64,000 bases of DNA from Nitrospira lenta (GTDB taxonomy: Bacteria > Nitrospirota > Nitrospiria > Nitrospirales > Nitrospiraceae): the NCBI RefSeq assembly GCF_900403705.1, contig NZ_OUNR01000019.1, forward strand, positions 1 to 64,000, read 5' to 3'. Positions 1 to 64,000 of this stretch are shown piece after piece. The notes beneath the pieces are model-generated. The model saw nothing but the letters and a program-made list of their open reading frames with translations, did no database searches and had not been told where the DNA came from. The stretch's first letter is position 1. Each line of letters starts with the position of its first letter. The position numbers and the translations under genes are program-made.

Positions 1-1673
1 ACTTTCATCGCGCCTTCCTGCTTCAACGTGATCATACCCTTGGCGACGGCCGTCTGTTTGATCGCCGATGAATCGGCTTTGGCGCCGATGAGCCGGCGTA
101 CATCGTCATCGAGTACGAGCAATTCATAAATGCCCGTACGACCGCGATACCCAGTTTGCGAACAGTTCGGACAGCCAGCCCCACGGTAGAACGTAAAGGC
201 CCCCTTGCTATCGAGCCCAAGGCGGCCGAGCTCATCGACGGTGGGCTTATAGGGCTTCTTGCAATCAGGGCAGATTTGCCGCAGCAAGCGTTGCGCGAGC
301 ACCGCCATGACCGAGGAGGCGACCAGAAACGGTTCGATCCCCATATCGATCAAGCGCGTCGCGGCACTGGCCGCATCGTTGGTATGCAGCGTGGAAAACA
401 CCAAATGTCCGGTGAGGGAGGCATGAATCGCAATTTCCGCCGTCTCACGATCGCGGATTTCTCCGATCATGATGACGTCGGGATCCTGGCGCAAAATAGA
501 CCGCAAGCCGGCAGCGAAAGTAAGGTTGATCTTAGGATTAACCTGCATCTGCCCGATCCCGAGCAGCTGATACTCGACCGGGTCCTCAACGGTAATGATG
601 TTCTTATCAGGCGCGTTGATCTGGCTGAGGGCGGCGTAAAGCGTCGTCGTTTTGCCGCTTCCGGTCGGGCCCGTCACAAGAATAATGCCGTGAGCCAGCT
701 GAATGAGTTGCTGGATGGACGAGAGCCGGTCGGTTGAAAATCCCATCTCTGTCAAGTTCAGGAGGCGGTTTTCTTTTTCGAGCAGGCGAAGGACCACACG
801 TTCACCGTGCGAAGTGGGCAACACGGACACGCGCAAATCGACGTCTTTTCCCGCCGTCCTGATGGCAAACCGGCCGTCTTGCGGCAAACGCTTTTCCGCG
901 ATATTCAGCCCCGCCATGATCTTCAGGCGGGCGATGATACTGGACTGCAATCGCTTCGGCGGGGTCAGCACGGGATAGAGCACGCCGTCGATCCGATAGC
1001 GCACCACAAGACCACGCTCGAATGATTCGAAGTGGATGTCGCTGGCCCGCTGCCGAACCGCCTGAAACAACACGGAGTTGACCAGGCGAATGATCGGGGC
1101 CTCGTCCGTCGCATCGAGCAAATCTTGCGGCTCATCCAGCTCATGGGCCAGCTGGTCAAGATTTTCAGCTGCCGCCATGTCCTCCATGACCTGCGCAGCC
1201 CCGACGGGACTGGCCGCCTCGTCATAGATGCGGTTCAAGCACGCCAACAAGGCGATTCCCGTGGTCAGGACTGAACGAATCGGTTTCCCCAATAATAGGC
1301 GCAGATCATCCAACGCTACGGTCTCAAGCGGGTCGGTCGTCGCGACGACAACGACGCCGTCTTCATACCGCAGGGGTAAGATCCGGTACCGCCGGGCAAA
1401 GCTGATGGGCACTCGCTTAATCAGTTCATGATCGATTTGTGAGACTTCTAGATGCGGCAACCACGCCAACTCAAATTGCTGGGCCAAGGCTTCCAACAGT
1501 TCTTCTTCTCGAAGCACACGCAAATGGAGAAGGGCTTCGCCAAGACGGCCGCCCTTCTCACGCTGATAAGCCAATGCCTCATCGAGCTTGGAATCCAGGA
1601 GATTAAACTTCTCTCCGAGAATCCGCCCGAGAAGCGGCCTACCAAATGTCACTTGCTGTTCGGAATCGCTCAC
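1..1673 (-). CDS. gspE: Type II secretion system ATPase GspE (3' end outside window)
   Basis: Hexameric cytoplasmic ATPase that powers pseudopilus assembly in type II secretion. About 557 residues are in the window; the C-terminal few dozen lie beyond the left edge. Reading on the minus strand gives the MshEN-like N-terminal domain, then Walker A GPTGSGKTTT, the Asp box and Walker B (IMIGEIRD), the His box (STLHTND) and the zinc-binding tetracysteine CPDCKKP ... CPNCSQTGYRGRTGIYE. These place it in GspE/PilB. The GTG start at 1673 has GGAG four bases upstream, and an in-frame stop lies just before it. It is downstream of gspC on the same strand but separated by 284 bp with no gspD between. 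GspE is preferred to PilB because of the gspC neighbour; a pilus ATPase is the alternative. Confidence 0.9.
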   Translation of the reverse strand, partial: MSDSEQQVTFGRPLLGRILGEKFNLLDSKLDEALAYQREKGGRLGEALLHLRVLREEELLEALAQQFELAWLPHLEVSQIDHELIKRVPISFARRYRILPLRYEDGVVVVATTDPLETVALDDLRLLLGKPIRSVLTTGIALLACLNRIYDEAASPVGAAQVMEDMAAAENLDQLAHELDEPQDLLDATDEAPIIRLVNSVLFQAVRQRASDIHFESFERGLVVRYRIDGVLYPVLTPPKRLQSSIIARLKIMAGLNIAEKRLPQDGRFAIRTAGKDVDLRVSVLPTSHGERVVLRLLEKENRLLNLTEMGFSTDRLSSIQQLIQLAHGIILVTGPTGSGKTTTLYAALSQINAPDKNIITVEDPVEYQLLGIGQMQVNPKINLTFAAGLRSILRQDPDVIMIGEIRDRETAEIAIHASLTGHLVFSTLHTNDAASAATRLIDMGIEPFLVASSVMAVLAQRLLRQICPDCKKPYKPTVDELGRLGLDSKGAFTFYRGAGCPNCSQTGYRGRTGIYELLVLDDDVRRLIGAKADSSAIKQTAVAKGMITLKQEGAMK

Positions 1674-1696
1674 AATGCTCCGCGCCCCATTTCCCC

Positions 1697-1725
1697 ATTA
1701 TAGAGAGGCCAAGTCCTTAGACTAA
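1697..1725 (-). promoter_or_regulatory. Possible sigma-70 promoter of gspE
   Basis: On the minus strand a perfect TATAAT (1702-1697) lies 23 bases before the GTG start of gspE. The matching -35 (around 1725-1720) is poor, TTAGTC. It would give gspE a transcript independent of gspC, with a very short leader. Confidence 0.35.
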
Positions 1726-1957
1726 CCGGCTTCAAGATCAATTCCAAGTTTGTTCGCTTAACCACAAGTAAAATAAGGACATCCCAGAAATAGATCCAGT
1801 CTTTCATTTCCGGCAACAAGGACAGACTCAGAGGCGCAACGCGGGTAAGGCTCAAGATCAACCCCGAGGGCCCACATCGACATGCACGGCTGAAAGAACG
1901 GGGCTCGTCAAGAAAGCCAACGAGCCTGGAAGAGGCCCCGAGGAACGTGGAAGAGAC

Positions 1958-2908
1958 TTATCGGAGCTCAAAGGTCATGGTGGTCTTCTGGTTGTTGCGG
2001 ACCATATCAACGTTCACCGTCCGTTCGTTTTTCAATTGTTGAAATAGACTCAGCATCGTGGAAGGATCACGCACGTCCACTCCATTGACTCGCTGCAACA
2101 CATCTCCATGTTGGATGCCGATCTTCTCATAAAAACTGGCTGGAGCGATGTAGTCCATACGATATCCGTTAGGGGAACCATTGACCATAAACGGCACGGC
2201 CCGCGCCTGAGTCAACAGCTTCGGCAAGTCTGCCATCGCCGCCTCAACTTCTCGTCGATCGATCACTTTCTTAATAGGAACCCCGGGTGCCCCTATAACC
2301 GGAGAACCGGCTGTCACAACCGGAGCCGCCGGTTTGTCGGTCGTGGAAAGCTCCAGTAGCTCTTCCTGATCGCCGCTCCGAATCACCAGGCCATCCCGGC
2401 GAATAGCGCTGACCTCTCCCAAATCCGGTATCTGATCATGCAACCGATAGAGCACCTGCCGCTTCGTGGCCAATTCCTCGACGATTGCGAACACACCGCG
2501 TTCACGTCCTAACACGACACCTAAAAGTCGCAACTTGTTCGCCACACCCAAGGCTGCCCGAACCGGTGTGGGCGAAGCGGTCCCTGGTACACCGGTCATT
2601 CCCAGCGGAGCAGCGGGCAGCAGGAAAAGGCCGCTCGACTGAATTTGATCCACCCATTGCTGTGGCACCAACGCGACCGAAGCTGCGATTTGAGCGGATT
2701 GAGGCGCCGCGCCTTTCGCCGGAGGAAGGGCTAACGCCGCGGCCACAAACGCATTGACGCCATGCGCGATGAGCAATGCGCCCACAGCGAGATAGGCGCC
2801 GATGGTTAGCCGCCGGACGGGTTGATCGCCGAGAATCTCCATACCAGTCTGTGTCTTCCAGTCGATAAAGAGTCGACCCATACTACGCATCAGACCATCG
2901 ACAGGCAA
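1958..2908 (-). CDS. gspC: Type II secretion system protein GspC
   Basis: Inner-membrane clamp protein that links the type II secretion platform to the outer-membrane secretin. A short cytoplasmic N-terminus is followed by one membrane segment (about residues 34-58), a Pro/Ala-rich linker, a homology region (about 115-180) for secretin contact, and a C-terminal PDZ domain (about 235-316) containing GDVLQRVNGVDVRDPSTM. Length, order and the terminal PDZ are typical of GspC. The longest frame starts with TTG at 2908; in-frame ATGs at 2890 and 2881 are alternatives and none has a convincing ribosome site. No secretin gene follows directly, which is unusual because gspD commonly follows gspC. Confidence 0.85.
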   Translation of the reverse strand: MPVDGLMRSMGRLFIDWKTQTGMEILGDQPVRRLTIGAYLAVGALLIAHGVNAFVAAALALPPAKGAAPQSAQIAASVALVPQQWVDQIQSSGLFLLPAAPLGMTGVPGTASPTPVRAALGVANKLRLLGVVLGRERGVFAIVEELATKRQVLYRLHDQIPDLGEVSAIRRDGLVIRSGDQEELLELSTTDKPAAPVVTAGSPVIGAPGVPIKKVIDRREVEAAMADLPKLLTQARAVPFMVNGSPNGYRMDYIAPASFYEKIGIQHGDVLQRVNGVDVRDPSTMLSLFQQLKNERTVNVDMVRNNQKTTMTFELR

Positions 2909-2984
2909 TACTTTTGTCGAGTTGTTAAAGCAGGTTATCCCAGTGCTAAGGAAGTACCAATGCTGAGTTTAAGAGAAACCCTTG

Positions 2985-2990
2985 TGTACA
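2985..2990. promoter_or_regulatory. Candidate activator site TGTACA
   Basis: Palindromic TGTACA that begins exactly 100 bp upstream of the -12 GC of the sigma-54 promoter at 3072-3087. The same hexamer at 5897 has the identical offset from the promoter at 5984. Sigma-54 activators usually bind about 80-150 bp upstream; the assignment is inference. Confidence 0.35.
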
Positions 2991-3071
2991 GTGGGCATCA
3001 TCTTGGCCGCTGACCGGAATTTGCCAAATCCTAATCTATTGATACATTTAGGTCTGCTCAAACGGACATTA

Positions 3072-3087
3072 TGGTCTGGGTCTTGCT
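3072..3087 (+). promoter_or_regulatory. Sigma-54 (-24/-12) promoter upstream of TPR gene
   Basis: TGGTCTG-GGTC-TTGCT matches the sigma-54 consensus TGGCACG-N4-TTGCW with exact spacing (GG at 3073-3074, GC at 3085-3086). Predicted transcription start is near 3098, some 25 bases before the ATG at 3123. The 16 bases are almost the same as those at 5984 and 20269. Confidence 0.8.
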
Positions 3088-3122
3088 GACTCCAGTCTAC
3101 TCACTAAAGGAGTTGTGCTCGC

Positions 3123-3620
3123 ATGCCTGAGTCAGACGTTCCCGAACCAACCCTCAACGATGTCGCTGCCGAAGCGTACGAACGGGGCCTTGCCTTGCGG
3201 AAAGCCGGCCTCTTCAAGCAGTCGATCGAGCAATTCCAAAAAGCCGTGAACGATCCTGTTTTCGCCCTGAAAGCCTATGCGCAAATCGGACTCTCTCAAA
3301 AGTCCTGTGATCGATACGCCGATGCGGTCGCGGCCTTTCGCAATGCGCTCAAGTCACCCGGGGCATCGACCAAAGACATCGTGCAGATCTTGTATGTGCT
3401 CGGCCGCACCCTCGAATCGCTCGACCGAATTGCCGAAGCCCTCGAAGCCTATCGCTGGCTCAGGCGGGAAGACCCGCTGTATCGGGATGTTGGAGAACGT
3501 ATCGATGCGCTGAGCATGAGACGGACCCAGGCTGAGCCGCGATCTACACAAAACAACCCGAAAGCGGAAACCAGGCAGCAGCTTCATGCCTGGCAGAACC
3601 TCCTGCGGAACGTCAAGTAA
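3123..3620 (+). CDS. TPR-repeat protein, paralogue of the ExeA-like ATPase tail
   Basis: A 165-residue soluble protein with no signal peptide, made of about three tetratricopeptide repeats (around residues 13-125) and a charged tail. The ATG has AAAGGAG ten bases upstream and sits directly behind a sigma-54 promoter. Its body aligns by eye with the C-terminal 120 residues of the ATPase at 31551-32972: LKAYAQIGLSQK versus LKAHAQIGICCR, then DIVQILYVLGRTLES versus EVLDVQYLLARALQS, then YRDVGERIDAL versus YRDVTGRIKQL. It is therefore a stand-alone copy of that module, probably a scaffold acting with the EPS/exosortase machinery. Exact function unknown. Confidence 0.75.
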   Translation: MPESDVPEPTLNDVAAEAYERGLALRKAGLFKQSIEQFQKAVNDPVFALKAYAQIGLSQKSCDRYADAVAAFRNALKSPGASTKDIVQILYVLGRTLESLDRIAEALEAYRWLRREDPLYRDVGERIDALSMRRTQAEPRSTQNNPKAETRQQLHAWQNLLRNVK

Positions 3621-3840
3621 TGCATTCCTAGTTGCCCAATTGCCAAGAATACGATAAGTATTTTCATCAAGCATCATGCATTCTAAGGATCTGTCGCCCA
3701 CATACCAAGTACACCGGTCAATATAATCGCAGCGGGAGGGGAGCGAGGCTCTCGCACTGTGTAGGATTACGGACTGATCGGTCAACGGGTCGAACACCGA
3801 TACCACGTTAGGCAAGACACACTCATATGGAGATCTGATC

Positions 3841-4848
3841 GTGAAGAAAGCCTTGATCACCGGCATTACCGGGCAAGATGGATCCTATCTCGCCGAATTT
3901 CTTCTGGCCAAGGGATATGAAGTCTACGGAATCATTCGCCGATCCAGCTCGTTCAACACCGGCCGGATCGATCCCATCTATGAAGACCCGCACGTACCTA
4001 ACGCCCGACTCAAACTCGTCTACGGGGATTTAAATGATGCGAGTTCTCTCAATCACATCATCCGCACAATCCAGCCGGATGAAATCTACAATCTCGGAGC
4101 ACAGAGCCACGTGCGAGTGAGCTTTGATATTCCCGAATATACCGGTGAAATTACCGGCCTGGGTGCCATTCGCCTCTTAGAGGCCATTCGTGAATCGGGA
4201 CTGACACCGAAGTTTTACCAAGCCTCATCGAGCGAAATGTACGGTAAGGTGTTGGAAGTGCCGCAACGGGAAACCACCCCCTTTTATCCACGCAGTCCTT
4301 ACGGCGCGGCCAAAGTCTATGCGTACTGGATCACGGTAAACTATCGAGAGGCATACAATCTGTTTGCTTGTAACGGTATTCTCTTCAATCACGAGTCGCC
4401 GCGTCGAGGCGAAACCTTCGTGACCCGCAAAATCACCCAAGCCGCCGCGCGCATCAAGCTGGGCATCCAGAAGGATCTTTTCCTCGGTAACCTTGATGCT
4501 AAGCGCGATTGGGGGTTTGCCGGCGACTATATCGAAGCCATGTGGATGATGCTGCAGGCCGACAAGCCGGACGACTATGTCGTGGCAACAGGGGAGACGC
4601 ACACCGTCAAGGAGTTCCTCGAACTGACCTTCGACCGGCTCAAGCTGGACTGGAAGCAATATGTAAAGATTGATGCCAAGTACTATCGCCCAACCGAAGT
4701 CGACCTCCTGATCGGCGATCCTGCGAAAGCCCACAAAGAGCTTGGCTGGAAACCCAAGGTCGGCTTCCACGAGCTCGTCAATATGATGGTCGACGCCGAC
4801 CTCGCAGCCGAAAAAGAAAAGTTGGATGGAACGAGGAAGAAGGGATAA
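3841..4848 (+). CDS. gmd: GDP-mannose 4,6-dehydratase
   Basis: Converts GDP-D-mannose to GDP-4-keto-6-deoxy-D-mannose, the first step toward GDP-L-fucose. The 335-residue extended SDR has the NADP-binding start [18 protein letters not shown], the family signature [14 protein letters not shown], the catalytic SSSEMYG (about residue 130) and Tyr-Lys pair YGAAK (about 154-158), and [16 protein letters not shown]. The start is GTG at 3841 with GGAG eight bases upstream. It is followed after nine bases by fcl, so the two should be co-transcribed. Very secure. Confidence 0.97.
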
Positions 4849-4857
4849 TCGATTAGC

Positions 4858-5820
4858 ATGACTGCCTTTTGGACGGACAAACGCGTCGTCGTCACCGGTG
4901 GAGCGGGGTTTTTGGGCTCATTCGTCGTCGAACAACTGCATGCCAAAGGGTGCAAGAACCTCGTCATCCCGCGGAGCACAGATTACGACCTAGTCCAGAT
5001 GGACGCCGTCAAACAACTCTACAGTGATGCAAGACCGGATCTCGTCATCCATCTGGCGGCGCGTGTCGGCGGCATCGGTGCCAACCAGGCCAATCCTGGC
5101 CGGTTCTTCTATGACAACTTGATGATGGGCACCCAGCTCATCGAAGTGGGACGCCAGACGGGACTCAAGAAATTCGTGGCGCTCGGCACCATCTGCGCCT
5201 ATCCCAAGTTCGCTCCCATTCCCTTCAAAGAAGACGACATCTGGAACGGCTATCCCGAAGAAACGAATGCCCCCTACGGCCTTGCAAAAAAAATGATGCT
5301 TGCGCAGTCCCAGGCCTACCGCCAACAGTATGGTTTTAATTCCATCGTCTTGTTTCCGGTCAACCTCTATGGACCACGCGATAATTTTGACCTGAAGACC
5401 TCCCATGTGATCCCGGCGCTTATCCGGAAATTTGCCGAAGCCAAAGAGTCAGAAAAAGACTACGTCGAACTATGGGGCGATGGATCACCGAGCCGGGAAT
5501 TCCTCTATGTCGAAGATGCGGCAGAAGGCATTCTCCTTGCCGCTGAACAATACAACGACAGCCTGCCCGTCAATCTGGGAACAGGGGAGGAAGTCGCCAT
5601 TCGTGATCTGGCGGAACTCATCGCCAAAGAGGTCGGCTTTGCCGGTCCCATCAAATGGGACACCACCAAACCAAACGGCCAGCCACGCCGCTGCCTCGAC
5701 GTCACCCGCGCTAAAGAACTCTTTGGATTCCAGGCGCGCCATCGGCTGCGTGAAGGGCTCAAGAAGACCGTCCAATGGTTCCAAGACAACCGCAGTACAC
5801 TGCGTGAAGTGCAGTTCTGA
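4858..5820 (+). CDS. fcl: GDP-L-fucose synthase
   Basis: Epimerase-reductase that turns GDP-4-keto-6-deoxy-mannose, made by the upstream gmd product, into GDP-L-fucose using NADPH. The 320-residue SDR has the glycine motif [29 protein letters not shown], the catalytic region [19 protein letters not shown], the YGLAKKMML Tyr-Lys pair, and [19 protein letters not shown], all diagnostic of Fcl/WcaG. The ATG follows gmd by nine bases. It implies an L-fucose residue in the polymer assembled by the downstream cluster, although no GT10/11 fucosyltransferase is seen in the window. Confidence 0.97.
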
Positions 5821-5843
5821 CAGCTGAGATCGAAGTCTGAGCA

Positions 5844-5868
5844 GACAGCAGTCATCCGAATTGCTGTC
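5844..5868 (+). terminator. Weak hairpin after fcl
   Basis: GACAGCA/TGCTGTC forms a 7-bp stem with an 11-base loop 24 bases after the fcl stop. No T-run follows, so termination is uncertain. Confidence 0.25.
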
Positions 5869-5896
5869 AGCCTCAACCTTCAACTCTATTCCGTTT

Positions 5897-5923
5897 TGTA
5901 CAGCCTGACATTCATCAGTACAG
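5897..5923. promoter_or_regulatory. Candidate activator site, TGTACA plus GTACAG direct repeat
   Basis: TGTACA at 5897-5902 begins 100 bp before the -12 GC of the sigma-54 promoter at 5984. GTACAG occurs at 5898-5903 and again at 5918-5923, a 20-bp period (about two helical turns), as expected for cooperative binding on one DNA face. Candidate enhancer-binding-protein site, by inference. Confidence 0.35.
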
Positions 5924-5983
5924 GCCCCTATTAGCTAAAGATCCTAACTCGTTGACCATGCAGAGGCTCATTGGAGAGCCATG

Positions 5984-5999
5984 TGGTCTGAGTCTTGCT
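5984..5999 (+). promoter_or_regulatory. Sigma-54 (-24/-12) promoter before the AT-rich EPS block
   Basis: TGGTCTG-AGTC-TTGCT with exact -24/-12 spacing; it differs from the promoter at 3072-3087 at a single base. Predicted start near 6010. The next reading frames are a 43-codon ORF at 6088 and the DUF4832 gene at 6609. Confidence 0.78.
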
Positions 6000-6087
6000 C
6001 AACCAACAGGGATTGCTGAATAGGGCCGGATTGTGGCGTGGCAGACGAAACAAACTAGGCAATTGAGTAGGAGAGACAGGAACGAAG

Positions 6088-6219
6088 ATGATCCTCTCAA
6101 CTGAAAAACCAAGTATTAATGAAAGCAGTATTCCAACCAGGACTAGGTCTTCTGCGGAACACGAAGTACTGAAAACAGATCACTTCCTATTGCCCATTAC
6201 GACCAAATCAGCTAAGTAG
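6088..6219 (+). CDS. Possible 43-residue small protein downstream of sigma-54 promoter
   Basis: ATG at 6088 has AGGA six bases upstream; the frame runs 43 codons to TAG at 6217-6219. The product begins MILSTEKPSINESS, is polar, with no signal peptide, membrane segment or recognised motif. It is listed because it is the first frame with a plausible ribosome site after the promoter at 5984, about 80 bases past the predicted start. It could equally be a chance frame in a long leader of the next gene. Confidence 0.28.
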   Translation: MILSTEKPSINESSIPTRTRSSAEHEVLKTDHFLLPITTKSAK

Positions 6220-6464
6220 TTCATCGGTAGCGCAAACATTCCGCCACACTTGGCGAAGCATTCATCTTCTGGTTCGCCACTGATACCAGGGTAAGCTTGC
6301 GAAGAATTGCTCATCCGCTTCGCAAGCAGATAGTAAAACAGCAGTATGAATCGCAAAAATACCAGTAAAACTAACGCCTATAGACGAACAACTACCCTGA
6401 CAACTAGACAGAGACGCAACATTTACCTACCAAAACACCAATCTCATGCATGGGAATGGCGATT

Positions 6465-6496
6465 GATGCGTAGAGGTTTCTTCTCCTCTACGCATC
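6465..6496. promoter_or_regulatory. Perfect 12-bp hairpin in leader
   Basis: GATGCGTAGAGG (6465-6476) and its exact complement CCTCTACGCATC (6485-6496) flank an 8-base pyrimidine loop. No T-run follows on either strand, so it is not a standard terminator. It could be an attenuating or stabilising mRNA structure 112 bases before the next start codon. Confidence 0.45.
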
Positions 6497-6608
6497 TACC
6501 TGACAGGACCCTATTAACGATTCTCCACAACATCCCACTAAAATAACATCATGGATGGCTCGTAGCAGGAGTCGAGCAAAATCATTTGATATAAAAAGAG
6601 GAAATTTT

Positions 6609-7961
6609 ATGAGCCGGCGGCAAGTGGTCTCGATAATAATGTTTTCATACTTCACAATATTCAGTGCAAGTATTGGTGCATCAGAAATTCATAAATACGA
6701 AGAGAGCACGGCAAGACTAATTGCCCCTGAGCGAGGATTTTACAAGTACTTTCACCAGAATGAGTACGGCTTTCCAGAGTACATTGATCTTGTCCATAAT
6801 CGTGACTTTACCTGGGTACGAAAGAGCGGTTTCAGTCTCGTAGCAGCTCGTATTTCTCTAGAGAAATATCGCTATAGCGACATTTCGGAAGAGTTTCTCA
6901 AGCAACTCGACGAAGGATTCAGAGCGATTAGGGCTGGAGGCGTCAAAGTAGTTCTTCGCTTTAACTATAATAATGGAAATACGCCTGGAGCGGACACCAG
7001 TCTGCCATGGATGCTACGGCATATCATGCAGCTCCGCGGCGTTCTTAATGCCAATGCTGATGTTATTGCCGTTGTCCAGGCAGGATTCATAGGAGCATGG
7101 GGAGAGTGGCACTCGTCAACACACGGTTTAGATAATAGTGAAGCTCGCAGAGCTGTACTAGAAGCACTACTGGATTCCCTGCCGAGGGAGCGCAGCGTTC
7201 AACTGCGTACACCTCAATACAAGGAAAACATTTACGGACCACCGCTTCTCGAAGCCAAGGCATACACCAATAGCCACACATCCCGAACAGGCCACCACAA
7301 TGATTGTATTTTTGCGAGCGAGAACGACTTAACCTATCCACTAGGCAAGATTGCGTACTACACGGAGTACGTTGCTCAAGATAGCCTCTTTGTTCCAATG
7401 GGAGGGGAAACTTGCAAGAAATACCCCCCGCGTACCAACTGCGCCGTCGCACAATCTGTACTAAAACAACTCCACTACAGCTATCTCAATAACAACTATT
7501 TGCAGGAAGTAATCGACAACTGGCGGTCTGAGGGTTGTTACGAAGAAATCGATACTCATTTAGGGTATCGATTAGTTGTTCGTGAGGCCATATTTGATAA
7601 GACTACAAAAGTAGGGTCGGTTCTTAATATAGAGGCCTTGCTAGAAAATACTGGTTGGGCTCCACCTTTTAATCCCAGAAGGGTCATTGTAACCCTAGAA
7701 TCCCTCAATGGCGTACTAGTGAAATCCGAATTAACACCAGACGCCCGGAGACTGCAGCCCGGGAAAACAACAAAACTCGGAGCGACAATTCGCCTGCCCC
7801 AAGACATGAAAAGCGGAGAATACACTATTTATCTTTCAGCCCCTGATTCAGACCCCAAGCTCCACAACCGCTACGAATACGCAATCCCATTCGCCAATAT
7901 AGATTACCAGCTAACGGAAGCGCGCCTCCCTCTAGGGCAAGTGACAATCGTTGGCCGGTAG
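6609..7961 (+). CDS. Secreted DUF4874/DUF4832 protein (glycosidase-like fold)
   Basis: A 450-residue exported protein. The ATG at 6609 is chosen because AGAGGAA lies six bases upstream and the product then opens with a signal peptide (basic MSRRQ, hydrophobic stretch, cleavage near SIGAS-E). The N-terminal half (APERGFYKYF, VVLRFNYN, then QAGFIGAWGEWHSS) matches DUF4874, which resembles TIM-barrel glycoside hydrolases; the C-terminal half (HLGYRLVVREAIF, then a beta-sandwich-like tail) matches DUF4832. Such proteins occur in polysaccharide loci and may trim or bind the polymer outside the inner membrane. Composition is AT-richer than the flanking housekeeping genes. Confidence 0.75.
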   Translation: MSRRQVVSIIMFSYFTIFSASIGASEIHKYEESTARLIAPERGFYKYFHQNEYGFPEYIDLVHNRDFTWVRKSGFSLVAARISLEKYRYSDISEEFLKQLDEGFRAIRAGGVKVVLRFNYNNGNTPGADTSLPWMLRHIMQLRGVLNANADVIAVVQAGFIGAWGEWHSSTHGLDNSEARRAVLEALLDSLPRERSVQLRTPQYKENIYGPPLLEAKAYTNSHTSRTGHHNDCIFASENDLTYPLGKIAYYTEYVAQDSLFVPMGGETCKKYPPRTNCAVAQSVLKQLHYSYLNNNYLQEVIDNWRSEGCYEEIDTHLGYRLVVREAIFDKTTKVGSVLNIEALLENTGWAPPFNPRRVIVTLESLNGVLVKSELTPDARRLQPGKTTKLGATIRLPQDMKSGEYTIYLSAPDSDPKLHNRYEYAIPFANIDYQLTEARLPLGQVTIVGR

Positions 7962-8055
7962 TTAGGACATATTTTTTCGATTGCGTACTTAATTAGTAAA
8001 ATATGACAAGCACGACTACCCCTAAATCATCCAGCATATCTGAGGGGAGGAACAA

Positions 8056-9471
8056 ATAACGCACGGACTAAAAGACACACTCTTGATCGCTATTGGTTCA
8101 ACGACCGGGCAGTTGATGGTTGTTGTCAGCATGCCATTTATTACTCGGCTATACGGGCCTGGCGAGATGGGCTTGTACGCCGTATTTACTGCGTCGGTTG
8201 GCTTATTTGCGACCGTGGTTGCATTCCACTATGAGCTGGCAATCCCACTTTCCAAATGTGATCTGCACGCACGGTTGCTGACAAAACTAGCACTTCTAGT
8301 TGCCTTCGTCGTGGGGCTTCTGTTGTTAGGTGTCGTTATCGCCACTGGTGACTCAGCGCTTAAGTTGCTAGGCACGCCGGAACTGACATCCATTGAATGG
8401 CTTCTCCCAATAAGCCTGTTCGCAACAAGTTTAGTCACAGTTCTAACGTATCGCGCTATAAGGTTTAAAACGTTTCGGTTAACTGCCGCAGGAAAGGCAC
8501 TACAAGGAGTTGTTCAATCTGGGGCGCAGATAGGTTACGGGCTTTTAGGATTCGGCGCGAGCGGTCTGATCTACGGGACAATCATGGGACAATGCATCGC
8601 AATATACATATTGGGACAAAGCGGGTTTTGGCAGGAGATCACACGTGGATGGTCATCTCACAAATCGAAATTCATTGTGCTTGCAGGAAGGCACAAGAAC
8701 TTTCCGATGGTAAGCACCCCATCAAGCTTCATAAATGCGGCCGTGGCACAGCTACCAACTATTGCGCTCGCAGCCTGGTTCGACATACGAGTTGTTGGGC
8801 TCTATGCCCTCGGGATTCGCATTCTCCAGGTGCCAATGAGATTCATAGGTGACTCCCTATCCCAAGTATTTTTCAGCATGGCAGCTGAAGCCCATCGTAA
8901 CGGTTCCCTTGAAAACGTCGTCACAAAGACATGGCGAGTCCAGACGACTTTCGCACTGCACTCGTTCGTGCCTTTGGCGATAATTGCACCAGAACTGTTT
9001 GGTACGGTATTTGGTCAAGAATGGCGTGAAGCAGGAGTGTACACCCAGTTAATCATGCCGTGGATCATGGTGTCATTTATCTCAACATCATTATCCATAT
9101 TAGTAACCGTGTTACAAAAACAAAAGCAGGAATTTCTTTTTCAGCTTGTTTACCTAAGCGTCCTCCCTGGCGCACTGTGGCTGGGTCGTGCAGGGGCAAG
9201 TGAGCACCTGGCTATAGGGTCTCTTGGCATAGCAGCATCAATACTACTGACGTGCAAGATCATTTGGCTATTGCATATTGCCGGCGTAAACCTAGCCCCT
9301 CAAGCCCTATGGCTATCGCGAGAAGTACTGTATGTAACATCCGTCGCGGTTGTGCTTCTGATTGTGAAAACCCTGGCTGGCTCAGAACTGTTTACGGTCC
9401 TCGCTGCCGCCACATTAGTGCTGGCTACTCACAGCGTCAATTACCTGTTGAGGAAAACATATGTATTCTGA
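8056..9471 (+). CDS. wzx: Wzx-type oligosaccharide flippase (non-canonical start)
   Basis: Polytopic membrane protein of the polysaccharide synthase/MOP superfamily, predicted to flip the undecaprenyl-linked repeat unit across the inner membrane. About 12-14 hydrophobic segments span the sequence, and the N-terminus carries the family signature LKDTLLIAIGSTTGQL ... PFITRLYGPGEMGLYAVF. The first canonical start codon is TTG at 8083, inside that signature and 32 bases from the only good ribosome site (GGGGAGG, 8044-8050). The conserved LKDT segment lies upstream, so translation probably begins at ATA 8056 or ACG 8059. The end overlaps the next glycosyltransferase by 11 bases. Confidence 0.85.
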   Translation: MTHGLKDTLLIAIGSTTGQLMVVVSMPFITRLYGPGEMGLYAVFTASVGLFATVVAFHYELAIPLSKCDLHARLLTKLALLVAFVVGLLLLGVVIATGDSALKLLGTPELTSIEWLLPISLFATSLVTVLTYRAIRFKTFRLTAAGKALQGVVQSGAQIGYGLLGFGASGLIYGTIMGQCIAIYILGQSGFWQEITRGWSSHKSKFIVLAGRHKNFPMVSTPSSFINAAVAQLPTIALAAWFDIRVVGLYALGIRILQVPMRFIGDSLSQVFFSMAAEAHRNGSLENVVTKTWRVQTTFALHSFVPLAIIAPELFGTVFGQEWREAGVYTQLIMPWIMVSFISTSLSILVTVLQKQKQEFLFQLVYLSVLPGALWLGRAGASEHLAIGSLGIAASILLTCKIIWLLHIAGVNLAPQALWLSREVLYVTSVAVVLLIVKTLAGSELFTVLAAATLVLATHSVNYLLRKTYVF

Positions 9472-10648
9472 ATCCGCCTCCACAAAAACATCAACAAGAG
9501 TTGTTTATGTCGTTTTCGAACCCAGTGGAGGGATGCGGCACTATGCTGAGTCTCTATCTTCAGCAATGTCTACCATTGCTGATTGCAGAGTTGTGGAACC
9601 GGGGGGCCTAGAAGGATTTCGTATTTCAGATGATAGATTCATGACGAAAATCATAAAGAAATACAACCCGCTCTACTACCGCCGATTGGCAGACACGATA
9701 ATCAGACAGTTCGAACCTCAACTTGTTCACATAACTAGCTCATCTATTGGATTGATGCCCTTCATTGCGCGCCTGCGGCAACAGAACATTCAGGTGGTAT
9801 ACACAATACACGATCCAGATCCGCACGAGCGTAAGAAGAGGCTATGGGATATGTTGGTCGAGCGATATCAATACACTCTTCAAATGCCAAGAATATTATC
9901 CAATTGCTCTGCGAGCCATGTTCATACAGAAGGCCATGTCAATACACTGCGCATGAAATATGGCAACCAGCGAACGGATAAAGCCTATATCGTTCAACAT
10001 GGCGGCGGGGCGACGACAGCGATACTGTCTGGCACAGATATACCCAAAGAACTGCAAGAGGAAAGCGACCTTTTTACATTTTTATTCTTCGGTAGAATAG
10101 AGCCTTACAAAGGACTCTCCATACTCTTATCCGCCTTTGACAAATTAGTCGAAAGTAATTTTTGCGGCCGACTCGTTATCGCCGGGGCCGGGGCCATCAA
10201 AGAGGACATTCGACTTCCATCTGGCCAATGCATACTGATCAATCGTTTTATTAAAGATACTGAAATCAGGTCGATATTGGAGCGCGCTAGCGTGGTAGTT
10301 CTCCCTTATGTGTCGGCAACGCAATCAGGGGTAATACCTCTCGCATATGAGTTTTCACGACCTGTAATTTGCTCAGATATTGGAGGGTTGCCAGAGATGG
10401 TGATTGCAGGGCAGACAGGGTTGATGGTTCCACCTGGTGATGTAGACGCTTTAGCAAACGCCATGAGATCGTTGGCAGAGGATCAAGACGTGACACGAAA
10501 GATGGGCGAGAAAGCAAGAGCCCACATGACGCAACACTTTTCATGGAAGACTGTCGCCCACCAACATCGCGCGAAGTACGCAACCCTGCTGACAGGGATA
10601 GAAGCTCAGAGAAGTACGGATTGGGATACTCAACGCAATGCAGATTGA
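9461..10648 (+). CDS. GT4 family glycosyltransferase
   Basis: A 395-residue GT-B fold enzyme expected to add a sugar to the lipid-linked repeat unit at the cytoplasmic face. The N-terminal domain has the glycine loop FEPSGGMRHYAESL; the C-terminal domain has FLFFGRIEPYKGLSILLSAF and the nucleotide-sugar site VVLPYVSATQSGVIPLAYEF ... SDIGGLPEMVIAGQTGLMVP, typical of GT4 (Glycos_transf_1). Donor and acceptor cannot be read from sequence. It overlaps wzx by 11 bases and the next gene by 11 bases, suggesting translational coupling. Confidence 0.88.
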   Translation: MYSESASTKTSTRVVYVVFEPSGGMRHYAESLSSAMSTIADCRVVEPGGLEGFRISDDRFMTKIIKKYNPLYYRRLADTIIRQFEPQLVHITSSSIGLMPFIARLRQQNIQVVYTIHDPDPHERKKRLWDMLVERYQYTLQMPRILSNCSASHVHTEGHVNTLRMKYGNQRTDKAYIVQHGGGATTAILSGTDIPKELQEESDLFTFLFFGRIEPYKGLSILLSAFDKLVESNFCGRLVIAGAGAIKEDIRLPSGQCILINRFIKDTEIRSILERASVVVLPYVSATQSGVIPLAYEFSRPVICSDIGGLPEMVIAGQTGLMVPPGDVDALANAMRSLAEDQDVTRKMGEKARAHMTQHFSWKTVAHQHRAKYATLLTGIEAQRSTDWDTQRNAD

Positions 10649-11939
10649 ATTCTTTATCGCGATTGCGAATCTGCTCTTCTGCCTTCAGCGGCTTCTGTCG
10701 ACGTTCAGATCAGGGCGGCTATCTGCTGTAGTGTGGGCACTAGCAGCGTATTTCTCTTTCTTTTTTATCTTTGTCCTTGTCGATGGACCTTTTAGCAAAC
10801 ACCGTGGATTTACGAACGATACACTTTTCGTCAAGCAGGAGACTATAGATTTTACTTGCTACTACATTGCTACATTCCATCTGATATTTGCATTCACTGA
10901 ATGGGCGGTATGGAAGCTGCTTGGCATTCCAGCCAGTCGGGTTACTTGGGAACTACCAAGATCCCAAAAGCATCTTTCATCAACCCTCGGTGTATTGCTC
11001 GCCTTTTTGTGTATTGGCGGGTCATGGTATTGGTGGAAGATGCAGGGGCTTGGTTATCAAGACTATGTTGAAGGCACAGGATCAAATTGGCCACAAGTAT
11101 TTTTGTGGGCATCCTCTCCGTTTATCACAATTTCTATGATGCAACGCCGCTACTGGGCCGGAGCCTTGGCAGGGATCCCGTTTATTTTATTCGCCATCAT
11201 GTTGAATGTCAGATCGTTTGCACTGCTATCCCTAGTCCCAGCAGTGATTATTGGCCTATTCCACATGTGGCAGGAGTCAGGTACGAATGGATATCTGGTT
11301 TCACGGCTCATCAAAGCAAGTTTTTTGCTATTAGGCCTGTTTCTGCTAAGCGCGGCAATCATGCAACAAAAAGGCGCGCATATTGGCTTACCGGATTCGG
11401 ATATGGCTTATGGTGTGCCTATTATCGTCGAGGCCGTGCAGCAAGCCAAGCACTACACTGAGTTTAACAGCTTAGAGATCTATGGCCTGAACCTCATAAA
11501 TCCATTTCTAAAGCTATTCGGCCTTGAGCGGCCTCATCTCATCGATACCCCGGTATACATGGCCTCATTGATAGACGGAGTTCCAAAAGATTGGCCTGTC
11601 TATTTCCACTATCCGACACTTTGGTACTCTGATGCATATATTTCCTTCGGCATCGCAGGGCTTGTGCTTGCAACCTTGTGGGCACTAATCCTGACGGGCT
11701 GGGAAGCCTTCATGTTGCGATATCCGACCATGATTGCATTGATGCTTCCTTATTATGTCTGGCATGCTTATATGTTGGTTCGAGGAGCGCCTGGGATCGC
11801 AAGTGTCCCATTTTCTTATGCATTCTATGTTTCGGCACTCGTCTTCTTGCTGTCTGGAGGGCGGCGTATCTGGGCAACCCCGCCAACTAGGGCTGCACAA
11901 AATTCACGGTTTTCCGAAACATTACAAAGCACTCCTTGA
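10638..11939 (+). CDS. wzy: Wzy-like oligosaccharide repeat-unit polymerase
   Basis: A 433-residue integral membrane protein with roughly 11-12 hydrophobic segments and a long periplasmic loop (about residues 240-320, around LINPFLKLFGLERPHLIDTP), the layout of O-antigen/EPS polymerases. The stretch FAIMLNVRSFALLSLVPAVIIG with a conserved Arg fits the polymerase family. It lies between two glycosyltransferases downstream of wzx, the usual Wzy neighbourhood. Wzy proteins are poorly conserved, so the call rests on topology and context. Confidence 0.72.
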   Translation: MQIEFFIAIANLLFCLQRLLSTFRSGRLSAVVWALAAYFSFFFIFVLVDGPFSKHRGFTNDTLFVKQETIDFTCYYIATFHLIFAFTEWAVWKLLGIPASRVTWELPRSQKHLSSTLGVLLAFLCIGGSWYWWKMQGLGYQDYVEGTGSNWPQVFLWASSPFITISMMQRRYWAGALAGIPFILFAIMLNVRSFALLSLVPAVIIGLFHMWQESGTNGYLVSRLIKASFLLLGLFLLSAAIMQQKGAHIGLPDSDMAYGVPIIVEAVQQAKHYTEFNSLEIYGLNLINPFLKLFGLERPHLIDTPVYMASLIDGVPKDWPVYFHYPTLWYSDAYISFGIAGLVLATLWALILTGWEAFMLRYPTMIALMLPYYVWHAYMLVRGAPGIASVPFSYAFYVSALVFLLSGGRRIWATPPTRAAQNSRFSETLQSTP

Positions 11940-12008
11940 TTCTTATTCCCACATACTATCTTCCCTGCTAGCTGTATGTTTTGACAGAGAATTTAATATG
12001 AGTTGAAC

Positions 12009-13199
12009 ATGAATGCACGAAGCACACACATGAGTAGCATTGCTCGTAGCGAGAGTGAGTCTTGTTTTGAAGATGCCGCAAGCATGAATACTTCTACATC
12101 ATGCCGTCCAGGGAAGGTTGTGCATGTAATTGGTGCTCTAGCTGCGGGTGGGGCGGAGCGGTTCGTATCAGAACTAGTCCCGCACTTCATAAAGTGCGGC
12201 ATTGACGTAGCTCTCATTATTCTGAGCAATAGAGTGGATGCCGTTGGCAGTCAGATGCTTCTTGATCTAAAGCGAGCGGGGATTAAACTGCATACTGGCC
12301 CGACAGTCAAAGTAGGAGCTAGAACAGTTCTTTGGTACATCCATAAATTATTTGAGCAAAAACCTAGCATCGTTCATTTGCATACCCCCAACACAGAGCT
12401 CGCACACTATTTAGCAACCCGCTTCTATAGGTACCCTCATAGAATCTACAGAACCCTACATAGTGTGAAACCACCGGATGCTCTTGCTATGAGGCTGGCT
12501 ATACGAGCAAATAAAGCTGCTATCTCGATTGCTTGCGGCGAAGCAGTCTATCAAGCCCATCGGAAGGTCATGAGTGACAGGATCATAACAGTCGAAAATG
12601 GTGTGCGCTTTAACTGGCCGATTAGAACAGATGAGATCAGCTCAGCAGCGAAATTAAAGCATGGTTTTAAGAATAACCAATTTCACTTCCTAATTGTTGG
12701 AAGAATGAACCACTGGAACCGCCAGAACTCGATTAAGGGTCACGACACTCTGATAGATGCATGGAAACGAGGAAAGCTCGGAGAGAGAGATTGCATACTT
12801 CATATAGTGGGTGATGGCGATCTTCGTCAAAAGCTTACAACATTGGCGGAAGGCGACAACAGCATTATCTTTCACGGAATCCAGAGCAACGTCCATGAAT
12901 GGTTATTAGCCGCAGACTGCTTTGTAATGCCAAGTCGCTATGAAGGCTTGCCTATTGCAGGCATAGAAGCGGCGGGGACAGGGCTTCCGTGTGTCTTCTC
13001 CGATATCGCGCCACTTCGAGAACTAAAAGTACCCCAAGTACTGTGGGTGCCGGTCGGAGATCCTGAGGCTTTGTCACATGCACTGAGTTGGGTGGCAATG
13101 GAGCGGCCTAGTGTGGACACAGCCGAGGTAAACCAATTTCGGAAACGATTTGACATTAAAGATGTTGCACAGAGGTACGCTGAATTGTACTTGCGTTAG
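12009..13199 (+). CDS. GT4 family glycosyltransferase
   Basis: A 396-residue GT-B enzyme. After about 35 variable residues it has VVHVIGALAAGGAERFVSEL, the GGAE loop typical of GT4, then FLIVGRMNHWNRQNSIKGHD, and the donor-site segment VMPSRYEGLPIAGIEAAGTG with the conserved E-x7-E pair. The start is uncertain: ATG 12009 is used, TTG 12003 and ATG 12030 are alternatives, and none has a clear ribosome site. The high number of AT-rich codons matches its neighbours rather than the flanking chromosome. Confidence 0.85.
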   Translation: MNARSTHMSSIARSESESCFEDAASMNTSTSCRPGKVVHVIGALAAGGAERFVSELVPHFIKCGIDVALIILSNRVDAVGSQMLLDLKRAGIKLHTGPTVKVGARTVLWYIHKLFEQKPSIVHLHTPNTELAHYLATRFYRYPHRIYRTLHSVKPPDALAMRLAIRANKAAISIACGEAVYQAHRKVMSDRIITVENGVRFNWPIRTDEISSAAKLKHGFKNNQFHFLIVGRMNHWNRQNSIKGHDTLIDAWKRGKLGERDCILHIVGDGDLRQKLTTLAEGDNSIIFHGIQSNVHEWLLAADCFVMPSRYEGLPIAGIEAAGTGLPCVFSDIAPLRELKVPQVLWVPVGDPEALSHALSWVAMERPSVDTAEVNQFRKRFDIKDVAQRYAELYLR

Positions 13200-13557
13200 G
13201 CGCGCATCTTGCCACACGATTTTCCTGAACACTAATTTGCGGAAGGCGATTTCTCTCTAAAGAGAAGGTGACCGATGTTTAAAGTGTAGCTGTAGGAACA
13301 TAAGGATATACAAATAACAAAAGTGAACAGCTGCATTGTTCAAAGACTGGACAGCGCTTGCCCCTGAAGGTAACTGACAATACTGAACTGCTACATCCTA
13401 AGTCAAATTCATGAGTATGATTCAATATTTTCACCTTAGGCAATATATTTATCGCCCATCGCTAACTATTACGGCATACTCTTTCGTCTATTCGGAATCG
13501 CCAAAGGGCTGATTGAATGGTTTCTATTAGACACTTTCAATTGGCTTGTATTTCAGT
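13200..13557. other. Intergenic gap between glycosyltransferase genes
   Basis: About 350 AT-rich bases without a credible gene. A short inverted repeat TTCTCT-CTAA-AGAGAA lies near 13250, and a sigma-54-like element near 13348 has the wrong spacing. Nothing else recognisable; it may mark an old join between two segments of the polysaccharide cluster. Confidence 0.5.
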
Positions 13558-14844
13558 ATGACACCCGAAGACTGCCGACAGGATGAGAAATTAGAGAGAG
13601 CCTGCCTGGATGAAAACAATTATGGTCTTGAAGACCAGAACATTTGGTTGCACGTGGAATTAAATAGGCACAAATCAACAGGCCTGACCCTTGGCATCGA
13701 TGCTTCCAACATTCGAACAGGGGGTGGAGTAACTCACTTGGAAGAGGTCCTACGGGCTGCGAGCCCATCCGCACAAGGCTTTGCCAAGGTGATAGTTTGG
13801 GCTTCACAGGCGACCCTAGCTCGTATTGAAGATCGCCCCTGGCTGACGAAGCGTTCGAGCCCTGTATTGGAAGGCCACTACCTTCGCCGTGCGCTCTGGC
13901 AACACAATTGCTTAGGAGTATTCGCGAGGACAGAAGGCTGCAACCTTCTGTTCGCACCTGGCGGTTCATTCGCCACCGATTTCCGGCCAGTGGTAACTAT
14001 GAGCCGAAATCTCCTGCCTTTTGAATGGAAGGAGTTGAGACGATACGGTTGGAATTTACACACCTTGAAGTTCCTCCTTTTACGATGGATACAGGGCCGC
14101 TCGTTTAGAAAGGCCAATGGAGTGATTTTTCTCACGGCGTATGCTCGTAATGCAGTCTTGGAAGTAACCGGTACATTGCAAGGCGAATGCATGATTATCC
14201 CGCACGGGATCAACCCCAGGTTTACGAAGCCTCCACGAACACAACGCCTTTTCACTGATTTCACAAAAGCTCAACCCTGCCGCGTGCTGTATGTTTCCAT
14301 TGTTGATATGTACAAGCACCAATGGCAGGTTGCCGAGGCTGTTGCGAAACTTCGATCAGAAGATATACCGATTGTTTTGGAGTTGGTTGGGCCCCCTGCT
14401 GGGGGCATGAATCAGCTGAAAGAAACATTACATCGCGTAGATCCCAAAGAGACATTTATCACCTATCGCGGTGCAGTTCCTTACGAAAAGCTTGACGCAA
14501 TTTATGCCTCCGCAGATATCGGTATATTTGCATCCAGCTGTGAGAACATGCCCAATATTCTGCTGGAAGGGATGGGAGCAGGCCTGCCGATGGCCTGCTC
14601 CCGTATGGGCCCTATGCCGGAAATTTTAGGCGATGCTGGGATTTATTTTGATCCGGAAGATGCTCATAGCATTGCTCGAGCCCTTCGTGAATTGATTGAA
14701 TCGCCTATGTTACGGGCAGAGCTCGCGCAGGCAGGATTTAATCGTGCACGAACCTTTTCATGGACCCGGTGTGCGAATGAAACGTTTGGATTTCTGGCAA
14801 GAATTGCTCATGAAGCATCTACGGGGAGGGGAGGTAACTTGTGA
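13558..14844 (+). CDS. GT4 family glycosyltransferase
   Basis: About 428 residues, GT-B fold. The recognised domain starts around residue 45 with LTLGIDASNIRTGGGVTHLEEVL, followed by a mannosyltransferase-like C-terminal domain: CRVLYVSIVDMYKHQWQV, then IFASSCENMPNILLEGMGAG with the E-x7-E type donor motif and MGPMPEILGDAGIYFDPED. The 40 residues before the domain are atypical and have no clear ribosome site, so the true start may lie downstream, for example GTG 13652. Its stop overlaps the next start (GTGA), so the two are coupled. Confidence 0.82.
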   Translation: MTPEDCRQDEKLERACLDENNYGLEDQNIWLHVELNRHKSTGLTLGIDASNIRTGGGVTHLEEVLRAASPSAQGFAKVIVWASQATLARIEDRPWLTKRSSPVLEGHYLRRALWQHNCLGVFARTEGCNLLFAPGGSFATDFRPVVTMSRNLLPFEWKELRRYGWNLHTLKFLLLRWIQGRSFRKANGVIFLTAYARNAVLEVTGTLQGECMIIPHGINPRFTKPPRTQRLFTDFTKAQPCRVLYVSIVDMYKHQWQVAEAVAKLRSEDIPIVLELVGPPAGGMNQLKETLHRVDPKETFITYRGAVPYEKLDAIYASADIGIFASSCENMPNILLEGMGAGLPMACSRMGPMPEILGDAGIYFDPEDAHSIARALRELIESPMLRAELAQAGFNRARTFSWTRCANETFGFLARIAHEASTGRGGNL

Positions 14845-15695
14845 AAGTATTAGTTATCGGGGCGTCTGGCATGCTTGGCAATGCAGTGCTTCGCCTCTTT
14901 GCAGAAAGTCCTGAGCACCAGGCTTATGGTTCTGTCCGCTCCAACGGTGCGTTACGATTTCTACCAAGCCACTTGCATCCAAATGTCATTGTGGATGTAG
15001 ATGTGGAAAATGCAGACAATCTGACGCGTCTATTCGCCATTGTTCAACCAGATATGGTCATCAACTGCGTCGGCTTGGTCAAGCAGTTGGCTGAAGCAAA
15101 CGACCCACTATCAGCCATTCTCATCAATGCACTTTTCCCGCACCGCCTGGCACAGCTCTGTGAAGTGGCCGGGGCACGCTTGGTACACCTGAGCACCGAC
15201 TGTATTTTTTCAGGGACCAAAGGCATGTACACTGAAACCGACGCTTCCGATGCCAAAGACCTCTACGGTCGCAGTAAATTCCTGGGTGAAGTCAACTACC
15301 CACATGCCATTACGTTGCGCACCTCCATCATTGGCCACGAATTGAACGGGGCGCACAGCCTTGTGGGATGGTTTTTGTCGCAAGAGGGTACCGTCAAGGG
15401 TTTTAAGAGGGCAATTTTCTCAGGCCTACCCACCGTGGAAATAGCCCGGCTCATACGCGACCATGTTATCCCTCACCCTGAGCTTCATGGGTTGTACCAC
15501 GTGTCGGCAAAGCCAATTAGCAAGTTTGAATTACTTACCATAGTAGCAACGCAGTATGGAAAATCCATTGGCATTGTGCCAGATGAGACGTTTGTGCTTG
15601 ATCGTTCGTTGGATTCAACACGCTTTCGAGCTGCGACGGGCTTTGATCCTGCACCTTGGCCTGAGTTGATTCGTCTCATGCATGCTTTCAGTTAA
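14841..15695 (+). CDS. RmlD/WbvR-like NDP-4-keto-6-deoxy sugar reductase
   Basis: SDR reductase of 284 residues: glycine motif VLVIGASGMLGNAVLRLF, VINCVGLVKQLAEANDPLSA, STDCIFSGTKGMYTETD and the Tyr-Lys pair YGRSK. The family is dTDP-4-dehydrorhamnose reductase-like, but the neighbours are a UDP-GlcNAc 4,6-dehydratase/5-epimerase and a C2-epimerase, so the substrate should be the UDP-2-acetamido-4-keto L-sugar. CapF/WbjC/FnlB enzymes of the UDP-L-FucNAc route carry an additional cupin domain and are near 370 residues; this one ends at 284 without it, which resembles the WbvR type that makes UDP-L-RhaNAc en route to UDP-L-QuiNAc. GTG start with GGGGAGG seven bases upstream. Confidence 0.8.
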   Translation: MKVLVIGASGMLGNAVLRLFAESPEHQAYGSVRSNGALRFLPSHLHPNVIVDVDVENADNLTRLFAIVQPDMVINCVGLVKQLAEANDPLSAILINALFPHRLAQLCEVAGARLVHLSTDCIFSGTKGMYTETDASDAKDLYGRSKFLGEVNYPHAITLRTSIIGHELNGAHSLVGWFLSQEGTVKGFKRAIFSGLPTVEIARLIRDHVIPHPELHGLYHVSAKPISKFELLTIVATQYGKSIGIVPDETFVLDRSLDSTRFRAATGFDPAPWPELIRLMHAFS

Positions 15696-15713
15696 TACTC
15701 TCAAGAGGGACTG

Positions 15714-16727
15714 ATGATGTTCAAAGATAAGACCTTGTTGATCACTGGGGGGACCGGCTCATTTGGCAATGCAGTCCTCCGGCATTTCTTACCCGCTGAC
15801 TTTTCCGAGATTCGCATTTTTAGCCGCGATGAGAAGAAACAGGAAGACATGCGTATCGCCTTAAAAACCGACAAGGTCAAATTTTACATCGGCGATGTAC
15901 GCGATTACCACAGTGTGCATGACGCCCTGCGAGGCGTGGACTACGTGTTTCATGCGGCTGCCCTCAAACAGGTCCCTTCATGTGAGTTCTACCCGATGGA
16001 AGCGGTACGCACGAATGTGCTGGGCACTGAAAATGTCATCCGGGCTGCCATTGCCCATAAGGTGAAACGCTGCGTAGTGCTGAGTACGGATAAGGCTGTG
16101 TATCCAATTAACGCCATGGGTATTTCCAAAGCCATGATGGAAAAGGTAATGGTAGCCCAATCACGTTTATGTGACCCAGGGGAAACCGTGCTCTGTGCGA
16201 CCCGCTATGGGAACGTAATGGCGTCTCGCGGATCGGTGATCCCGCTTTTCCTAAGCCAGTTGCAAGCAGGAAAACCGCTCACCCTTACGGACCCCAACAT
16301 GACTCGCTTCTTGATGTCTCTCGATGAATCAGTACACCTGGTACTCTATGCGTTTGAGAATGCCCGTCCGGGAGACATTTTCGTGCATAAAGCTCCTGCA
16401 TCGACAATGGGCGATTTAGCGCAAGGAATGAAAGAAATACTAAGCAAAGCCAATCAGGTCCAGGTGATTGGCACCCGACATGGCGAAAAGCTGTATGAGT
16501 CACTGGTGTCGCGTGAAGAAATGGCTAGGGCTGATGATTTAGGCGGCTACTACCGCATACCCGCTGACTCACGTGACTTGAACTACAATAAGTATTTCGT
16601 AGAAGGCAAAGTTGAGATTTCTAACTTCGACGACTACACCTCCCACAACACCCTTCGGTTGGACGTTGAAGGCGTAAAACGTACATTGATGAAGCTCGAC
16701 ATCATTCGCGAGGCACTCAATGCGTAA
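15714..16727 (+). CDS. UDP-GlcNAc 4,6-dehydratase/5-epimerase (CapE/FnlA/WbjB type)
   Basis: Converts UDP-GlcNAc to UDP-2-acetamido-2,6-dideoxy-4-keto-L-sugar, the entry step for L-FucNAc or L-QuiNAc. The 337-residue extended SDR has LLITGGTGSFGNAVLRHFL, SRDEKKQEDMRIAL, AALKQVPSCEFYPMEAVRTN, the catalytic STDKAVYPINAMG and ISKAMMEKVM. Met replaces the usual catalytic Tyr in the YxxxK motif, a known feature of this subgroup (for example CapE). AGAGGG lies upstream of the ATG. It overlaps the downstream epimerase by eight bases. Confidence 0.9.
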   Translation: MMFKDKTLLITGGTGSFGNAVLRHFLPADFSEIRIFSRDEKKQEDMRIALKTDKVKFYIGDVRDYHSVHDALRGVDYVFHAAALKQVPSCEFYPMEAVRTNVLGTENVIRAAIAHKVKRCVVLSTDKAVYPINAMGISKAMMEKVMVAQSRLCDPGETVLCATRYGNVMASRGSVIPLFLSQLQAGKPLTLTDPNMTRFLMSLDESVHLVLYAFENARPGDIFVHKAPASTMGDLAQGMKEILSKANQVQVIGTRHGEKLYESLVSREEMARADDLGGYYRIPADSRDLNYNKYFVEGKVEISNFDDYTSHNTLRLDVEGVKRTLMKLDIIREALNA

Positions 16728-17859
16728 GCTCAAAGTTATGACCATTGTCGGCACACGGCCGGAGATCATTCGGCTGTCCCGTGTGGTGGCAGAGCTGGAT
16801 ACACATTGCCATCATGTGTTCGTTCACACGGGCCAAAATTACGACTATGAGTTGAACGGTGTCTTTTTCTCAGATCTGGGAATCCGCAAGCCGGACATAT
16901 TTTTGGAAGCAGCGGGAGCCACGGCAGCCGACACCATTGGTCAGGTCATTATGGCTGCAGACAAGGCTTTGGAGGAGCATCGGCCTGAGGCCGTCTTGTT
17001 GCTGGGAGACACCAACAGCTGTTTGGCTGCAATAGCGGCCAAGCGCCGTAAAATCCCTATCTTCCATATGGAAGCAGGCAACCGTTGTTTTGATTTCCGG
17101 GTGCCAGAAGAAATCAACCGACGCATTGTGGACCACACATCAGACATCAATCTCACCTATAGTGAGATCGCGCGCGACCATCTGCTGCGCGAAGGACTGC
17201 CACCGGATCAAGTTATCAAGACGGGTAGTCCGATGCGTGAAGTTCTAGAATACTACATGCCGAGAATTACTGCTTCCGACATCCTCACTCGATTAGGCTT
17301 ACAGGAAAGAAGCTACTTTATAGTAAGTTCGCATCGTGAAGAGAATGTAGATGTTCCAGAAAATTTACAGCGCTTTTTCACAATTGTGAATGGTCTAGCA
17401 GAACAGTACAAGAACCCGGTAATTGTTTCTACCCACCCACGGACACGTAAACGGGTAGACGCGTTAGACCTGACGGCACACCCCTTGGTGCAGTTTTTGA
17501 AGCCCTTCGGATTTCTAGATTACATCAAGCTGCAGACACAAGCCCGTTGCGTGCTTTCAGACAGTGGAAGCATCACCGAAGAATCTTCGATTTTAAACTT
17601 TCCCGCGCTCAACCTTCGTGAATTACATGAGCGCCCTGAAGGGTTTGAAGAAGCGGCCGTCATGCTTGTAGGCTTGAGCCTGGAACGTGTTCTGCAAGGC
17701 TTGAGCATTCTTGAAACTCAACCTCGTGGATCTGAGCGTGCCCTTCGAATGGTGAATGACTACACTCCCTCCAATGTGTCGATCAAAGTCCTGCGCATTA
17801 TCCAAAGCTACACGGATTTTGTTAATCGCAAAGTCTGGCACAAGTCAGAAACCGTCTGA
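16720..17859 (+). CDS. UDP-N-acetyl-6-deoxy-L-hexosamine 2-epimerase (WecB family; CapG/FnlC/WbvD type)
   Basis: Non-hydrolysing C2-epimerase of 379 residues: VMTIVGTRPEIIRLSRVVAE, VHTGQNYDYELNGVFFSDLG, LLLGDTNSCLAAIAAKR, HMEAGNRCFDFRVPEEINRR and DSGSITEESSILNFPALNLR. The NRCFDFRVPEE segment points to the CapG/FnlC/WbvD branch rather than to WecB itself. With the two preceding genes it completes the route from UDP-GlcNAc to UDP-L-FucNAc or UDP-L-QuiNAc; the single-domain reductase favours the latter. Confidence 0.9.
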   Translation: MRKLKVMTIVGTRPEIIRLSRVVAELDTHCHHVFVHTGQNYDYELNGVFFSDLGIRKPDIFLEAAGATAADTIGQVIMAADKALEEHRPEAVLLLGDTNSCLAAIAAKRRKIPIFHMEAGNRCFDFRVPEEINRRIVDHTSDINLTYSEIARDHLLREGLPPDQVIKTGSPMREVLEYYMPRITASDILTRLGLQERSYFIVSSHREENVDVPENLQRFFTIVNGLAEQYKNPVIVSTHPRTRKRVDALDLTAHPLVQFLKPFGFLDYIKLQTQARCVLSDSGSITEESSILNFPALNLRELHERPEGFEEAAVMLVGLSLERVLQGLSILETQPRGSERALRMVNDYTPSNVSIKVLRIIQSYTDFVNRKVWHKSETV

Positions 17860-17873
17860 AGCAGACTTATTCC

Positions 17874-19064
17874 ATGCGTATTGCCATTGTCGCGGACGCT
17901 TATGCCCCCCTTCGGACCTCAGCAGCAATCCAGCTGCGGGACTTAGCTGCTGAATTTATTGCGCAAGGTCATCATCCGACTGTATTAATTCCTGTCCCTG
18001 GCCTCCAATCAACATGGGCTCTCGATAATATTGCAGGGGTAGAGGTCCTCAGAGTCAGGTCTCCTCGAACGAAAGACGTCGGCTATATTCGACGAACCTT
18101 GACCGAACTGTACATGCCGTTTGCCGTTTTGCGAGGGCTTCGCCAAAGCACACTTTCACAGGTTAGGTGGGATGGCGTGGTTTGGTATTCACCATCGATT
18201 TTTCATGGCCCGCTGGTTAGCGCCCTCAAACGTGCAAGTTCATGCCGAAGCTATTTGGTTCTCAGAGACATTTTCCCTGAATGGTCTGTCGATATGGGAC
18301 TTATGGGGCGCGGGTTGCCCTATCGATTCTTCAAAACAATCGAGAACTATCAATATTCTGTTGCTGATGTGATTGGCGTCCAGACCCCGGGGAATCAGGC
18401 GTATTTTTCTAATTGGTCAGGCCGGTCCAAACGTCGAGTTGAAGTTCTGCAAAACTGGCTCGCGGAAGCGCCCGATACCGGGTGCAGTATTTCGGTTCGT
18501 GACACCCCGCTGGCTGGTCGAACAATCTTTGTTTATGCCGGCAATATGGGCGTAGCGCAAGGGATGGGGATTTTGCTGGATCTTGCAGAGAGCTTAGAGA
18601 ATAGAAAAGATATTGGTTTCGTATTCGTCGGTCGGGGGAGCGACTCCCAGCGTCTGCGCAATGATGCATCAGCGCGTGGGCTGGATAACGTGCTCTTCTT
18701 TGATGAGATCGCCTCCAATGAAATTCCCGGACTTTACGCACAATGCCACGTCGGCTTAGTAGCATTGGATCCGCGACACAAAACGCACAACATCCCAGGA
18801 AAGTTTGTATCGTACATGCAGTGCGGCCTACCGGTGCTGGCCAGCATCAACCCGGGCAATGATCTGGCTGCGCTGATCAAGCAGGGAAAGGTTGGTCGAG
18901 TCAGCACCGATACCGATGTTGAGTCGCTTGGATCGATGGCTCAGGCTCTGGTAACCGATATTACCCTGGATGAAAACTTCAAGAATCGATGCAAAACCCT
19001 AGCAGCGAGACTATTCTCACCTGAGGTTGCTGTAAAGCAGATCGTTGCGGCACTACAGGCATAA
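17874..19064 (+). CDS. WbuB-like GT4 glycosyltransferase (L-aminosugar transferase)
   Basis: A 396-residue GT-B enzyme that starts MRIAIVADAYAPLRTSAAIQ, carries the WbuB subfamily signature LVLRDIFPEWSVDMGLM, IGVQTPGNQAYFSNW, VYAGNMGVAQGMGILLDLAE and the donor region KTHNIPGKFVSYMQCGLPVL. WbuB proteins transfer N-acetyl-L-fucosamine and are encoded directly after fnlABC in E. coli O26. The same order here (dehydratase, epimerase, WbuB) suggests it transfers the sugar made by the three preceding genes. It starts 14 bases after the epimerase stop. Confidence 0.87.
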   Translation: MRIAIVADAYAPLRTSAAIQLRDLAAEFIAQGHHPTVLIPVPGLQSTWALDNIAGVEVLRVRSPRTKDVGYIRRTLTELYMPFAVLRGLRQSTLSQVRWDGVVWYSPSIFHGPLVSALKRASSCRSYLVLRDIFPEWSVDMGLMGRGLPYRFFKTIENYQYSVADVIGVQTPGNQAYFSNWSGRSKRRVEVLQNWLAEAPDTGCSISVRDTPLAGRTIFVYAGNMGVAQGMGILLDLAESLENRKDIGFVFVGRGSDSQRLRNDASARGLDNVLFFDEIASNEIPGLYAQCHVGLVALDPRHKTHNIPGKFVSYMQCGLPVLASINPGNDLAALIKQGKVGRVSTDTDVESLGSMAQALVTDITLDENFKNRCKTLAARLFSPEVAVKQIVAALQA

Positions 19065-19413
19065 ATATCGAGCGATTCTCGACAGGCTTTTCCAGATCAC
19101 AGACAGGCGAAGCCACACGCTCTAATCATCCTCCAGGCATCACCGCAATATTCAGAAGAATTGAAACAACAATACACGTATTTCATTAGAATAAATTTTC
19201 CTTGCATAGAAAAGTAGATTGTCATAAGGTTCCTAACGAACGTCGTGAAGTGAGCTGTTTGATCCCCCACTAAGGGTTTTCGGCTTCTTCGTTCGGCAGA
19301 GAAAACTTACATCGCTAGCCTCTCTCCTCAGTGCCTCCAACAGGGCATCGGCGGAGAGGCCGTTTCAGATGGAAAGAATGAGTATTTCAGTACAACACCA
19401 CAAGGAGAACATC
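19065..19413. other. 349-bp leader region before first VPLPA-CTERM gene
   Basis: No gene. At 19318-19360 GCCTCTC/GAGAGGC encloses an inner TGCC/GGCA pairing, giving a nested hairpin about 50 bases before the ATG. TTGCAT at 19203 could serve as a -35 element but its -10 is poor. No sigma-54 site was found, in contrast to the sister gene at 20334. Confidence 0.45.
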
Positions 19414-20064
19414 ATGAGACAGTCCAAGAGTTTGTCAATGCTGGCGATCATTGGAGCCTCCCTGCTTACGTTTGCGTTGCCCAGCGCACCAGTATCCGCC
19501 GCGCTTATGCAGTTTTCATTTCAAGGCGACATTGATACAGTTACCGGGCAATTGAAGCCACCACTTACTACTGCACAGAAACTTTCCGGTTCCTTTACGA
19601 TTGAATCGACGACTTCCGGCACATCGGCGGGTCCCAATACCACCCAATACCTCAACATCTTTAAGAGCCTGACCCTCTCTTTAGGCCCAATCGGAGGACC
19701 GGCGATTATGACCGCATCGCTCGGATCAACGGATAATTCGCTTTTCATAAAAACAAGCGGCTCTAATACGACGTATTCGGCACTCGGCCCCTTGACCGGA
19801 ACGTCTGTGAACGGCCGTTCTCCTATTAGCTTTCAGTTTGATGGGAAGGCGAGCGCACCGCCAAGCATCGGAAATCTCTTATCCAGCAACAGTTGGCGTA
19901 TCCTTTTCAGTGGCAATGGCAATCAAATGGTTGCGGGGAAATTCACTGCCCTCACCGCCGTTCCTTTGCCGGCAGCGGTCGTTCTGTTCGGAGCCGGACT
20001 GGTAGCCTTGGCTGGCCTTGGAGCAGGGAGCTGGCGGCAACGAAGGAACAGTATCGCTGCTTAG
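19414..20064 (+). CDS. VPLPA-CTERM (PEP-CTERM) sorted extracellular protein 1
   Basis: A 216-residue exported protein: signal peptide (to about SAPVSA-A, residue 28), a beta-rich Ser/Thr/Gly-rich body with no recognised enzymatic domain, and a C-terminal sorting tail (last about 35 residues) with TAVPLPAAVVLFGAGLVALA, then the basic end RQRR. This VPLPA plus hydrophobic segment plus Arg cluster is the target of XrtD-type exosortase, encoded 1.2 kb downstream. The ATG at 19414 is used because AAGGAG lies eight bases upstream. It is a paralogue of the next gene and is closed by its own terminator. Confidence 0.88.
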   Translation: MRQSKSLSMLAIIGASLLTFALPSAPVSAALMQFSFQGDIDTVTGQLKPPLTTAQKLSGSFTIESTTSGTSAGPNTTQYLNIFKSLTLSLGPIGGPAIMTASLGSTDNSLFIKTSGSNTTYSALGPLTGTSVNGRSPISFQFDGKASAPPSIGNLLSSNSWRILFSGNGNQMVAGKFTALTAVPLPAAVVLFGAGLVALAGLGAGSWRQRRNSIAA

Positions 20065-20090
20065 CCCATATCAGGATAGGTTTTATAGAG

Positions 20091-20124
20091 CAGCCGGCGC
20101 TTCTGCGTCGGCTGTTCCGTTTTT
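20091..20124 (+). terminator. Rho-independent terminator
   Basis: 10-bp stem CAGCCGGCGC/GCGTCGGCTG with one G-U pair and a TTCT loop, followed by TTCCGTTTTT, 27 bases after the first VPLPA-CTERM stop. It isolates that gene from the sigma-54 unit that follows. Confidence 0.85.
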
Positions 20125-20268
20125 CTCCCTCTCACCGATCTGTGTACATTCTGTGCTGGTTGTGACCTGATTCAGAATTGAACCCTCCTCGTAGGCTTCT
20201 GCACACAACAGTTCCAAACAGTCTATTTTGACCCTCTGAATTTCCAATACGTTAGCTCAATCTGGTAA

Positions 20269-20284
20269 TGGCCTGGCTCTTGCT
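20269..20284 (+). promoter_or_regulatory. Sigma-54 (-24/-12) promoter of second VPLPA-CTERM gene
   Basis: TGGCCTG-GCTC-TTGCT with exact -24/-12 spacing (GG 20270-20271, GC 20282-20283); 13 of 16 bases are shared with both of the other two promoters. Predicted start near 20295, some 40 bases before the ATG. A TGTACA lies farther upstream at 20143. Confidence 0.8.
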
Positions 20285-20333
20285 GAACCCCTTGGCTGTG
20301 CGCATGTACCACCTCTACAAGGAGTCTAACGTG

Positions 20334-21014
20334 ATGCAGAAGAACAAACCGTCGTCGATCAAAGGGCTTTTTCTGCCGGCGATCGCGCTGTGCTCCCTGT
20401 TCGTCACAGGGAACGTGGCTCAAGCGGCGTTGGTGAACTATTCCTTCACAGGGGGAGTCAGTAACATCAGCGGCGCGCTGCTCTCGCCCACGATGAACCT
20501 GACTTCGCATGTGACCGGATCGTTCCAATTCAATAATGCCACGGGTGGCGTAGGCGGCAATTATCCCGGCGCCGTGAAAGCCATGACTGTCACCATCGGT
20601 GGCTACAGCTCGTCATTCACCCCCGGGGCAAACGCAATCACCATTTCACAGAACACCAACCTGGGCGGCGGGTTGCTCGGAGATCGTTGGAATCTGGCGA
20701 CTGCAGCCACGGGCCTGCCGACTAGTGGCTACACCCCATACAGCTTCGAACTGCTGCTGGATCGGGAAGGCGGCGGGTTGTTCAGCAATACCAATCTGCA
20801 AAATGCACCCAGCTTGAGCTCCCTCACAGGTACCAGATGGCGCCTCATCTTTCAGGATGCCGAGGGTAACCTGACGCAAGTGCGCGGTGCAATCAACAGT
20901 CTGACAGCGGTACCATTACCAGCCGCCGTGTTCCTGTTCGGAGCAGGGCTCATCTCGCTGGTCGGTCTCGGTGCAGGGGGCTTAAGAAACCTCCGCGGCA
21001 CTCAGCAGGCCTAA
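20334..21014 (+). CDS. VPLPA-CTERM (PEP-CTERM) sorted extracellular protein 2
   Basis: A 226-residue paralogue of the gene at 19414. It has a signal peptide (MQKNKPSSIKGLFLPAIALC ... AQA-A), a beta-rich body starting ALVNYSFTGGVSNISGALLS (compare ALMQFSFQGDIDTVTGQLKP in the sister), and the tail TAVPLPAAVFLFGAGLISLV followed by an Arg-containing end. AAGGAG lies nine bases before ATG 20334; GTG 20331 is an alternative. Frames reaching further upstream would overlap the sigma-54 promoter and are not credible. Likely a surface or matrix protein processed by exosortase; no enzymatic motif seen. Confidence 0.88.
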   Translation: MQKNKPSSIKGLFLPAIALCSLFVTGNVAQAALVNYSFTGGVSNISGALLSPTMNLTSHVTGSFQFNNATGGVGGNYPGAVKAMTVTIGGYSSSFTPGANAITISQNTNLGGGLLGDRWNLATAATGLPTSGYTPYSFELLLDREGGGLFSNTNLQNAPSLSSLTGTRWRLIFQDAEGNLTQVRGAINSLTAVPLPAAVFLFGAGLISLVGLGAGGLRNLRGTQQA

Positions 21015-21030
21015 GCTCACCGGCATGAGC

Positions 21031-21083
21031 ATAGACATGGGCTTGGCGCCCCATCGCAGGGATACGCCAAGCCCTTTGTCTAT
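21031..21083 (+). terminator. Long hairpin terminator after VPLPA-CTERM protein 2
   Basis: ATAGACA + GGGCTTGGCG pairs with CGCCAAGCCC + TGTCTAT (17 bp, interrupted by a small internal loop), with a 16-base loop. It starts 17 bases after the stop codon. Only a short T-rich tract (TTTGTCT, itself partly in the stem) is present, so it may act in RNA stability as well as termination. Confidence 0.65.
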
Positions 21084-21226
21084 CCAACGCTCGATCTTCC
21101 ATAAATCGAAATACGGCAAATGATTGTATATCCTCCATGCCGATTGACGGTCACAATAGATCACGGATGGGGAACTACGTAGATGCCCTCTGAAATTCTA
21201 GTAAGAAGGTTGCCTTACAACAGTCA

Positions 21227-21241
21227 ATCTGGTATCCAGAT
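21227..21241. promoter_or_regulatory. Inverted repeat upstream of exosortase gene
   Basis: ATCTGG-TAT-CCAGAT, a perfect 6-bp inverted repeat 56 bases before the exosortase start. Possible operator; no supporting promoter was recognised. Confidence 0.2.
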
Positions 21242-21296
21242 ACATACCCTCTACGCGGTCACTCTGCTGTAGATCCATTACATCGGGCGCATCTTT

Positions 21297-22868
21297 ATGA
21301 GCAGCAAGCTTTTACTAGGCTTCAGCGCAGTTCTCGCCACAGTTTCACTGGGCTATCTCTACTTTGAAAGCTTGGTGTTTCTGTTTAACCACTGGATCGG
21401 CAGCGATGACTATAGCCATGGCATGTTCGTCCCGTTTATCAGCCTCTTTCTGATCTGGCAATCACAGCACCGTATCGCTGCGGCAGGAATCACCAGCTCC
21501 TGGTGGGGCCTGACCATTGTTGTGACCGGTCTCTTACTATATCTGGTCGGAGAACTCGCCACTCTCTATGTGCTCCAACACCTCTCCCTCTGGATCGTTC
21601 TCGTAGGGCTGGTGATCGGCGCCATCGGCGTCAAGGCCAGCCGCACAATCGCCTTTCCGCTTTTCTATTTGCTGACCAGTATTCCGCTACCCACGTTCTT
21701 CTACGCCGGACTGTCGAGTCAACTACAGTTGTGGTCATCCGCGCTCGGGGTCGGCTGTCTGCAACTCGTGGGCGTGACGGCCTTCCGTGAAGGAAATGTG
21801 ATCGACTTGGGTCCGGTGCAACTGCAAGTCGTGGAAGCCTGCAGCGGAATTCGCTATCTGCTCCCGCTGACCTCGTTGGCGTTGCTCTGCGCCTATCTGT
21901 TCAAGGACCGGATGTGGAAACGCATTACCCTGGTTCTCTCGTCGATCCCGATCTCGATCCTGGTAAACGGGTTTCGCATCGGCATGATCGGCGTTCTCGT
22001 CGAATGGTACGGGCAGGGAGCATCCGAAGGCTTCGCCCATCTCTTTGAAGGCTGGGTGCTGTTCATGGCAAGCCTCGGTCTGTTGATTCTGGAAATGTGG
22101 ATCCTCGCCAGAATCGGATCGAATGATGGAACAGTATCCCTTCAAGACCGATTCTCCTGGATCGATCGCTCTCCGACATCTTCCTCAGCCTTCGCTTCCT
22201 CCTCCGTCTTAGCCTCGCGCGCGCTGCCATCCGCCTATCTCTTCAGCGTGGGGCTGTTGATTCCCGTGGCAGTGGCCTCCTCCTTCCTCAGCCAGAGGAT
22301 AGAAGTTCCACCGGACCGGGCGTTGTTCGTCGATTTCCCCCTGCACATCGAAGAATGGACCGGCACATCCTTGTCGCTGGAGCAGCAGTATATCGATGCG
22401 CTGCGGTTCGACGACTACGCGCTGGTGGAATATCGCCACGACAGTAGCCAGCCCGTCACGTTCTATTCGGCCTACTACCGATCGCAGCGAAAAGGGCAAT
22501 CGGCACATTCTCCGCAAAGTTGTCTCCCCGGCGGTGGATGGGAAATTTCCTCCCTCAAAAATTTGGATTTTGCTCCGGTGTCCGGCACGACTCACACGCT
22601 CCATGCCAACCGCGTCGTCATAGAAAAGGGGCATCAAAAACAAATCGTCCTGTACTGGTTTAAGCAACGGGAGCGCATTCTCACCAGCGAGTACCTGGTG
22701 AAATTCTACTTATTCTGGGATGCCCTCCTGCGCGCGAGAACCGACGGAGCCCTGGTGCGTATCGCCTCCCTTGTCGGGCCCGGCGAAACCGAAGAGATCG
22801 TTGACCAACGCATGCGGCAATTCGTATCAGCCATGCAGTCCGAATTGAACCGGTATGTGCCGGATTAA
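21297..22868 (+). CDS. xrtD: VPLPA-CTERM-specific exosortase with fused EpsI domain (XrtD type)
   Basis: Membrane transpeptidase-like enzyme thought to cleave and sort proteins with VPLPA-CTERM tails. Residues 1-275 form the multi-spanning exosortase domain with the catalytic triad in conserved settings: Cys182 in VVEACSGIRYLLPL, Arg227 in SILVNGFRIGM and His248 in EGFAHLFEGW. From about residue 310 the chain becomes a periplasmic EpsI (DUF3485) domain with GQSAHSPQSCLPGGGWEI. The exosortase-EpsI fusion of about 520 residues is the architecture of XrtD, whose cognate tail is VPLPA; both substrates in this window carry exactly that. First gene of the long run extending to 33818. Confidence 0.92.
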   Translation: MSSKLLLGFSAVLATVSLGYLYFESLVFLFNHWIGSDDYSHGMFVPFISLFLIWQSQHRIAAAGITSSWWGLTIVVTGLLLYLVGELATLYVLQHLSLWIVLVGLVIGAIGVKASRTIAFPLFYLLTSIPLPTFFYAGLSSQLQLWSSALGVGCLQLVGVTAFREGNVIDLGPVQLQVVEACSGIRYLLPLTSLALLCAYLFKDRMWKRITLVLSSIPISILVNGFRIGMIGVLVEWYGQGASEGFAHLFEGWVLFMASLGLLILEMWILARIGSNDGTVSLQDRFSWIDRSPTSSSAFASSSVLASRALPSAYLFSVGLLIPVAVASSFLSQRIEVPPDRALFVDFPLHIEEWTGTSLSLEQQYIDALRFDDYALVEYRHDSSQPVTFYSAYYRSQRKGQSAHSPQSCLPGGGWEISSLKNLDFAPVSGTTHTLHANRVVIEKGHQKQIVLYWFKQRERILTSEYLVKFYLFWDALLRARTDGALVRIASLVGPGETEEIVDQRMRQFVSAMQSELNRYVPD

Positions 22869-22888
22869 GAGATGATGGATAGAGATTC

Positions 22889-24523
22889 ATGACAAGCGAA
22901 CTATTTTTTAGCTTCATGACCTCACTGCTGATCTGCATGGCGCTCATTCCGCCCTTGCGGATCCTGGCGGACCGGTTCCATTTCATGGATCAGCCGGGCG
23001 AGCGCAAGGTCCATCAACATCCGGTCCCCAGAGTGGGGGGCATAGCCTTCGCACTAGGGGCCTGTGTCAGCATCGCCTGGTGGGCGCCGAAAAGCGTCAC
23101 CACGCTGTCAGTGCTCCTGGGCGGATTGATCATCCTGGGCTTCGGCGTCTGGGACGATCGAGTGGACCTCGGCTATCGACCCAAATTGCTGGGACAAGTC
23201 CTTGCCGCCTTCGCGGTCATTCTCATCGGAGGCATCCGCTTCGAGAGTGTCCCGTTTTCCCTTGACGCTGAACTGCCCGTGTGGGTCAGTATCCCGGTCA
23301 CCGTGCTCTTCCTCGTGGCCGTCTCAAACGCGGTGAACCTCACCGACGGCCTCGATGGACTGGCCGGGGGACTCTCCTTCCTCACACTCTGCGGTATCGC
23401 GTATCTTGCCCATCTTTCGAACGACTCGTTGGTACTCTTGCTGGCTGTTCCCTTCATGGGAGGCCTCCTGGGATTCCTGCGATACAATACCTATCCGGCC
23501 AGGATTTTCATGGGAGACGGCGGCAGTCAGCTGCTTGGTTTCATGATGGGAGTCCTGGCGATTCTCCTGACCGATTCGTCTAGAGGCCCCTTCAGCCCCG
23601 GACTATCGCTTTTTCTTCTGGGACTGCCGTTTCTGGACACCCTGGGCGTCTCAGCTCAACGTCTGGCTGAAGGACGATCGCCGTTCGTCGGAGACCGCAC
23701 GCACATTCACCACAAACTCCTGGCCATGGGTCTACACCACTATGAAGCCGTCACGGCTATTTATGGCATTCAGGGTCTCATGGTGGCATCGGCCTATTTC
23801 CTGCGCTGGCAATCGGATGTCTTGATCATCCCACTCTACCTTGGCCTAGCCGGCATCGTCTTGGCCCTATTTATTGCTGCGGGCCGAGGCTTCTTTGCCA
23901 AGCCATCCCCCGAAAGCGCGCGGGTCCGGTCTGAGCAATGGCTCGAAGATGTCCTGAATCGTCACTGGCTCCATGATTTGCCCATTCGCTTTCTCGCGGT
24001 CGTCGTCCCTCTCTTTCTGATTACCACGGTATTTCTTCCGACCGAAGTTCCGCACGATATCGGCTACCTGTCGACGGGGCTATTCCTCATTGTCTTGCTC
24101 GGACTCGCATTTATTCCTCGACTGGCACCCTATTTTGTCCGCGGAGGACTCTATCTCGGCAGCACGTGCCTGCTCTATGTCAGTGATGCCTCCTGGTTAA
24201 ACGCCGGATTTCCTATTCCCACGACCTACCATCTTTTGTTCGGGGCCATGGCGATCATGGTCTTGCTGACCATGCGATTCGACAGCCAAAGCCGTTTTCA
24301 AACGACCCCTCTTGACTACTTAATGATCTGCCTGGCTGTGATTGTCCCATTTCTTCCCGGGGTGCAAGCGAATGTGTCATCGCTCGGCTTCTTTGCGGCC
24401 AAGCTCATCGTGCTGTTTTTCTCGTTTGAGTTACTGCTCCATGCTTTTTCCGATCGAGTCAAGCAACTCGGACTGGTCTCACTCTGGGTGTTGTTCGGAT
24501 TAGGGATCAAGATGTGGCTATGA
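22889..24523 (+). CDS. WecA/TagO-like undecaprenyl-phosphate sugar-1-phosphate transferase with extra membrane domain
   Basis: Starts repeat-unit synthesis by moving a HexNAc-1-phosphate from a UDP-sugar to undecaprenyl phosphate. The N-terminal 340 residues are the MraY/WecA fold: RKVHQHPVPRVGGIAFALG, GFGVWDDRVDLG, NAVNLTDGLDGLAGGLSF, the metal-site ARIFMGDGGSQLLGFMMG and the His motif DRTHIHHKLL. Family members usually end near 350 residues; this one is 544 and adds about 200 residues with roughly six more hydrophobic segments of unknown role. It starts 20 bases after the exosortase stop. Confidence 0.87.
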   Translation: MTSELFFSFMTSLLICMALIPPLRILADRFHFMDQPGERKVHQHPVPRVGGIAFALGACVSIAWWAPKSVTTLSVLLGGLIILGFGVWDDRVDLGYRPKLLGQVLAAFAVILIGGIRFESVPFSLDAELPVWVSIPVTVLFLVAVSNAVNLTDGLDGLAGGLSFLTLCGIAYLAHLSNDSLVLLLAVPFMGGLLGFLRYNTYPARIFMGDGGSQLLGFMMGVLAILLTDSSRGPFSPGLSLFLLGLPFLDTLGVSAQRLAEGRSPFVGDRTHIHHKLLAMGLHHYEAVTAIYGIQGLMVASAYFLRWQSDVLIIPLYLGLAGIVLALFIAAGRGFFAKPSPESARVRSEQWLEDVLNRHWLHDLPIRFLAVVVPLFLITTVFLPTEVPHDIGYLSTGLFLIVLLGLAFIPRLAPYFVRGGLYLGSTCLLYVSDASWLNAGFPIPTTYHLLFGAMAIMVLLTMRFDSQSRFQTTPLDYLMICLAVIVPFLPGVQANVSSLGFFAAKLIVLFFSFELLLHAFSDRVKQLGLVSLWVLFGLGIKMWL

Positions 24524-24556
24524 GCGAGCAGGGGAGTGTGGGACGATTAAGAGGAG

Positions 24557-24571
24557 AGGACGACAAATTGC
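24557..24571 (+). promoter_or_regulatory. Weak sigma-54-like element before prsT
   Basis: AGGACGA-CAAA-TTGC has the invariant GG and GC at the right spacing and lies 90 bases before the prsT start. It lacks the extended similarity shared by the three strong promoters and may be chance. Confidence 0.25.
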
Positions 24572-24660
24572 CGGGGTTGGAGATGAGACGGTTTTGGGAT
24601 CAGCCCACTCTCTCACTTCAGACCTCACGCGTGTGAATCGCGCAATACAAAGGTAACACC

Positions 24661-27042
24661 ATGAACTATAAACACCTCATCATCGTAAGTATGGCGGTCG
24701 TACTCGTCGCCTGCGGTGGGCCGGAAGAACGGAAAGCCAAGTATCTGACCAAGGCGCAGGATTACCTCACGGCCGGAAACTATCCGAAAGCGCGAGTGGC
24801 CCTGCGCAATGTGCTCAAGATTGATCCCAAAGACGCCAATGCGTACTTTCTGTTTGCACAGGTCGAGGAGAAGGAAAAGAACTGGCGCAATGCCGTGGGG
24901 CTCTATCAAGAAGTGGTCGAACTCGACCCCACCCACAGCGCCGCGTTGATCACCTTGGCGAAGTATTATTTGGAAGCCCGTCTGAGCGACCAAGTGCTCG
25001 CGACCGCCGATAAAGTCCTCGCGAGCGATCCCAGGAATCCACAGGCCGGTGCGCTGAAGATCGCGGTCCTGGCACTGGAGGGATCGCTACCGGAAGCCAC
25101 GCTTAAAGCCGAAACCCTCGCCAAGGAATTTCCCACGGAGCCGGATGTCGCGATCCTGCTGGCTACGCTCTACGGGCAGCAACAGCGAACAGCAGATGCC
25201 GTTACCGCTCTTCGACAGGCGCTGGATGCCCACCCCAAGGACATGGATCTCCTCAATAATTTGAATTCGATCCTGCTCCAGACGAAAGATCTCGCCGGTG
25301 CGGAATCCGTCGCTCGTCGCATGATCGATGCCGAACCGACCGTGTTCGATCACCGCTTGAGACTGGCCCGGCTCTACGACGAACAGGGCACTCCCGACAG
25401 GGCAGAGACTGTCCTGCGCGAGGCGATTGCCCTCGCTCCACAGAGCGAAGAACGCCGGCTTCTGCTGGCCGATTTCCTTCAGACCCGAAAGAACTCGCAC
25501 GCTGCGGAACAGGTGCTCCTCGAGGCAGTGAGCCACTTGTCCCATTCGACTAAACTTCGCTTCGGCCTGGCTGAATTCTATCTCAAGAACGGGCAGGAGC
25601 CTCAGGCACGCGAACAATATCAAACCTTGATCAAAGAACAGAAGGACAAGGCCGCCGGCTTGGACGCGACGGTTAAATTGGCGGAGCTCGACCTCTATGC
25701 AGGGAAGCAGGCCGACGCGGCCAGGCAGATTCAGGAAGTCCTAAAGATTAACCCTCGATCAACTGAAGCATTGGTACTCTCCGGACGCATGGCCCTGGCA
25801 AAGCGCAACGGCAAAGACGCGGTCCAGGCCTTTCGAACCGTCTTGCATGACCAACCTGAATTGGCGACCGTCCATTTTCTACTCGGACAGGCCCATCAGG
25901 TGACCGGCGAAATCAACCTGGCGAAGGAGAGCTTCGAACGGGCTGTCGCCCTCTATCCGGGACAAGTGGATGCCCGCCGCTCATTGGCCGCGCTCGACAC
26001 CCAGAGCGGCAAACCTCAGCAGGCTCGCGCCAGACTCGACGATCTCTTGAAGCAACGCCCGGACGACCTGGCTGCGCTCGACATGCTGATGAATCTCGAT
26101 CTTGCGACAAACAATTGGGCCGACGCAGAACGCACGCTTGAACGACTTAGATCCGCCTCGAAAGATAGTCTAGTCGCGTTCATGGCAGAAGGCCGTCTAC
26201 GAGAGGCACAGGGAAAGCTCGATCAGGCAGGCAGGGCCTATGAGCGGGCAACGGCCCTGGCCCCGAATGAGCCAGAGCCGCTTTTATCTCTCATCAAACT
26301 GGATATCGCACAAGGCCATACCGATCGGACCAGAGCCAGACTCGAAGCGCTGGTGGCGGCTCAACCGGATCATCTGTTCGGCCACGGGCTGCTGGGCGAA
26401 GTACTCGCCATGACCGGTCATCCGACGGAAGCCGACGGCCAATTCAAAGAGGCCACCAGGGTCAACCCCAAGTGGATCACTCCCTGGCTTGATTGGGGAA
26501 CCCTCTGGCTCGCCCAAAAGCAGCCAGATCAAGCGGTGCAGGTTATCCAAGCCGGTCTCACGGCCAACCAGAACAGCGAAGAGTTATACATGCTGCTAGC
26601 CATAGCCCATACCGCCAATGGTCAAGTCGATCCAGCCATCGCGGCCTATGACGGGGCATTACGCTTGAACCCCCGCAATGTACTGGCAGCTAATAACCTG
26701 GCTGTCATGCTCGTTGACTCAAAAGGGGACCCACAGAGTTTACAGAAAGCCTTCTCGTTAAGCCGTGACTTTGAAAAAGACGCACCGCACCCGCTCTTTC
26801 TGGATACACTCGGTTGGGTGCGTCTCAAGATGGGGCAGCAGGAAGAGGCGTTGCGGATCATGAAGGATGCGGTCACAAAAGCTCCGGATGTTCCGACACT
26901 GAACTATCATCTTGGAATGGCCTATTTCCAGACGGGCAAAACATCTGAAGCGAGGGTCCACCTCGCCAAAGCGCTGAAGAGCACTGAATCATTCCAGGGA
27001 AGACAGGAAGCAGAACAGATTCTGTCTCAGACGAAAGGATAG
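24661..27042 (+). CDS. prsT: PEP-CTERM system TPR lipoprotein PrsT
   Basis: A 793-residue lipoprotein: short signal with lipobox VVLVACGG (Cys19 as lipid anchor), then tetratricopeptide repeats across nearly the whole length (for example NYPKARVALRNVLKIDPKDA and SAALITLAKYYLEARLSD). Size, lipobox and position beside exosortase and exporter match the family described as PrsT, a marker of exosortase/EPS loci. The role is unproven; large TPR lipoproteins of this kind often scaffold or guide polymer through the periplasm (compare AlgK). AAGG lies eight bases before the ATG. Confidence 0.88.
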   Translation: MNYKHLIIVSMAVVLVACGGPEERKAKYLTKAQDYLTAGNYPKARVALRNVLKIDPKDANAYFLFAQVEEKEKNWRNAVGLYQEVVELDPTHSAALITLAKYYLEARLSDQVLATADKVLASDPRNPQAGALKIAVLALEGSLPEATLKAETLAKEFPTEPDVAILLATLYGQQQRTADAVTALRQALDAHPKDMDLLNNLNSILLQTKDLAGAESVARRMIDAEPTVFDHRLRLARLYDEQGTPDRAETVLREAIALAPQSEERRLLLADFLQTRKNSHAAEQVLLEAVSHLSHSTKLRFGLAEFYLKNGQEPQAREQYQTLIKEQKDKAAGLDATVKLAELDLYAGKQADAARQIQEVLKINPRSTEALVLSGRMALAKRNGKDAVQAFRTVLHDQPELATVHFLLGQAHQVTGEINLAKESFERAVALYPGQVDARRSLAALDTQSGKPQQARARLDDLLKQRPDDLAALDMLMNLDLATNNWADAERTLERLRSASKDSLVAFMAEGRLREAQGKLDQAGRAYERATALAPNEPEPLLSLIKLDIAQGHTDRTRARLEALVAAQPDHLFGHGLLGEVLAMTGHPTEADGQFKEATRVNPKWITPWLDWGTLWLAQKQPDQAVQVIQAGLTANQNSEELYMLLAIAHTANGQVDPAIAAYDGALRLNPRNVLAANNLAVMLVDSKGDPQSLQKAFSLSRDFEKDAPHPLFLDTLGWVRLKMGQQEEALRIMKDAVTKAPDVPTLNYHLGMAYFQTGKTSEARVHLAKALKSTESFQGRQEAEQILSQTKG

Positions 27043-27052
27043 AGGCCGACGC

Positions 27053-27661
27053 ATGTTTGACCATCAGTTACTCTTGCCATGCCTGAGGCTGATTGCCGCA
27101 GTCGTGATCATCAGCATTGGATCGCTGTCGATTGAGTTACCCGCCATGGCAGCGCCACCGGTTGTACCCCAAGTCGACCCCGGCTATCGGCTTGGAGCGG
27201 AAGATGTCATGCTGATCTCGGTCTGGAAAGATGAGCAACTGACCCGCGAAGTCGTCGTCCGTCCCGACGGCATGTTTTCGTTTCCTCTCGTCGGGGATAT
27301 CCAGGCCGAGGATCGGACCGTGGAGGACATTCGGACCGATCTCATCAAACGCCTGATCAAATACATCCCGAACCCGAATGTTTCTGTCGCGGTTATGAAA
27401 GTGTTGAGCTATAAAATCTATGTCGTCGGACGGGTGAACAAGCCAGGAGAATATCTGATCGGCCACTATACCGACGTGCTTCAAGCGTTGAGTCTGGCAG
27501 GAGGGCTGACGCCCTTTGCCGCGGAAAACGATATCAAGGTGATCCGGCGGGTGAGAGGACAGCAGCAGGTCTTCCCCGTGCGCTACGGAGACCTCCGCAA
27601 AGGACAGGATCTGGAACAGAACATTCTTCTCCAGCGCGGTGACACCGTGATGGTGCCGTAG
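27053..27661 (+). CDS. Wza/EpsE-like polysaccharide export protein
   Basis: A 202-residue exported protein: signal peptide ending near PAMA-A, a Poly_export domain (GYRLGAEDVMLISVWKDEQL ... PDGMFSFPLVGDIQAEDRTVEDI) and one SLBB domain (YKIYVVGRVNKPGEYLIGHY). It corresponds to the exporter found with exosortases (EpsE/GumB-like). No lipobox cysteine and no long C-terminal helix are visible, unlike Wza, so the outer-membrane pore may come from the barrel protein encoded next. GAGG lies eight bases before the ATG; it follows prsT by ten bases. Confidence 0.9.
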   Translation: MFDHQLLLPCLRLIAAVVIISIGSLSIELPAMAAPPVVPQVDPGYRLGAEDVMLISVWKDEQLTREVVVRPDGMFSFPLVGDIQAEDRTVEDIRTDLIKRLIKYIPNPNVSVAVMKVLSYKIYVVGRVNKPGEYLIGHYTDVLQALSLAGGLTPFAAENDIKVIRRVRGQQQVFPVRYGDLRKGQDLEQNILLQRGDTVMVP

Positions 27662-27664
27662 ACA

Positions 27665-28903
27665 ATGCACTGGAGGCGAGTAGGTCAAGACTGCGGCGGA
27701 TTTCAAATCTTCCGGCGAGGCCTTACCCGGGGCATCCTCTGGATCTGCCTCGTAGGAATTGGCATGGTATCCCAAAGTCACGCGGCTGAGTGGTCGATCG
27801 TTCCATCGCTCGGAGTGAAAGGCGTGTATAACGACAACCTCCTTCTCACTCCGTTACCGCACGATGCGACCTATGGGTATTGGATCTCGCCTGCGGCCGA
27901 ATTTGCCGGAAAAACGGAGCGGCTGGAAGTGAGCGGAAAAGTGGCGGCCGATTTCGTCTCTTACTATGGGGGCGAGGAAACAAACTTTACCAACATCTTC
28001 CTGCCTCTTTCGGTACGCTACAAAACGGAAAAGGACCTCTTGGGATTTACCGGGGGCTTTACCCGTGATAACACCTTGATGAGCGAACTTCTAACGACCG
28101 GAATCGTAGTGCGGTTTACGCAACGGAACCAGTGGAATGCGAACCCCACATGGACCCATCGCCTCACGGAGAAGCTTTCCGTCCAATCATCTGTTCAATT
28201 TACGGACACCACCTATGAGGATGGCCGCCGACTCGGACTCGTTAACTACCAGCTTCTTGGCGGCTCCGGCGGGTTACTCTATCAATTGACTGAACAGGAC
28301 CAGGTCCAAATAACAGGCAATTATACGAGCTTCTATACGACGGCCGCGTCCTCCGACTTCCGAGCCTCAATACCAGGCCTCATGCTGACCGTAGCCCATG
28401 TGTTCACGGAATCCCTTACGGGAACCGCGTTCGGCGGCCCCCGATTTATCAGTACAACCAATCAGGCGCCGGGAGGCGACATCAAAGCACATGAAACCAT
28501 CTGGATCTATGGAGCGAGCCTCGCCAAGCAATTCGAGAGCGGGTCTCTCCAACTCAGCGCATCTCGCGATATCATTCCCAGCGGGTTTGGCTTGCTGATC
28601 CAGACAGATCGAGTTAGTCTCTCAGGTTCCTATAAGATTTCCGAGACCATCACAGGCTCTCTTGATGCCAATGGCTATATTACCTCCGGCGCCACGCACA
28701 CCATCTCGGGAGGGACACTTGCCGAACAACGTTATGTCGGCATATCGCCCAAGCTGGCCTGGAAGTTTCTCGAGTGGTGGAAGCTGGAAGCCTTCTATAC
28801 CTACGGCAGACGCGACGTCGATGGCTTTGCCACAACGGCGACCTCCAACGCCGCAATGCTGATGCTGACCTATTATCCACCGAAACTCGCACTATCAAAC
28901 TGA
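27665..28903 (+). CDS. Outer-membrane beta-barrel protein of the EPS/exosortase system
   Basis: A 412-residue protein with a long basic N-region and a signal peptide (cleavage near SQSHA-A), then alternating amphipathic beta-strands to a C-terminal strand. GVKGVYNDNLLLTPLPHDAT and the overall pattern match the putative beta-barrel porin 2 family and the outer-membrane proteins recorded in PEP-CTERM loci. It probably forms or lines the outer-membrane passage for the polymer. It starts three bases after the exporter stop, with a weak ribosome site, suggesting coupling. Confidence 0.78.
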   Translation: MHWRRVGQDCGGFQIFRRGLTRGILWICLVGIGMVSQSHAAEWSIVPSLGVKGVYNDNLLLTPLPHDATYGYWISPAAEFAGKTERLEVSGKVAADFVSYYGGEETNFTNIFLPLSVRYKTEKDLLGFTGGFTRDNTLMSELLTTGIVVRFTQRNQWNANPTWTHRLTEKLSVQSSVQFTDTTYEDGRRLGLVNYQLLGGSGGLLYQLTEQDQVQITGNYTSFYTTAASSDFRASIPGLMLTVAHVFTESLTGTAFGGPRFISTTNQAPGGDIKAHETIWIYGASLAKQFESGSLQLSASRDIIPSGFGLLIQTDRVSLSGSYKISETITGSLDANGYITSGATHTISGGTLAEQRYVGISPKLAWKFLEWWKLEAFYTYGRRDVDGFATTATSNAAMLMLTYYPPKLALSN

Positions 28904-28914
28904 GTGAACTAATT

Positions 28915-30687
28915 ATGGGACCTCAACCTCACATGCCCTCAAGCGATTCACCTCACAGTCTCAAGGACTACGTCGCGATTTTTTCTCGGCGCAGAACGCT
29001 CATTCTGATGACCGGAGGGATCCTGCTGCTCGCCAGCCTTGCGGCAGCATTTCTCTGGCCGCCGACCTACAAGTCCATGGCCACGATTTTGATCGAAGAG
29101 CAGGAAATCCCGACCGACCTCGTTCGATCGACCATTACCAGCTATGCCGACCAGCGCATCGAGACCATCAAACAGCAGGTCATGAGCCGCACCACGCTGT
29201 GGAAAGTCGTTGAGCAATTCGACCTCTACCAAGACCTGCGCACGGCGAGTCCGGCCGAAGAGGTCGTCAAACGCTTTATCAAGGACATTCAAGTAGAAGT
29301 CATCAGCGCCGACGTCGTGGATAAGCGAACCCAACATGCCACCAAGGCCACCATTGCCTTCACCGTCGCCTATCAAAGCAAGTCTCCTGACCTGGCCCAA
29401 AAAGTAGCAAACGAGCTGACCAGTTTATTTCTGGGAGAGAACCTCAAGAGCCGCGAACGCCAAGCACAAGAAGCCACGTCATTCCTCCAGCAGGAAGCAG
29501 AGAATCTCGCCAAGCACATTGGGGAAATCGACGACAAGATTGCCGGCTTCAAACAGCGGGCGCAAGGCGCGCTGCCGGAACTGATGCCGCTGAATCAGCA
29601 GCTCATGAATCAGTCCGATCGGGAATTGATGGATGTGGACCAGCAGATCCGTACCCTTGAGGAACGCAAGAATTATCTGGAAGGGGAACTCGCCACAATC
29701 AAGCCGAACAGCCCGATGATTTCCGCCAGTGGTGAACGCATTCTTGACTCAGCCGATCGCCTTCGCTCCCTCCGCGCGGAGTATGCGGGAGCAACCGGCA
29801 ACCTGGCACCAGACCACCCCGATATTGTGAAGATGAAGCAGGAGATTGAGGCGCTGGAAAAGGAGACCGGCCACCTTCCGGAGGTCGAAGAGGCGTCGAA
29901 GCAACTAGTCGATGCCAGAGCTAGCCTGGCAACTATCTCTGAACGGTTGGGGAGCGAACATCCTGATGTCGTAACCGCACGGCAGCGCATCGCCGCGCTT
30001 GAGAAAGAAGTGCGCACACTCAGAGCCGTACCGCTGCGCAAGAACCCGGCTCAACGGCCGGAAAACCCCGCGTACATCAATCTCCAGGCACAGCTAAACT
30101 CAGCCACCTCGACGCTGGACGCGCTTCGCAAAACGAAAACCGACGTGAAGCGACGAATCCAGTCCTATGCGACCAGGCTGGAAAAAACTCCGGAACTTGA
30201 GCCGGAGTATCTCGTCTTGATTCGGGACCGGGATACTTCCGGCCAAAAATATCAAGACATTCGCTCCAGACTATTGGAAGCCAAGGTGTCTGAAGGCTTG
30301 GAAGTCCAGCGCAAGGGCGAGCGGTTTTCTCTCATCGATCCGCCCAGCCTTCCGGAAAAACCGGACAAACCGAACCGGCTTGCGATTGTACTGCTCGGAC
30401 TTATCCTGGCCGTCGGCGGTGGACTCGGATCGGGTGCCGCGGCAGAATCGTTGGACCATTCCATTCGCTCCCCTGAACAACTCGCACAACTGACTCATAT
30501 GTTCCCGTTAGCCGTAGTGCCCTTCATGCCCAATGAGCAGGACCTCTCAAAAGCCGTCGCATACCGACGGCTCGTCAGAGGAGCCGGCGTCGGCGCAGTG
30601 GCGATGATCCTCGTCCTGCTGCATGCGTTCGTCATGCCGCTCGACGTGCTGTGGTTTGCAGCCCTGAGGCGATTTGGCATAGAGTAA
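28915..30687 (+). CDS. Wzz-like chain-length determinant (GNVR domain)
   Basis: Inner-membrane polysaccharide co-polymerase of about 590 residues. A Wzz N-terminal domain with a membrane helix (LILMTGGILLLASLAAAFLW) is followed by a long periplasmic coiled coil (residues 175-480), the GNVR region, the proline-rich PPSLPEKPDKPNR and a second membrane helix. Another hydrophobic segment follows near residue 565. There is no fused kinase domain; the cognate BY-kinase is the next gene. ATG 28915 is chosen because upstream starts overlap the barrel gene; its ribosome site is poor. Confidence 0.88.
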   Translation: MGPQPHMPSSDSPHSLKDYVAIFSRRRTLILMTGGILLLASLAAAFLWPPTYKSMATILIEEQEIPTDLVRSTITSYADQRIETIKQQVMSRTTLWKVVEQFDLYQDLRTASPAEEVVKRFIKDIQVEVISADVVDKRTQHATKATIAFTVAYQSKSPDLAQKVANELTSLFLGENLKSRERQAQEATSFLQQEAENLAKHIGEIDDKIAGFKQRAQGALPELMPLNQQLMNQSDRELMDVDQQIRTLEERKNYLEGELATIKPNSPMISASGERILDSADRLRSLRAEYAGATGNLAPDHPDIVKMKQEIEALEKETGHLPEVEEASKQLVDARASLATISERLGSEHPDVVTARQRIAALEKEVRTLRAVPLRKNPAQRPENPAYINLQAQLNSATSTLDALRKTKTDVKRRIQSYATRLEKTPELEPEYLVLIRDRDTSGQKYQDIRSRLLEAKVSEGLEVQRKGERFSLIDPPSLPEKPDKPNRLAIVLLGLILAVGGGLGSGAAAESLDHSIRSPEQLAQLTHMFPLAVVPFMPNEQDLSKAVAYRRLVRGAGVGAVAMILVLLHAFVMPLDVLWFAALRRFGIE

Positions 30688-30713
30688 GTCAGTGATGTCT
30701 CATAGGAGTTCTC

Positions 30714-31544
30714 ATGGACCGATTTCGCACTGCGGTACAACTGTATAAAGACCAACAGAGCGGGTCTTCCAATAAAATTCATGGAGGGCGATCCGCCGGT
30801 CCGCAAGCGGTGCCGCCTCCGATTGTCTATACCAGGACAAAAACGCTGGACGTGCCCATTTCGGTTCTTCGCCAGCGGCGCGTCATGGCGGCGTATGACA
30901 AAGGGCCGTTCGTCGACGCATTCAAGATCCTTCGTACCCAGGTCATGCACCGGCTCCGTGAAAAGGGCTGGAACGTGCTCGGCATCACAAGCCCCGGAGA
31001 CGGTGAGGGGAAAACGCTGACGGCCGTGAACCTGGCCGTCAGTCTGGCTATGGAATCCACGCAGACCGTCTTACTGGTCGATGCCAACCTGCGCAATCCC
31101 AGCATCCATGACGTCTTCGGATTGAAAGACTGTCCCGGTCTGGCCGATTATCTTCTCGATGACGTGCCCGTCGAAAATCTGTTAGTCCATCCTGGCATCG
31201 GCCGATTCGTGCTGCTTCCGGGAGGAAGGGCCATCCAAAATTCGACCGAAATCTTGACCTCGCCGAAGATGCTGGCGCTCGTCGAAGAATTCAAGCATCG
31301 CTATCCATCACGGATTGTGATCTTCGACTTGCCTCCGCTGTTACAGACCGCCGACGTGCTGGCCTTTTCTCCCTATACCGATGCGCTGCTGCTGGTGGTG
31401 GAGGAAGGGAAAACCTCCGCAGGAGATGTACAACGGGCCTTCTCGCTAGTGAAGGATTCACGCCCCGTTCTTGGCACCGTCCTCAACAAGGCCGGACAAC
31501 TGGCGGCCACACCGGCTAGCATGAGAACACTCTTGGGGAACTGA
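30714..31544 (+). CDS. CpsD/CapB-type bacterial tyrosine kinase
   Basis: Cytoplasmic BY-kinase (276 residues) partnering the Wzz-like protein. Walker A SPGDGEGKT (93-101), Walker A-prime LLVDANLRNPS (120-130) and Walker B IVIFDLPPLL are all in order; FVDAFKILRTQV matches the N-terminal activator-contact segment. No C-terminal tyrosine cluster is present: the chain ends PASMRTLLGN. Autophosphorylation control may therefore differ from the Wzc/CapB pattern. AGGAG lies five bases before the ATG. It matches the tyrosine kinase usually recorded in exosortase/EPS loci. Confidence 0.9.
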   Translation: MDRFRTAVQLYKDQQSGSSNKIHGGRSAGPQAVPPPIVYTRTKTLDVPISVLRQRRVMAAYDKGPFVDAFKILRTQVMHRLREKGWNVLGITSPGDGEGKTLTAVNLAVSLAMESTQTVLLVDANLRNPSIHDVFGLKDCPGLADYLLDDVPVENLLVHPGIGRFVLLPGGRAIQNSTEILTSPKMLALVEEFKHRYPSRIVIFDLPPLLQTADVLAFSPYTDALLLVVEEGKTSAGDVQRAFSLVKDSRPVLGTVLNKAGQLAATPASMRTLLGN

Positions 31545-31550
31545 CCTATT

Positions 31551-32972
31551 ATGTACGAAACGTTTTACAATCTTCGCGCCAAGCCCTTCGCGCTCCTGCC
31601 GGACAGCGACTTCCTCTATGCCGGCGCGATGCATCGAGCGGCCTATGGCCTGCTGGAGTACGGCATTCTCAGCCAAGCCCCGTTCATGGTCCTCTCCGGC
31701 GATCCCGGCATGGGTAAAACGTCGCTGCTACAAAAACTTATTGCTGAACATGGTCAAAAACATTCGATCGGGCTCATCACCAACGCGCGCTACGACATTG
31801 AGCACTTGTTACCCTGGATTCTGCTCTCCCTCGGCTTAAGCACCAAGCAACTCGATCCGGTCGAGGCCTATCACGTCTTCACGCAATTCCTGGCACAAGA
31901 ATCGAAGCAACACCGCCGAGTCATTCTCATTGTCGATGAAGCGCAAAGTCTCGGCGTCGAGTTGCTCGAAGAGCTTCGCCTGCTCTCGAATTTGAACGAC
32001 GGGAAGACACTCAAACTACAGATTATTCTGTCTGGCCAGCCCGATCTTCAGGCACTGCTCCAACGGATCGACATGACGCAGTTCGCTCAGCGCATCGTGG
32101 TCGACTATCATCTGGAGCCGCTCACCGAAACGGAAACGGGACATTGCATCCGCCACCGGCTGCAGGTTGCCGGCGGATCTCCCTCGCTGTTCACGAACAA
32201 GTCTTGCGCCCTGATCCATCGACTGACGAAGGGGAATCCCCGGCTCATCAATCAAGTCTGCGAAATCGCACTCACTTATGGGTTCGCCGAACAGGCAAGG
32301 GTCGTCACCTCTAAACTCGTCGCACAGGCGGCGTTGGACCGAAGCAAAGGCGGCATTCTTCCGCTCGCCGGACGTGAGGAACTGGCGATCCTGGCGGCCG
32401 CTCCCGAAGATACGACGGAGATCGATGCCGTTATTCCGCAGGCTCGGACTGTCCCTCAAAGCGCCCCTCAGACCGCAGCCGTCACGCGCGCGCGCTCGAC
32501 AGAACAGAATTCCGAAGCGCTCTATCAAGACGGGCTGCGCATGAAAAACGAGAACCGTCTTGAGGAGGCCCTGGCCCTATTCGAAGAGGCGAGTAAAAGC
32601 CCCGCGTTGTGGTTGAAAGCACATGCGCAAATCGGTATTTGCTGCAGAACTATGGGCAATACGCGTGCCGCCATCCAGGCTTTCCGCGTCGCCCTGAACG
32701 ATTCCTCTGCCTCACCCAAAGAAGTCCTTGATGTGCAATACCTGCTCGCCCGGGCCCTTCAATCCGCTCTCCAGAACAAGGAAGCCCTGACGGTGTATCG
32801 CCAACTCGCGCGCGCCCAACCGGATTACCGCGATGTCACTGGCCGAATCAAACAACTCGCCGCTTCCACTACCGGACGTACGAACGGTGGCCCTAAATCC
32901 GACACGTCCGACTCTTGGGTCAGCCAGGCATTTGACAGCCTCCACCGCTTGATCGGCACGCATCGCCCCTAA
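31551..32972 (+). CDS. ExeA-like AAA ATPase of exosortase loci with C-terminal TPR module
   Basis: A 473-residue cytoplasmic ATPase. Residues 1-280 are the ExeA/GspA-type AAA domain: MYETFYNLRAKPFALLPDSD, Walker A GDPGMGKT (50-57), Walker B VILIVDEAQSL (from 124) and the sensor region QIILSGQPDL. This corresponds to the ATPase family regularly seen beside PEP-CTERM EPS genes. After a linker (about 281-315), residues 318-440 are TPR repeats homologous to the separate protein at 3123-3620. It follows the kinase by six bases. Role probably in assembly or regulation of the export complex. Confidence 0.88.
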   Translation: MYETFYNLRAKPFALLPDSDFLYAGAMHRAAYGLLEYGILSQAPFMVLSGDPGMGKTSLLQKLIAEHGQKHSIGLITNARYDIEHLLPWILLSLGLSTKQLDPVEAYHVFTQFLAQESKQHRRVILIVDEAQSLGVELLEELRLLSNLNDGKTLKLQIILSGQPDLQALLQRIDMTQFAQRIVVDYHLEPLTETETGHCIRHRLQVAGGSPSLFTNKSCALIHRLTKGNPRLINQVCEIALTYGFAEQARVVTSKLVAQAALDRSKGGILPLAGREELAILAAAPEDTTEIDAVIPQARTVPQSAPQTAAVTRARSTEQNSEALYQDGLRMKNENRLEEALALFEEASKSPALWLKAHAQIGICCRTMGNTRAAIQAFRVALNDSSASPKEVLDVQYLLARALQSALQNKEALTVYRQLARAQPDYRDVTGRIKQLAASTTGRTNGGPKSDTSDSWVSQAFDSLHRLIGTHRP

Positions 32973-33098
32973 GCACCAAGCCGACCGTTTGAGGTTTGAG
33001 GCATCCCCCTCTGGACTCCAACTTTCAGCCTCTACCAACGTTCTCCCGCTCAAGCCTGTTTCCATTTCCGCCGATAGAGATAAGACACGAGTACATCT

Positions 33099-33818
33099 AT
33101 GAGTCTTGAAATCATCCAAATCATTGAAGCCGATCAAGACCAGGCCCGGGCCATCGATCAAGTCCTCCGCAAAGCCTCGTTTCGCACCAATATCGCTTTT
33201 GACGGACAGACCGGCATACAGGATATCTGGAAGAACCGGCCCGCCTTAGTCGTGCTGGATCTCATGGTGCCGGGTATCGGCGGAAAAGATTTGTGTCGAC
33301 GGCTGCGCGAAGACCCGCAAACCAAGTCCATGGGGATCATTCTGGTGACGGCGCTGACCTCGGAAGACGCTCGCGTGGCCGGGCTGGAAAGCGGAGCCGA
33401 CGATATTCTGACAAAACCCTACAGCCCTCGTGAGCTGGTGGCTCGGGTGCACGCCGTGTTGCGGCGTCTCGCCGCCAGCATGCCGGAAAGTCTCGACGAT
33501 CTCGACGATGATCTCGTACTCGACAGCACCCAATACGTCGCCACGTTCCGTGGGCGCCGGCTGGTCCTGACCAAACCAGAATGGCACACGCTCCTGCGTT
33601 TGGCCAAGACCACGGGAAAGGTGGTGCCGCGAGAAGAACTCCGCAGCCTGTTATGGGGCAACGATCCTCTCACTCACGATCGTGAACTTGATCAACTCGC
33701 AGCCTCACTCAATCAGAAATTTGCGGACCGGGACGGGGCTGAGCCCCTCATTGCCAAAGTCGCAGAAACCGGCTACCGGCTTCTGCGAAAAGAACGAGTC
33801 CTTCCCCTCAGCGCCTAG
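33099..33818 (+). CDS. OmpR-family response regulator
   Basis: A 239-residue regulator. The receiver domain has an acidic pair (E10, D12), phospho-acceptor D54 in VVLDLMVPGIGG, T84 in LVTALTS and K106 in ILTKPYSP; the C-terminal winged helix (about 140-235) includes LTKPEWHTLLRLAKTTGKVV and VAETGYRLL. No histidine kinase gene lies in the window, but a SixA phosphohistidine phosphatase follows on the same strand. Being OmpR type, it cannot itself be the activator the sigma-54 promoters require. The 126-base gap upstream leaves membership of the EPS transcript open. Confidence 0.9.
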   Translation: MSLEIIQIIEADQDQARAIDQVLRKASFRTNIAFDGQTGIQDIWKNRPALVVLDLMVPGIGGKDLCRRLREDPQTKSMGIILVTALTSEDARVAGLESGADDILTKPYSPRELVARVHAVLRRLAASMPESLDDLDDDLVLDSTQYVATFRGRRLVLTKPEWHTLLRLAKTTGKVVPREELRSLLWGNDPLTHDRELDQLAASLNQKFADRDGAEPLIAKVAETGYRLLRKERVLPLSA

Positions 33819-33899
33819 TTGCCACACGACACCCGCGGCATTCATTCACTCCACCTCACAAGTATGCTAGCGTACCTCTACACCAAGGAGATTCGCTGT

Positions 33900-34430
33900 A
33901 TGGATTGTGTATTGATGCGCCATGGCATCGCTGTCGAGATAGGGGAATGGTCCGACCGTGACGAGACGCGCCCCTTGACCGATCAAGGCAGAAAGAAGGT
34001 ACGCCAAGTGGCGAAGGGCCTCGCTGCCATGGAACTCGCGCCCACACACCTCTTCACGAGCCCTCTCACTAGGGCCAGGGAAACCGCCGCGATCATCAAC
34101 ACCGTGCTCTGTCCTTCTGTCACCATATCCGTGTGCAAGGCCTTGGAGCCAGGCTCCACGCCGCAATTTCTGACGGCTTTCGTTCGAACCCTCCCGGAAC
34201 ATTCCGTCATCCTCTGTGTGGGACACGAACCGTTGCTGGGGACAATGGCCGGCTACCTACTCAGCGGACAGGTGTCACGGAATTATCCGATGAAGAAGGC
34301 CGGAGTCGGCCTGATCCATCTGCCCGGACAGGCCAGGGCAGGGGAAGGACTGCTCCATTGGTGGTGCACTCCCACACAACTCCGCGCGTTGGGACAGGCC
34401 AGGAAGAACAAGAGTACATACAAAGAGTGA
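33900..34430 (+). CDS. sixA: Phosphohistidine phosphatase SixA
   Basis: Histidine-phosphatase superfamily protein of 176 residues. MDCVLMRHGIAVE holds the catalytic RHG, LFTSPLTRARETA the second Arg, and VILCVGHEPLLGTMAGYLL the second catalytic His; the short length is typical of SixA, which removes phosphate from His-containing phosphotransfer domains. ATG 33900 has AAGGAG ten bases upstream; longer frames reaching back to 33819 lack such a site. Placement right after a response regulator suggests it tunes that signalling route. Convergent with the ppx gene. Confidence 0.88.
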   Translation: MDCVLMRHGIAVEIGEWSDRDETRPLTDQGRKKVRQVAKGLAAMELAPTHLFTSPLTRARETAAIINTVLCPSVTISVCKALEPGSTPQFLTAFVRTLPEHSVILCVGHEPLLGTMAGYLLSGQVSRNYPMKKAGVGLIHLPGQARAGEGLLHWWCTPTQLRALGQARKNKSTYKE

Positions 34431-34445
34431 TGAGAACAGGCGAGG

Positions 34446-35990
34446 TCACACCGGCTGCGGTACTTCGCTGAACTGCACGCGCCGACGAAAGACCTGTTCC
34501 AGTAGATCCGTCCGCTGCGAAGCCGACCACATCTCCATGGCCGCATCGCCGCTGACCGTGGCCATGATGGTCAAGGTCTGACCGATCTTCACATTGACCG
34601 TCTGCACCACGGAAAAGTGCGTCCGGTCCAAGGCATCGGCCACTCGCAAGAGAGCCGAGAGAATCCGTACGGTCCGTTTGAGCTTCAACGAGAGATCCGC
34701 ATAGCCCTCATGCTTGGCTGCCGGCATGGACCGGCGATGATACCGGGCGATATTGGCGACCACCTCGATTTCTTCCGCCGTCAATCCGCCGATGTCGCTG
34801 TTCTTGATCAGATAGTAGGCATGTTTATGATGCTGCCGGGGATTGATCAGATAGCCGATATCGTGTAAGACCGCAGCATATTCCAACCAACTGCGCTCGA
34901 CCTCACCGAGATGATGTAATCGCTTGGTTTGATCGAACAACCGCAGGGCCAGGCTGGCCACGTGCAGCGAGTGCACTTCCGGTGCATGGCAGCGTCGAGC
35001 CAATCCGATCACATTGCGCCGGCGCACGTCCGGAATCTCGCGCTCCGCATCAAGCCCGTCGCGATGCCGATCGATGAAATCGTAGATCACTCCTTCACGG
35101 ATGGCTTTGTCGCATACCGTCATCTCGTCGGTCCCCGAGAGTTCCAACAGACGACGCAGAACGACCACCGCTGGAAACAACGTATCGACCCGTTTTGGAT
35201 CAAGCCCGGGAATGCCCAAGCGCGCTTTGACAGATGACTTGCTGAGTTCGGCCTCGACCATGCGCAGGTCTTTCAACCGCACCTTTGCCAAGTTGAGCTG
35301 CGGCAACGGCCGGCCGGTCTGCTTCAGATGAACAATCTCCGCCACATTGCCGGCCATTCCTGAGGTGGCGACGACGGCATCGAACGGTTTCACGTTGAAT
35401 GCATCCAGAGCCCCCTTCAACGCCCGCGAGACGGCTTCGTTCAACTGCATGACCATGGCTTCGGTGGGCGGAGTTTTTCTCACATATTGATCGGACAAAC
35501 GAATCGCGCCGAGCTTCAGACTCTTGGCATGCTGTAATCCATCCCGCGTCCCGACAATGAGCTCGACGGATCCGCCACCCACATCGACCACCAGTGTCGG
35601 CTTATCAGACAAGGCCATGCTGTGTCGCACGCCGAGAAAAATCAGCCGGGCTTCTTCGATCCCGCTGATCACGCGGATCTTGATGCCGGTCTGCTCCTCG
35701 ACCAGATCAACGAAATCGCCGCCGTTCTTGGCCTCCCGCACCGCACTGGTCGCAACCGCGGCAATCCGCTCAAATCCCTTATTCCTCGCCAAAGTCACCA
35801 GGGTCTTTAACACACCGACTCCGCGGCCGATGGCTTCGTCGGATAGTCGCTTCGCGGCGAAGGCCCCATTGCCCAGACGGGTCATGTCTTTGAATCGATC
35901 CAGAATCTTGTAACTAGCGTCGGGCAGTATTTCTGCCAGCACCATATGGATAGAGTTGGTTCCGATATCGATGACGGCGAGCTTAGCCAT
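34446..35990 (-). CDS. ppx: Ppx/GppA exopolyphosphatase with HD domain
   Basis: A 514-residue enzyme that hydrolyses polyphosphate and/or pppGpp. The ASKHA N-terminal domain has VIDIGTNSIHMVLAE, AVATSAVREAKNGGDFV and TLVVDVGGGSVELIVG; the C-terminal HD-type domain has SLHVASLALRLFDQ, YAAVLHDIGYLINPRQHHKH and VVANIARYHRR. This domain pair is typical of long Ppx/GppA proteins. Activity on polyP versus pppGpp cannot be decided. It ends 15 bases from the sixA stop on the other strand. Confidence 0.92.
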   Translation of the reverse strand: MAKLAVIDIGTNSIHMVLAEILPDASYKILDRFKDMTRLGNGAFAAKRLSDEAIGRGVGVLKTLVTLARNKGFERIAAVATSAVREAKNGGDFVDLVEEQTGIKIRVISGIEEARLIFLGVRHSMALSDKPTLVVDVGGGSVELIVGTRDGLQHAKSLKLGAIRLSDQYVRKTPPTEAMVMQLNEAVSRALKGALDAFNVKPFDAVVATSGMAGNVAEIVHLKQTGRPLPQLNLAKVRLKDLRMVEAELSKSSVKARLGIPGLDPKRVDTLFPAVVVLRRLLELSGTDEMTVCDKAIREGVIYDFIDRHRDGLDAEREIPDVRRRNVIGLARRCHAPEVHSLHVASLALRLFDQTKRLHHLGEVERSWLEYAAVLHDIGYLINPRQHHKHAYYLIKNSDIGGLTAEEIEVVANIARYHRRSMPAAKHEGYADLSLKLKRTVRILSALLRVADALDRTHFSVVQTVNVKIGQTLTIMATVSGDAAMEMWSASQRTDLLEQVFRRRVQFSEVPQPV

Positions 35991-36109
35991 GGAAGAGGCC
36001 CCTGGACATAGGAGAGATTTGCAGGTTAGACGACAGGACCCTCTGCGCCATCACAGAAGGGATTGCGGGGAAACCAGACGGGAGAGCCAAATACCACGCC
36101 TGTGCGCTC

Positions 36110-36685
36110 CTATTCTTTCACCACAAAGTGGACACTGCGGTTTTTCTGCCAGCATTCCTGCTGATGCTCAAAACAGAGGGGACGATCCTTGCCGTAGCTG
36201 GTCGTGCGCAAATCCATGTCGAGTCCCAACTGCTTGAGATAGGAGCGCACTGCCGCCGCCCGCCGCTCGCCCAAGACCAAGTTATAGGCGGACGTCCCCA
36301 TTTCATCGCCGCGTCCTTCGAGAAGAATCCGTGTGGTTCCCTCGTCCGCCAGTTTTTTCGCGTTGGCATCTAAAATCGGCAAGGCATCGAGCCGGAGCGT
36401 GGCCCGGTCAAAATCGAATAGAACATCCGGGAGGATGCTTCGCTCCGCGCCTGTCGCATTTCTGGCAGACAGCTCGGCGCGCATGCCAGGGCTGGTACGC
36501 GTGACCGGGGTGCCCACCTCTTGTGGAGCGGGTTCTCGAATAGCTTGATCGGGAATCCGCTCTTCACTGGCACTCAACTCGTCGCCAGCCCCGTATCCGG
36601 ACTTGGTGGCGCAGCCCGACGCGCCGACGGTCAGCGATACCGCAAGAAACCCAAGGATGAGTCCATGAACTGGTCGATGCATCAT
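36110..36685 (-). CDS. OmpA-domain lipoprotein, Pal-like
   Basis: A 191-residue outer-membrane lipoprotein: signal peptide with lipobox VGASGC (Cys25), a linker, and an OmpA/Pal peptidoglycan-binding domain (about 85-190) with PDVLFDFDRATLRLDALPIL and YNLVLGERRAAAVRSYLKQL. The Pal signature is altered: EGRGDEMGTSAYN replaces the usual EGHADERGTxEYN, keeping Asp and losing His and one Arg. The C-terminal CFEHQQECWQKNRSVHFVV has two cysteines that may form a disulphide. GGAGG lies five bases before the ATG. Pal itself is normally next to tolB, absent here, so this is more likely a Pal paralogue. Confidence 0.85.
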   Translation of the reverse strand: MMHRPVHGLILGFLAVSLTVGASGCATKSGYGAGDELSASEERIPDQAIREPAPQEVGTPVTRTSPGMRAELSARNATGAERSILPDVLFDFDRATLRLDALPILDANAKKLADEGTTRILLEGRGDEMGTSAYNLVLGERRAAAVRSYLKQLGLDMDLRTTSYGKDRPLCFEHQQECWQKNRSVHFVVKE

Positions 36686-36712
36686 ACCGCCTCCTTCCGT
36701 TCTACCCGGAGA

Positions 36713-39700
36713 TTACCCTAAGTCTTTGGGAAAGGCGATAGTCTTGGCGATCTCATAAGCCGCCCGCGCCGACTCCAGCGCGGGCCACTGGAGGACCCGT
36801 ACCGAGTCCGCGACATAGGCCGGCGTCCGCATGCCGTTCAGCACGCACGTGACGCCCGGCGTGCTGATCAACACCCACAGCGCTTTTCGTGAGAGGGATT
36901 CCGATCGTCGAACTTGCGGGAGCACGGAATCAACCGCCGTCGCCACCGCCGCGGTCCGTCGAAGACTTCGTTCCGTGGCTTCGCGCCGCAATCCCCGCAG
37001 CAACGTCAGTAATTCCGGCACATACCGGTCGCGCCAAGCCTCCCATTGCTCGGCCGCCGTACCGGACAGCGTCCGCGACAAGGCTTGCAGCACCTGATTG
37101 ACGTGAGGGGCAATCATCTGATGTTCGATCTGCTCCCAATGTTCCAACCCTTGCAGCTGAGGCCTGACGCGATCCAACTCATGCGCCCAGTTGAAAAACT
37201 CAGCCGGGTCGGTGCCCTGGCCGCTCTGTGGAACCGACGGCGCGATCGTGCGGCGATACTCATCCTCCAGTGCAGCCAGGCGCTCCCGTTGCCGGACAAA
37301 ATCCACCGGTTGATCCTCCAAGGGGAAGTCGGCAAGGCGAAGGATCCCACCGCCTTGGCCGGGCATGGCGTTGAGTGGACGATTCACCAGGACGGCCACG
37401 CCTTCCTGCCGGGCCAGCTCGAGCACCGTCTGAACGCCGCCGGCGCCGGTATTCGCCGTCAGCAACGCGCCGGACTCGAAGAGATTCATCGGGCATTGCA
37501 ACCAGCGGAAATGGTGCGCTGTTTGCTTCGCCTCGTGCGCGGCAGCCCGCGCCGCATCAAGCATGCGACTCAGTGAGGTGGCTTCGGGATGACCGGCAGG
37601 CGAGGTCACGGTATTCGACGAGACTCCGTAGTATTGCAACCGGCCGGCCGCGACTTGCGTTTCAAAATACACGAATGCGCGTTGCAGCCGGTCATAGAAC
37701 GTGTCGCGGAGGGCCACCAAATCAGGCTCATTCCGGTGCGCGGCTTCCGACAAAAAATATTCCGGATTGTGCAGCAGGCACACATCGAGCGTCGCAAGCC
37801 CCAAGCGATCGAGAGACAGTGCGAGTTGATCGGCGAGAAATTCAGGGTGGAGGCAGTGCCAAATCCCGTCTCCATACTTAACCATGTCAGGGTAGGGCCG
37901 GCCGGCTTTCTCCCGAGCCTCGGCAAGCTTGAGATTCTGACTCTGCACGTAGCCGATCTTGGAGACGACCACAACCTGTTCTCGCGCCAACTGCCCCGCT
38001 TTGACGAGGTCGGACAGCACCGCACCCACAAGGCGTTCACTGTCTCCATCCATATAATTGGTCGACGTATCGATGAGATTGCAGCCGGCCGCCAACGCCT
38101 GCTTGAAGGCCTGCCGATGTTCCGGATTTTTTGTATCGACCCGGTATGTGCCAAACCCCAGCCGGGACACCGTGAGCCCGGTCGATCCAGCGGCCGTATA
38201 GCCATGCGCAAGAGAACCGGACGGGGACAGCCCCACCATGTTCGCCGCATAGGCCGCCGTACCTTGCACCGTCGCATGACCGGACAACTGTGCCCCACTC
38301 AGCAACGTCTCTGTTCGACCAGCGGCTGTGGCGACGCTCGACCGATGGAGGCGGAGGGCCTCGGCTACAGCGTTCGAATCCGTGATGGGACGCTGACAGC
38401 TGAAGTTCCGGCAGATATACAGCGCGGGCCGTCCCGCAACGACTGACTTTCCCTGCAGTAAGGGCAGGGTGGAGCCGGCGCCTGATCCGATCGCCGCGAT
38501 GATCCGGTTGGGAAGATATTCGTCCGCTACCGCCCGATACAGCGCTTGGGTAGCCGCTTGTTCACCGTCGCCGATAAAGGCTAATTCCACCGGACCTTCC
38601 GTCAAGAAATCGACCACCGCCAGACTCTTGGCAAATGCGCGGGGATAGCGCGTGATCTGTCTCCCGTAGGCTCGAATCGCGCCGACCGCCGCATCCCGCC
38701 AATCCTGCCGATCGAAATGCCACGCCAACCGCGCCAGCGCCGACGCCGCCACGGCATTGCCGCTGGGTGTGGCCCCGTCGGCTCCTTCACGGCCGCGAAG
38801 AATGAGCGCCTCATGATGCGTGGCCGTCGTGAAAAATCCACCCTGTTCTCCGTCCATAAAATCGGACAGCATTCTGTCGGCTAGTCCGACCGCTGCCTGC
38901 AGATACCGCTCAGGCGCCCCGGCTTCGTACAGATCGATGAGTCCCTCCGCCAGATAGGCGTAATCTTCTAAATACGCCTCAAGGTGGGCACGTCCGGCAC
39001 GCGAGGTGCGCAAGAGTCGTCCATCGGACTGCACATGCGTCTTCAAGAGGAAGTCCGCCGTGAGCATGGCCGCGTCGCGATAACGGGTTTCACCGAACAC
39101 TCGCGCCGCTTCCGCCATCGCCGACAACATCATGCCGTTCCACGCGGTAAGAATTTTGTCGTCGAGGCCGGGAGGCACACGCTGCTGCCGCGCGCGATAG
39201 AGGAGGGGCTTCACCCGCGCGGCCGTTTCCGACAACTCATCGCCGGTCAGATTGAGTTCCTTCGCAATCTCGGACAAGGGCCGCAGGCGATTGGGAATAC
39301 TGACGTGCTCCCAATTGCCTTTCTCCGTAATGTCGTAGAGCGCACAATATCGCCGCGCATCTTCTGCATTCCCCGCCGCGGCCTGCACCTCCGCCGGTTG
39401 CCACACGAAGAATTTCCCTTCGACGCCTTCAGAATCCGCGTCGGTCGCGGAATAAAATCCGCCGGTCGGTCCGGTCATTTCTTTCAATATATAGTCCAAG
39501 ACTTCGCAGGCTACACGCCGGTAATCGGGGTTCTTGGTGACCTGGTAGGCCTCCACATACACGCGAGCCAACAGCGCGTTATCGTAGAGCATCTTTTCGA
39601 AATGCGGCACGAGCCAGCGGGCATCGGTGGAATAGCGAGCGAATCCGCCGCCGATCTGGTCGTAGATGCCCCCGGCCGCCATCATGTCGAGTGTCTTGGT

Positions 39701-40411
39701 GACCATCGCCAGTGTGTGCGCATCCCCAGACCGCCGATAGCACCGCAATAACAACGACAGTCCAGCCGCCGGAGGGAATTTCGGCGCGCCACCAAAACCG
39801 CCGTAGGTTTTGTCAAAATCTTCCTTGAATTGCGTGACGGCATCGTCCAACACCGACTCACTGACGGAGATCGGGGAGGGGATTCGGCCTTCGCCTTTTA
39901 ATCGCTCAGTCAGGTCTTTGGCTTGTGTCCGAACGCCGACCGCATCTTTCTCCCAGTAGTCGGCAATCTTCTTCAACAACGTGCCGAACCCGGGCCGGCC
40001 CCAGCGGTCCTCCGGAGGGAAATAGGTCCCTGCGAAAAACGGCTCCTGATCCGGGGTGAGAAACACCGTCATCGGCCAGCCGCCCTGACCGTTGTTCATC
40101 GCCACAGTCGCCGCCATATAGATCTCGTCAAGATCCGGCCGCTCCTCCCGATCTACCTTGATGCAGATGAAATGGCGATTCATGATAGCGGCAATCGCGT
40201 CGTTCTCAAACGACTCCCGTTCCATCACATGGCACCAGTGACAAGCCGAGTAGCCGATTGACAACAGAATCGGTTTGTTCGACGCCTTGGCGGCGGTCAA
40301 CGCCTCGGGGCCCCAGGGATACCAATCAACCGGGTTGAAGGCATGCTGGAGGAGATAGGGGCTCGTTTCGGTATGCAGGCGATTTGGTTTGCGATCAGAT
40401 GTAGATGTCAT
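36713..40411 (-). CDS. Fusion of DUF255/YyaL thioredoxin-like protein and aldo/keto reductase
   Basis: A 1232-residue protein. Residues 1-165 are the thioredoxin-like DUF255 domain ([20 protein letters not shown], the active-site-like [28 protein letters not shown]). Residues 170-680 are the alpha/alpha barrel of the YyaL/SPATA20 family ([37 protein letters not shown]). From about 745 an aldo/keto reductase domain begins with [16 protein letters not shown] and carries the expected Asp and Tyr ([10 protein letters not shown]), Lys (VVVVSKIG) and His (CLLHNPEYF) of the AKR tetrad. About 170 further residues end in [18 protein letters not shown], the AKR C-terminus. YyaL proteins normally end near 690 residues, so the AKR is an addition. 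Start ATG 40411; substrate unknown. Confidence 0.88.
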
Positions 40412-40456
40412 CCTCGCACCGTACCATCGCCTCTTGAGGAGGGTCAACGCCGCAGG

Positions 40457-40495
40457 AAATAAAAAAGGCCTACGACCATAATGATCGTAGGCCTT
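40457..40495 (-). terminator. Terminator of the Lys/Glu-repeat gene
   Basis: Perfect 11-bp stem AAGGCCTACGA/TCGTAGGCCTT with a 9-base loop. On the minus strand it is followed by TTTTTTATTTC, a classic Rho-independent terminator 56 bases after the stop at 40551. It also separates this gene from the DUF255 fusion downstream. Confidence 0.9.
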
Positions 40496-40550
40496 GGAAC
40501 AGATTCAGTCAGAGGCACGGATAACCGACACCGCAATGGGTGTCTGTCGA

Positions 40551-40757
40551 TCAGTGACCGCCCTTCTTCTCTTCCTTCTTCTTCTCTTCGTTGAACACCA
40601 CGTGACCGCCCTTCTTCTCTTCCTTCTTCTTCTCTTCGTTGAGCACCACGTGGCCGCCCTTCTTCTCTTCCTTCTTCTTCTCTTCGCCGGCAAAGGACGG
40701 CGCGCTGAACGTCACTGCGATTGCCACTGCCATGATTGCCATCAAGATGCTCTTCAT
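40551..40757 (-). CDS. Small secreted Lys/Glu/His repeat protein
   Basis: A 68-residue protein: signal peptide MKSILMAIMAVAIAVTFSAP-SFA-G (cleavage near residue 23) followed by three copies of EEKKKEEKKGGH, the first two extended by VVLN or VVFN. Mature charge is extreme and each unit carries one His. GGGGGAG lies seven bases before the ATG, a promoter-like TTGACT is upstream and a strong terminator follows, so this is a real single-gene unit. The encoding DNA is a 48-bp tandem repeat. No homologous family is recognised; polyanion or metal binding at the envelope is only a guess. Confidence 0.75.
   Translation of the reverse strand: MKSILMAIMAVAIAVTFSAPSFAGEEKKKEEKKGGHVVLNEEKKKEEKKGGHVVFNEEKKKEEKKGGH
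40556..40685 (-). repeat. 48-bp tandem repeat (2.7 copies) inside the small secreted gene
   Basis: Units begin at 40556, 40604 and 40652. The first two differ at only a couple of bases, indicating recent expansion. The unit length is a multiple of three, so copy-number change keeps the reading frame (16 residues per unit). Confidence 0.9.
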
Positions 40758-40831
40758 AACTGTTCTCCCCCTGAAAGGTTTTGAAAGTTTGGAATGAGTG
40801 CCTGTCACGATCAGGCAAATTGCGTGAGCAC

Positions 40832-40859
40832 GGTATGCCAAAGATATGCTGAAAGTCAA
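40832..40859 (-). promoter_or_regulatory. Probable sigma-70 promoter of the Lys/Glu-repeat gene
   Basis: On the minus strand TTGACT (40859-40854) is followed after 16 bases by CATACC (40837-40832), about 75 bases upstream of the ATG at 40757. The -35 is strong, the -10 moderate. Confidence 0.45.
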
Positions 40860-40974
40860 CTCCTTCAGCCAAGAACGTGCGCGCGTCATTTCCGCAGTCA
40901 TATCCGCCTTCTTTTTCAGGAACGGCGCGCTTATGTGATAGGCTTATTACTGAGATTTCACCGGAGTCTCCACA

Positions 40975-42417
40975 ATGGTCGATCTCGGCCCCTATTCCAA
41001 CTATCGTCTCACCGTCAGACTGGAATTGGCCAACACGCCCGGCATCTTCGCCCGCGTAGCCGCCTTGCTGGCCGATGAGGGAGCTAATCTCGGCGCGGTA
41101 GATATCGTCTCGGCGACCACAACCCACATGGTTCGGGACGTTACCTTCGATGTGCGCAATGAAACGCATGGCGAGAAGGTGCTCGCCCGGCTGAACGCCC
41201 TTCCCGATGTGACTGTGCTGTCGGCCTCCGACCGGATCTTTCTCTTACACCTCGGCGGCAAGATTCGCGTCGAAGGCAAGATCCCGATCAACACTAGAAA
41301 CATCCTCTCAATGGTCTACACCCCAGGAGTCGGGCGAGTCTCTCAGGCTATCGCGCGCGATAAATCCAAGGTCTATGCGTTCACGAGCAAGAGCAATAGC
41401 GTTGCAGTGGTGACGGATGGGTCTGCGGTGTTAGGACTTGGCAACCTCGGGCCAGAAGCGGCCCTGCCGGTGATGGAAGGCAAGGTGATGCTGTTCAAAG
41501 AGCTCGCCGGGATCGACGCCTGGCCGCTCTGCTTGAACACCCAGGACCCCGACGAGATCGTCCGCATTGTCCAGGGCATTGCGCCGGGATTCGGCGCAAT
41601 CAATCTGGAAGACATCAGTGCGCCCCGCTGTTTTGATATCGAGCGGCGATTGAAAGCCTCACTCGACGTCCCGGTGATGCACGACGATCAACACGGCACG
41701 GCGGTAGTGATTCTGGCCGCCCTGACCAATGCGCTACTCGTCACAGGAAAGCAGATCGAGGACATCCGCGTGGTTGTCAACGGTCTTGGCGCCGCCGGCA
41801 CGGCCTGTTGCCGGATGTTGCTGGCAGCCGGCGTCTCGCATCTGCTGGGATGCGATCAAGAAGGCATCATTCTGTCCGGCAGCCCGGAGCAACTGCACGC
41901 CTGTCGAACCGATCTGGCAACCTGCATAACCCGCGCGGCACCGACGGGAACCTTGCGCGATGCGCTGAAGGGCGCCGACGTCTTTATCGGGCTTTCGGTC
42001 GGAAATATTCTCGTGGCCGAGGACCTTGAGCTGATGGCTCCCGAACGCATCGTCTTTGCGATGGCGAATCCGGATCCGGAAGTATCCCCGGAACTCGCCG
42101 CCTCGCACTGTCGCATCTTTGCCACCGGGCGATCCGATTTCCCCAATCAGATCAATAACGCGCTGGCATTCCCCGGCATCTTTCGCGGGGCCCTCGATGT
42201 GCAGGCCAAAGAGATCAACGAAATCATGAAGCTGGCGGCCGCCAAAGCCATAGCCGAGGTGATTCCCCCAAGCGCGCTCAGTGAGGACTACATCATCCCC
42301 AGCCTCTTCGACAAAACCGTCGTCCCGCAGGTCGCCCGGGCAGTAGCCACCGCCGCGCGCGACAGCGGCGTGGCGCGCCGACGGATGCCAGGGACAGCTT
42401 CCTCATCCGCAGAGTAA
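40975..42417 (+). CDS. NAD(P)-dependent malic enzyme with N-terminal ACT domain
   Basis: Oxidative decarboxylation of malate to pyruvate. Residues 1-88 form an ACT-like regulatory domain (RLTVRLELANTPGIFARVAA ... DVTFDVRNETHGEKVLARLN). The catalytic part has the malic-enzyme motifs YTPGVGRVSQAI, TDGSAVLGLGNLGPEAALPV, LEDISAPRCFDIERRL, MHDDQHGTAVV and the dinucleotide-binding VVVNGLGAAGTACCRML; 480 residues in all. ACT-fused malic enzymes occur in many bacteria and suggest allosteric control. GGAG lies nine bases before the ATG. No partner gene adjacent. Confidence 0.93.
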   Translation: MVDLGPYSNYRLTVRLELANTPGIFARVAALLADEGANLGAVDIVSATTTHMVRDVTFDVRNETHGEKVLARLNALPDVTVLSASDRIFLLHLGGKIRVEGKIPINTRNILSMVYTPGVGRVSQAIARDKSKVYAFTSKSNSVAVVTDGSAVLGLGNLGPEAALPVMEGKVMLFKELAGIDAWPLCLNTQDPDEIVRIVQGIAPGFGAINLEDISAPRCFDIERRLKASLDVPVMHDDQHGTAVVILAALTNALLVTGKQIEDIRVVVNGLGAAGTACCRMLLAAGVSHLLGCDQEGIILSGSPEQLHACRTDLATCITRAAPTGTLRDALKGADVFIGLSVGNILVAEDLELMAPERIVFAMANPDPEVSPELAASHCRIFATGRSDFPNQINNALAFPGIFRGALDVQAKEINEIMKLAAAKAIAEVIPPSALSEDYIIPSLFDKTVVPQVARAVATAARDSGVARRRMPGTASSSAE

Positions 42418-42506
42418 TCCGTGCTCTGCCTTGTCCCATTCTGATGGGTCGAGACAAGACCCGTGGGTGGACAGAAGCCCTCTACTGGCCGGGAATCACA
42501 CTGTGC

Positions 42507-42512
42507 TACAAT
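42507..42512 (+). promoter_or_regulatory. Possible -10 element of the J-domain gene
   Basis: TACAAT 26 bases before ATG 42538, preceded by only a weak -35. It supports that start, because in-frame codons further upstream would fall outside the transcript. Confidence 0.3.
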
Positions 42513-42537
42513 GCGGCGGCCGGTGGACCGGCCGACC

Positions 42538-43167
42538 ATGCCCTTTACACAAAGCAAATTCATCAAGTTTCAGCGGGGGATGCGCCAGCGGATCGATTCG
42601 CTGCGTCTCAAGACCGAGGCCAGCCTCGAACTCGCCGTCGATACGATGATGGAATCGCGCGTCGATAGCTTCTTCCGGGTCGAACAGGGGTTGGAAGAAG
42701 TGATTCTGTCGCTGATTGAAATCGACGATGAGCTGGGAAGCATCCACGATCTTTCCGGCGCCATGCGCCTGGAATCGCGGCTGGAGTTTGTCGAAGACCG
42801 CTGGGATGAGTTCGACAGTGAAATCCGGGAACGGCCGCGGCGGCGACGCAAAAAGGTCAGCTTGGCCGACATGCTCAAAGCCGCCAGCGGAAGCGGGGAT
42901 CTCTCCCAAGACGGTACCGGCGTCAACAATGCGATGGACGCGTATGCCATCATGGGCGTCGAATTCGGGAGTTCACTCGCGGATGTCACCGCCGCATTCA
43001 GACAGAAAGCGAAGCAACTCCATCCCGATTCAAACCAGGGCGACCGGAGTTCCGAACCGGCGTTACGGCGGATGTTGGAAGCCTATCAGTTTTTGAAAGA
43101 ATATTTGAGCTTGAGCAACGTCGAACCGATGCCCCAAGCAGACCACCCCTATCGTCCGACCGAGTAG
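42538..43167 (+). CDS. Protein with C-terminal J-domain
   Basis: A 209-residue cytoplasmic protein. Residues 1-110 are helical and charged (for example FRVEQGLEEVILSLIEIDDE and RERPRRRRKKVSLADML). Residues about 140-195 are a J-domain: DAYAIMGVEFGSSLADVTAA, then AKQLHPDSNQ with the HPD tripeptide that stimulates DnaK, then a helix III-like segment ending YQFLKEYL. No Gly/Phe or zinc-finger region, so it is a class C J-protein with the J-domain at the C-terminus. Client or site of action is unknown. Fifteen bases before the RNase D gene, probably co-transcribed. Confidence 0.8.
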   Translation: MPFTQSKFIKFQRGMRQRIDSLRLKTEASLELAVDTMMESRVDSFFRVEQGLEEVILSLIEIDDELGSIHDLSGAMRLESRLEFVEDRWDEFDSEIRERPRRRRKKVSLADMLKAASGSGDLSQDGTGVNNAMDAYAIMGVEFGSSLADVTAAFRQKAKQLHPDSNQGDRSSEPALRRMLEAYQFLKEYLSLSNVEPMPQADHPYRPTE

Positions 43168-43181
43168 GAGACTAAATCTTC

Positions 43182-44360
43182 GTGGACTCCACACAATACA
43201 TCACGACGACAGACGGCCTTGAACGCTTGTGCGATCACCTGGCCACCGCATCACGCCTGGCCCTCGACACCGAGTTTGTCGGTGAAGAAAGTTTTGTCCC
43301 GCGGCTCGAACTCATACAAGTCGCTACTGAAACGCAGTCCGCCGTCATCGATTTTCCGGCGGTTCAGCAGTCATCCGCCCTGCAACCATTCTGGGACATT
43401 GTCCGCAATCCGGACGTGGAAAAGATTGTCCATGCGGGCCGGCAAGATCTTGATCTCTTTGCCACCCACGCGGGGACAATCCCCAAACCGTTTTTCGATA
43501 CTCAAATAGCCGCCGCGATGGTGGGATATGGCGCACAAGTCGCCTATGCCAATTTGGTCTTACGTGTCCACGGGAAAAAACTCGCGAAAGCTCACACCTT
43601 CACCAATTGGAGCGCGCGCCCGCTGTCGACCGATCAACTGGCCTATGCCCTGGAGGATGTCGAATTCTTACTGGCCATTCATGACCATCTGCGCACGCGC
43701 CTCACCAAACTCGGGAGGAGTGAGTGGGCACATGAAGAATTCTCCCGACTGGAAACGATCGTCGGCGACACGCGCCGCGAACCGCAAGAGCGCTACCAAC
43801 GGATTCGCGGGTGGGAGAGCTTGAAGCCGAAGTCTGCCGCCGTCCTGCGAGAGCTGGCCGCCTGGCGCGAGAGCGAAGCCAAACGCCGCAATGTGCCCCG
43901 CGGGCGCGTGATGCGAGACGAAGTCCTGCTGCAGCTCGCCCGCCATCCGCCGCGATCGGTCGACGAGCTGCGCGCCGTACGCGGCCTCCATGGATCGGAA
44001 GCGGACCGCCACGGCGAGACGATCCTCAAAACGATTCACGCCGCCAACGCGCTTCCCGCGTCTGCCTGGCCGGAGGTCCCGAAAGAGCGCAAGCCTGAAC
44101 CGGAATCGACCGGTTTGGTGGAATTGCTTCAGTCCGTGATGAAGGCCCAATCCGCCGATCAGGAAATCGCGCCCACCTTGCTCGCAACGACAGCCGATAT
44201 CCAGGCGCTGGTCGATGCGCGGGCTCAAGGCACCACGCCCGATCTTCCTCTGTTGCGAGGCTGGCGGAGAACGCTGTTGGGGAATCTGCTGCTTCAAGTC
44301 TTGAACGGGGAGGTCGCCGTGAAAATCGATGCCACCTCGGGAAGGCTTACCTGGTCATAG
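43182..44360 (+). CDS. rnd: Ribonuclease D
   Basis: 3'-5' exoribonuclease for tRNA 3'-end processing, 392 residues. DEDD exonuclease motifs are visible: LALDTEFVGEESFVPRLELI (Exo I), IVHAGRQDLDLFATHAG (Exo II) and YALEDVEFLLAIH (Exo III, Tyr form). An HRDC-type helical domain follows (VLRELAAWRESEAKRRNVPR ... VDELRAVRGL) and a second one lies near the C-terminus. Start GTG 43182, with GGAG eleven bases upstream. Confidence 0.92.
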   Translation: MDSTQYITTTDGLERLCDHLATASRLALDTEFVGEESFVPRLELIQVATETQSAVIDFPAVQQSSALQPFWDIVRNPDVEKIVHAGRQDLDLFATHAGTIPKPFFDTQIAAAMVGYGAQVAYANLVLRVHGKKLAKAHTFTNWSARPLSTDQLAYALEDVEFLLAIHDHLRTRLTKLGRSEWAHEEFSRLETIVGDTRREPQERYQRIRGWESLKPKSAAVLRELAAWRESEAKRRNVPRGRVMRDEVLLQLARHPPRSVDELRAVRGLHGSEADRHGETILKTIHAANALPASAWPEVPKERKPEPESTGLVELLQSVMKAQSADQEIAPTLLATTADIQALVDARAQGTTPDLPLLRGWRRTLLGNLLLQVLNGEVAVKIDATSGRLTWS

Positions 44361-44512
44361 GCTGAACGATTTCAGACTATCCGTCGCGCCAAGCCCCGGC
44401 TGAGCTGAAAGGCGAGGCTGACTAATCTGCTGACTGACGGTCCGTGCCGGCTTCCGCACTGTCCAGGCGCGCGCGCCGAACGGACCGTCGGTCACAACCG
44501 GCCACACTGGTC

Positions 44513-44863
44513 TCACAGCAGCGACTTCACTGTCTCCGCCGGCCTGGCCAGAATCGCCTGGTCATTCTTGACCACAAGAGGCCGCTGAATCAGATCCGGA
44601 TATTTCACCATCAAGTCCAGCAACGCGTCTTCCGACAGATCTTTTTTCGCCAACTCCAGTTCCTTATAGATATCCTCTTTCGTCCTGAGTACGTCCTTCG
44701 GAGAAAGCCCGGCTTTTTTCAAAATCTTCTTCAACTGATCTTTCGTAAACGTCTGCTCATAGTAATTCACTGTCGTGAACGGCGTCCCGCTATCTTTCAA
44801 CATCTGCACCGCTTGTCGGCACGTGGTACAGGTCGGTTTATGATAAATCGTGATGTCGGCCAT
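44513..44863 (-). CDS. ArsC/Spx family thioredoxin-fold protein
   Basis: A 116-residue protein with the N-terminal ITIYHKPTCTTCRQAVQMLK (CxxC at the redox position) and the C-terminal MVKYPDLIQRPLVVKN typical of ArsC/YffB/Spx proteins. The CTTC pair is more Spx/YffB-like than classical arsenate reductase, and no ars operon surrounds it, so arsenate reduction should not be assumed. GAAGGAG lies six bases before the ATG. Confidence 0.85.
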   Translation of the reverse strand: MADITIYHKPTCTTCRQAVQMLKDSGTPFTTVNYYEQTFTKDQLKKILKKAGLSPKDVLRTKEDIYKELELAKKDLSEDALLDLMVKYPDLIQRPLVVKNDQAILARPAETVKSLL

Positions 44864-44958
44864 TTGTACTCCTTCTCAAGAAACCTGCCTTGACGCCATT
44901 TTTTCTGCTATGGTAGACCATTCTAGATCGGTACACATTCACTGCACCACACAATACT

Positions 44959-45327
44959 ATGCCACTCGTCGGAACAAGTTCTTCGGGTCAGTTTTCCTGC
45001 ACCGGGACCACCCTGCACACACTCCGTGAACTCCGCACCAAACGCAAGGGCCAGCCGGTCTTCGTCTTAGGCCACTTACTGGATCGAAAAGGCCAGGAAG
45101 CCACGTTCGAAGTCTTCAATGACCGGATCGCTCTGGTGAAGTTTCCCGATGGCGCGGTCATCGGCTACGATCCGCTGGAACTCCTGCTGCCGACGGAAAT
45201 CGACGAGAAGGGCGTGGCTTACTTTGAAATTCGTCCTTGTGCCCAATGCGGCATTCTCTTTCCGCTGACCATCGCCGAGCGGGATGCCGACACCGAACCC
45301 ACCGAGTGTCTGGGCTGCCGGACATAA
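44959..45327 (+). CDS. Hypothetical protein with C-terminal zinc-ribbon-like cysteines
   Basis: A 122-residue soluble protein, divergent from the ArsC-like gene. The middle is beta-rich (GQPVFVLGHLLDRKGQEATF, ALVKFPDGAVIGYDPLELLL); the last 30 residues have CAQCGILF and CLGC, a CxxC-x20-CxxC arrangement that could bind zinc. No family recognised and no clear ribosome site, but codon use and the paired cysteines argue for a real gene. Confidence 0.6.
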   Translation: MPLVGTSSSGQFSCTGTTLHTLRELRTKRKGQPVFVLGHLLDRKGQEATFEVFNDRIALVKFPDGAVIGYDPLELLLPTEIDEKGVAYFEIRPCAQCGILFPLTIAERDADTEPTECLGCRT

Positions 45328-45377
45328 AGTCCGGTAAACGGTTACTTCCGCAGGCTGTTCAGCAATACACCCGCAAG

Positions 45378-45767
45378 TTAATCGACCAACGGCGCAATCT
45401 CCAGCGCTTTCTTCAGCAAACAATCACCGGCAAACCCCTGTAACGCCATCGGCAACATACTCCCGTCGACCACTCGAACCGTGGTCACTCGAAAGCCTTC
45501 GCTAGAGCGCTGCCCCTCAAGTCGCATCGCGTGACAGATTTCAAGCTTCTTCCAAATCAGATTGCCGGTAATGGCCTCTGAGGCCAGCAGCTTGGTGTCG
45601 GTGACCGTCCCCTCAATCGCAATCTTTGCCGAGATTCTCGTTTTGTCTTTGGGCACTTCGCTTACCACCGCATATGCCAGCTGACCCTCTTGGGCCGGCG
45701 CACTCCCGTGCCCCATCAAGACGAGTCCCATGAGCACTGTCCCCGCGATGATCGCCGTGCGTGTCAT
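45378..45767 (-). CDS. Hypothetical secreted protein
   Basis: A 129-residue protein with a signal peptide (MTRTAIIAGTVLMGLVLMG ... SAPAQ) and a beta-rich mature part with two cysteines (LEICHAMRL and FAGDCLLKKA) that may form a disulphide. AGGAGG lies six bases before the ATG. Encoded 86 bases after a 56-residue membrane protein on the same strand. No known domain recognised. Confidence 0.65.
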   Translation of the reverse strand: MTRTAIIAGTVLMGLVLMGHGSAPAQEGQLAYAVVSEVPKDKTRISAKIAIEGTVTDTKLLASEAITGNLIWKKLEICHAMRLEGQRSSEGFRVTTVRVVDGSMLPMALQGFAGDCLLKKALEIAPLVD

Positions 45768-45853
45768 TCAAGGCCTCCTAATCCAACCGGCCGGAAGCCG
45801 GATCCGCTCCTGCCCCCTGACGGGGACCGAGAAGATGCAGCAGGCTAGGCCGA

Positions 45854-46024
45854 TCATCTTTTTTCCTGACGAGGATCGCCATGATTCAGCGTACTGGTTC
45901 CAATCACCTTCTGCGGAACCGTCGGCGGTGGGGGAGCCACGCCCGCCCGATCTCGCAGGCGCCAAAATACAATCGCCGCGGGCACCAACACTAATACACC
46001 CAAAATCAGCATGACGCGAAACAC
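45854..46024 (-). CDS. Small single-pass membrane protein (56 residues)
   Basis: GTG start at 46024 with GAGG seven bases upstream; the frame ends with TGA at 45854-45856. The product is one hydrophobic helix (VMLILGVLVLVPAAIVFW, about residues 4-21), then a basic RLRDR and a proline-rich tail (APPPPTVPQKV). This positive-inside pattern and the ribosome site support a real small gene, probably co-transcribed with the secreted hypothetical at 45378-45767. Function unknown. Confidence 0.5.
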   Translation of the reverse strand: MFRVMLILGVLVLVPAAIVFWRLRDRAGVAPPPPTVPQKVIGTSTLNHGDPRQEKR

Positions 46025-46189
46025 ACCCGCACCTCATTTCCGCCGCGCAGCGCGCAACTCACAGACAGTATGCCAACCGGCATTTCTCAATTCAAGAATG
46101 ACTCGCCTTGCAAGAATGCCCCGCCTTGAAGAGTCCTCTCATGATACGCTATGCATAGATTGCAATCGTGTTCACAAGGGAGATCGCCT

Positions 46190-47323
46190 ATGCCGCACGA
46201 TTTCATGCCGGGCCTGGACGGTGTACCGGCCGCCACTTCGTCAATCAGCGATGTCGACGGCCAACGCGGCGTGCTGGAATATCGCGGCATCAACATCGAG
46301 ACACTCTGCGCCCAATCGTCGTTCCTCGAAACATCGTATCTGCTTCTCTTCGGCCGGCTTCCGACGCGTCCGGAGCTGGATCGCTGGACTAGTGACATCA
46401 CCCATCATCGCCGCATTAAGTTTCGCATCAACGATCTCTTGAAGTGCCTGCCTGAAACCGGCCATCCGATGGATGCGCTGCAAGCCGCGGTCGCCGCGCT
46501 CGGCATGTTTTATCCTGGTCGACAGGTCAAAGACGCGGAAAACAACTACTGGTCGGCCGTACGGCTCATCGCCAAGCTGCCGACGATCGTCGCGGCCTGG
46601 GCTAGACTCCGGCACGGCAACGACCCCATCCCGCCGCAAGATGACCTCGAGTTCTCTGAAAACTTTTTGTACATGCTGACAGAACAGACACCGCATCCGC
46701 TCTGGAAAGACATCTTTGACGACTGTCTTATCCTCCATGCCGAACATACGATGAACGCCTCGACCTTTACCGGACTGGTAACGGCCTCGACGCTCGCCGA
46801 TCCGTATACTGTTGTCGCCTCCTCGATCGGGGCCCTTAAGGGACCGCTCCATGGCGGGGCCAACGAAGAAGTGATTCAGATGCTCCGCGAGATCGGCAGC
46901 CCTGAACGAGCTCGGGCCTACGTGGAGCACAAGCTGGCCGGCAAACAGAAGCTCATGGGATTCGGCCATCGTGTCTACAAAGTGAAAGATCCTCGGGCCA
47001 CCATTCTTCAAGGGCTCTGCGAACGGCTCTTTACCGCCTGCGGGCCGTCGCCCCTCTATGCCATCGCCGTGGAAGTCGAACGAACGGCAGACGATCTCCT
47101 GCGGGGGAAAGGCCTGTACCCGAACGTCGATTTTTATTCCGGCATCATCTACGATCAGATGCACATCGACACGGACCTCTACACACCGCTCTTCGCCATG
47201 GCCCGCGTATCCGGCTGGCTCGCCCATTGGCTGGAACAGCTGCGGGGGAACAAGCTTTTCCGTCCTGACCAGATTTACTCAGGGGAACACAATCGCCCCT
47301 ATACCCCCTTGACGCAGCGCTGA
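46190..47323 (+). CDS. Citrate synthase
   Basis: Condenses oxaloacetate and acetyl-CoA to citrate. The 377-residue protein has the short citrate-synthase form: GVLEYRGINIETLCAQSSFL, HTMNASTFTGLVTASTLADP, GPLHGGANEEVIQMLREIG (catalytic His), KLMGFGHRVYKVKDPRATIL (catalytic His), and the catalytic Asp in YPNVDFYSGIIYDQM. It could equally be a 2-methylcitrate synthase, but no prp genes are near. ATG 46190 has AAGGGAG nearby. Malic enzyme and fumarase genes lie within 6 kb. Confidence 0.92.
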   Translation: MPHDFMPGLDGVPAATSSISDVDGQRGVLEYRGINIETLCAQSSFLETSYLLLFGRLPTRPELDRWTSDITHHRRIKFRINDLLKCLPETGHPMDALQAAVAALGMFYPGRQVKDAENNYWSAVRLIAKLPTIVAAWARLRHGNDPIPPQDDLEFSENFLYMLTEQTPHPLWKDIFDDCLILHAEHTMNASTFTGLVTASTLADPYTVVASSIGALKGPLHGGANEEVIQMLREIGSPERARAYVEHKLAGKQKLMGFGHRVYKVKDPRATILQGLCERLFTACGPSPLYAIAVEVERTADDLLRGKGLYPNVDFYSGIIYDQMHIDTDLYTPLFAMARVSGWLAHWLEQLRGNKLFRPDQIYSGEHNRPYTPLTQR

Positions 47324-47452
47324 CCGCGCCTCTTCGCACGGCGCCCCTTGACTCGCCCCACATCGCCATTATCTCTGTTGTTGTAAGCACGACAGACGCG
47401 GCGCCGGCGTCAGGCACGACGAACACGACACATAATTCGTAGGAGGTATGCC

Positions 47453-47902
47453 ATGACCGCTTTGATGCGTTGGGATCCGTTTCGCGAACTTGAAGAGATG
47501 TCAGCTCGACTGAATCGAATGGTGGCCCGTCCTGCAGCGAAAACCAACGGGAAGGAAGCCTTGACCGTGGCCGACTGGATGCCGACCGTCGATATCAGCG
47601 AAACCGAGGGTGAATATGTCATCCAGGCGGAATTGCCTGAGGTAAAGAAAGACGACGTGAAGGTGACATTGGAAGAGGGGGTCCTGACGATTCAAGGACA
47701 ACGCCGTCAGGAAAAGGATGAGAAGACCACGAAATATCATCGGATCGAACGATCCTATGGAACATTCGTCCGGAGCTTCTCACTGCCGGACCAAGTAAAC
47801 GAGAGCGGGGTAAAAGCCGAATTCAAAGACGGGGTGTTGAACCTGCACATCCCGAAATCGGAAAAGGCCAAACCGCGCGCGATTGAGGTGAACGTCGCCT
47901 GA
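47453..47902 (+). CDS. Hsp20/alpha-crystallin small heat shock protein
   Basis: ATP-independent holdase chaperone, 149 residues. The N-terminal MRWDPFRELEEMSARLNRM is followed by the alpha-crystallin domain (about 42-140: MPTVDISETEGEYVIQAELP, GVLTIQGQRR, AEFKDGVLNLHIPKSE) and the C-terminal basic stretch KAKPRAIEV containing the I-x-V anchor. GGAGG lies seven bases before the ATG, and a hairpin follows. Stand-alone unit. Confidence 0.94.
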   Translation: MTALMRWDPFRELEEMSARLNRMVARPAAKTNGKEALTVADWMPTVDISETEGEYVIQAELPEVKKDDVKVTLEEGVLTIQGQRRQEKDEKTTKYHRIERSYGTFVRSFSLPDQVNESGVKAEFKDGVLNLHIPKSEKAKPRAIEVNVA

Positions 47903-47930
47903 GGATTTTGCGAATCCCGGGAACGGTTGG

Positions 47931-47954
47931 ACGGCCCGCTCGAGCGGGCCGTTT
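47931..47954 (+). terminator. GC-rich terminator after hsp20
   Basis: ACGGCCCGCT/AGCGGGCCGT forms a 10-bp palindromic stem with a minimal loop, followed by TTTC, 28 bases after the stop codon. The T-tract is short. Confidence 0.6.
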
Positions 47955-48135
47955 CGCCCACCCCCTCACTCACCTCCCTCAATATGCCAGTTTCGCTGCT
48001 GTCTCCAGACCTCGTCATTTTTGATCCGGTTGCACCGCGTGACTTTCCCCGTTTGCTCTCTTGAGCTTCCACGCAGCAACCGTTTAAGATGCGCGCTCCG
48101 TTATACACATGATTGCCTAGCGAGGAGATACGCGC

Positions 48136-49572
48136 ATGAAAAAATCAGCAGGAACACCGCCCGCAAACACCCGCATTGAACGCGACACGATGGGCGAGTT
48201 GGCCGTCCCCTCGGCCGCCTACTACGGCGTGCAAACCGCGCGCGCCATCGAAAACTTCCCGATCAGTTCTCTCCGCATGCCGCGCTCGGTCATCCGGGCC
48301 ATGGGGCTGATCAAACGCGCCGCTGCCAGCGTGAATTACTCGCTGGGCCTCCTGGACAAGAAACCCGCTGACGCGATCAAGGCGGCTGCCACCGAAGTGG
48401 TCGAAGGGACGCTTGACGCCGAATTTCCGGTCGATATTTTCCAAACCGGATCCGGCACCTCCACTAACATGAACACGAATGAAGTGATTTCGAATCGGGC
48501 CACCGAACTCCTTGGCGGCGCGCGCGGGAGCAAATTGGTCCATCCGAACGATCATGTCAATTTGGGGCAGTCCAGCAACGACGTGATTCCCACGGCGATT
48601 CACATCGCCGCCGGGGAGCTGATGCAGCAGCAACTCATTCCGGCTCTGACCCGCTTGCAGAAATCTCTCGCCCGGAAAGCCAAAGAGTTCGACAAGATCG
48701 TTAAAATCGGCCGCACCCATCTGCAGGATGCCACCCCCGTGCGGCTAGGGCAGGAATTCGGCGGCTACGCACGCCAGATTGAGCTCGGCATTCAGCGCGT
48801 GAAGCGCGCGCAGGACGCTCTCAGCGAAGTGGCGCTCGGCGGCACCGCCGTCGGCACCGGGCTGAACTGCCATCCGAAATTTTCATCGAAAGTGATGGCG
48901 ATCATTTCGAAAGAGACCGGCTGCACTTTCAAAGAAGCCAAAAATCATTTTGAGGCCCAGTCGGCGCAGGACTCGTTGGTGGAAGCCAGCGGGGAGTTGC
49001 GGACGATTGCCGTGAGCCTCATGAAGATCGCCAACGATGTGCGCTGGCTCGGCTCAGGCCCGCGCTGCGGGTTGGGAGAAATCAACCTGCCGGAAACACA
49101 ACCGGGGTCGTCGATCATGCCGGGAAAAGTAAATCCGGTGATCGCCGAATCCGTGACGATGGTCTGTGCCCAGGTCATCGGCAATGATGTCTCTGTGACG
49201 ATCGGCGGGCAGGCGGCCAACTTTGAATTGATCGTCATGCTGCCGGTCATGGCCTACAACCTCCTCCAATCGATTGAGTTGCTCGCATCCGTTTCCAACA
49301 ACTTTGCCGCAAAATGTATCGACGGCATCAAGGCCAACGAAGAACGCTGCAAGAGCTTGATCGAAGAAAGCCTCGCGATGTGTACCGCGCTCGCGCCGGA
49401 GATCGGCTACGAGGCGGCCGCAAAGCTGGCGAAGGATGCGTACAAGTCCGGCAAGACCGTTCGTGAAGTGGCGAAAGAACAGAAAGTCCTTTCAGACAAA
49501 CGCCTCACCGAATTGCTCGATCCCTGGCGCATGACCATGCCCGGCGGCCCGGTCGGAAGCGCCGGAGGATAG
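48136..49572 (+). CDS. fumC: Class II fumarate hydratase
   Basis: Reversible hydration of fumarate to malate; 478 residues in the fumarase/aspartase superfamily. TGSGTSTNMNTNEVISNRA, HPNDHVNLGQSSNDVIPTA, KIGRTHLQDATPVRLGQEFG and the signature GSSIMPGKVNP are clear. PGKVNP, rather than the PAKVNP of aspartase, and WLGSGPRCGLGEINLPETQP favour fumarase, but the STNMN variant is also seen in aspartases, so aspartate ammonia-lyase is the alternative. The GAGGAGATACGCGC stretch precedes the ATG. Confidence 0.85.
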   Translation: MKKSAGTPPANTRIERDTMGELAVPSAAYYGVQTARAIENFPISSLRMPRSVIRAMGLIKRAAASVNYSLGLLDKKPADAIKAAATEVVEGTLDAEFPVDIFQTGSGTSTNMNTNEVISNRATELLGGARGSKLVHPNDHVNLGQSSNDVIPTAIHIAAGELMQQQLIPALTRLQKSLARKAKEFDKIVKIGRTHLQDATPVRLGQEFGGYARQIELGIQRVKRAQDALSEVALGGTAVGTGLNCHPKFSSKVMAIISKETGCTFKEAKNHFEAQSAQDSLVEASGELRTIAVSLMKIANDVRWLGSGPRCGLGEINLPETQPGSSIMPGKVNPVIAESVTMVCAQVIGNDVSVTIGGQAANFELIVMLPVMAYNLLQSIELLASVSNNFAAKCIDGIKANEERCKSLIEESLAMCTALAPEIGYEAAAKLAKDAYKSGKTVREVAKEQKVLSDKRLTELLDPWRMTMPGGPVGSAGG

Positions 49573-49709
49573 AGAGAAACAGCCAGAGTCTTCACAAACG
49601 GCAGAGTATCGCAGCCCGATCTAAGCACTCAGCCTAAGGTTTGGTTCAGCGATGCCCTGGCAGAAAGATGCGGCCGTTTCTATTGTGCCAGTAGCGGAGG
49701 AGTATGGTC

Positions 49710-50093
49710 ATGTCACAAGCCGACGATAACAAGACTCTTGTCCTTGCAGTCCTGAAAGGAGCATTCATCGATCGCGACCCTAGCGTGGTGGATCGCTATT
49801 TCTCACCCAACTATGTCCAACACAATCCGTCCATCCCGAATGGTCCGTCCGCCATTCAGGGATTGATCCCCAACCTCGCGCCGGACTTCCGCTATGAACC
49901 GGGCATGACCGTCGCTTCGGGGGATCTGGTTATGGTTCATGGCCGCTATACGGGGTGGGGACCAAACCCCTTGGTTGCAGTGGACATCTTCCGGGTGGAG
50001 GGTGGCAAGGTGGTCGAACATTGGGACGTGATGCAAGCGGAGATACCTGCCAGCCAGACGGTCAGCGGGAACTCCATGTTCACGTTACCCTAA
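49710..50093 (+). CDS. SnoaL/NTF2-like protein
   Basis: A 127-residue cytoplasmic protein with an NTF2-like cone fold: AFIDRDPSVVDRYFSPNYVQ, HNPSIPNGPSAIQGLI, LVMVHGRYTGWGPNPLVAVD and the GGKVVEHWDVMQ end are typical of SnoaL-like polyketide-cyclase-type proteins. Activity unknown. ATG 49710 is chosen because GGAGGAG lies seven bases upstream; ATG 49704 is too close to it. Confidence 0.85.
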   Translation: MSQADDNKTLVLAVLKGAFIDRDPSVVDRYFSPNYVQHNPSIPNGPSAIQGLIPNLAPDFRYEPGMTVASGDLVMVHGRYTGWGPNPLVAVDIFRVEGGKVVEHWDVMQAEIPASQTVSGNSMFTLP

Positions 50094-50146
50094 TCACGAA
50101 TTGCGAATCCTCAGAAGTTCCAGAGCCGGTGCTTGAGTTGGCACCT

Positions 50147-50174
50147 GCTCCCGCGAGGGCAGGCGAGCGGGAGC
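50147..50174. other. Hairpin between convergent genes
   Basis: GCTCCCGC/GCGGGAGC, 8-bp stem with a 12-base loop, between the NTF2-like gene and the acetyltransferase gene. No T-run on either strand, so only a weak candidate for a shared terminator. Confidence 0.3.
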
Positions 50175-50183
50175 GCGCGACGG

Positions 50184-50762
50184 TCAGAGCGTGCGAAGAA
50201 TTCGCGCAGGGTTTCCCACCGCAACCACGTTAGGGGGGATATCTTTGGTCACGACCGCGCCGGCTCCGATGACGCTGTTCTCTCCGATGGTGACACCGGG
50301 CAACACGATCACTCCACCGCCGAGCCAGACATTATCTCCGATCACAATGGGTTGAGCCGCTTCATACTTTTGACGGCGAGGCTCTGCCTCTACGGGGTGG
50401 GTGGGGGTCAGGAGTTGGACGTTCGGTCCGATCTGCACATCCTGGCCGATGGTGATCTGCGCCACATCCAAGGCGACAAGGCCATAGTTCGCAAAGGTTC
50501 GCGCCCCGATGGTGATGTAGGTTCCATAGTCCACGTAGATCGGCGGCTTGATGTGCACCCCGGGACCTATTGCTCCTAGCAGTTCTCGAAGAACGCCATT
50601 CGCCTCATCCCTGTCGATCGCATAGCGCGCTTCATATTCCTTCATCAGCCGGTATGCACGTCGAGACGCCGCTTCGAGTTCAGGATCGTTGGCGATGTAC
50701 AACTCTCCCGCAAGCATCTTTTCTTTTTGTGTCCGGGAATCATCTTGGTTCGTGGATGCCAT
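50184..50762 (-). CDS. Maltose/galactoside O-acetyltransferase family protein
   Basis: A 192-residue left-handed beta-helix acetyltransferase using acetyl-CoA. The N-terminal Mac domain (KEKMLAGELYIANDPELEAA) precedes the hexapeptide repeats; LLTPTHPVEAEPRR carries the catalytic His, and VWLGGGVIVLPGVTIGENSV and GAGAVVTKDIPPNVVAVGNP close the helix. The class is Maa/LacA/NodL; the sugar acceptor is unknown and there is no sugar operon beside it. Confidence 0.9.
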   Translation of the reverse strand: MASTNQDDSRTQKEKMLAGELYIANDPELEAASRRAYRLMKEYEARYAIDRDEANGVLRELLGAIGPGVHIKPPIYVDYGTYITIGARTFANYGLVALDVAQITIGQDVQIGPNVQLLTPTHPVEAEPRRQKYEAAQPIVIGDNVWLGGGVIVLPGVTIGENSVIGAGAVVTKDIPPNVVAVGNPARILRTL

Positions 50763-51224
50763 ATGGTGCCTCCAGCCAATTGCACAGCCTCTCGCAGGCC
50801 GTGGAACAACAGTGTGTGAATAGACTCACGCCGTCTCGAATTGAGACCGCCGACCCGGACACGCATGTCCTCCTGAAGGAGGCTGACGGCATCGCGCATC
50901 CACCTCAGCTATTGATGTGCCATACAAGCTCGGAGATCCGCAAGACGGGAATCGGTAGACGCGGGGGATCCGACGATACATCCAACGTTTTAATTGTCTC
51001 GTCCAGTGCGACCTGTGCGCGAGCCTTCTGCCTGTCAGCGCCGACGAGACCCATTGCTCACCAGGCACAGAACCTTAGCGGTGACGGTGAATTCACCGGG
51101 ACAGCCCGCTCACACGGTCATAGAAAAACACTAACCTCTTTGACAGTGCAAAATCCTCTATGCTAATGTCCCGAAACTGTTGGAGTTCCAGTCATTTTCT
51201 ATCCACTTTTCCAGGGAACATCGC
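50763..51224. other. 462-bp intergenic region
   Basis: No convincing gene; short frames on both strands lack ribosome sites and family features. The right end holds the promoter described at 51140-51169. Nothing else recognisable. Confidence 0.5.
51140..51169 (+). promoter_or_regulatory. Sigma-70 promoter of the FAD oxidoreductase gene
   Basis: Consensus TTGACA (51140-51145), an 18-base spacer ending in TGC (an extended -10 TG), and TAATGT (51164-51169). Start of the next gene is 56 bases downstream. Confidence 0.6.
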
Positions 51225-52577
51225 ATGAGCGCACAGAGTAAGCATGTGATCATTGTGGCCGGAGCCGGACCAGCCGGAATGGCCGCGGCAAATATGCTGG
51301 CGAAAGCCGGCCATGACGTCATCATACTCAACCGCGACATCAAATTCGGCGGACTGGCAGAATACGGAATATTCCCGGCCAAGCTGAAATTGCGCGGCGG
51401 TCTCAAGAAGCAATATTGGGACATGCTGGAACAGCCGAACGTGCACTACTTCGGTAACGTGTCCATCGGCAACGGCAAAGATTTGACCGTGGAAGATGTT
51501 CGGGCGCTCGGCGCCAGTGCCGTTGTCTTTGCGATCGGCGCACAAGGCACCAAGGCCATCGGTGTGGAAGGGGATTCCGCCCAGGGCGTATTCCACGCGA
51601 AGGATGTTGTCTACCATTTCAACCGGCTTCCCGGCTTCGGCGATCGGCCGTTTGAAGTAGGCAAGCACGTGGCCGTAATCGGGGCAGGCGACGTCATGGT
51701 CGACATTGCTCACTGGCTGATTTGCTATAAAAAAGTAGAGCGCGTGACCGCCATTGTGCGGCGCGGCCCGTTGGAACGAAAATACAATCCGAAAGAGATC
51801 CGGTCAGTCTGTTCGAACATGGATGTCGAAGGCATTACCAAGGAAGTCGCGCGCATCAAGGACCGCCTTGCCGCGGTCGGTCAGAACGCCGATGAAGTCT
51901 TGAAAGGTTTGACGGACGAATTCACCAAGTGCGAGCCCGCGGTCAGCCACACGAAAATGGGGTTCCAGTTTTTGGCGTCACCGAAGCGCATCCTGGTCGA
52001 CGGGAACAATCGCGTGCGCGGCCTGGAGATGGAAGACAACAAGTTAGAGCCTAAAGGCACCGACACGGCCGCCGTTGGACTGAAGCAGTATTACGAGTTC
52101 CCCTGCGATGCCGTTGTCTTTGCTGTCGGAGATAAGGTGGATGAGACAGTGGGGCTCCCCTATAAGAACGGACTCTTCGTCACGAATCCCAACAAAACAA
52201 ATAACGACCCCGATGATGCCCTCTTCCAGGCCTATGACGAAGCGACCGGCAAGCCGGTGGATGGAGTGTTCCTCACCGGATGGGCGCGCAAAGCCAGCGA
52301 AGGTTTGGTTGGTGTCGCCAAGCGGGACGGGGAATGGTGCGCGGAAGTGGTGACGCGCTATCTGGAGGCCAAGAACCCTGGCCAGCCAGCCTCAGCCAAG
52401 ACGGTCACAGATACGCTCACCAACCTGCTGAAGGAAAGAAAGAGCCGTCCGGTGAATCTCGCCGGACTCAAAGCGCTCGATGCCGCGGAGAAAGCCCATA
52501 GCGGCGCCACAGACTGTATCGGGGAATTCAAGTACGCCACCAACCAAGAGATGCTCAACTTGATTGACCGGCGCTAG
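51225..52577 (+). CDS. FAD/NAD(P)-dependent oxidoreductase (GltD/FprA-like)
   Basis: A 450-residue pyridine-nucleotide oxidoreductase. FAD-binding GAGPAGMAAANMLAKAGHDV lies at the N-terminus, a second dinucleotide site is HVAVIGAGDVMVDIAHWL, and a late FAD-contacting segment is GVFLTGWARKASEGLVGVAK. The order resembles glutamate synthase small subunit and FprA-type ferredoxin-NADP reductase, but the GltD Fe-S cysteines are missing. Electron partner unknown; transfer between ferredoxin and NAD(P)H is plausible. ATG 51225 has AGGGA nine bases upstream. Confidence 0.82.
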   Translation: MSAQSKHVIIVAGAGPAGMAAANMLAKAGHDVIILNRDIKFGGLAEYGIFPAKLKLRGGLKKQYWDMLEQPNVHYFGNVSIGNGKDLTVEDVRALGASAVVFAIGAQGTKAIGVEGDSAQGVFHAKDVVYHFNRLPGFGDRPFEVGKHVAVIGAGDVMVDIAHWLICYKKVERVTAIVRRGPLERKYNPKEIRSVCSNMDVEGITKEVARIKDRLAAVGQNADEVLKGLTDEFTKCEPAVSHTKMGFQFLASPKRILVDGNNRVRGLEMEDNKLEPKGTDTAAVGLKQYYEFPCDAVVFAVGDKVDETVGLPYKNGLFVTNPNKTNNDPDDALFQAYDEATGKPVDGVFLTGWARKASEGLVGVAKRDGEWCAEVVTRYLEAKNPGQPASAKTVTDTLTNLLKERKSRPVNLAGLKALDAAEKAHSGATDCIGEFKYATNQEMLNLIDRR

Positions 52578-52588
52578 ACCACTTCGAC

Positions 52589-52613
52589 GGGGAGATGGTT
52601 CAGCCGTCTCCCC
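52589..52613. terminator. Hairpin between convergent genes, spanning nadK stop
   Basis: GGGGAGA/TCTCCCC, 7-bp stem with an 11-base interior, lies 12 bases after the oxidoreductase stop and includes the nadK stop codon. No T-run. Confidence 0.35.
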
Positions 52614-53460
52614 ACTTCAGCTTCTCTCGCAACACTTCGTAATAACGCGTCTCCGGAAACCGGATCAATCTCGTGCGATGCTCTGAGACGTTGATCTCGA
52701 TCGTATCGCCTTGCGAAATCGCCACGCCGACCTGGCCATCCATCGTCGCCATTGCTCCGTCATCCTTACTGGTCAACGTCACGGCAATCTCCGCTTCCGC
52801 GGGAACGATCAGCGGACGATGGGTCAGGGTGTGGGGACAGATCGGCGTCAATACCAGCGACTGCACGGCTGGGGCTAAGATCGGGCCCCCAGCCGAAAGA
52901 GAGTAGGCCGTCGATCCCGTCGGCGTGCTGACAATCAATCCGTCGCCGCGCAGATTCGTCACGAACTCGCCCTGGATGGCAATTTTCAGTTCTATCATTC
53001 TCGCCAAGGTGCCCTTGCTGATGACGACATCGTTGAGGACAGCCCCCTGCGTGACCGTTTCCCCATGCCGGTGCACGTGAGTCTTGAGCATGAGCCGCTC
53101 ATCCAGAACAAAGTCGTTGGCAAAGACTCGATCGAGGGAAGGGTAGAGATTCTCCAAACGAACTTCGGTGAGAAACCCCAGCCCTCCCATATTGACCCCA
53201 AGAATGGGAATACCTCGCTCGCCGGCGAGACGCGCCGCATTCAGCATTGTTCCGTCGCCACCCAATACCAGCAGCACATCAGCCTGACTGGCCAATTGTG
53301 CTTTCTGAATCCCCCCGGTCTCGCCGAGCAACGCCGCGGAGGTAATATCCAAGATCGCCACGATATTTTTCGCGCGTAACCAGGAGACCACGCTCTGCAA
53401 AGTTTCCTTCACCTCAGGAAACTTTGGCTTAGTCAGAATGCCGATACTCTTGCGCTGCAT
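52600..53460 (-). CDS. nadK: NAD kinase
   Basis: ATP- or polyphosphate-dependent phosphorylation of NAD to NADP. The 286-residue protein has LLVLGGDGTMLNAARL (GGDG motif), ILGVNMGGLGFLTEV, LNDVVISKG and GDGLIVSTPTGSTAYSLSAG (NE/D and glycine-rich motifs). ATG 53460 begins MQRKSIGILTKPKFPEV, the normal N-terminus; a longer frame to 53562 has no family support. The gene is divergent from clpC. Confidence 0.95.
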   Translation of the reverse strand: MQRKSIGILTKPKFPEVKETLQSVVSWLRAKNIVAILDITSAALLGETGGIQKAQLASQADVLLVLGGDGTMLNAARLAGERGIPILGVNMGGLGFLTEVRLENLYPSLDRVFANDFVLDERLMLKTHVHRHGETVTQGAVLNDVVISKGTLARMIELKIAIQGEFVTNLRGDGLIVSTPTGSTAYSLSAGGPILAPAVQSLVLTPICPHTLTHRPLIVPAEAEIAVTLTSKDDGAMATMDGQVGVAISQGDTIEINVSEHRTRLIRFPETRYYEVLREKLKWGDG

Positions 53461-53623
53461 AGGAGTTCCAGATGTCTTGATCGTGGATCGGTGAAAGGTG
53501 CGGGATTGTATCGGGACGGTTCTCGGACTGTCAACGCAGCATGACTCGCGATCCAGTTTCACACGATGATAATGACAGTCGCTTCACGGTCGTTTCACAT
53601 CCTTGCCGGATTCGCATGCAACC

Positions 53624-53652
53624 TTGACACTCGAAAAGGCGGTAGTTAGAAT
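53624..53652 (+). promoter_or_regulatory. Sigma-70 promoter of clpC
   Basis: TTGACA (53624-53629), a 17-base spacer and TAGAAT (53647-53652), near consensus. Predicted start near 53659, 68 bases before the ATG. No CIRCE or CtsR-like operator was seen around it. Confidence 0.85.
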
Positions 53653-53726
53653 TAGGCCAAGATTTTCCATAGGTTCGCGCAACCAACTCAGTACTACCAG
53701 TCTAGACCAGACCATAAGGAGGCAGG

Positions 53727-56153
<2,427 letters not shown>

Positions 56154-56197
56154 CCCGTCCAGAGGAATACGCTCGCACGACAGACAGGAATTGATTC

Positions 56198-56244
56198 AGC
56201 ATGTACCCCCTGCGGTCAATGACCGCAGGGGGTACATGCTTTTC
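56198..56244. terminator. Very strong hairpin terminator after clpC
   Basis: A perfect 20-bp stem (56198-56217 with 56221-56240) closes on a 3-base AAT loop and is followed by TTTTC. It lies 44 bases after the clpC stop and separates clpC from tsaD. Confidence 0.92.
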
Positions 56245-56274
56245 AGCGACAGAGTGTGGTAACTCTACAGCGTC

Positions 56275-57363
56275 ATGCCGATAAGTCCATCCGCCGCACC
56301 TCAACAATCCACAGCCTGGATCCCATGCCCGATACTGGGGATTGAATCATCCTGCGATGAAACGTCGGCTGCAATTCTGGATCGCGACGGGACCGTCCTC
56401 TCAAATATCGTATCGTCACAAGACTCGGTGCATCGCCAATTCGGCGGCGTAGTTCCTGAGCTGGCCGCACGCGCCCATCTGAGTACTATTGACCGGGTTG
56501 TCCAGGCCGCACTGCTCGAAGCACATCTATCCAAGCAGGACCTTGGGGCCATCGCCGTCACACAAGGCCCTGGCCTGGCCGGCGCACTCCTGGTCGGGCT
56601 CAATTACGCCAAAGGATTAGCCTATGGCTTATCTCTCCCGCTGATCGGCGTCAATCATCTGGAAGGTCATATCGCCTCTGCCTGGTTGGCAGATCCCACC
56701 TTCCCGTTCCCATGCATTGTCCTTGTCGTATCCGGGGGACATACCCATTTATTCAGACGAGAAGCCGACGGTCAAACTGTCCTATTAGGCCGTACGAGAG
56801 ACGATGCCGCCGGTGAAGCGTTTGATAAGGGCGCACAGATGCTCGGCCTGGACTATCCTGGCGGGCCCGCGATTGATCGACTGGCTCGCCAAGGCAACCC
56901 CAAGACCATTCGCTTCCCCTTGTCTCGTTTACAGAAGAGCAGTTTGGAGTTCAGCTTCAGCGGGCTGAAAACTTCATTGCTGTATCGGCTTCGCGATATG
57001 GACGCAGCTGCACGCGCGGCCCAGGCCGCAGACCTGGCAGCGGGCTACCAAGAAGCGATCGTGCGCGTCCTCGTCGATCGAGCCTTTGTGGCAGTGCGGT
57101 CATCCGGCGTGAGGGCCTTGGCGGTCGTCGGAGGGGTTTCTGCTAACTCACGCCTCCGCGCGTTGCTCACCGCCAGAGCCCAGGCAGAAGAGATCAGACT
57201 CGCGTTACCTCCGATGGCCTACTGTACCGACAACGCCGCGATGATTGCCTCTGCCGGGAGACAATCGCTCCTCAGCGGACAACGCCCCGTCGCCGATCTT
57301 GAGATTCTTCCATCATTGCGGCCGGGCGCCTATGCCAGTCCTGCAGCCGTCCTCACACGTTAA
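56275..57363 (+). CDS. tsaD: tRNA N6-adenosine threonylcarbamoyltransferase TsaD
   Basis: Transfers the threonylcarbamoyl group to A37 of ANN-decoding tRNAs. The 362-residue ASKHA protein has ILGIESSCDETSAAIL, GGVVPELAARAHLSTID with the first metal His, LIGVNHLEGHIASAW with two more, LVVSGGHTHLF and GEAFDKGAQMLGLDYPGGPA. All catalytic features are present. The ATG has no strong ribosome site; hflX follows immediately. Confidence 0.95.
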   Translation: MPISPSAAPQQSTAWIPCPILGIESSCDETSAAILDRDGTVLSNIVSSQDSVHRQFGGVVPELAARAHLSTIDRVVQAALLEAHLSKQDLGAIAVTQGPGLAGALLVGLNYAKGLAYGLSLPLIGVNHLEGHIASAWLADPTFPFPCIVLVVSGGHTHLFRREADGQTVLLGRTRDDAAGEAFDKGAQMLGLDYPGGPAIDRLARQGNPKTIRFPLSRLQKSSLEFSFSGLKTSLLYRLRDMDAAARAAQAADLAAGYQEAIVRVLVDRAFVAVRSSGVRALAVVGGVSANSRLRALLTARAQAEEIRLALPPMAYCTDNAAMIASAGRQSLLSGQRPVADLEILPSLRPGAYASPAAVLTR

Positions 57364-57377
57364 CCAAGAGGCCGCTT

Positions 57378-59069
57378 ATTCCTGACATACAGGGCAAAAC
57401 CCTCGGGCTTCGTGCCAGCCAACTCGCCGCGATCGAGCATCTCTACCGGCGACGGAATGCGGTCGATGAGGTCCTTTCACTTGAGCTGGCAACCGAGCTC
57501 TCGACGCTCTCGGCTGAATACCGACGACCGATCTCGCTGTTGCTCACCAGGCGCGGTGTCGTGCAGGAAATTATCGTGGGGACCGATATGGTGCTGTCGC
57601 CCATCACTCTGTCAAAATTTCGCGCAGGCCCTCGTTCACTACGAGGCCTTCGTCTGATTCGAACACAACTGCAAGACCGGCCCTTGAGCCAGGAAGATCT
57701 GACCGATCTCGGCTACCTGCGCCTCGACCTGATCGGCCTCCTCTCGGTGTCACAAAACGGCACCCCTGGCACACTCTATCTCGCGCACCTCCTGCCACTG
57801 AATGTCACCGGCCAGCTCTGTGAAGTTCTCAAACCAACGCCGCTACAGGAATGCCCCGTCGTCTTCGACCAATTTATCAAAAACCTTGAAACCGACTTGC
57901 AGGGAGCACTCAAGCATCACGCCGTGACGAGCGGGAGTGAGTCCGCCATACTGGTCAGTGCGTCGTCACTGGGCCGCGCCGAGCAGGAAGAACGGCTTGC
58001 CGAGCTCGCAGACCTTGCCGCCTCTGTCGGCGTCACCGTGATTGATAAGATTGCGCAGCGAATTGGAGACGGCCATCAGCGCTACCTATTAGGGAGTGGA
58101 AAACTGAAAGAAGTACTGATACAAACCCTGCATAAGGGCGCGGATATGATCATCTTTGATCAAACTCTCACGCCAGCTCAAGCACGGGCGATTGCCGAGA
58201 TGACCGACATCAAAATCATCGATCGGACCCAATTGATCCTCGACATTTTTGCGCGTCGGGCCCATAGCCGGGAAGGCAAGGTCCAGGTAGAACTGGCACA
58301 ATTGCGCTATCTGCTACCACGTCTCTCCGGACAAGGCACCCAGCTGTCGCGTCTCGGCGGAGGGATCGGAACCAGAGGACCGGGGGAAACGAAACTGGAA
58401 ACCGATCGTCGAAAGATCCGCGATCGGATTACCCACCTGGAGCGCGAGATCGAACAATTCTCCAAACATCAGGGTCAACGCCGCGCGCGCCGGGAACGCC
58501 AGGGACTTCCAGTCCTCTCCTTCGTCGGCTACACCAACGCCGGGAAATCCACACTCCTCAACATTCTTACAGAGAGTCACGTCTCGGCGGAAAACCGCCT
58601 CTTTGAGACCCTAGATACCACCAGCCGACGGCTGCGGTTCCCGCAGGATCGGGAAGTCATTGTGACCGACACCGTCGGGTTTATCCGCGATCTTCCCAAA
58701 GAATTGGTCGGAGCATTCCGGACGACGCTGGAAGAGTTGCGCGAAGCCGATTTGCTCCTGCATGTCGTCGATGCCAGCGCACCCGACATTGATGTTCAGA
58801 TGAAAGCCGTCCTGGATATCCTCGAAGAATTAGCTCTCGACAAAATCCCGCAAGTCCTGATCTTCAATAAGTGCGATCAGCTCCCCCCAGCTCAGGCCGA
58901 AGCCTTGTGCCGTCGCTATGACGCGATCGGCATCTGCGCCTTGAACGCCTCCACACTACAGCCGCTGATTGACCACCTGGCGACGCGGATCCACACCATG
59001 ACCAGCACGCAGGAACCGGACATTCCTCTACAGCCGGCTCCGGATCCTGCACTTGCATCTCCGATTTAA
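57378..59069 (+). CDS. hflX: GTPase HflX (long form, non-canonical start)
   Basis: Ribosome-associated GTPase that splits stalled or heat-stressed 70S ribosomes. An N-terminal extended domain (GKTLGLRASQLAAIEHLYRR, SLLLTRRGVVQEIIVG), the HflX domain (RIGDGHQRYLLGSGKLKEVL, LPRLSGQGTQLSRLGGGIGT) and the G domain (G1 GYTNAGKST, G3 DTVGF, G4 NKCD) are in order. Between the upstream in-frame stop (TGA 57300) and TTG 57540 there is no ATG, GTG or TTG, yet family-conserved sequence reaches back to about 57390. Initiation at ATT 57378, six bases after AGAGG, is proposed; otherwise the product would be truncated at residue 55. Confidence 0.88.
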   Translation: MPDIQGKTLGLRASQLAAIEHLYRRRNAVDEVLSLELATELSTLSAEYRRPISLLLTRRGVVQEIIVGTDMVLSPITLSKFRAGPRSLRGLRLIRTQLQDRPLSQEDLTDLGYLRLDLIGLLSVSQNGTPGTLYLAHLLPLNVTGQLCEVLKPTPLQECPVVFDQFIKNLETDLQGALKHHAVTSGSESAILVSASSLGRAEQEERLAELADLAASVGVTVIDKIAQRIGDGHQRYLLGSGKLKEVLIQTLHKGADMIIFDQTLTPAQARAIAEMTDIKIIDRTQLILDIFARRAHSREGKVQVELAQLRYLLPRLSGQGTQLSRLGGGIGTRGPGETKLETDRRKIRDRITHLEREIEQFSKHQGQRRARRERQGLPVLSFVGYTNAGKSTLLNILTESHVSAENRLFETLDTTSRRLRFPQDREVIVTDTVGFIRDLPKELVGAFRTTLEELREADLLLHVVDASAPDIDVQMKAVLDILEELALDKIPQVLIFNKCDQLPPAQAEALCRRYDAIGICALNASTLQPLIDHLATRIHTMTSTQEPDIPLQPAPDPALASPI

Positions 59070-59094
59070 CCGGGGCAGAATTGCGCCACTTTCA

Positions 59095-59757
59095 ATGAAC
59101 GCTCACTCGCGCCGCCAACCATCAGTCACAGCAAAGCCAGCCACGCTGGCACGGCTGCTGCTCAAGCACCAGCCGAAGGCCGAAATGGAATTGACCCACC
59201 AGTCTCCCTGGGAATTGCTGGTCGCCACGATCCTCTCTGCGCAATGTACCGACCAACGGGTCAATCAGGTTACGCCGGCGTTGTTCAAACGATTCCGTCG
59301 CCCGCAGGACTTTGCATCAGCCGCTCCGCTCGAACTCGAAACCCTCATCAAATCGACCGGGTTCTATAAGAATAAAGCCAAGCACTTGATCGGATGCGGC
59401 AAAGCCGTCACGGAACGATTCGGCGGGACGGTTCCGCAGCGCATGGAAGAATTGACGACCATCCCGGGGGTCGGCCGCAAGACCGCCAACGTGATCCTCG
59501 GAACCGCCTTCGGGCAACCGGCGATCGTCGTCGACACCCATGTCAAACGCGTGGCCAATCGACTGGGACTAACCACTTCTGACAATCCCGAGCGCATCGA
59601 ACAAGATTTGCAACGACAATTCCCAGAAGCTCAATGGACCGCCATTTCACAGCGCCTCCTCCTACACGGACGCTATATCTGTCTGGCGCGCAAACCCCTC
59701 TGCAATTCATGCCCGCTCTACGCGGAATGTCACTGGAAAGGAAAGCTCCCGCAATGA
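59095..59757 (+). CDS. nth: Endonuclease III
   Basis: DNA glycosylase/AP lyase for oxidised pyrimidines, 220 residues. SPWELLVATILSAQCTDQRV, the helix-hairpin-helix TTIPGVGRKTANVILG with catalytic Lys, IVVDTHVKRVANRLG with catalytic Asp, and the [4Fe-4S] ligands C-x6-C-x2-C-x5-C in CLARKPLCNSCPLYAEC. ATG 59095 is the second possible start in frame. The stop overlaps the yicC start (ATGA). Confidence 0.96.
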   Translation: MNAHSRRQPSVTAKPATLARLLLKHQPKAEMELTHQSPWELLVATILSAQCTDQRVNQVTPALFKRFRRPQDFASAAPLELETLIKSTGFYKNKAKHLIGCGKAVTERFGGTVPQRMEELTTIPGVGRKTANVILGTAFGQPAIVVDTHVKRVANRLGLTTSDNPERIEQDLQRQFPEAQWTAISQRLLLHGRYICLARKPLCNSCPLYAECHWKGKLPQ

Positions 59758-60632
59758 TTACCAGTATGACCGGATTCGGACGACGACAAGGAGCCTGGCA
59801 GGACGGGCAGATCACAGCGGAAATTCGATCGGTCAATCACCGCTTTCTCGAAACCGGCCTGCGACTGCCCAAGACCATGAGTGCGCGTGAAGAGCACATC
59901 AAGAAAGCCATTCAGGAACATTGCCGCCGCGGACGCGTAGACCTCACCGTCCTCGTGCAAGGCGGGCGGGGAGGATCACGTTCGCTCCAACTTGACGCTG
60001 ATCTGGCGAAACAGTACCATCAGGCTCTCAGAAATCTCCAAAAGACGCTCAAGCTCAAAGGATCGATCGATGTCGGGCTCCTGGCAGGATTTCGTGATGT
60101 TATTACGATTTCCGACCAGCCGGCCGATGACCCGAAGCTCGCTGCACTCATTGAAAAACTGGTAGGCCAGGCGATTCAAGACCTGGTGAAGATGAGAAAG
60201 AAGGAGGGGACACTCCTCGCGGCGGATATTCGTGCTCGCATTGAGACCCTGCGCGGACTGAAGGCTCAAGTAGCCGCCAAAGCCCCGTCAGTGGCCCAGG
60301 ATTCTTTTGATCGAATGAAAATCCGGCTTGAAAGGCTGCTGTCATCTGAGATTCCGGATGTGCCGAAATTGCATCAAGAGCTGGCCCTCTTTGCCGATCG
60401 CAGCGACATCACAGAAGAATTGGTCAGACTCGATGCACATATGATACAGTTCGACCATACACTTCAGAGTTCGGAGTCCGTGGGAAAAACGTTGGACTTT
60501 CTCCTGCAAGAGATGGGACGAGAGGTCAATACGATCGGCTCCAAGGCCAACGATGCCACGATCACGGCATCGGTCGTACAAATGAAGGCAGAGTTAGAGC
60601 GAATCAGAGAACAAATTCAGAACGTGGAATGA
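59754..60632 (+). CDS. yicC: YicC family endoribonuclease-like protein
   Basis: A 292-residue protein with the YicC N-terminal domain (MITSMTGFGRRQGAWQDGQI, EIRSVNHRFLETGLRLP) and the DUF1732 C-terminal domain (ELALFADRSDITEELVRLDA, LDFLLQEMGREVNTIGSKAN). Family members are linked to RNA turnover and stationary-phase survival. It overlaps nth and gmk by four bases each; the yicC-gmk-rpoZ-coaBC order is common in bacteria. Confidence 0.95.
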   Translation: MITSMTGFGRRQGAWQDGQITAEIRSVNHRFLETGLRLPKTMSAREEHIKKAIQEHCRRGRVDLTVLVQGGRGGSRSLQLDADLAKQYHQALRNLQKTLKLKGSIDVGLLAGFRDVITISDQPADDPKLAALIEKLVGQAIQDLVKMRKKEGTLLAADIRARIETLRGLKAQVAAKAPSVAQDSFDRMKIRLERLLSSEIPDVPKLHQELALFADRSDITEELVRLDAHMIQFDHTLQSSESVGKTLDFLLQEMGREVNTIGSKANDATITASVVQMKAELERIREQIQNVE

Positions 60633-61369
60633 TCAGCACCATGAGCACCAGTACGACGTCAACGGCATCCGACCCGCGTCCCTATGTCCCTGAGCGACGG
60701 GGCATTTTGTTTATCATTTCGGCGCCGTCCGGAACAGGAAAAACCACCCTCTGCAAGCAAATCACCGCATCAGTACCGGGGATTTGGCATTCCGTCTCCT
60801 ACACCACCAGACAGCCACGCACAGGTGAAGAGCACGGACGGGAATACTTCTTCATCGAAGAGAAAATCTTTCAGGACATGGTGGCAAAAAACGAGTTCAT
60901 GGAATATGCCCATGTCTACGGCAACTGGTATGGCACCCCGCGTAAAGCGCTGATGGATAAGATGGAGCAGGGGATCGACGTCCTGCTCGAAATCGACGTT
61001 CAGGGCGCCTTGCAGATTAAGAAGAAAGTGCAAGACGCGGTCTATATCTTCATTCTGCCGCCCTCAATGGAAACGCTGCGTACCAGACTCCAGAGCCGGG
61101 CCTCTGATACCCCGGAGGAAATTCAGCGTCGACTGCAGAAGGTGAAAGAGGAGGTGTGGAGTTTCCGCGAGTACTACTACATCGTGCGTAACGACAACCT
61201 GGAACAGTCTCTCAAAGAACTCCAGAGTGTGTTCCTGGCGGAACGCCTCAAGACGAAGCGACTCGATATGCATTGGCTCGAACAGAACTTTATTCTCGAG
61301 AAAGAATCCAAACCGGGAGATCGTGACCAATCTTCCATTGCTAAAGGGAGTACCGCGCACCATGATTGA
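60629..61369 (+). CDS. gmk: Guanylate kinase
   Basis: Phosphorylates GMP to GDP. P-loop IISAPSGTGKTTLCKQI, HSVSYTTRQPRTGEEHGREY (GMP site), VLLEIDVQGALQIKKK and the lid region RLQSRASDTPEEIQRRL. At 246 residues it is some 30-40 longer than usual: a Ser/Thr-rich N-terminal 24 residues and a polar C-terminal tail (KESKPGDRDQSSIAKGSTAH). An in-frame ATG at 60641 is an alternative start. Confidence 0.95.
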   Translation: MISTMSTSTTSTASDPRPYVPERRGILFIISAPSGTGKTTLCKQITASVPGIWHSVSYTTRQPRTGEEHGREYFFIEEKIFQDMVAKNEFMEYAHVYGNWYGTPRKALMDKMEQGIDVLLEIDVQGALQIKKKVQDAVYIFILPPSMETLRTRLQSRASDTPEEIQRRLQKVKEEVWSFREYYYIVRNDNLEQSLKELQSVFLAERLKTKRLDMHWLEQNFILEKESKPGDRDQSSIAKGSTAHHD

Positions 61370-61715
61370 CATGCTCAACCTCTTGCCCCAGTACAAGCTC
61401 GGCCAATTCGACTCACGTCACCGGCTGGTGATCGTCGCCGCTCAGCGGGCCAAGCACCTGATCCAAGGCGCGAAGCGCTCGGGCCTCGTCCGGTTCACCA
61501 AGGAAACCACCTGCGCACTCGACGAAGTGCTGCGCGGAGAGGTCAATTATCTCGTGGGCGAAGAAGCTCGTGATGCCATGAAAGAAGCCAAGCGCGGTAA
61601 AGAAGGCGAGACCGAGCGATTGGCGATGATGACCGGTGAGGACGCCAAGGAAATTAAGAAAGAACTCAGCGTCTACGTAGATGACGCCGTCAAGCCCGCC
61701 CCCGCGGAGGAATAA
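61362..61715 (+). CDS. rpoZ: RNA polymerase omega subunit
   Basis: Small RNA polymerase subunit of 117 residues. YKLGQFDSRHRLVIVAAQRA and HLIQGAKRSGL match the omega core, followed by an acidic/basic C-terminal extension. The start ATG 61362 overlaps the end of gmk by eight bases, consistent with coupling in the conserved gmk-rpoZ pair. Confidence 0.9.
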   Translation: MIDMLNLLPQYKLGQFDSRHRLVIVAAQRAKHLIQGAKRSGLVRFTKETTCALDEVLRGEVNYLVGEEARDAMKEAKRGKEGETERLAMMTGEDAKEIKKELSVYVDDAVKPAPAEE

Positions 61716-61717
61716 CG

Positions 61718-62968
61718 TTGGATTCAGAGACGACGCCAGGGACGTTGACCGGTAAACGGGTGGCGCTCGGCGTCACAGGAAGTATCGCGGCCTATAAGGC
61801 CGTGAGCCTTCTGCGTGCCCTCACACGACAGGGGGCCCGCGTCTCTGTCGTGATGACCAAGGCTGCGACTCAGTTCGTCACGCCGATGACCTTTGAAGTG
61901 CTGTCCGGCCAGGGCGTGACGACCGACCTCTTCGAAGCTCATCAAGAGATGAAGCATCTATCCATCCCGGAAGGGGCCGACGCCATTGTGGTTGCGCCGG
62001 CGACGGCCAACTTCCTCGCCAAGGCCGCTCTCGGACTGGCGGATGATGTCCTTTCGACCATGCTCCTTACCAGCCGCTGTCCCTTGATTGTGGTACCAGC
62101 CATGGACGGCGACATGTGGACTCATCCCACCGTCCAAGACCATGTCCGGACACTTCGATCACGAGGGGTGACTGTCCTCGACCCGGAGGAAGGGCCGCTC
62201 GCTTCCGGGTTGATCGCCCAAGGTCGGCTTGCCGCCGAAACTCGAATCCTGGAAGCCATTGAACAGATTCTCCTCCCGCTCGCCGATTTGAAAGGCCAGA
62301 GGATCCTCGTCTCAGCCGGCCCCACGCAAGAAGCCATCGATCCGGTTCGCTACATATCCAATCGCTCGTCTGGAAAGATGGGCTACGCCATTGCGGAAGC
62401 GGCCAGAAGCCGAGGCGCCGAAGTCATCCTCGTCAGCGGCCCCACCGCGCTGATACCTCCAGCCGGCATCCGAGTCGTCCCGATTACCACCGCCAAAGAA
62501 ATGGCGGAAGCCATGTCGGCTCAATTCGGCTGGTCCTCCATCGTCATCATGGCTGCAGCCGTGGCGGACTTTCTCCCCAAGGCTCCCGCAACTCAAAAGC
62601 TGAAAAAGGGAACCGCCGCCGTACCGCCGCTTGAGTTGGAACGGGCCCCCGATATCCTGGCCATGCTCTCGGCCAAACGAACCGCCCAAATCCTGGTCGG
62701 CTTCGCCGCCGAGACACAGGACCTCATCGAACATGCAACCGGCAAGCTCACGGCGAAAGGCCTCGATCTGATCGTCGCCAACGATGTGACACAAGCAGGG
62801 GCGGGGTTCGGCAGTGAACAAAATGCGGCTATCATCCTCTCTCGCACCGGCACTCGACAGACCTTCGACCTCCGCCCAAAATCACAATTAGCTCACGATA
62901 TCCTCTCGGCCATTGTAGAATTTGCGAAGAACGAACCTCGCAAACAGACTCCGGCTTCCGTGCGATAG
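61718..62968 (+). CDS. coaBC: Bifunctional phosphopantothenoylcysteine decarboxylase/synthetase
   Basis: Two steps of coenzyme A synthesis in one 416-residue protein. The N-terminal flavoprotein CoaC domain has VALGVTGSIAAYKAVSLLRA, VVAPATANFLAKAALGLADD (PxxN motif) and VVPAMDGDMWTHP; the C-terminal CoaB domain has ILVSAGPTQEAIDPVRYISN, SSGKMGYAIAEAARSRGAEV and GLDLIVANDVTQAGAGFGSE. TTG start at 61718 with GGAGG eight bases upstream, two bases after rpoZ. Confidence 0.95.
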   Translation: MDSETTPGTLTGKRVALGVTGSIAAYKAVSLLRALTRQGARVSVVMTKAATQFVTPMTFEVLSGQGVTTDLFEAHQEMKHLSIPEGADAIVVAPATANFLAKAALGLADDVLSTMLLTSRCPLIVVPAMDGDMWTHPTVQDHVRTLRSRGVTVLDPEEGPLASGLIAQGRLAAETRILEAIEQILLPLADLKGQRILVSAGPTQEAIDPVRYISNRSSGKMGYAIAEAARSRGAEVILVSGPTALIPPAGIRVVPITTAKEMAEAMSAQFGWSSIVIMAAAVADFLPKAPATQKLKKGTAAVPPLELERAPDILAMLSAKRTAQILVGFAAETQDLIEHATGKLTAKGLDLIVANDVTQAGAGFGSEQNAAIILSRTGTRQTFDLRPKSQLAHDILSAIVEFAKNEPRKQTPASVR

Positions 62969-62976
62969 GAGCCTCA

Positions 62977-63804
62977 ATGGCATCAGCATCCCGGGCCAAC
63001 GCCGCTGAAATCGATCGCCTGGCCATCACCCTGGCAAAAGACCCTTCTTCCAAAGCCTTTATTCCATTGGCTGAGGAATATGGCAAAGCCGGCATGTGGG
63101 CTGAAGCGGCAGGCGTCCTCGAAGACGGGCTGAAATACTACCCTGGATTTATCACCGCGATGGTTGCGCTGGGGCGCGCCTACGACCAACTCGGCCAACC
63201 GACCAAAGCCAAAGCCATCCTGGAAGAAGCGATCAAGATGAGTCCGGAAAACCTCCGGGCGCATCGAACCTTAGCAAAGATTTACACAGCCGAAGGCGCC
63301 ACCACCCAAGCGCTCCGTTCATGCGATGTCATTCTGGCGCTCAATCCCTTAGATCAAGAATCGCTCTCGCTACGCGCCAGCCTGGGCGCCGCCAGCCCCA
63401 ACGTATCCGAAACATCTACGGCACCGGCTGCAAAAGCATCCATCGTCCAGCCCCAAGCTGCGGTTGAAGCGCCGCCACATACGCCAACGGTTGCAGAACA
63501 GCCAGCCCTCGCGCAAGAAATAGAACCCGCTGCATTCGCGGTGGAATTAGCCCTACCGGACGTCGTAGCCGATGCCACCACCACTATGGCCTCCGCTCTT
63601 GAAGCAGATCCGCCCCAAGCACAAGCCCCGTCACCCGTTGACGCTGTAATGGCAGCTGATCTCGTCATCGAACCGACGCCAGCGCCGTCTCCATCGAGAA
63701 ACCAAATCGCCGCTCGTCGACTGGAGCAGATGCTGCAATCCATCGACGCGCGCCGCCGTGACCGACCTGCTCCCGAAGCCACCGCAGCCGCCTCTCAATC
63801 CTAA
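62977..63804 (+). CDS. TPR-repeat protein with Pro/Ala-rich tail
   Basis: A 275-residue cytoplasmic protein. Residues 8-135 are three or four tetratricopeptide repeats (AFIPLAEEYGKAGMWAEAAG, ITAMVALGRAYDQLGQPTKA, LRAHRTLAKIYTAEGATTQA). Residues 140-240 are low-complexity Ala/Pro/Glu, and the end (NQIAARRLEQMLQSIDARRR) is basic and helical, perhaps a docking helix. It follows coaBC by eight bases and precedes aroQ. Partner unknown. Confidence 0.8.
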   Translation: MASASRANAAEIDRLAITLAKDPSSKAFIPLAEEYGKAGMWAEAAGVLEDGLKYYPGFITAMVALGRAYDQLGQPTKAKAILEEAIKMSPENLRAHRTLAKIYTAEGATTQALRSCDVILALNPLDQESLSLRASLGAASPNVSETSTAPAAKASIVQPQAAVEAPPHTPTVAEQPALAQEIEPAAFAVELALPDVVADATTTMASALEADPPQAQAPSPVDAVMAADLVIEPTPAPSPSRNQIAARRLEQMLQSIDARRRDRPAPEATAAASQS

Positions 63805-63909
63805 CCAAAGGTTTGACCCTCTCCGACAGGGCTGCTAGAATGCCGCCGCTGAGCAGCTTGTTCGTGCTCCCAATCTTTTTCGCAACTTCGGAGGCAGTGC
63901 GTACCAGCA

Positions 63910-64000
63910 ATGGTTCGAATCCTTGTGCTACATGGGCCCAATCTCAACCTGCTCGGGTCCCGGGAGCAATCTATTTACGGCACGACCACGCTGGATGAAA
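63910..64000 (+). CDS. aroQ: Type II 3-dehydroquinate dehydratase (5' end only)
   Basis: The ATG at 63910 begins a frame open to the window edge. The first residues [20 protein letters not shown] and YGTTTLDE are the unmistakable N-terminus of type II dehydroquinase, the shikimate-pathway enzyme, with the flexible-loop Arg-Glu and catalytic Tyr region present. GGAGG lies 14 bases upstream, rather far. The remaining about 115 residues lie outside. Confidence 0.9.

Follow-up and report, generated by a model that had tools for sequence, protein, structure and literature searches.

A probable dedicated XrtD exosortase module with a predicted sigma-54 promoter in Nitrospira lenta, alongside a paralogous XrtD line

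The described sorting systems with which this locus can be compared are XrtD/VPLPA-CTERM (TIGR04152/TIGR03370), XrtA/PEP-CTERM with its PrsK-PrsR-PrsT proteins, the exosortase W class (NF038142) and rhombosortase/GlyGly-CTERM. In PEP-CTERM systems a -24/-12 promoter is paired with an upstream element, motif 1, and this pair was found in Proteobacteria only (Haft 2006, PMC1569441); the RpoN dependence of pepA, which encodes a floc protein, has been proven in Aquincola (PMC9850573). Rhombosortase/GlyGly-CTERM provides the precedent for dedicated sorting, in which the enzyme lies beside its target when targets are few and at a distance when they are many (PMC3237569). The literature that we searched contained no paper on XrtD, no biochemistry showing cleavage, export or a surface location for any of these enzymes, and nothing relevant on Nitrospira exosortases.

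We analysed the first 64,000 nucleotides of a Nitrospira lenta contig (NZ_OUNR01000019.1; hereafter the window), which comes from a genome of 3.76 Mb in 22 contigs and in which Rfam detected no RNA genes. All window features described here lie on the forward (+) strand. An initial annotation had recognised two tandem paralogues with TAVPLPAA tails followed by an exosortase fused to EpsI, and this description is borne out. The exosortase gene, xrtD (21297..22868), encodes 523 amino acids with an exosortase domain (PF09721) at residues 17-270, an EpsI/DUF3485 domain (PF11984) at 319-520 and the complete set of catalytic residues, C182, R227 and H248. By the curated model it is a full member of the XrtD subfamily, as had been proposed, with 544.7-544.8 bits against TIGR04152 (cut-off 400); the second-best model, exosortase W, which shares the EpsI fusion, gives 316.6 bits, below its cut-off of 425. 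Its closest named relatives are found in Nitrospira assemblies at 86-90% identity.

The module is set within an exopolysaccharide (EPS) cluster that includes PrsT, export and chain-length genes of its own, and in this it resembles XrtA/PEP-CTERM systems. Upstream lie gmd and fcl for GDP-fucose synthesis (3841..5820) and a region with a flippase-like protein, glycosyltransferases and sugar-nucleotide genes (8083..19064). Downstream of xrtD come a WecA-like phospho-sugar transferase (Glycos_transf_4, 22889..24523), prsT, the TPR protein of PEP-CTERM systems (24661..27042; TIGR02917, 329 bits, cut-off 312.2), and a polysaccharide export protein (Poly_export, SLBB; 27053..27661). These are followed by a TIGR03016-like PEP-CTERM-system-associated outer-membrane protein (27665..28903; 50 bits, under its cut-off), a TIGR03007-like chain-length determinant of XrtA-type systems (255.9 bits, cut-off 278.85), whose true start probably lies inside the open reading frame 28774..30687, a TIGR03018-like tyrosine autokinase of PEP-CTERM systems (30714..31544) and a TIGR03015-like PEP-CTERM-associated ATPase (31551..32972).

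Substrate 1 (19414..20064, 216 aa) and substrate 2 (20334..21014, 226 aa) share 33% identity across 204 alignment columns (E 2e-19), and each consists of a signal peptide, a domain predicted as all-beta in substrate 1 and as a beta-barrel in substrate 2 (residues 33-193), and a C-terminal tail. Both starts were chosen by ribosome-binding site and signal peptide: each is an ATG preceded by AAGGAG, and the signal peptides, judged by inspection, have a basic start, a hydrophobic stretch and a conserved A-x-A ahead of the domain. A longer ATG of the substrate 2 reading frame, at 20268, overlaps the predicted promoter described below. The tails had been called VPLPA-CTERM, and in the alignment both do carry the VPLPA motif, a transmembrane helix and a basic end, with C-terminal helices at 197-216 and 187-214 in the two predicted structures, but they score only 14.7 and 11.6 bits against TIGR03370 (cut-off 25.35). 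Since they fall under the curated threshold, these tails are, by sequence, a distinct class, better termed an A-type variant than VPLPA-CTERM. The A-type consensus is VPLPAAVxLFGAGLxxLxGLGAGxxRxxR, whereas the canonical tail of the same genome mostly reads P[VI]PVPAAxWLFGSG plus a basic cluster, so that the canonical W is replaced by x and GSG by GAG. With an HMM of the A-type tail, substrates 1 and 2 score 82.7 and 83.4 bits and the next best among the matches listed scores 32.9 bits; exactly two A-type tails are thus present in the genome, both beside xrtD, as expected of a dedicated system with few targets that adjoin the enzyme. Canonical VPLPA-CTERM differs in having many scattered targets.

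The initial annotation had named two observations that would tell against its pairing of substrates and enzyme, namely many VPLPA tails elsewhere in the genome and another exosortase with better matching neighbours, and formally both were made. Eleven other VPLPA-type tails occur in the genome, all on a different contig from the window, C1, and with 20-38 bits, each above both window tails, and a second XrtD is encoded on the same contig (C1:76723-78174; TIGR04152, 512.9 bits). The pairing would therefore be open on those grounds alone. The two enzymes are 53% identical, and gene order downstream of the second XrtD is the same as in the window, with protein identities of 47-64% (47% for the WecA-like transferase in the same position). 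These data allow for one shared pool, in which both XrtD proteins process all VPLPA-like tails and the window substrates just happen to be the closest of some thirteen: the enzymes share that 53% identity, with 544.7 and 512.9 bits both lie far over the cut-off of one curated model, and [VI]P[LVI]PAA is common to the two tail classes. Against this, the scores of the tail classes are bimodal, and the comparison across the genus separates them further.

In a protein tree of XrtD, the window enzyme falls in clade A and the second enzyme in clade B, and a clade C is also resolved. In other genomes, according to the tail HMM, one to three small secreted A-type proteins lie directly upstream of clade-A XrtD in 38 of 41 loci, and the remaining three loci begin at contig ends, so adjacency was observed in every locus where it could be assessed (38/38). 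No A-type protein was found upstream of XrtD in any of 10 clade-B loci, and clade-C enzymes have a variant tail of their own upstream (6/6 loci). Canonical tails number 0-2 per genome where clade A occurs without clade B (20 genomes) versus 1-29 where both occur (12 genomes; Mann-Whitney p 2.7e-6), a comparison made mostly on metagenome assemblies of uneven completeness. A kinship-aware test of independent pairs, from which tails adjacent to another exosortase class were left out, gave the same result for clade B and canonical tails, with 7 pairs concordant, none discordant and 1 without difference (p 0.016); on the clade-A tree, the presence of clade B switches about ten times, with the canonical tails following. 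The residual canonical tails of four A-only genomes (G012, G030, G036 and G037) are no more than 10 kb from an exosortase of a different class, and one further genome, G013, has a single weak canonical-like tail without clade B. G022 and G024, two A-only genomes that are complete on a single contig, contain zero canonical tails and two or three A-type proteins, each close to XrtD.

Tail counts per genome and adjacency counts together lead us to conclude, at the level of sequence, that the distribution of canonical tails mirrors that of clade B, and the distribution of A-type tails that of clade A. Such co-occurrence tells which tails accompany which enzyme, and not whether either enzyme ignores the tails of the other class. 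Since the number of canonical tails varies with clade B and not with clade A, and clade-B loci lack an adjacent A-type protein, we consider a shared pool rather unlikely. The pairing of clade-A XrtD with its local substrates holds because canonical tails track clade B and the local tails form a class of their own, which within this genome is confined to the window locus. The earlier proposal of a compact module with its own substrates is accordingly retained, on the basis of genus-wide co-distribution and not for the reason first given, the match between tail type and enzyme type. Clade A and clade B display the same near/far contrast as rhombosortase systems, with the differences that rhombosortase is an unrelated serine protease and that the Nitrospira forms are paralogues coexisting in one cell.

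Adjacency could also arise by linkage without function, if a mobile EPS cassette carried the substrate gene along by hitch-hiking with xrtD and the substrate was not the enzyme's target. The EPS cluster surrounding the module does differ between species, and some A-type genes sit apart from xrtD, as such an account would allow. Nevertheless, neighbourhood is kept in all of the loci that could be assessed, and in the alignment conservation is highest in the tail of an otherwise quickly evolving protein, as predicted for a recognition signal; we regard hitch-hiking as highly improbable.

Upstream of substrate 2, the conserved member of the pair, we found a predicted sigma-54 (-24/-12) promoter, TGGCCTGGCTCTTGCT, at 20269..20284, and, about 92 nt further upstream, a box at 20169..20208, with AATTGAAC at 20176, which is a candidate site for an enhancer-binding protein. 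The promoter, the box and the second XrtD line are new over the initial annotation. In other genomes most clade-A substrates have a sigma-54 element, mostly TGGYCYGGGATTTGCT, 64-89 nt ahead of their start codon; GG-N10-GC with the TTGCT end is preserved across orthologues of the substrate 2 promoter, which is kept in both G022 and G029, and the box core lies 90-94 nt upstream of the -24 element in the aligned orthologues. The box matrix was built from the compared clade-A loci themselves, and it gave scores of 35-46 on four loci left out of its building (L117, L126, L131 and L144). An A-type gene far from xrtD (G037:C3) has both the sigma-54 site and the box, and in the close relative G022 the position of the box is kept but its sequence is degenerate. 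Neither element was found upstream of substrate 1, so only one of the two substrates would be under such control, and the pair was not found at the canonical substrates on C1 or at clade-B and clade-C loci. The arrangement recalls XrtA/PEP-CTERM systems, in which a -24/-12 promoter ahead of the sorted protein is accompanied by an element lying about 60 nt further upstream. The exosortase class and the tail are different here, and the window box has similar spacing but other letters than motif 1 (17 nt ending TTTACA, compared by description).

Stricter matches to the sigma-54 pattern number three in the window, all on the same strand, versus 0.02 expected. The other two are a site at 3072..3087, ahead of TPR gene 3123, gmd and fcl, and a site at 5984..5999, past fcl and ahead of a variable glycosyltransferase cassette; both stay in place in G022, and the second also in G029, though the glycosyltransferase genes up to the substrate differ. 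The AATTGAAC box was not found ahead of either EPS site, which may therefore answer to another activator. The genome has an RpoN gene and many NtrC-type regulators. PrsR and PrsK were considered as the activator pair and set aside, the best PrsR match (TIGR02915) reaching 443.6 bits against a cut-off of 502.6 and the best PrsK match (TIGR02916), among kinases beside three regulators, 130.5 bits against 300. That the known activator does not reach its cut-off, and that a relaxed pattern gives 8 matches genome-wide versus 6 in a reversed control, would fit these sites being some other conserved element and not RpoN promoters. Given this lack of enrichment, the argument for sigma-54 rests on position and conservation, not on number. 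The strict matches occupy conserved places in one or two other genomes, the -24/-12 signature is retained across orthologues, RpoN is present and an RpoN-dependent sorted protein is established in Aquincola, which together make a non-RpoN element quite improbable.

The initial annotation had also suggested a structure search of the two mature domains. Confident models were obtained: AlphaFold predicts for substrate 2 a beta-barrel-like domain, mostly above 90 pLDDT, followed by the transmembrane helix, and the substrate 1 model resembles it. The searches yielded no family or fold match pointing to a function. Pfam and NCBIfam gave no match over cut-off on the mature domains, the best PDB sequence match had an E of 0.36, and Foldseek returned no match at E 0.001. 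VIA-align reached a best Z of 8.9, to outer-membrane and designed beta-barrels, which is near the background expected for such models, and we therefore draw no function from the fold. The CsgF family, matched by 5 of 36 members with a best E of 0.0085, was disregarded.

Taken together, the pairing of the module by neighbourhood and co-distribution, the intact catalytic residues and the conserved promoter-like elements are established at the sequence level, and we consider it likely that this is a dedicated, sigma-54-controlled Nitrospira XrtD module that sends small beta-barrel proteins into exopolysaccharide and is insulated from the paralogous XrtD line. Reasoning from the PEP-CTERM model (PMC1569441) and from PepA of Aquincola (PMC9850573), we infer that RpoN and an NtrC-type activator would switch on the substrate along with the EPS genes, that Sec would export it and that the tail would retain it in the inner membrane. 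The clade-A enzyme would then cleave at the VPLPA motif by means of Cys182, Arg227 and His248 and transfer the beta-barrel domain, the probable recipient being an acceptor in the envelope or the EPS, so that the mature substrate would end as a matrix or surface component. The clade-B enzyme would do likewise for the eleven canonical PVPVPAAxWLFGSG-type proteins and, since it is proposed to serve these, the two lines are probably orthogonal. We give somewhat better than an even chance to the fuller reading, in which one cell runs two exosortases of a single subfamily on orthogonal tail codes: one would form a private pair with a sigma-54 switch of its own, the other would serve many targets, and tag recognition would have split after duplication.

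Nitrospira has few genetic tools, so the tractability by exosortase deletion that had been envisaged for this locus is doubtful. The module itself supplies one short target whose fold is predicted with confidence, and the presence in Nitrospira of paralogous enzyme-tail pairs in one genome bears on which tail an exosortase takes and on the function of the sorted proteins. If true, the orthogonal paralogues could be read as a natural specificity experiment, in which the comparison of tails names W/GSG versus x/GAG as candidate residues for specificity. Our results further suggest that Nitrospirota, like the Proteobacteria in which this was described, place sorted proteins under sigma-54 control.

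The genome of the window carries a second complete XrtD cluster (G000:C1:70804-78357, equal to L030:10804-18357), in which the order of the downstream genes, encoding a WecA-like protein, PrsT, an export protein and an outer-membrane protein, matches that of the window. Most of the genes for canonical, VPLPA-CTERM-type tails lie on this same contig, at 25-50 kb from the cluster. Single canonical tails were also located in three other Nitrospira genomes (G012:C1:518590, G030:C70:27424 and G037:C32:37084), and in each case an exosortase of a further class lies ~3 kb away. This class scores ~120-137 bits against the curated XrtD model TIGR04152 over the exosortase part only, and enzyme and tail probably form yet another one-enzyme-one-target pair. 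At each clade-C XrtD locus (L127, L132, L133, L134, L146 and L149), one adjoining protein bears a third tail class, VPLPAAVWLFGAGLIALVGLGSRGL, and the two are a further predicted private pair. The A-type substrate adjoining the clade-A XrtD appears frameshifted or truncated in two genomes (L113:7660-7815 and L100:1505-1714).

Within the window, ~570 nt without a clear gene (5984-6555) separate a sigma-54-type site from the DUF4832/DUF4874 gene; this stretch, possibly a long leader, gave no match in an Rfam search. Between conserved sigma-54 sites, the glycosyltransferase cassette (8083-19064) differs between species when the window is compared with G022 and G029: its FnlA-like gene was not found in the compared stretches of either genome, and another transferase shares only ~25-28% identity. 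Because of these differences, the polysaccharide is probably species-specific.
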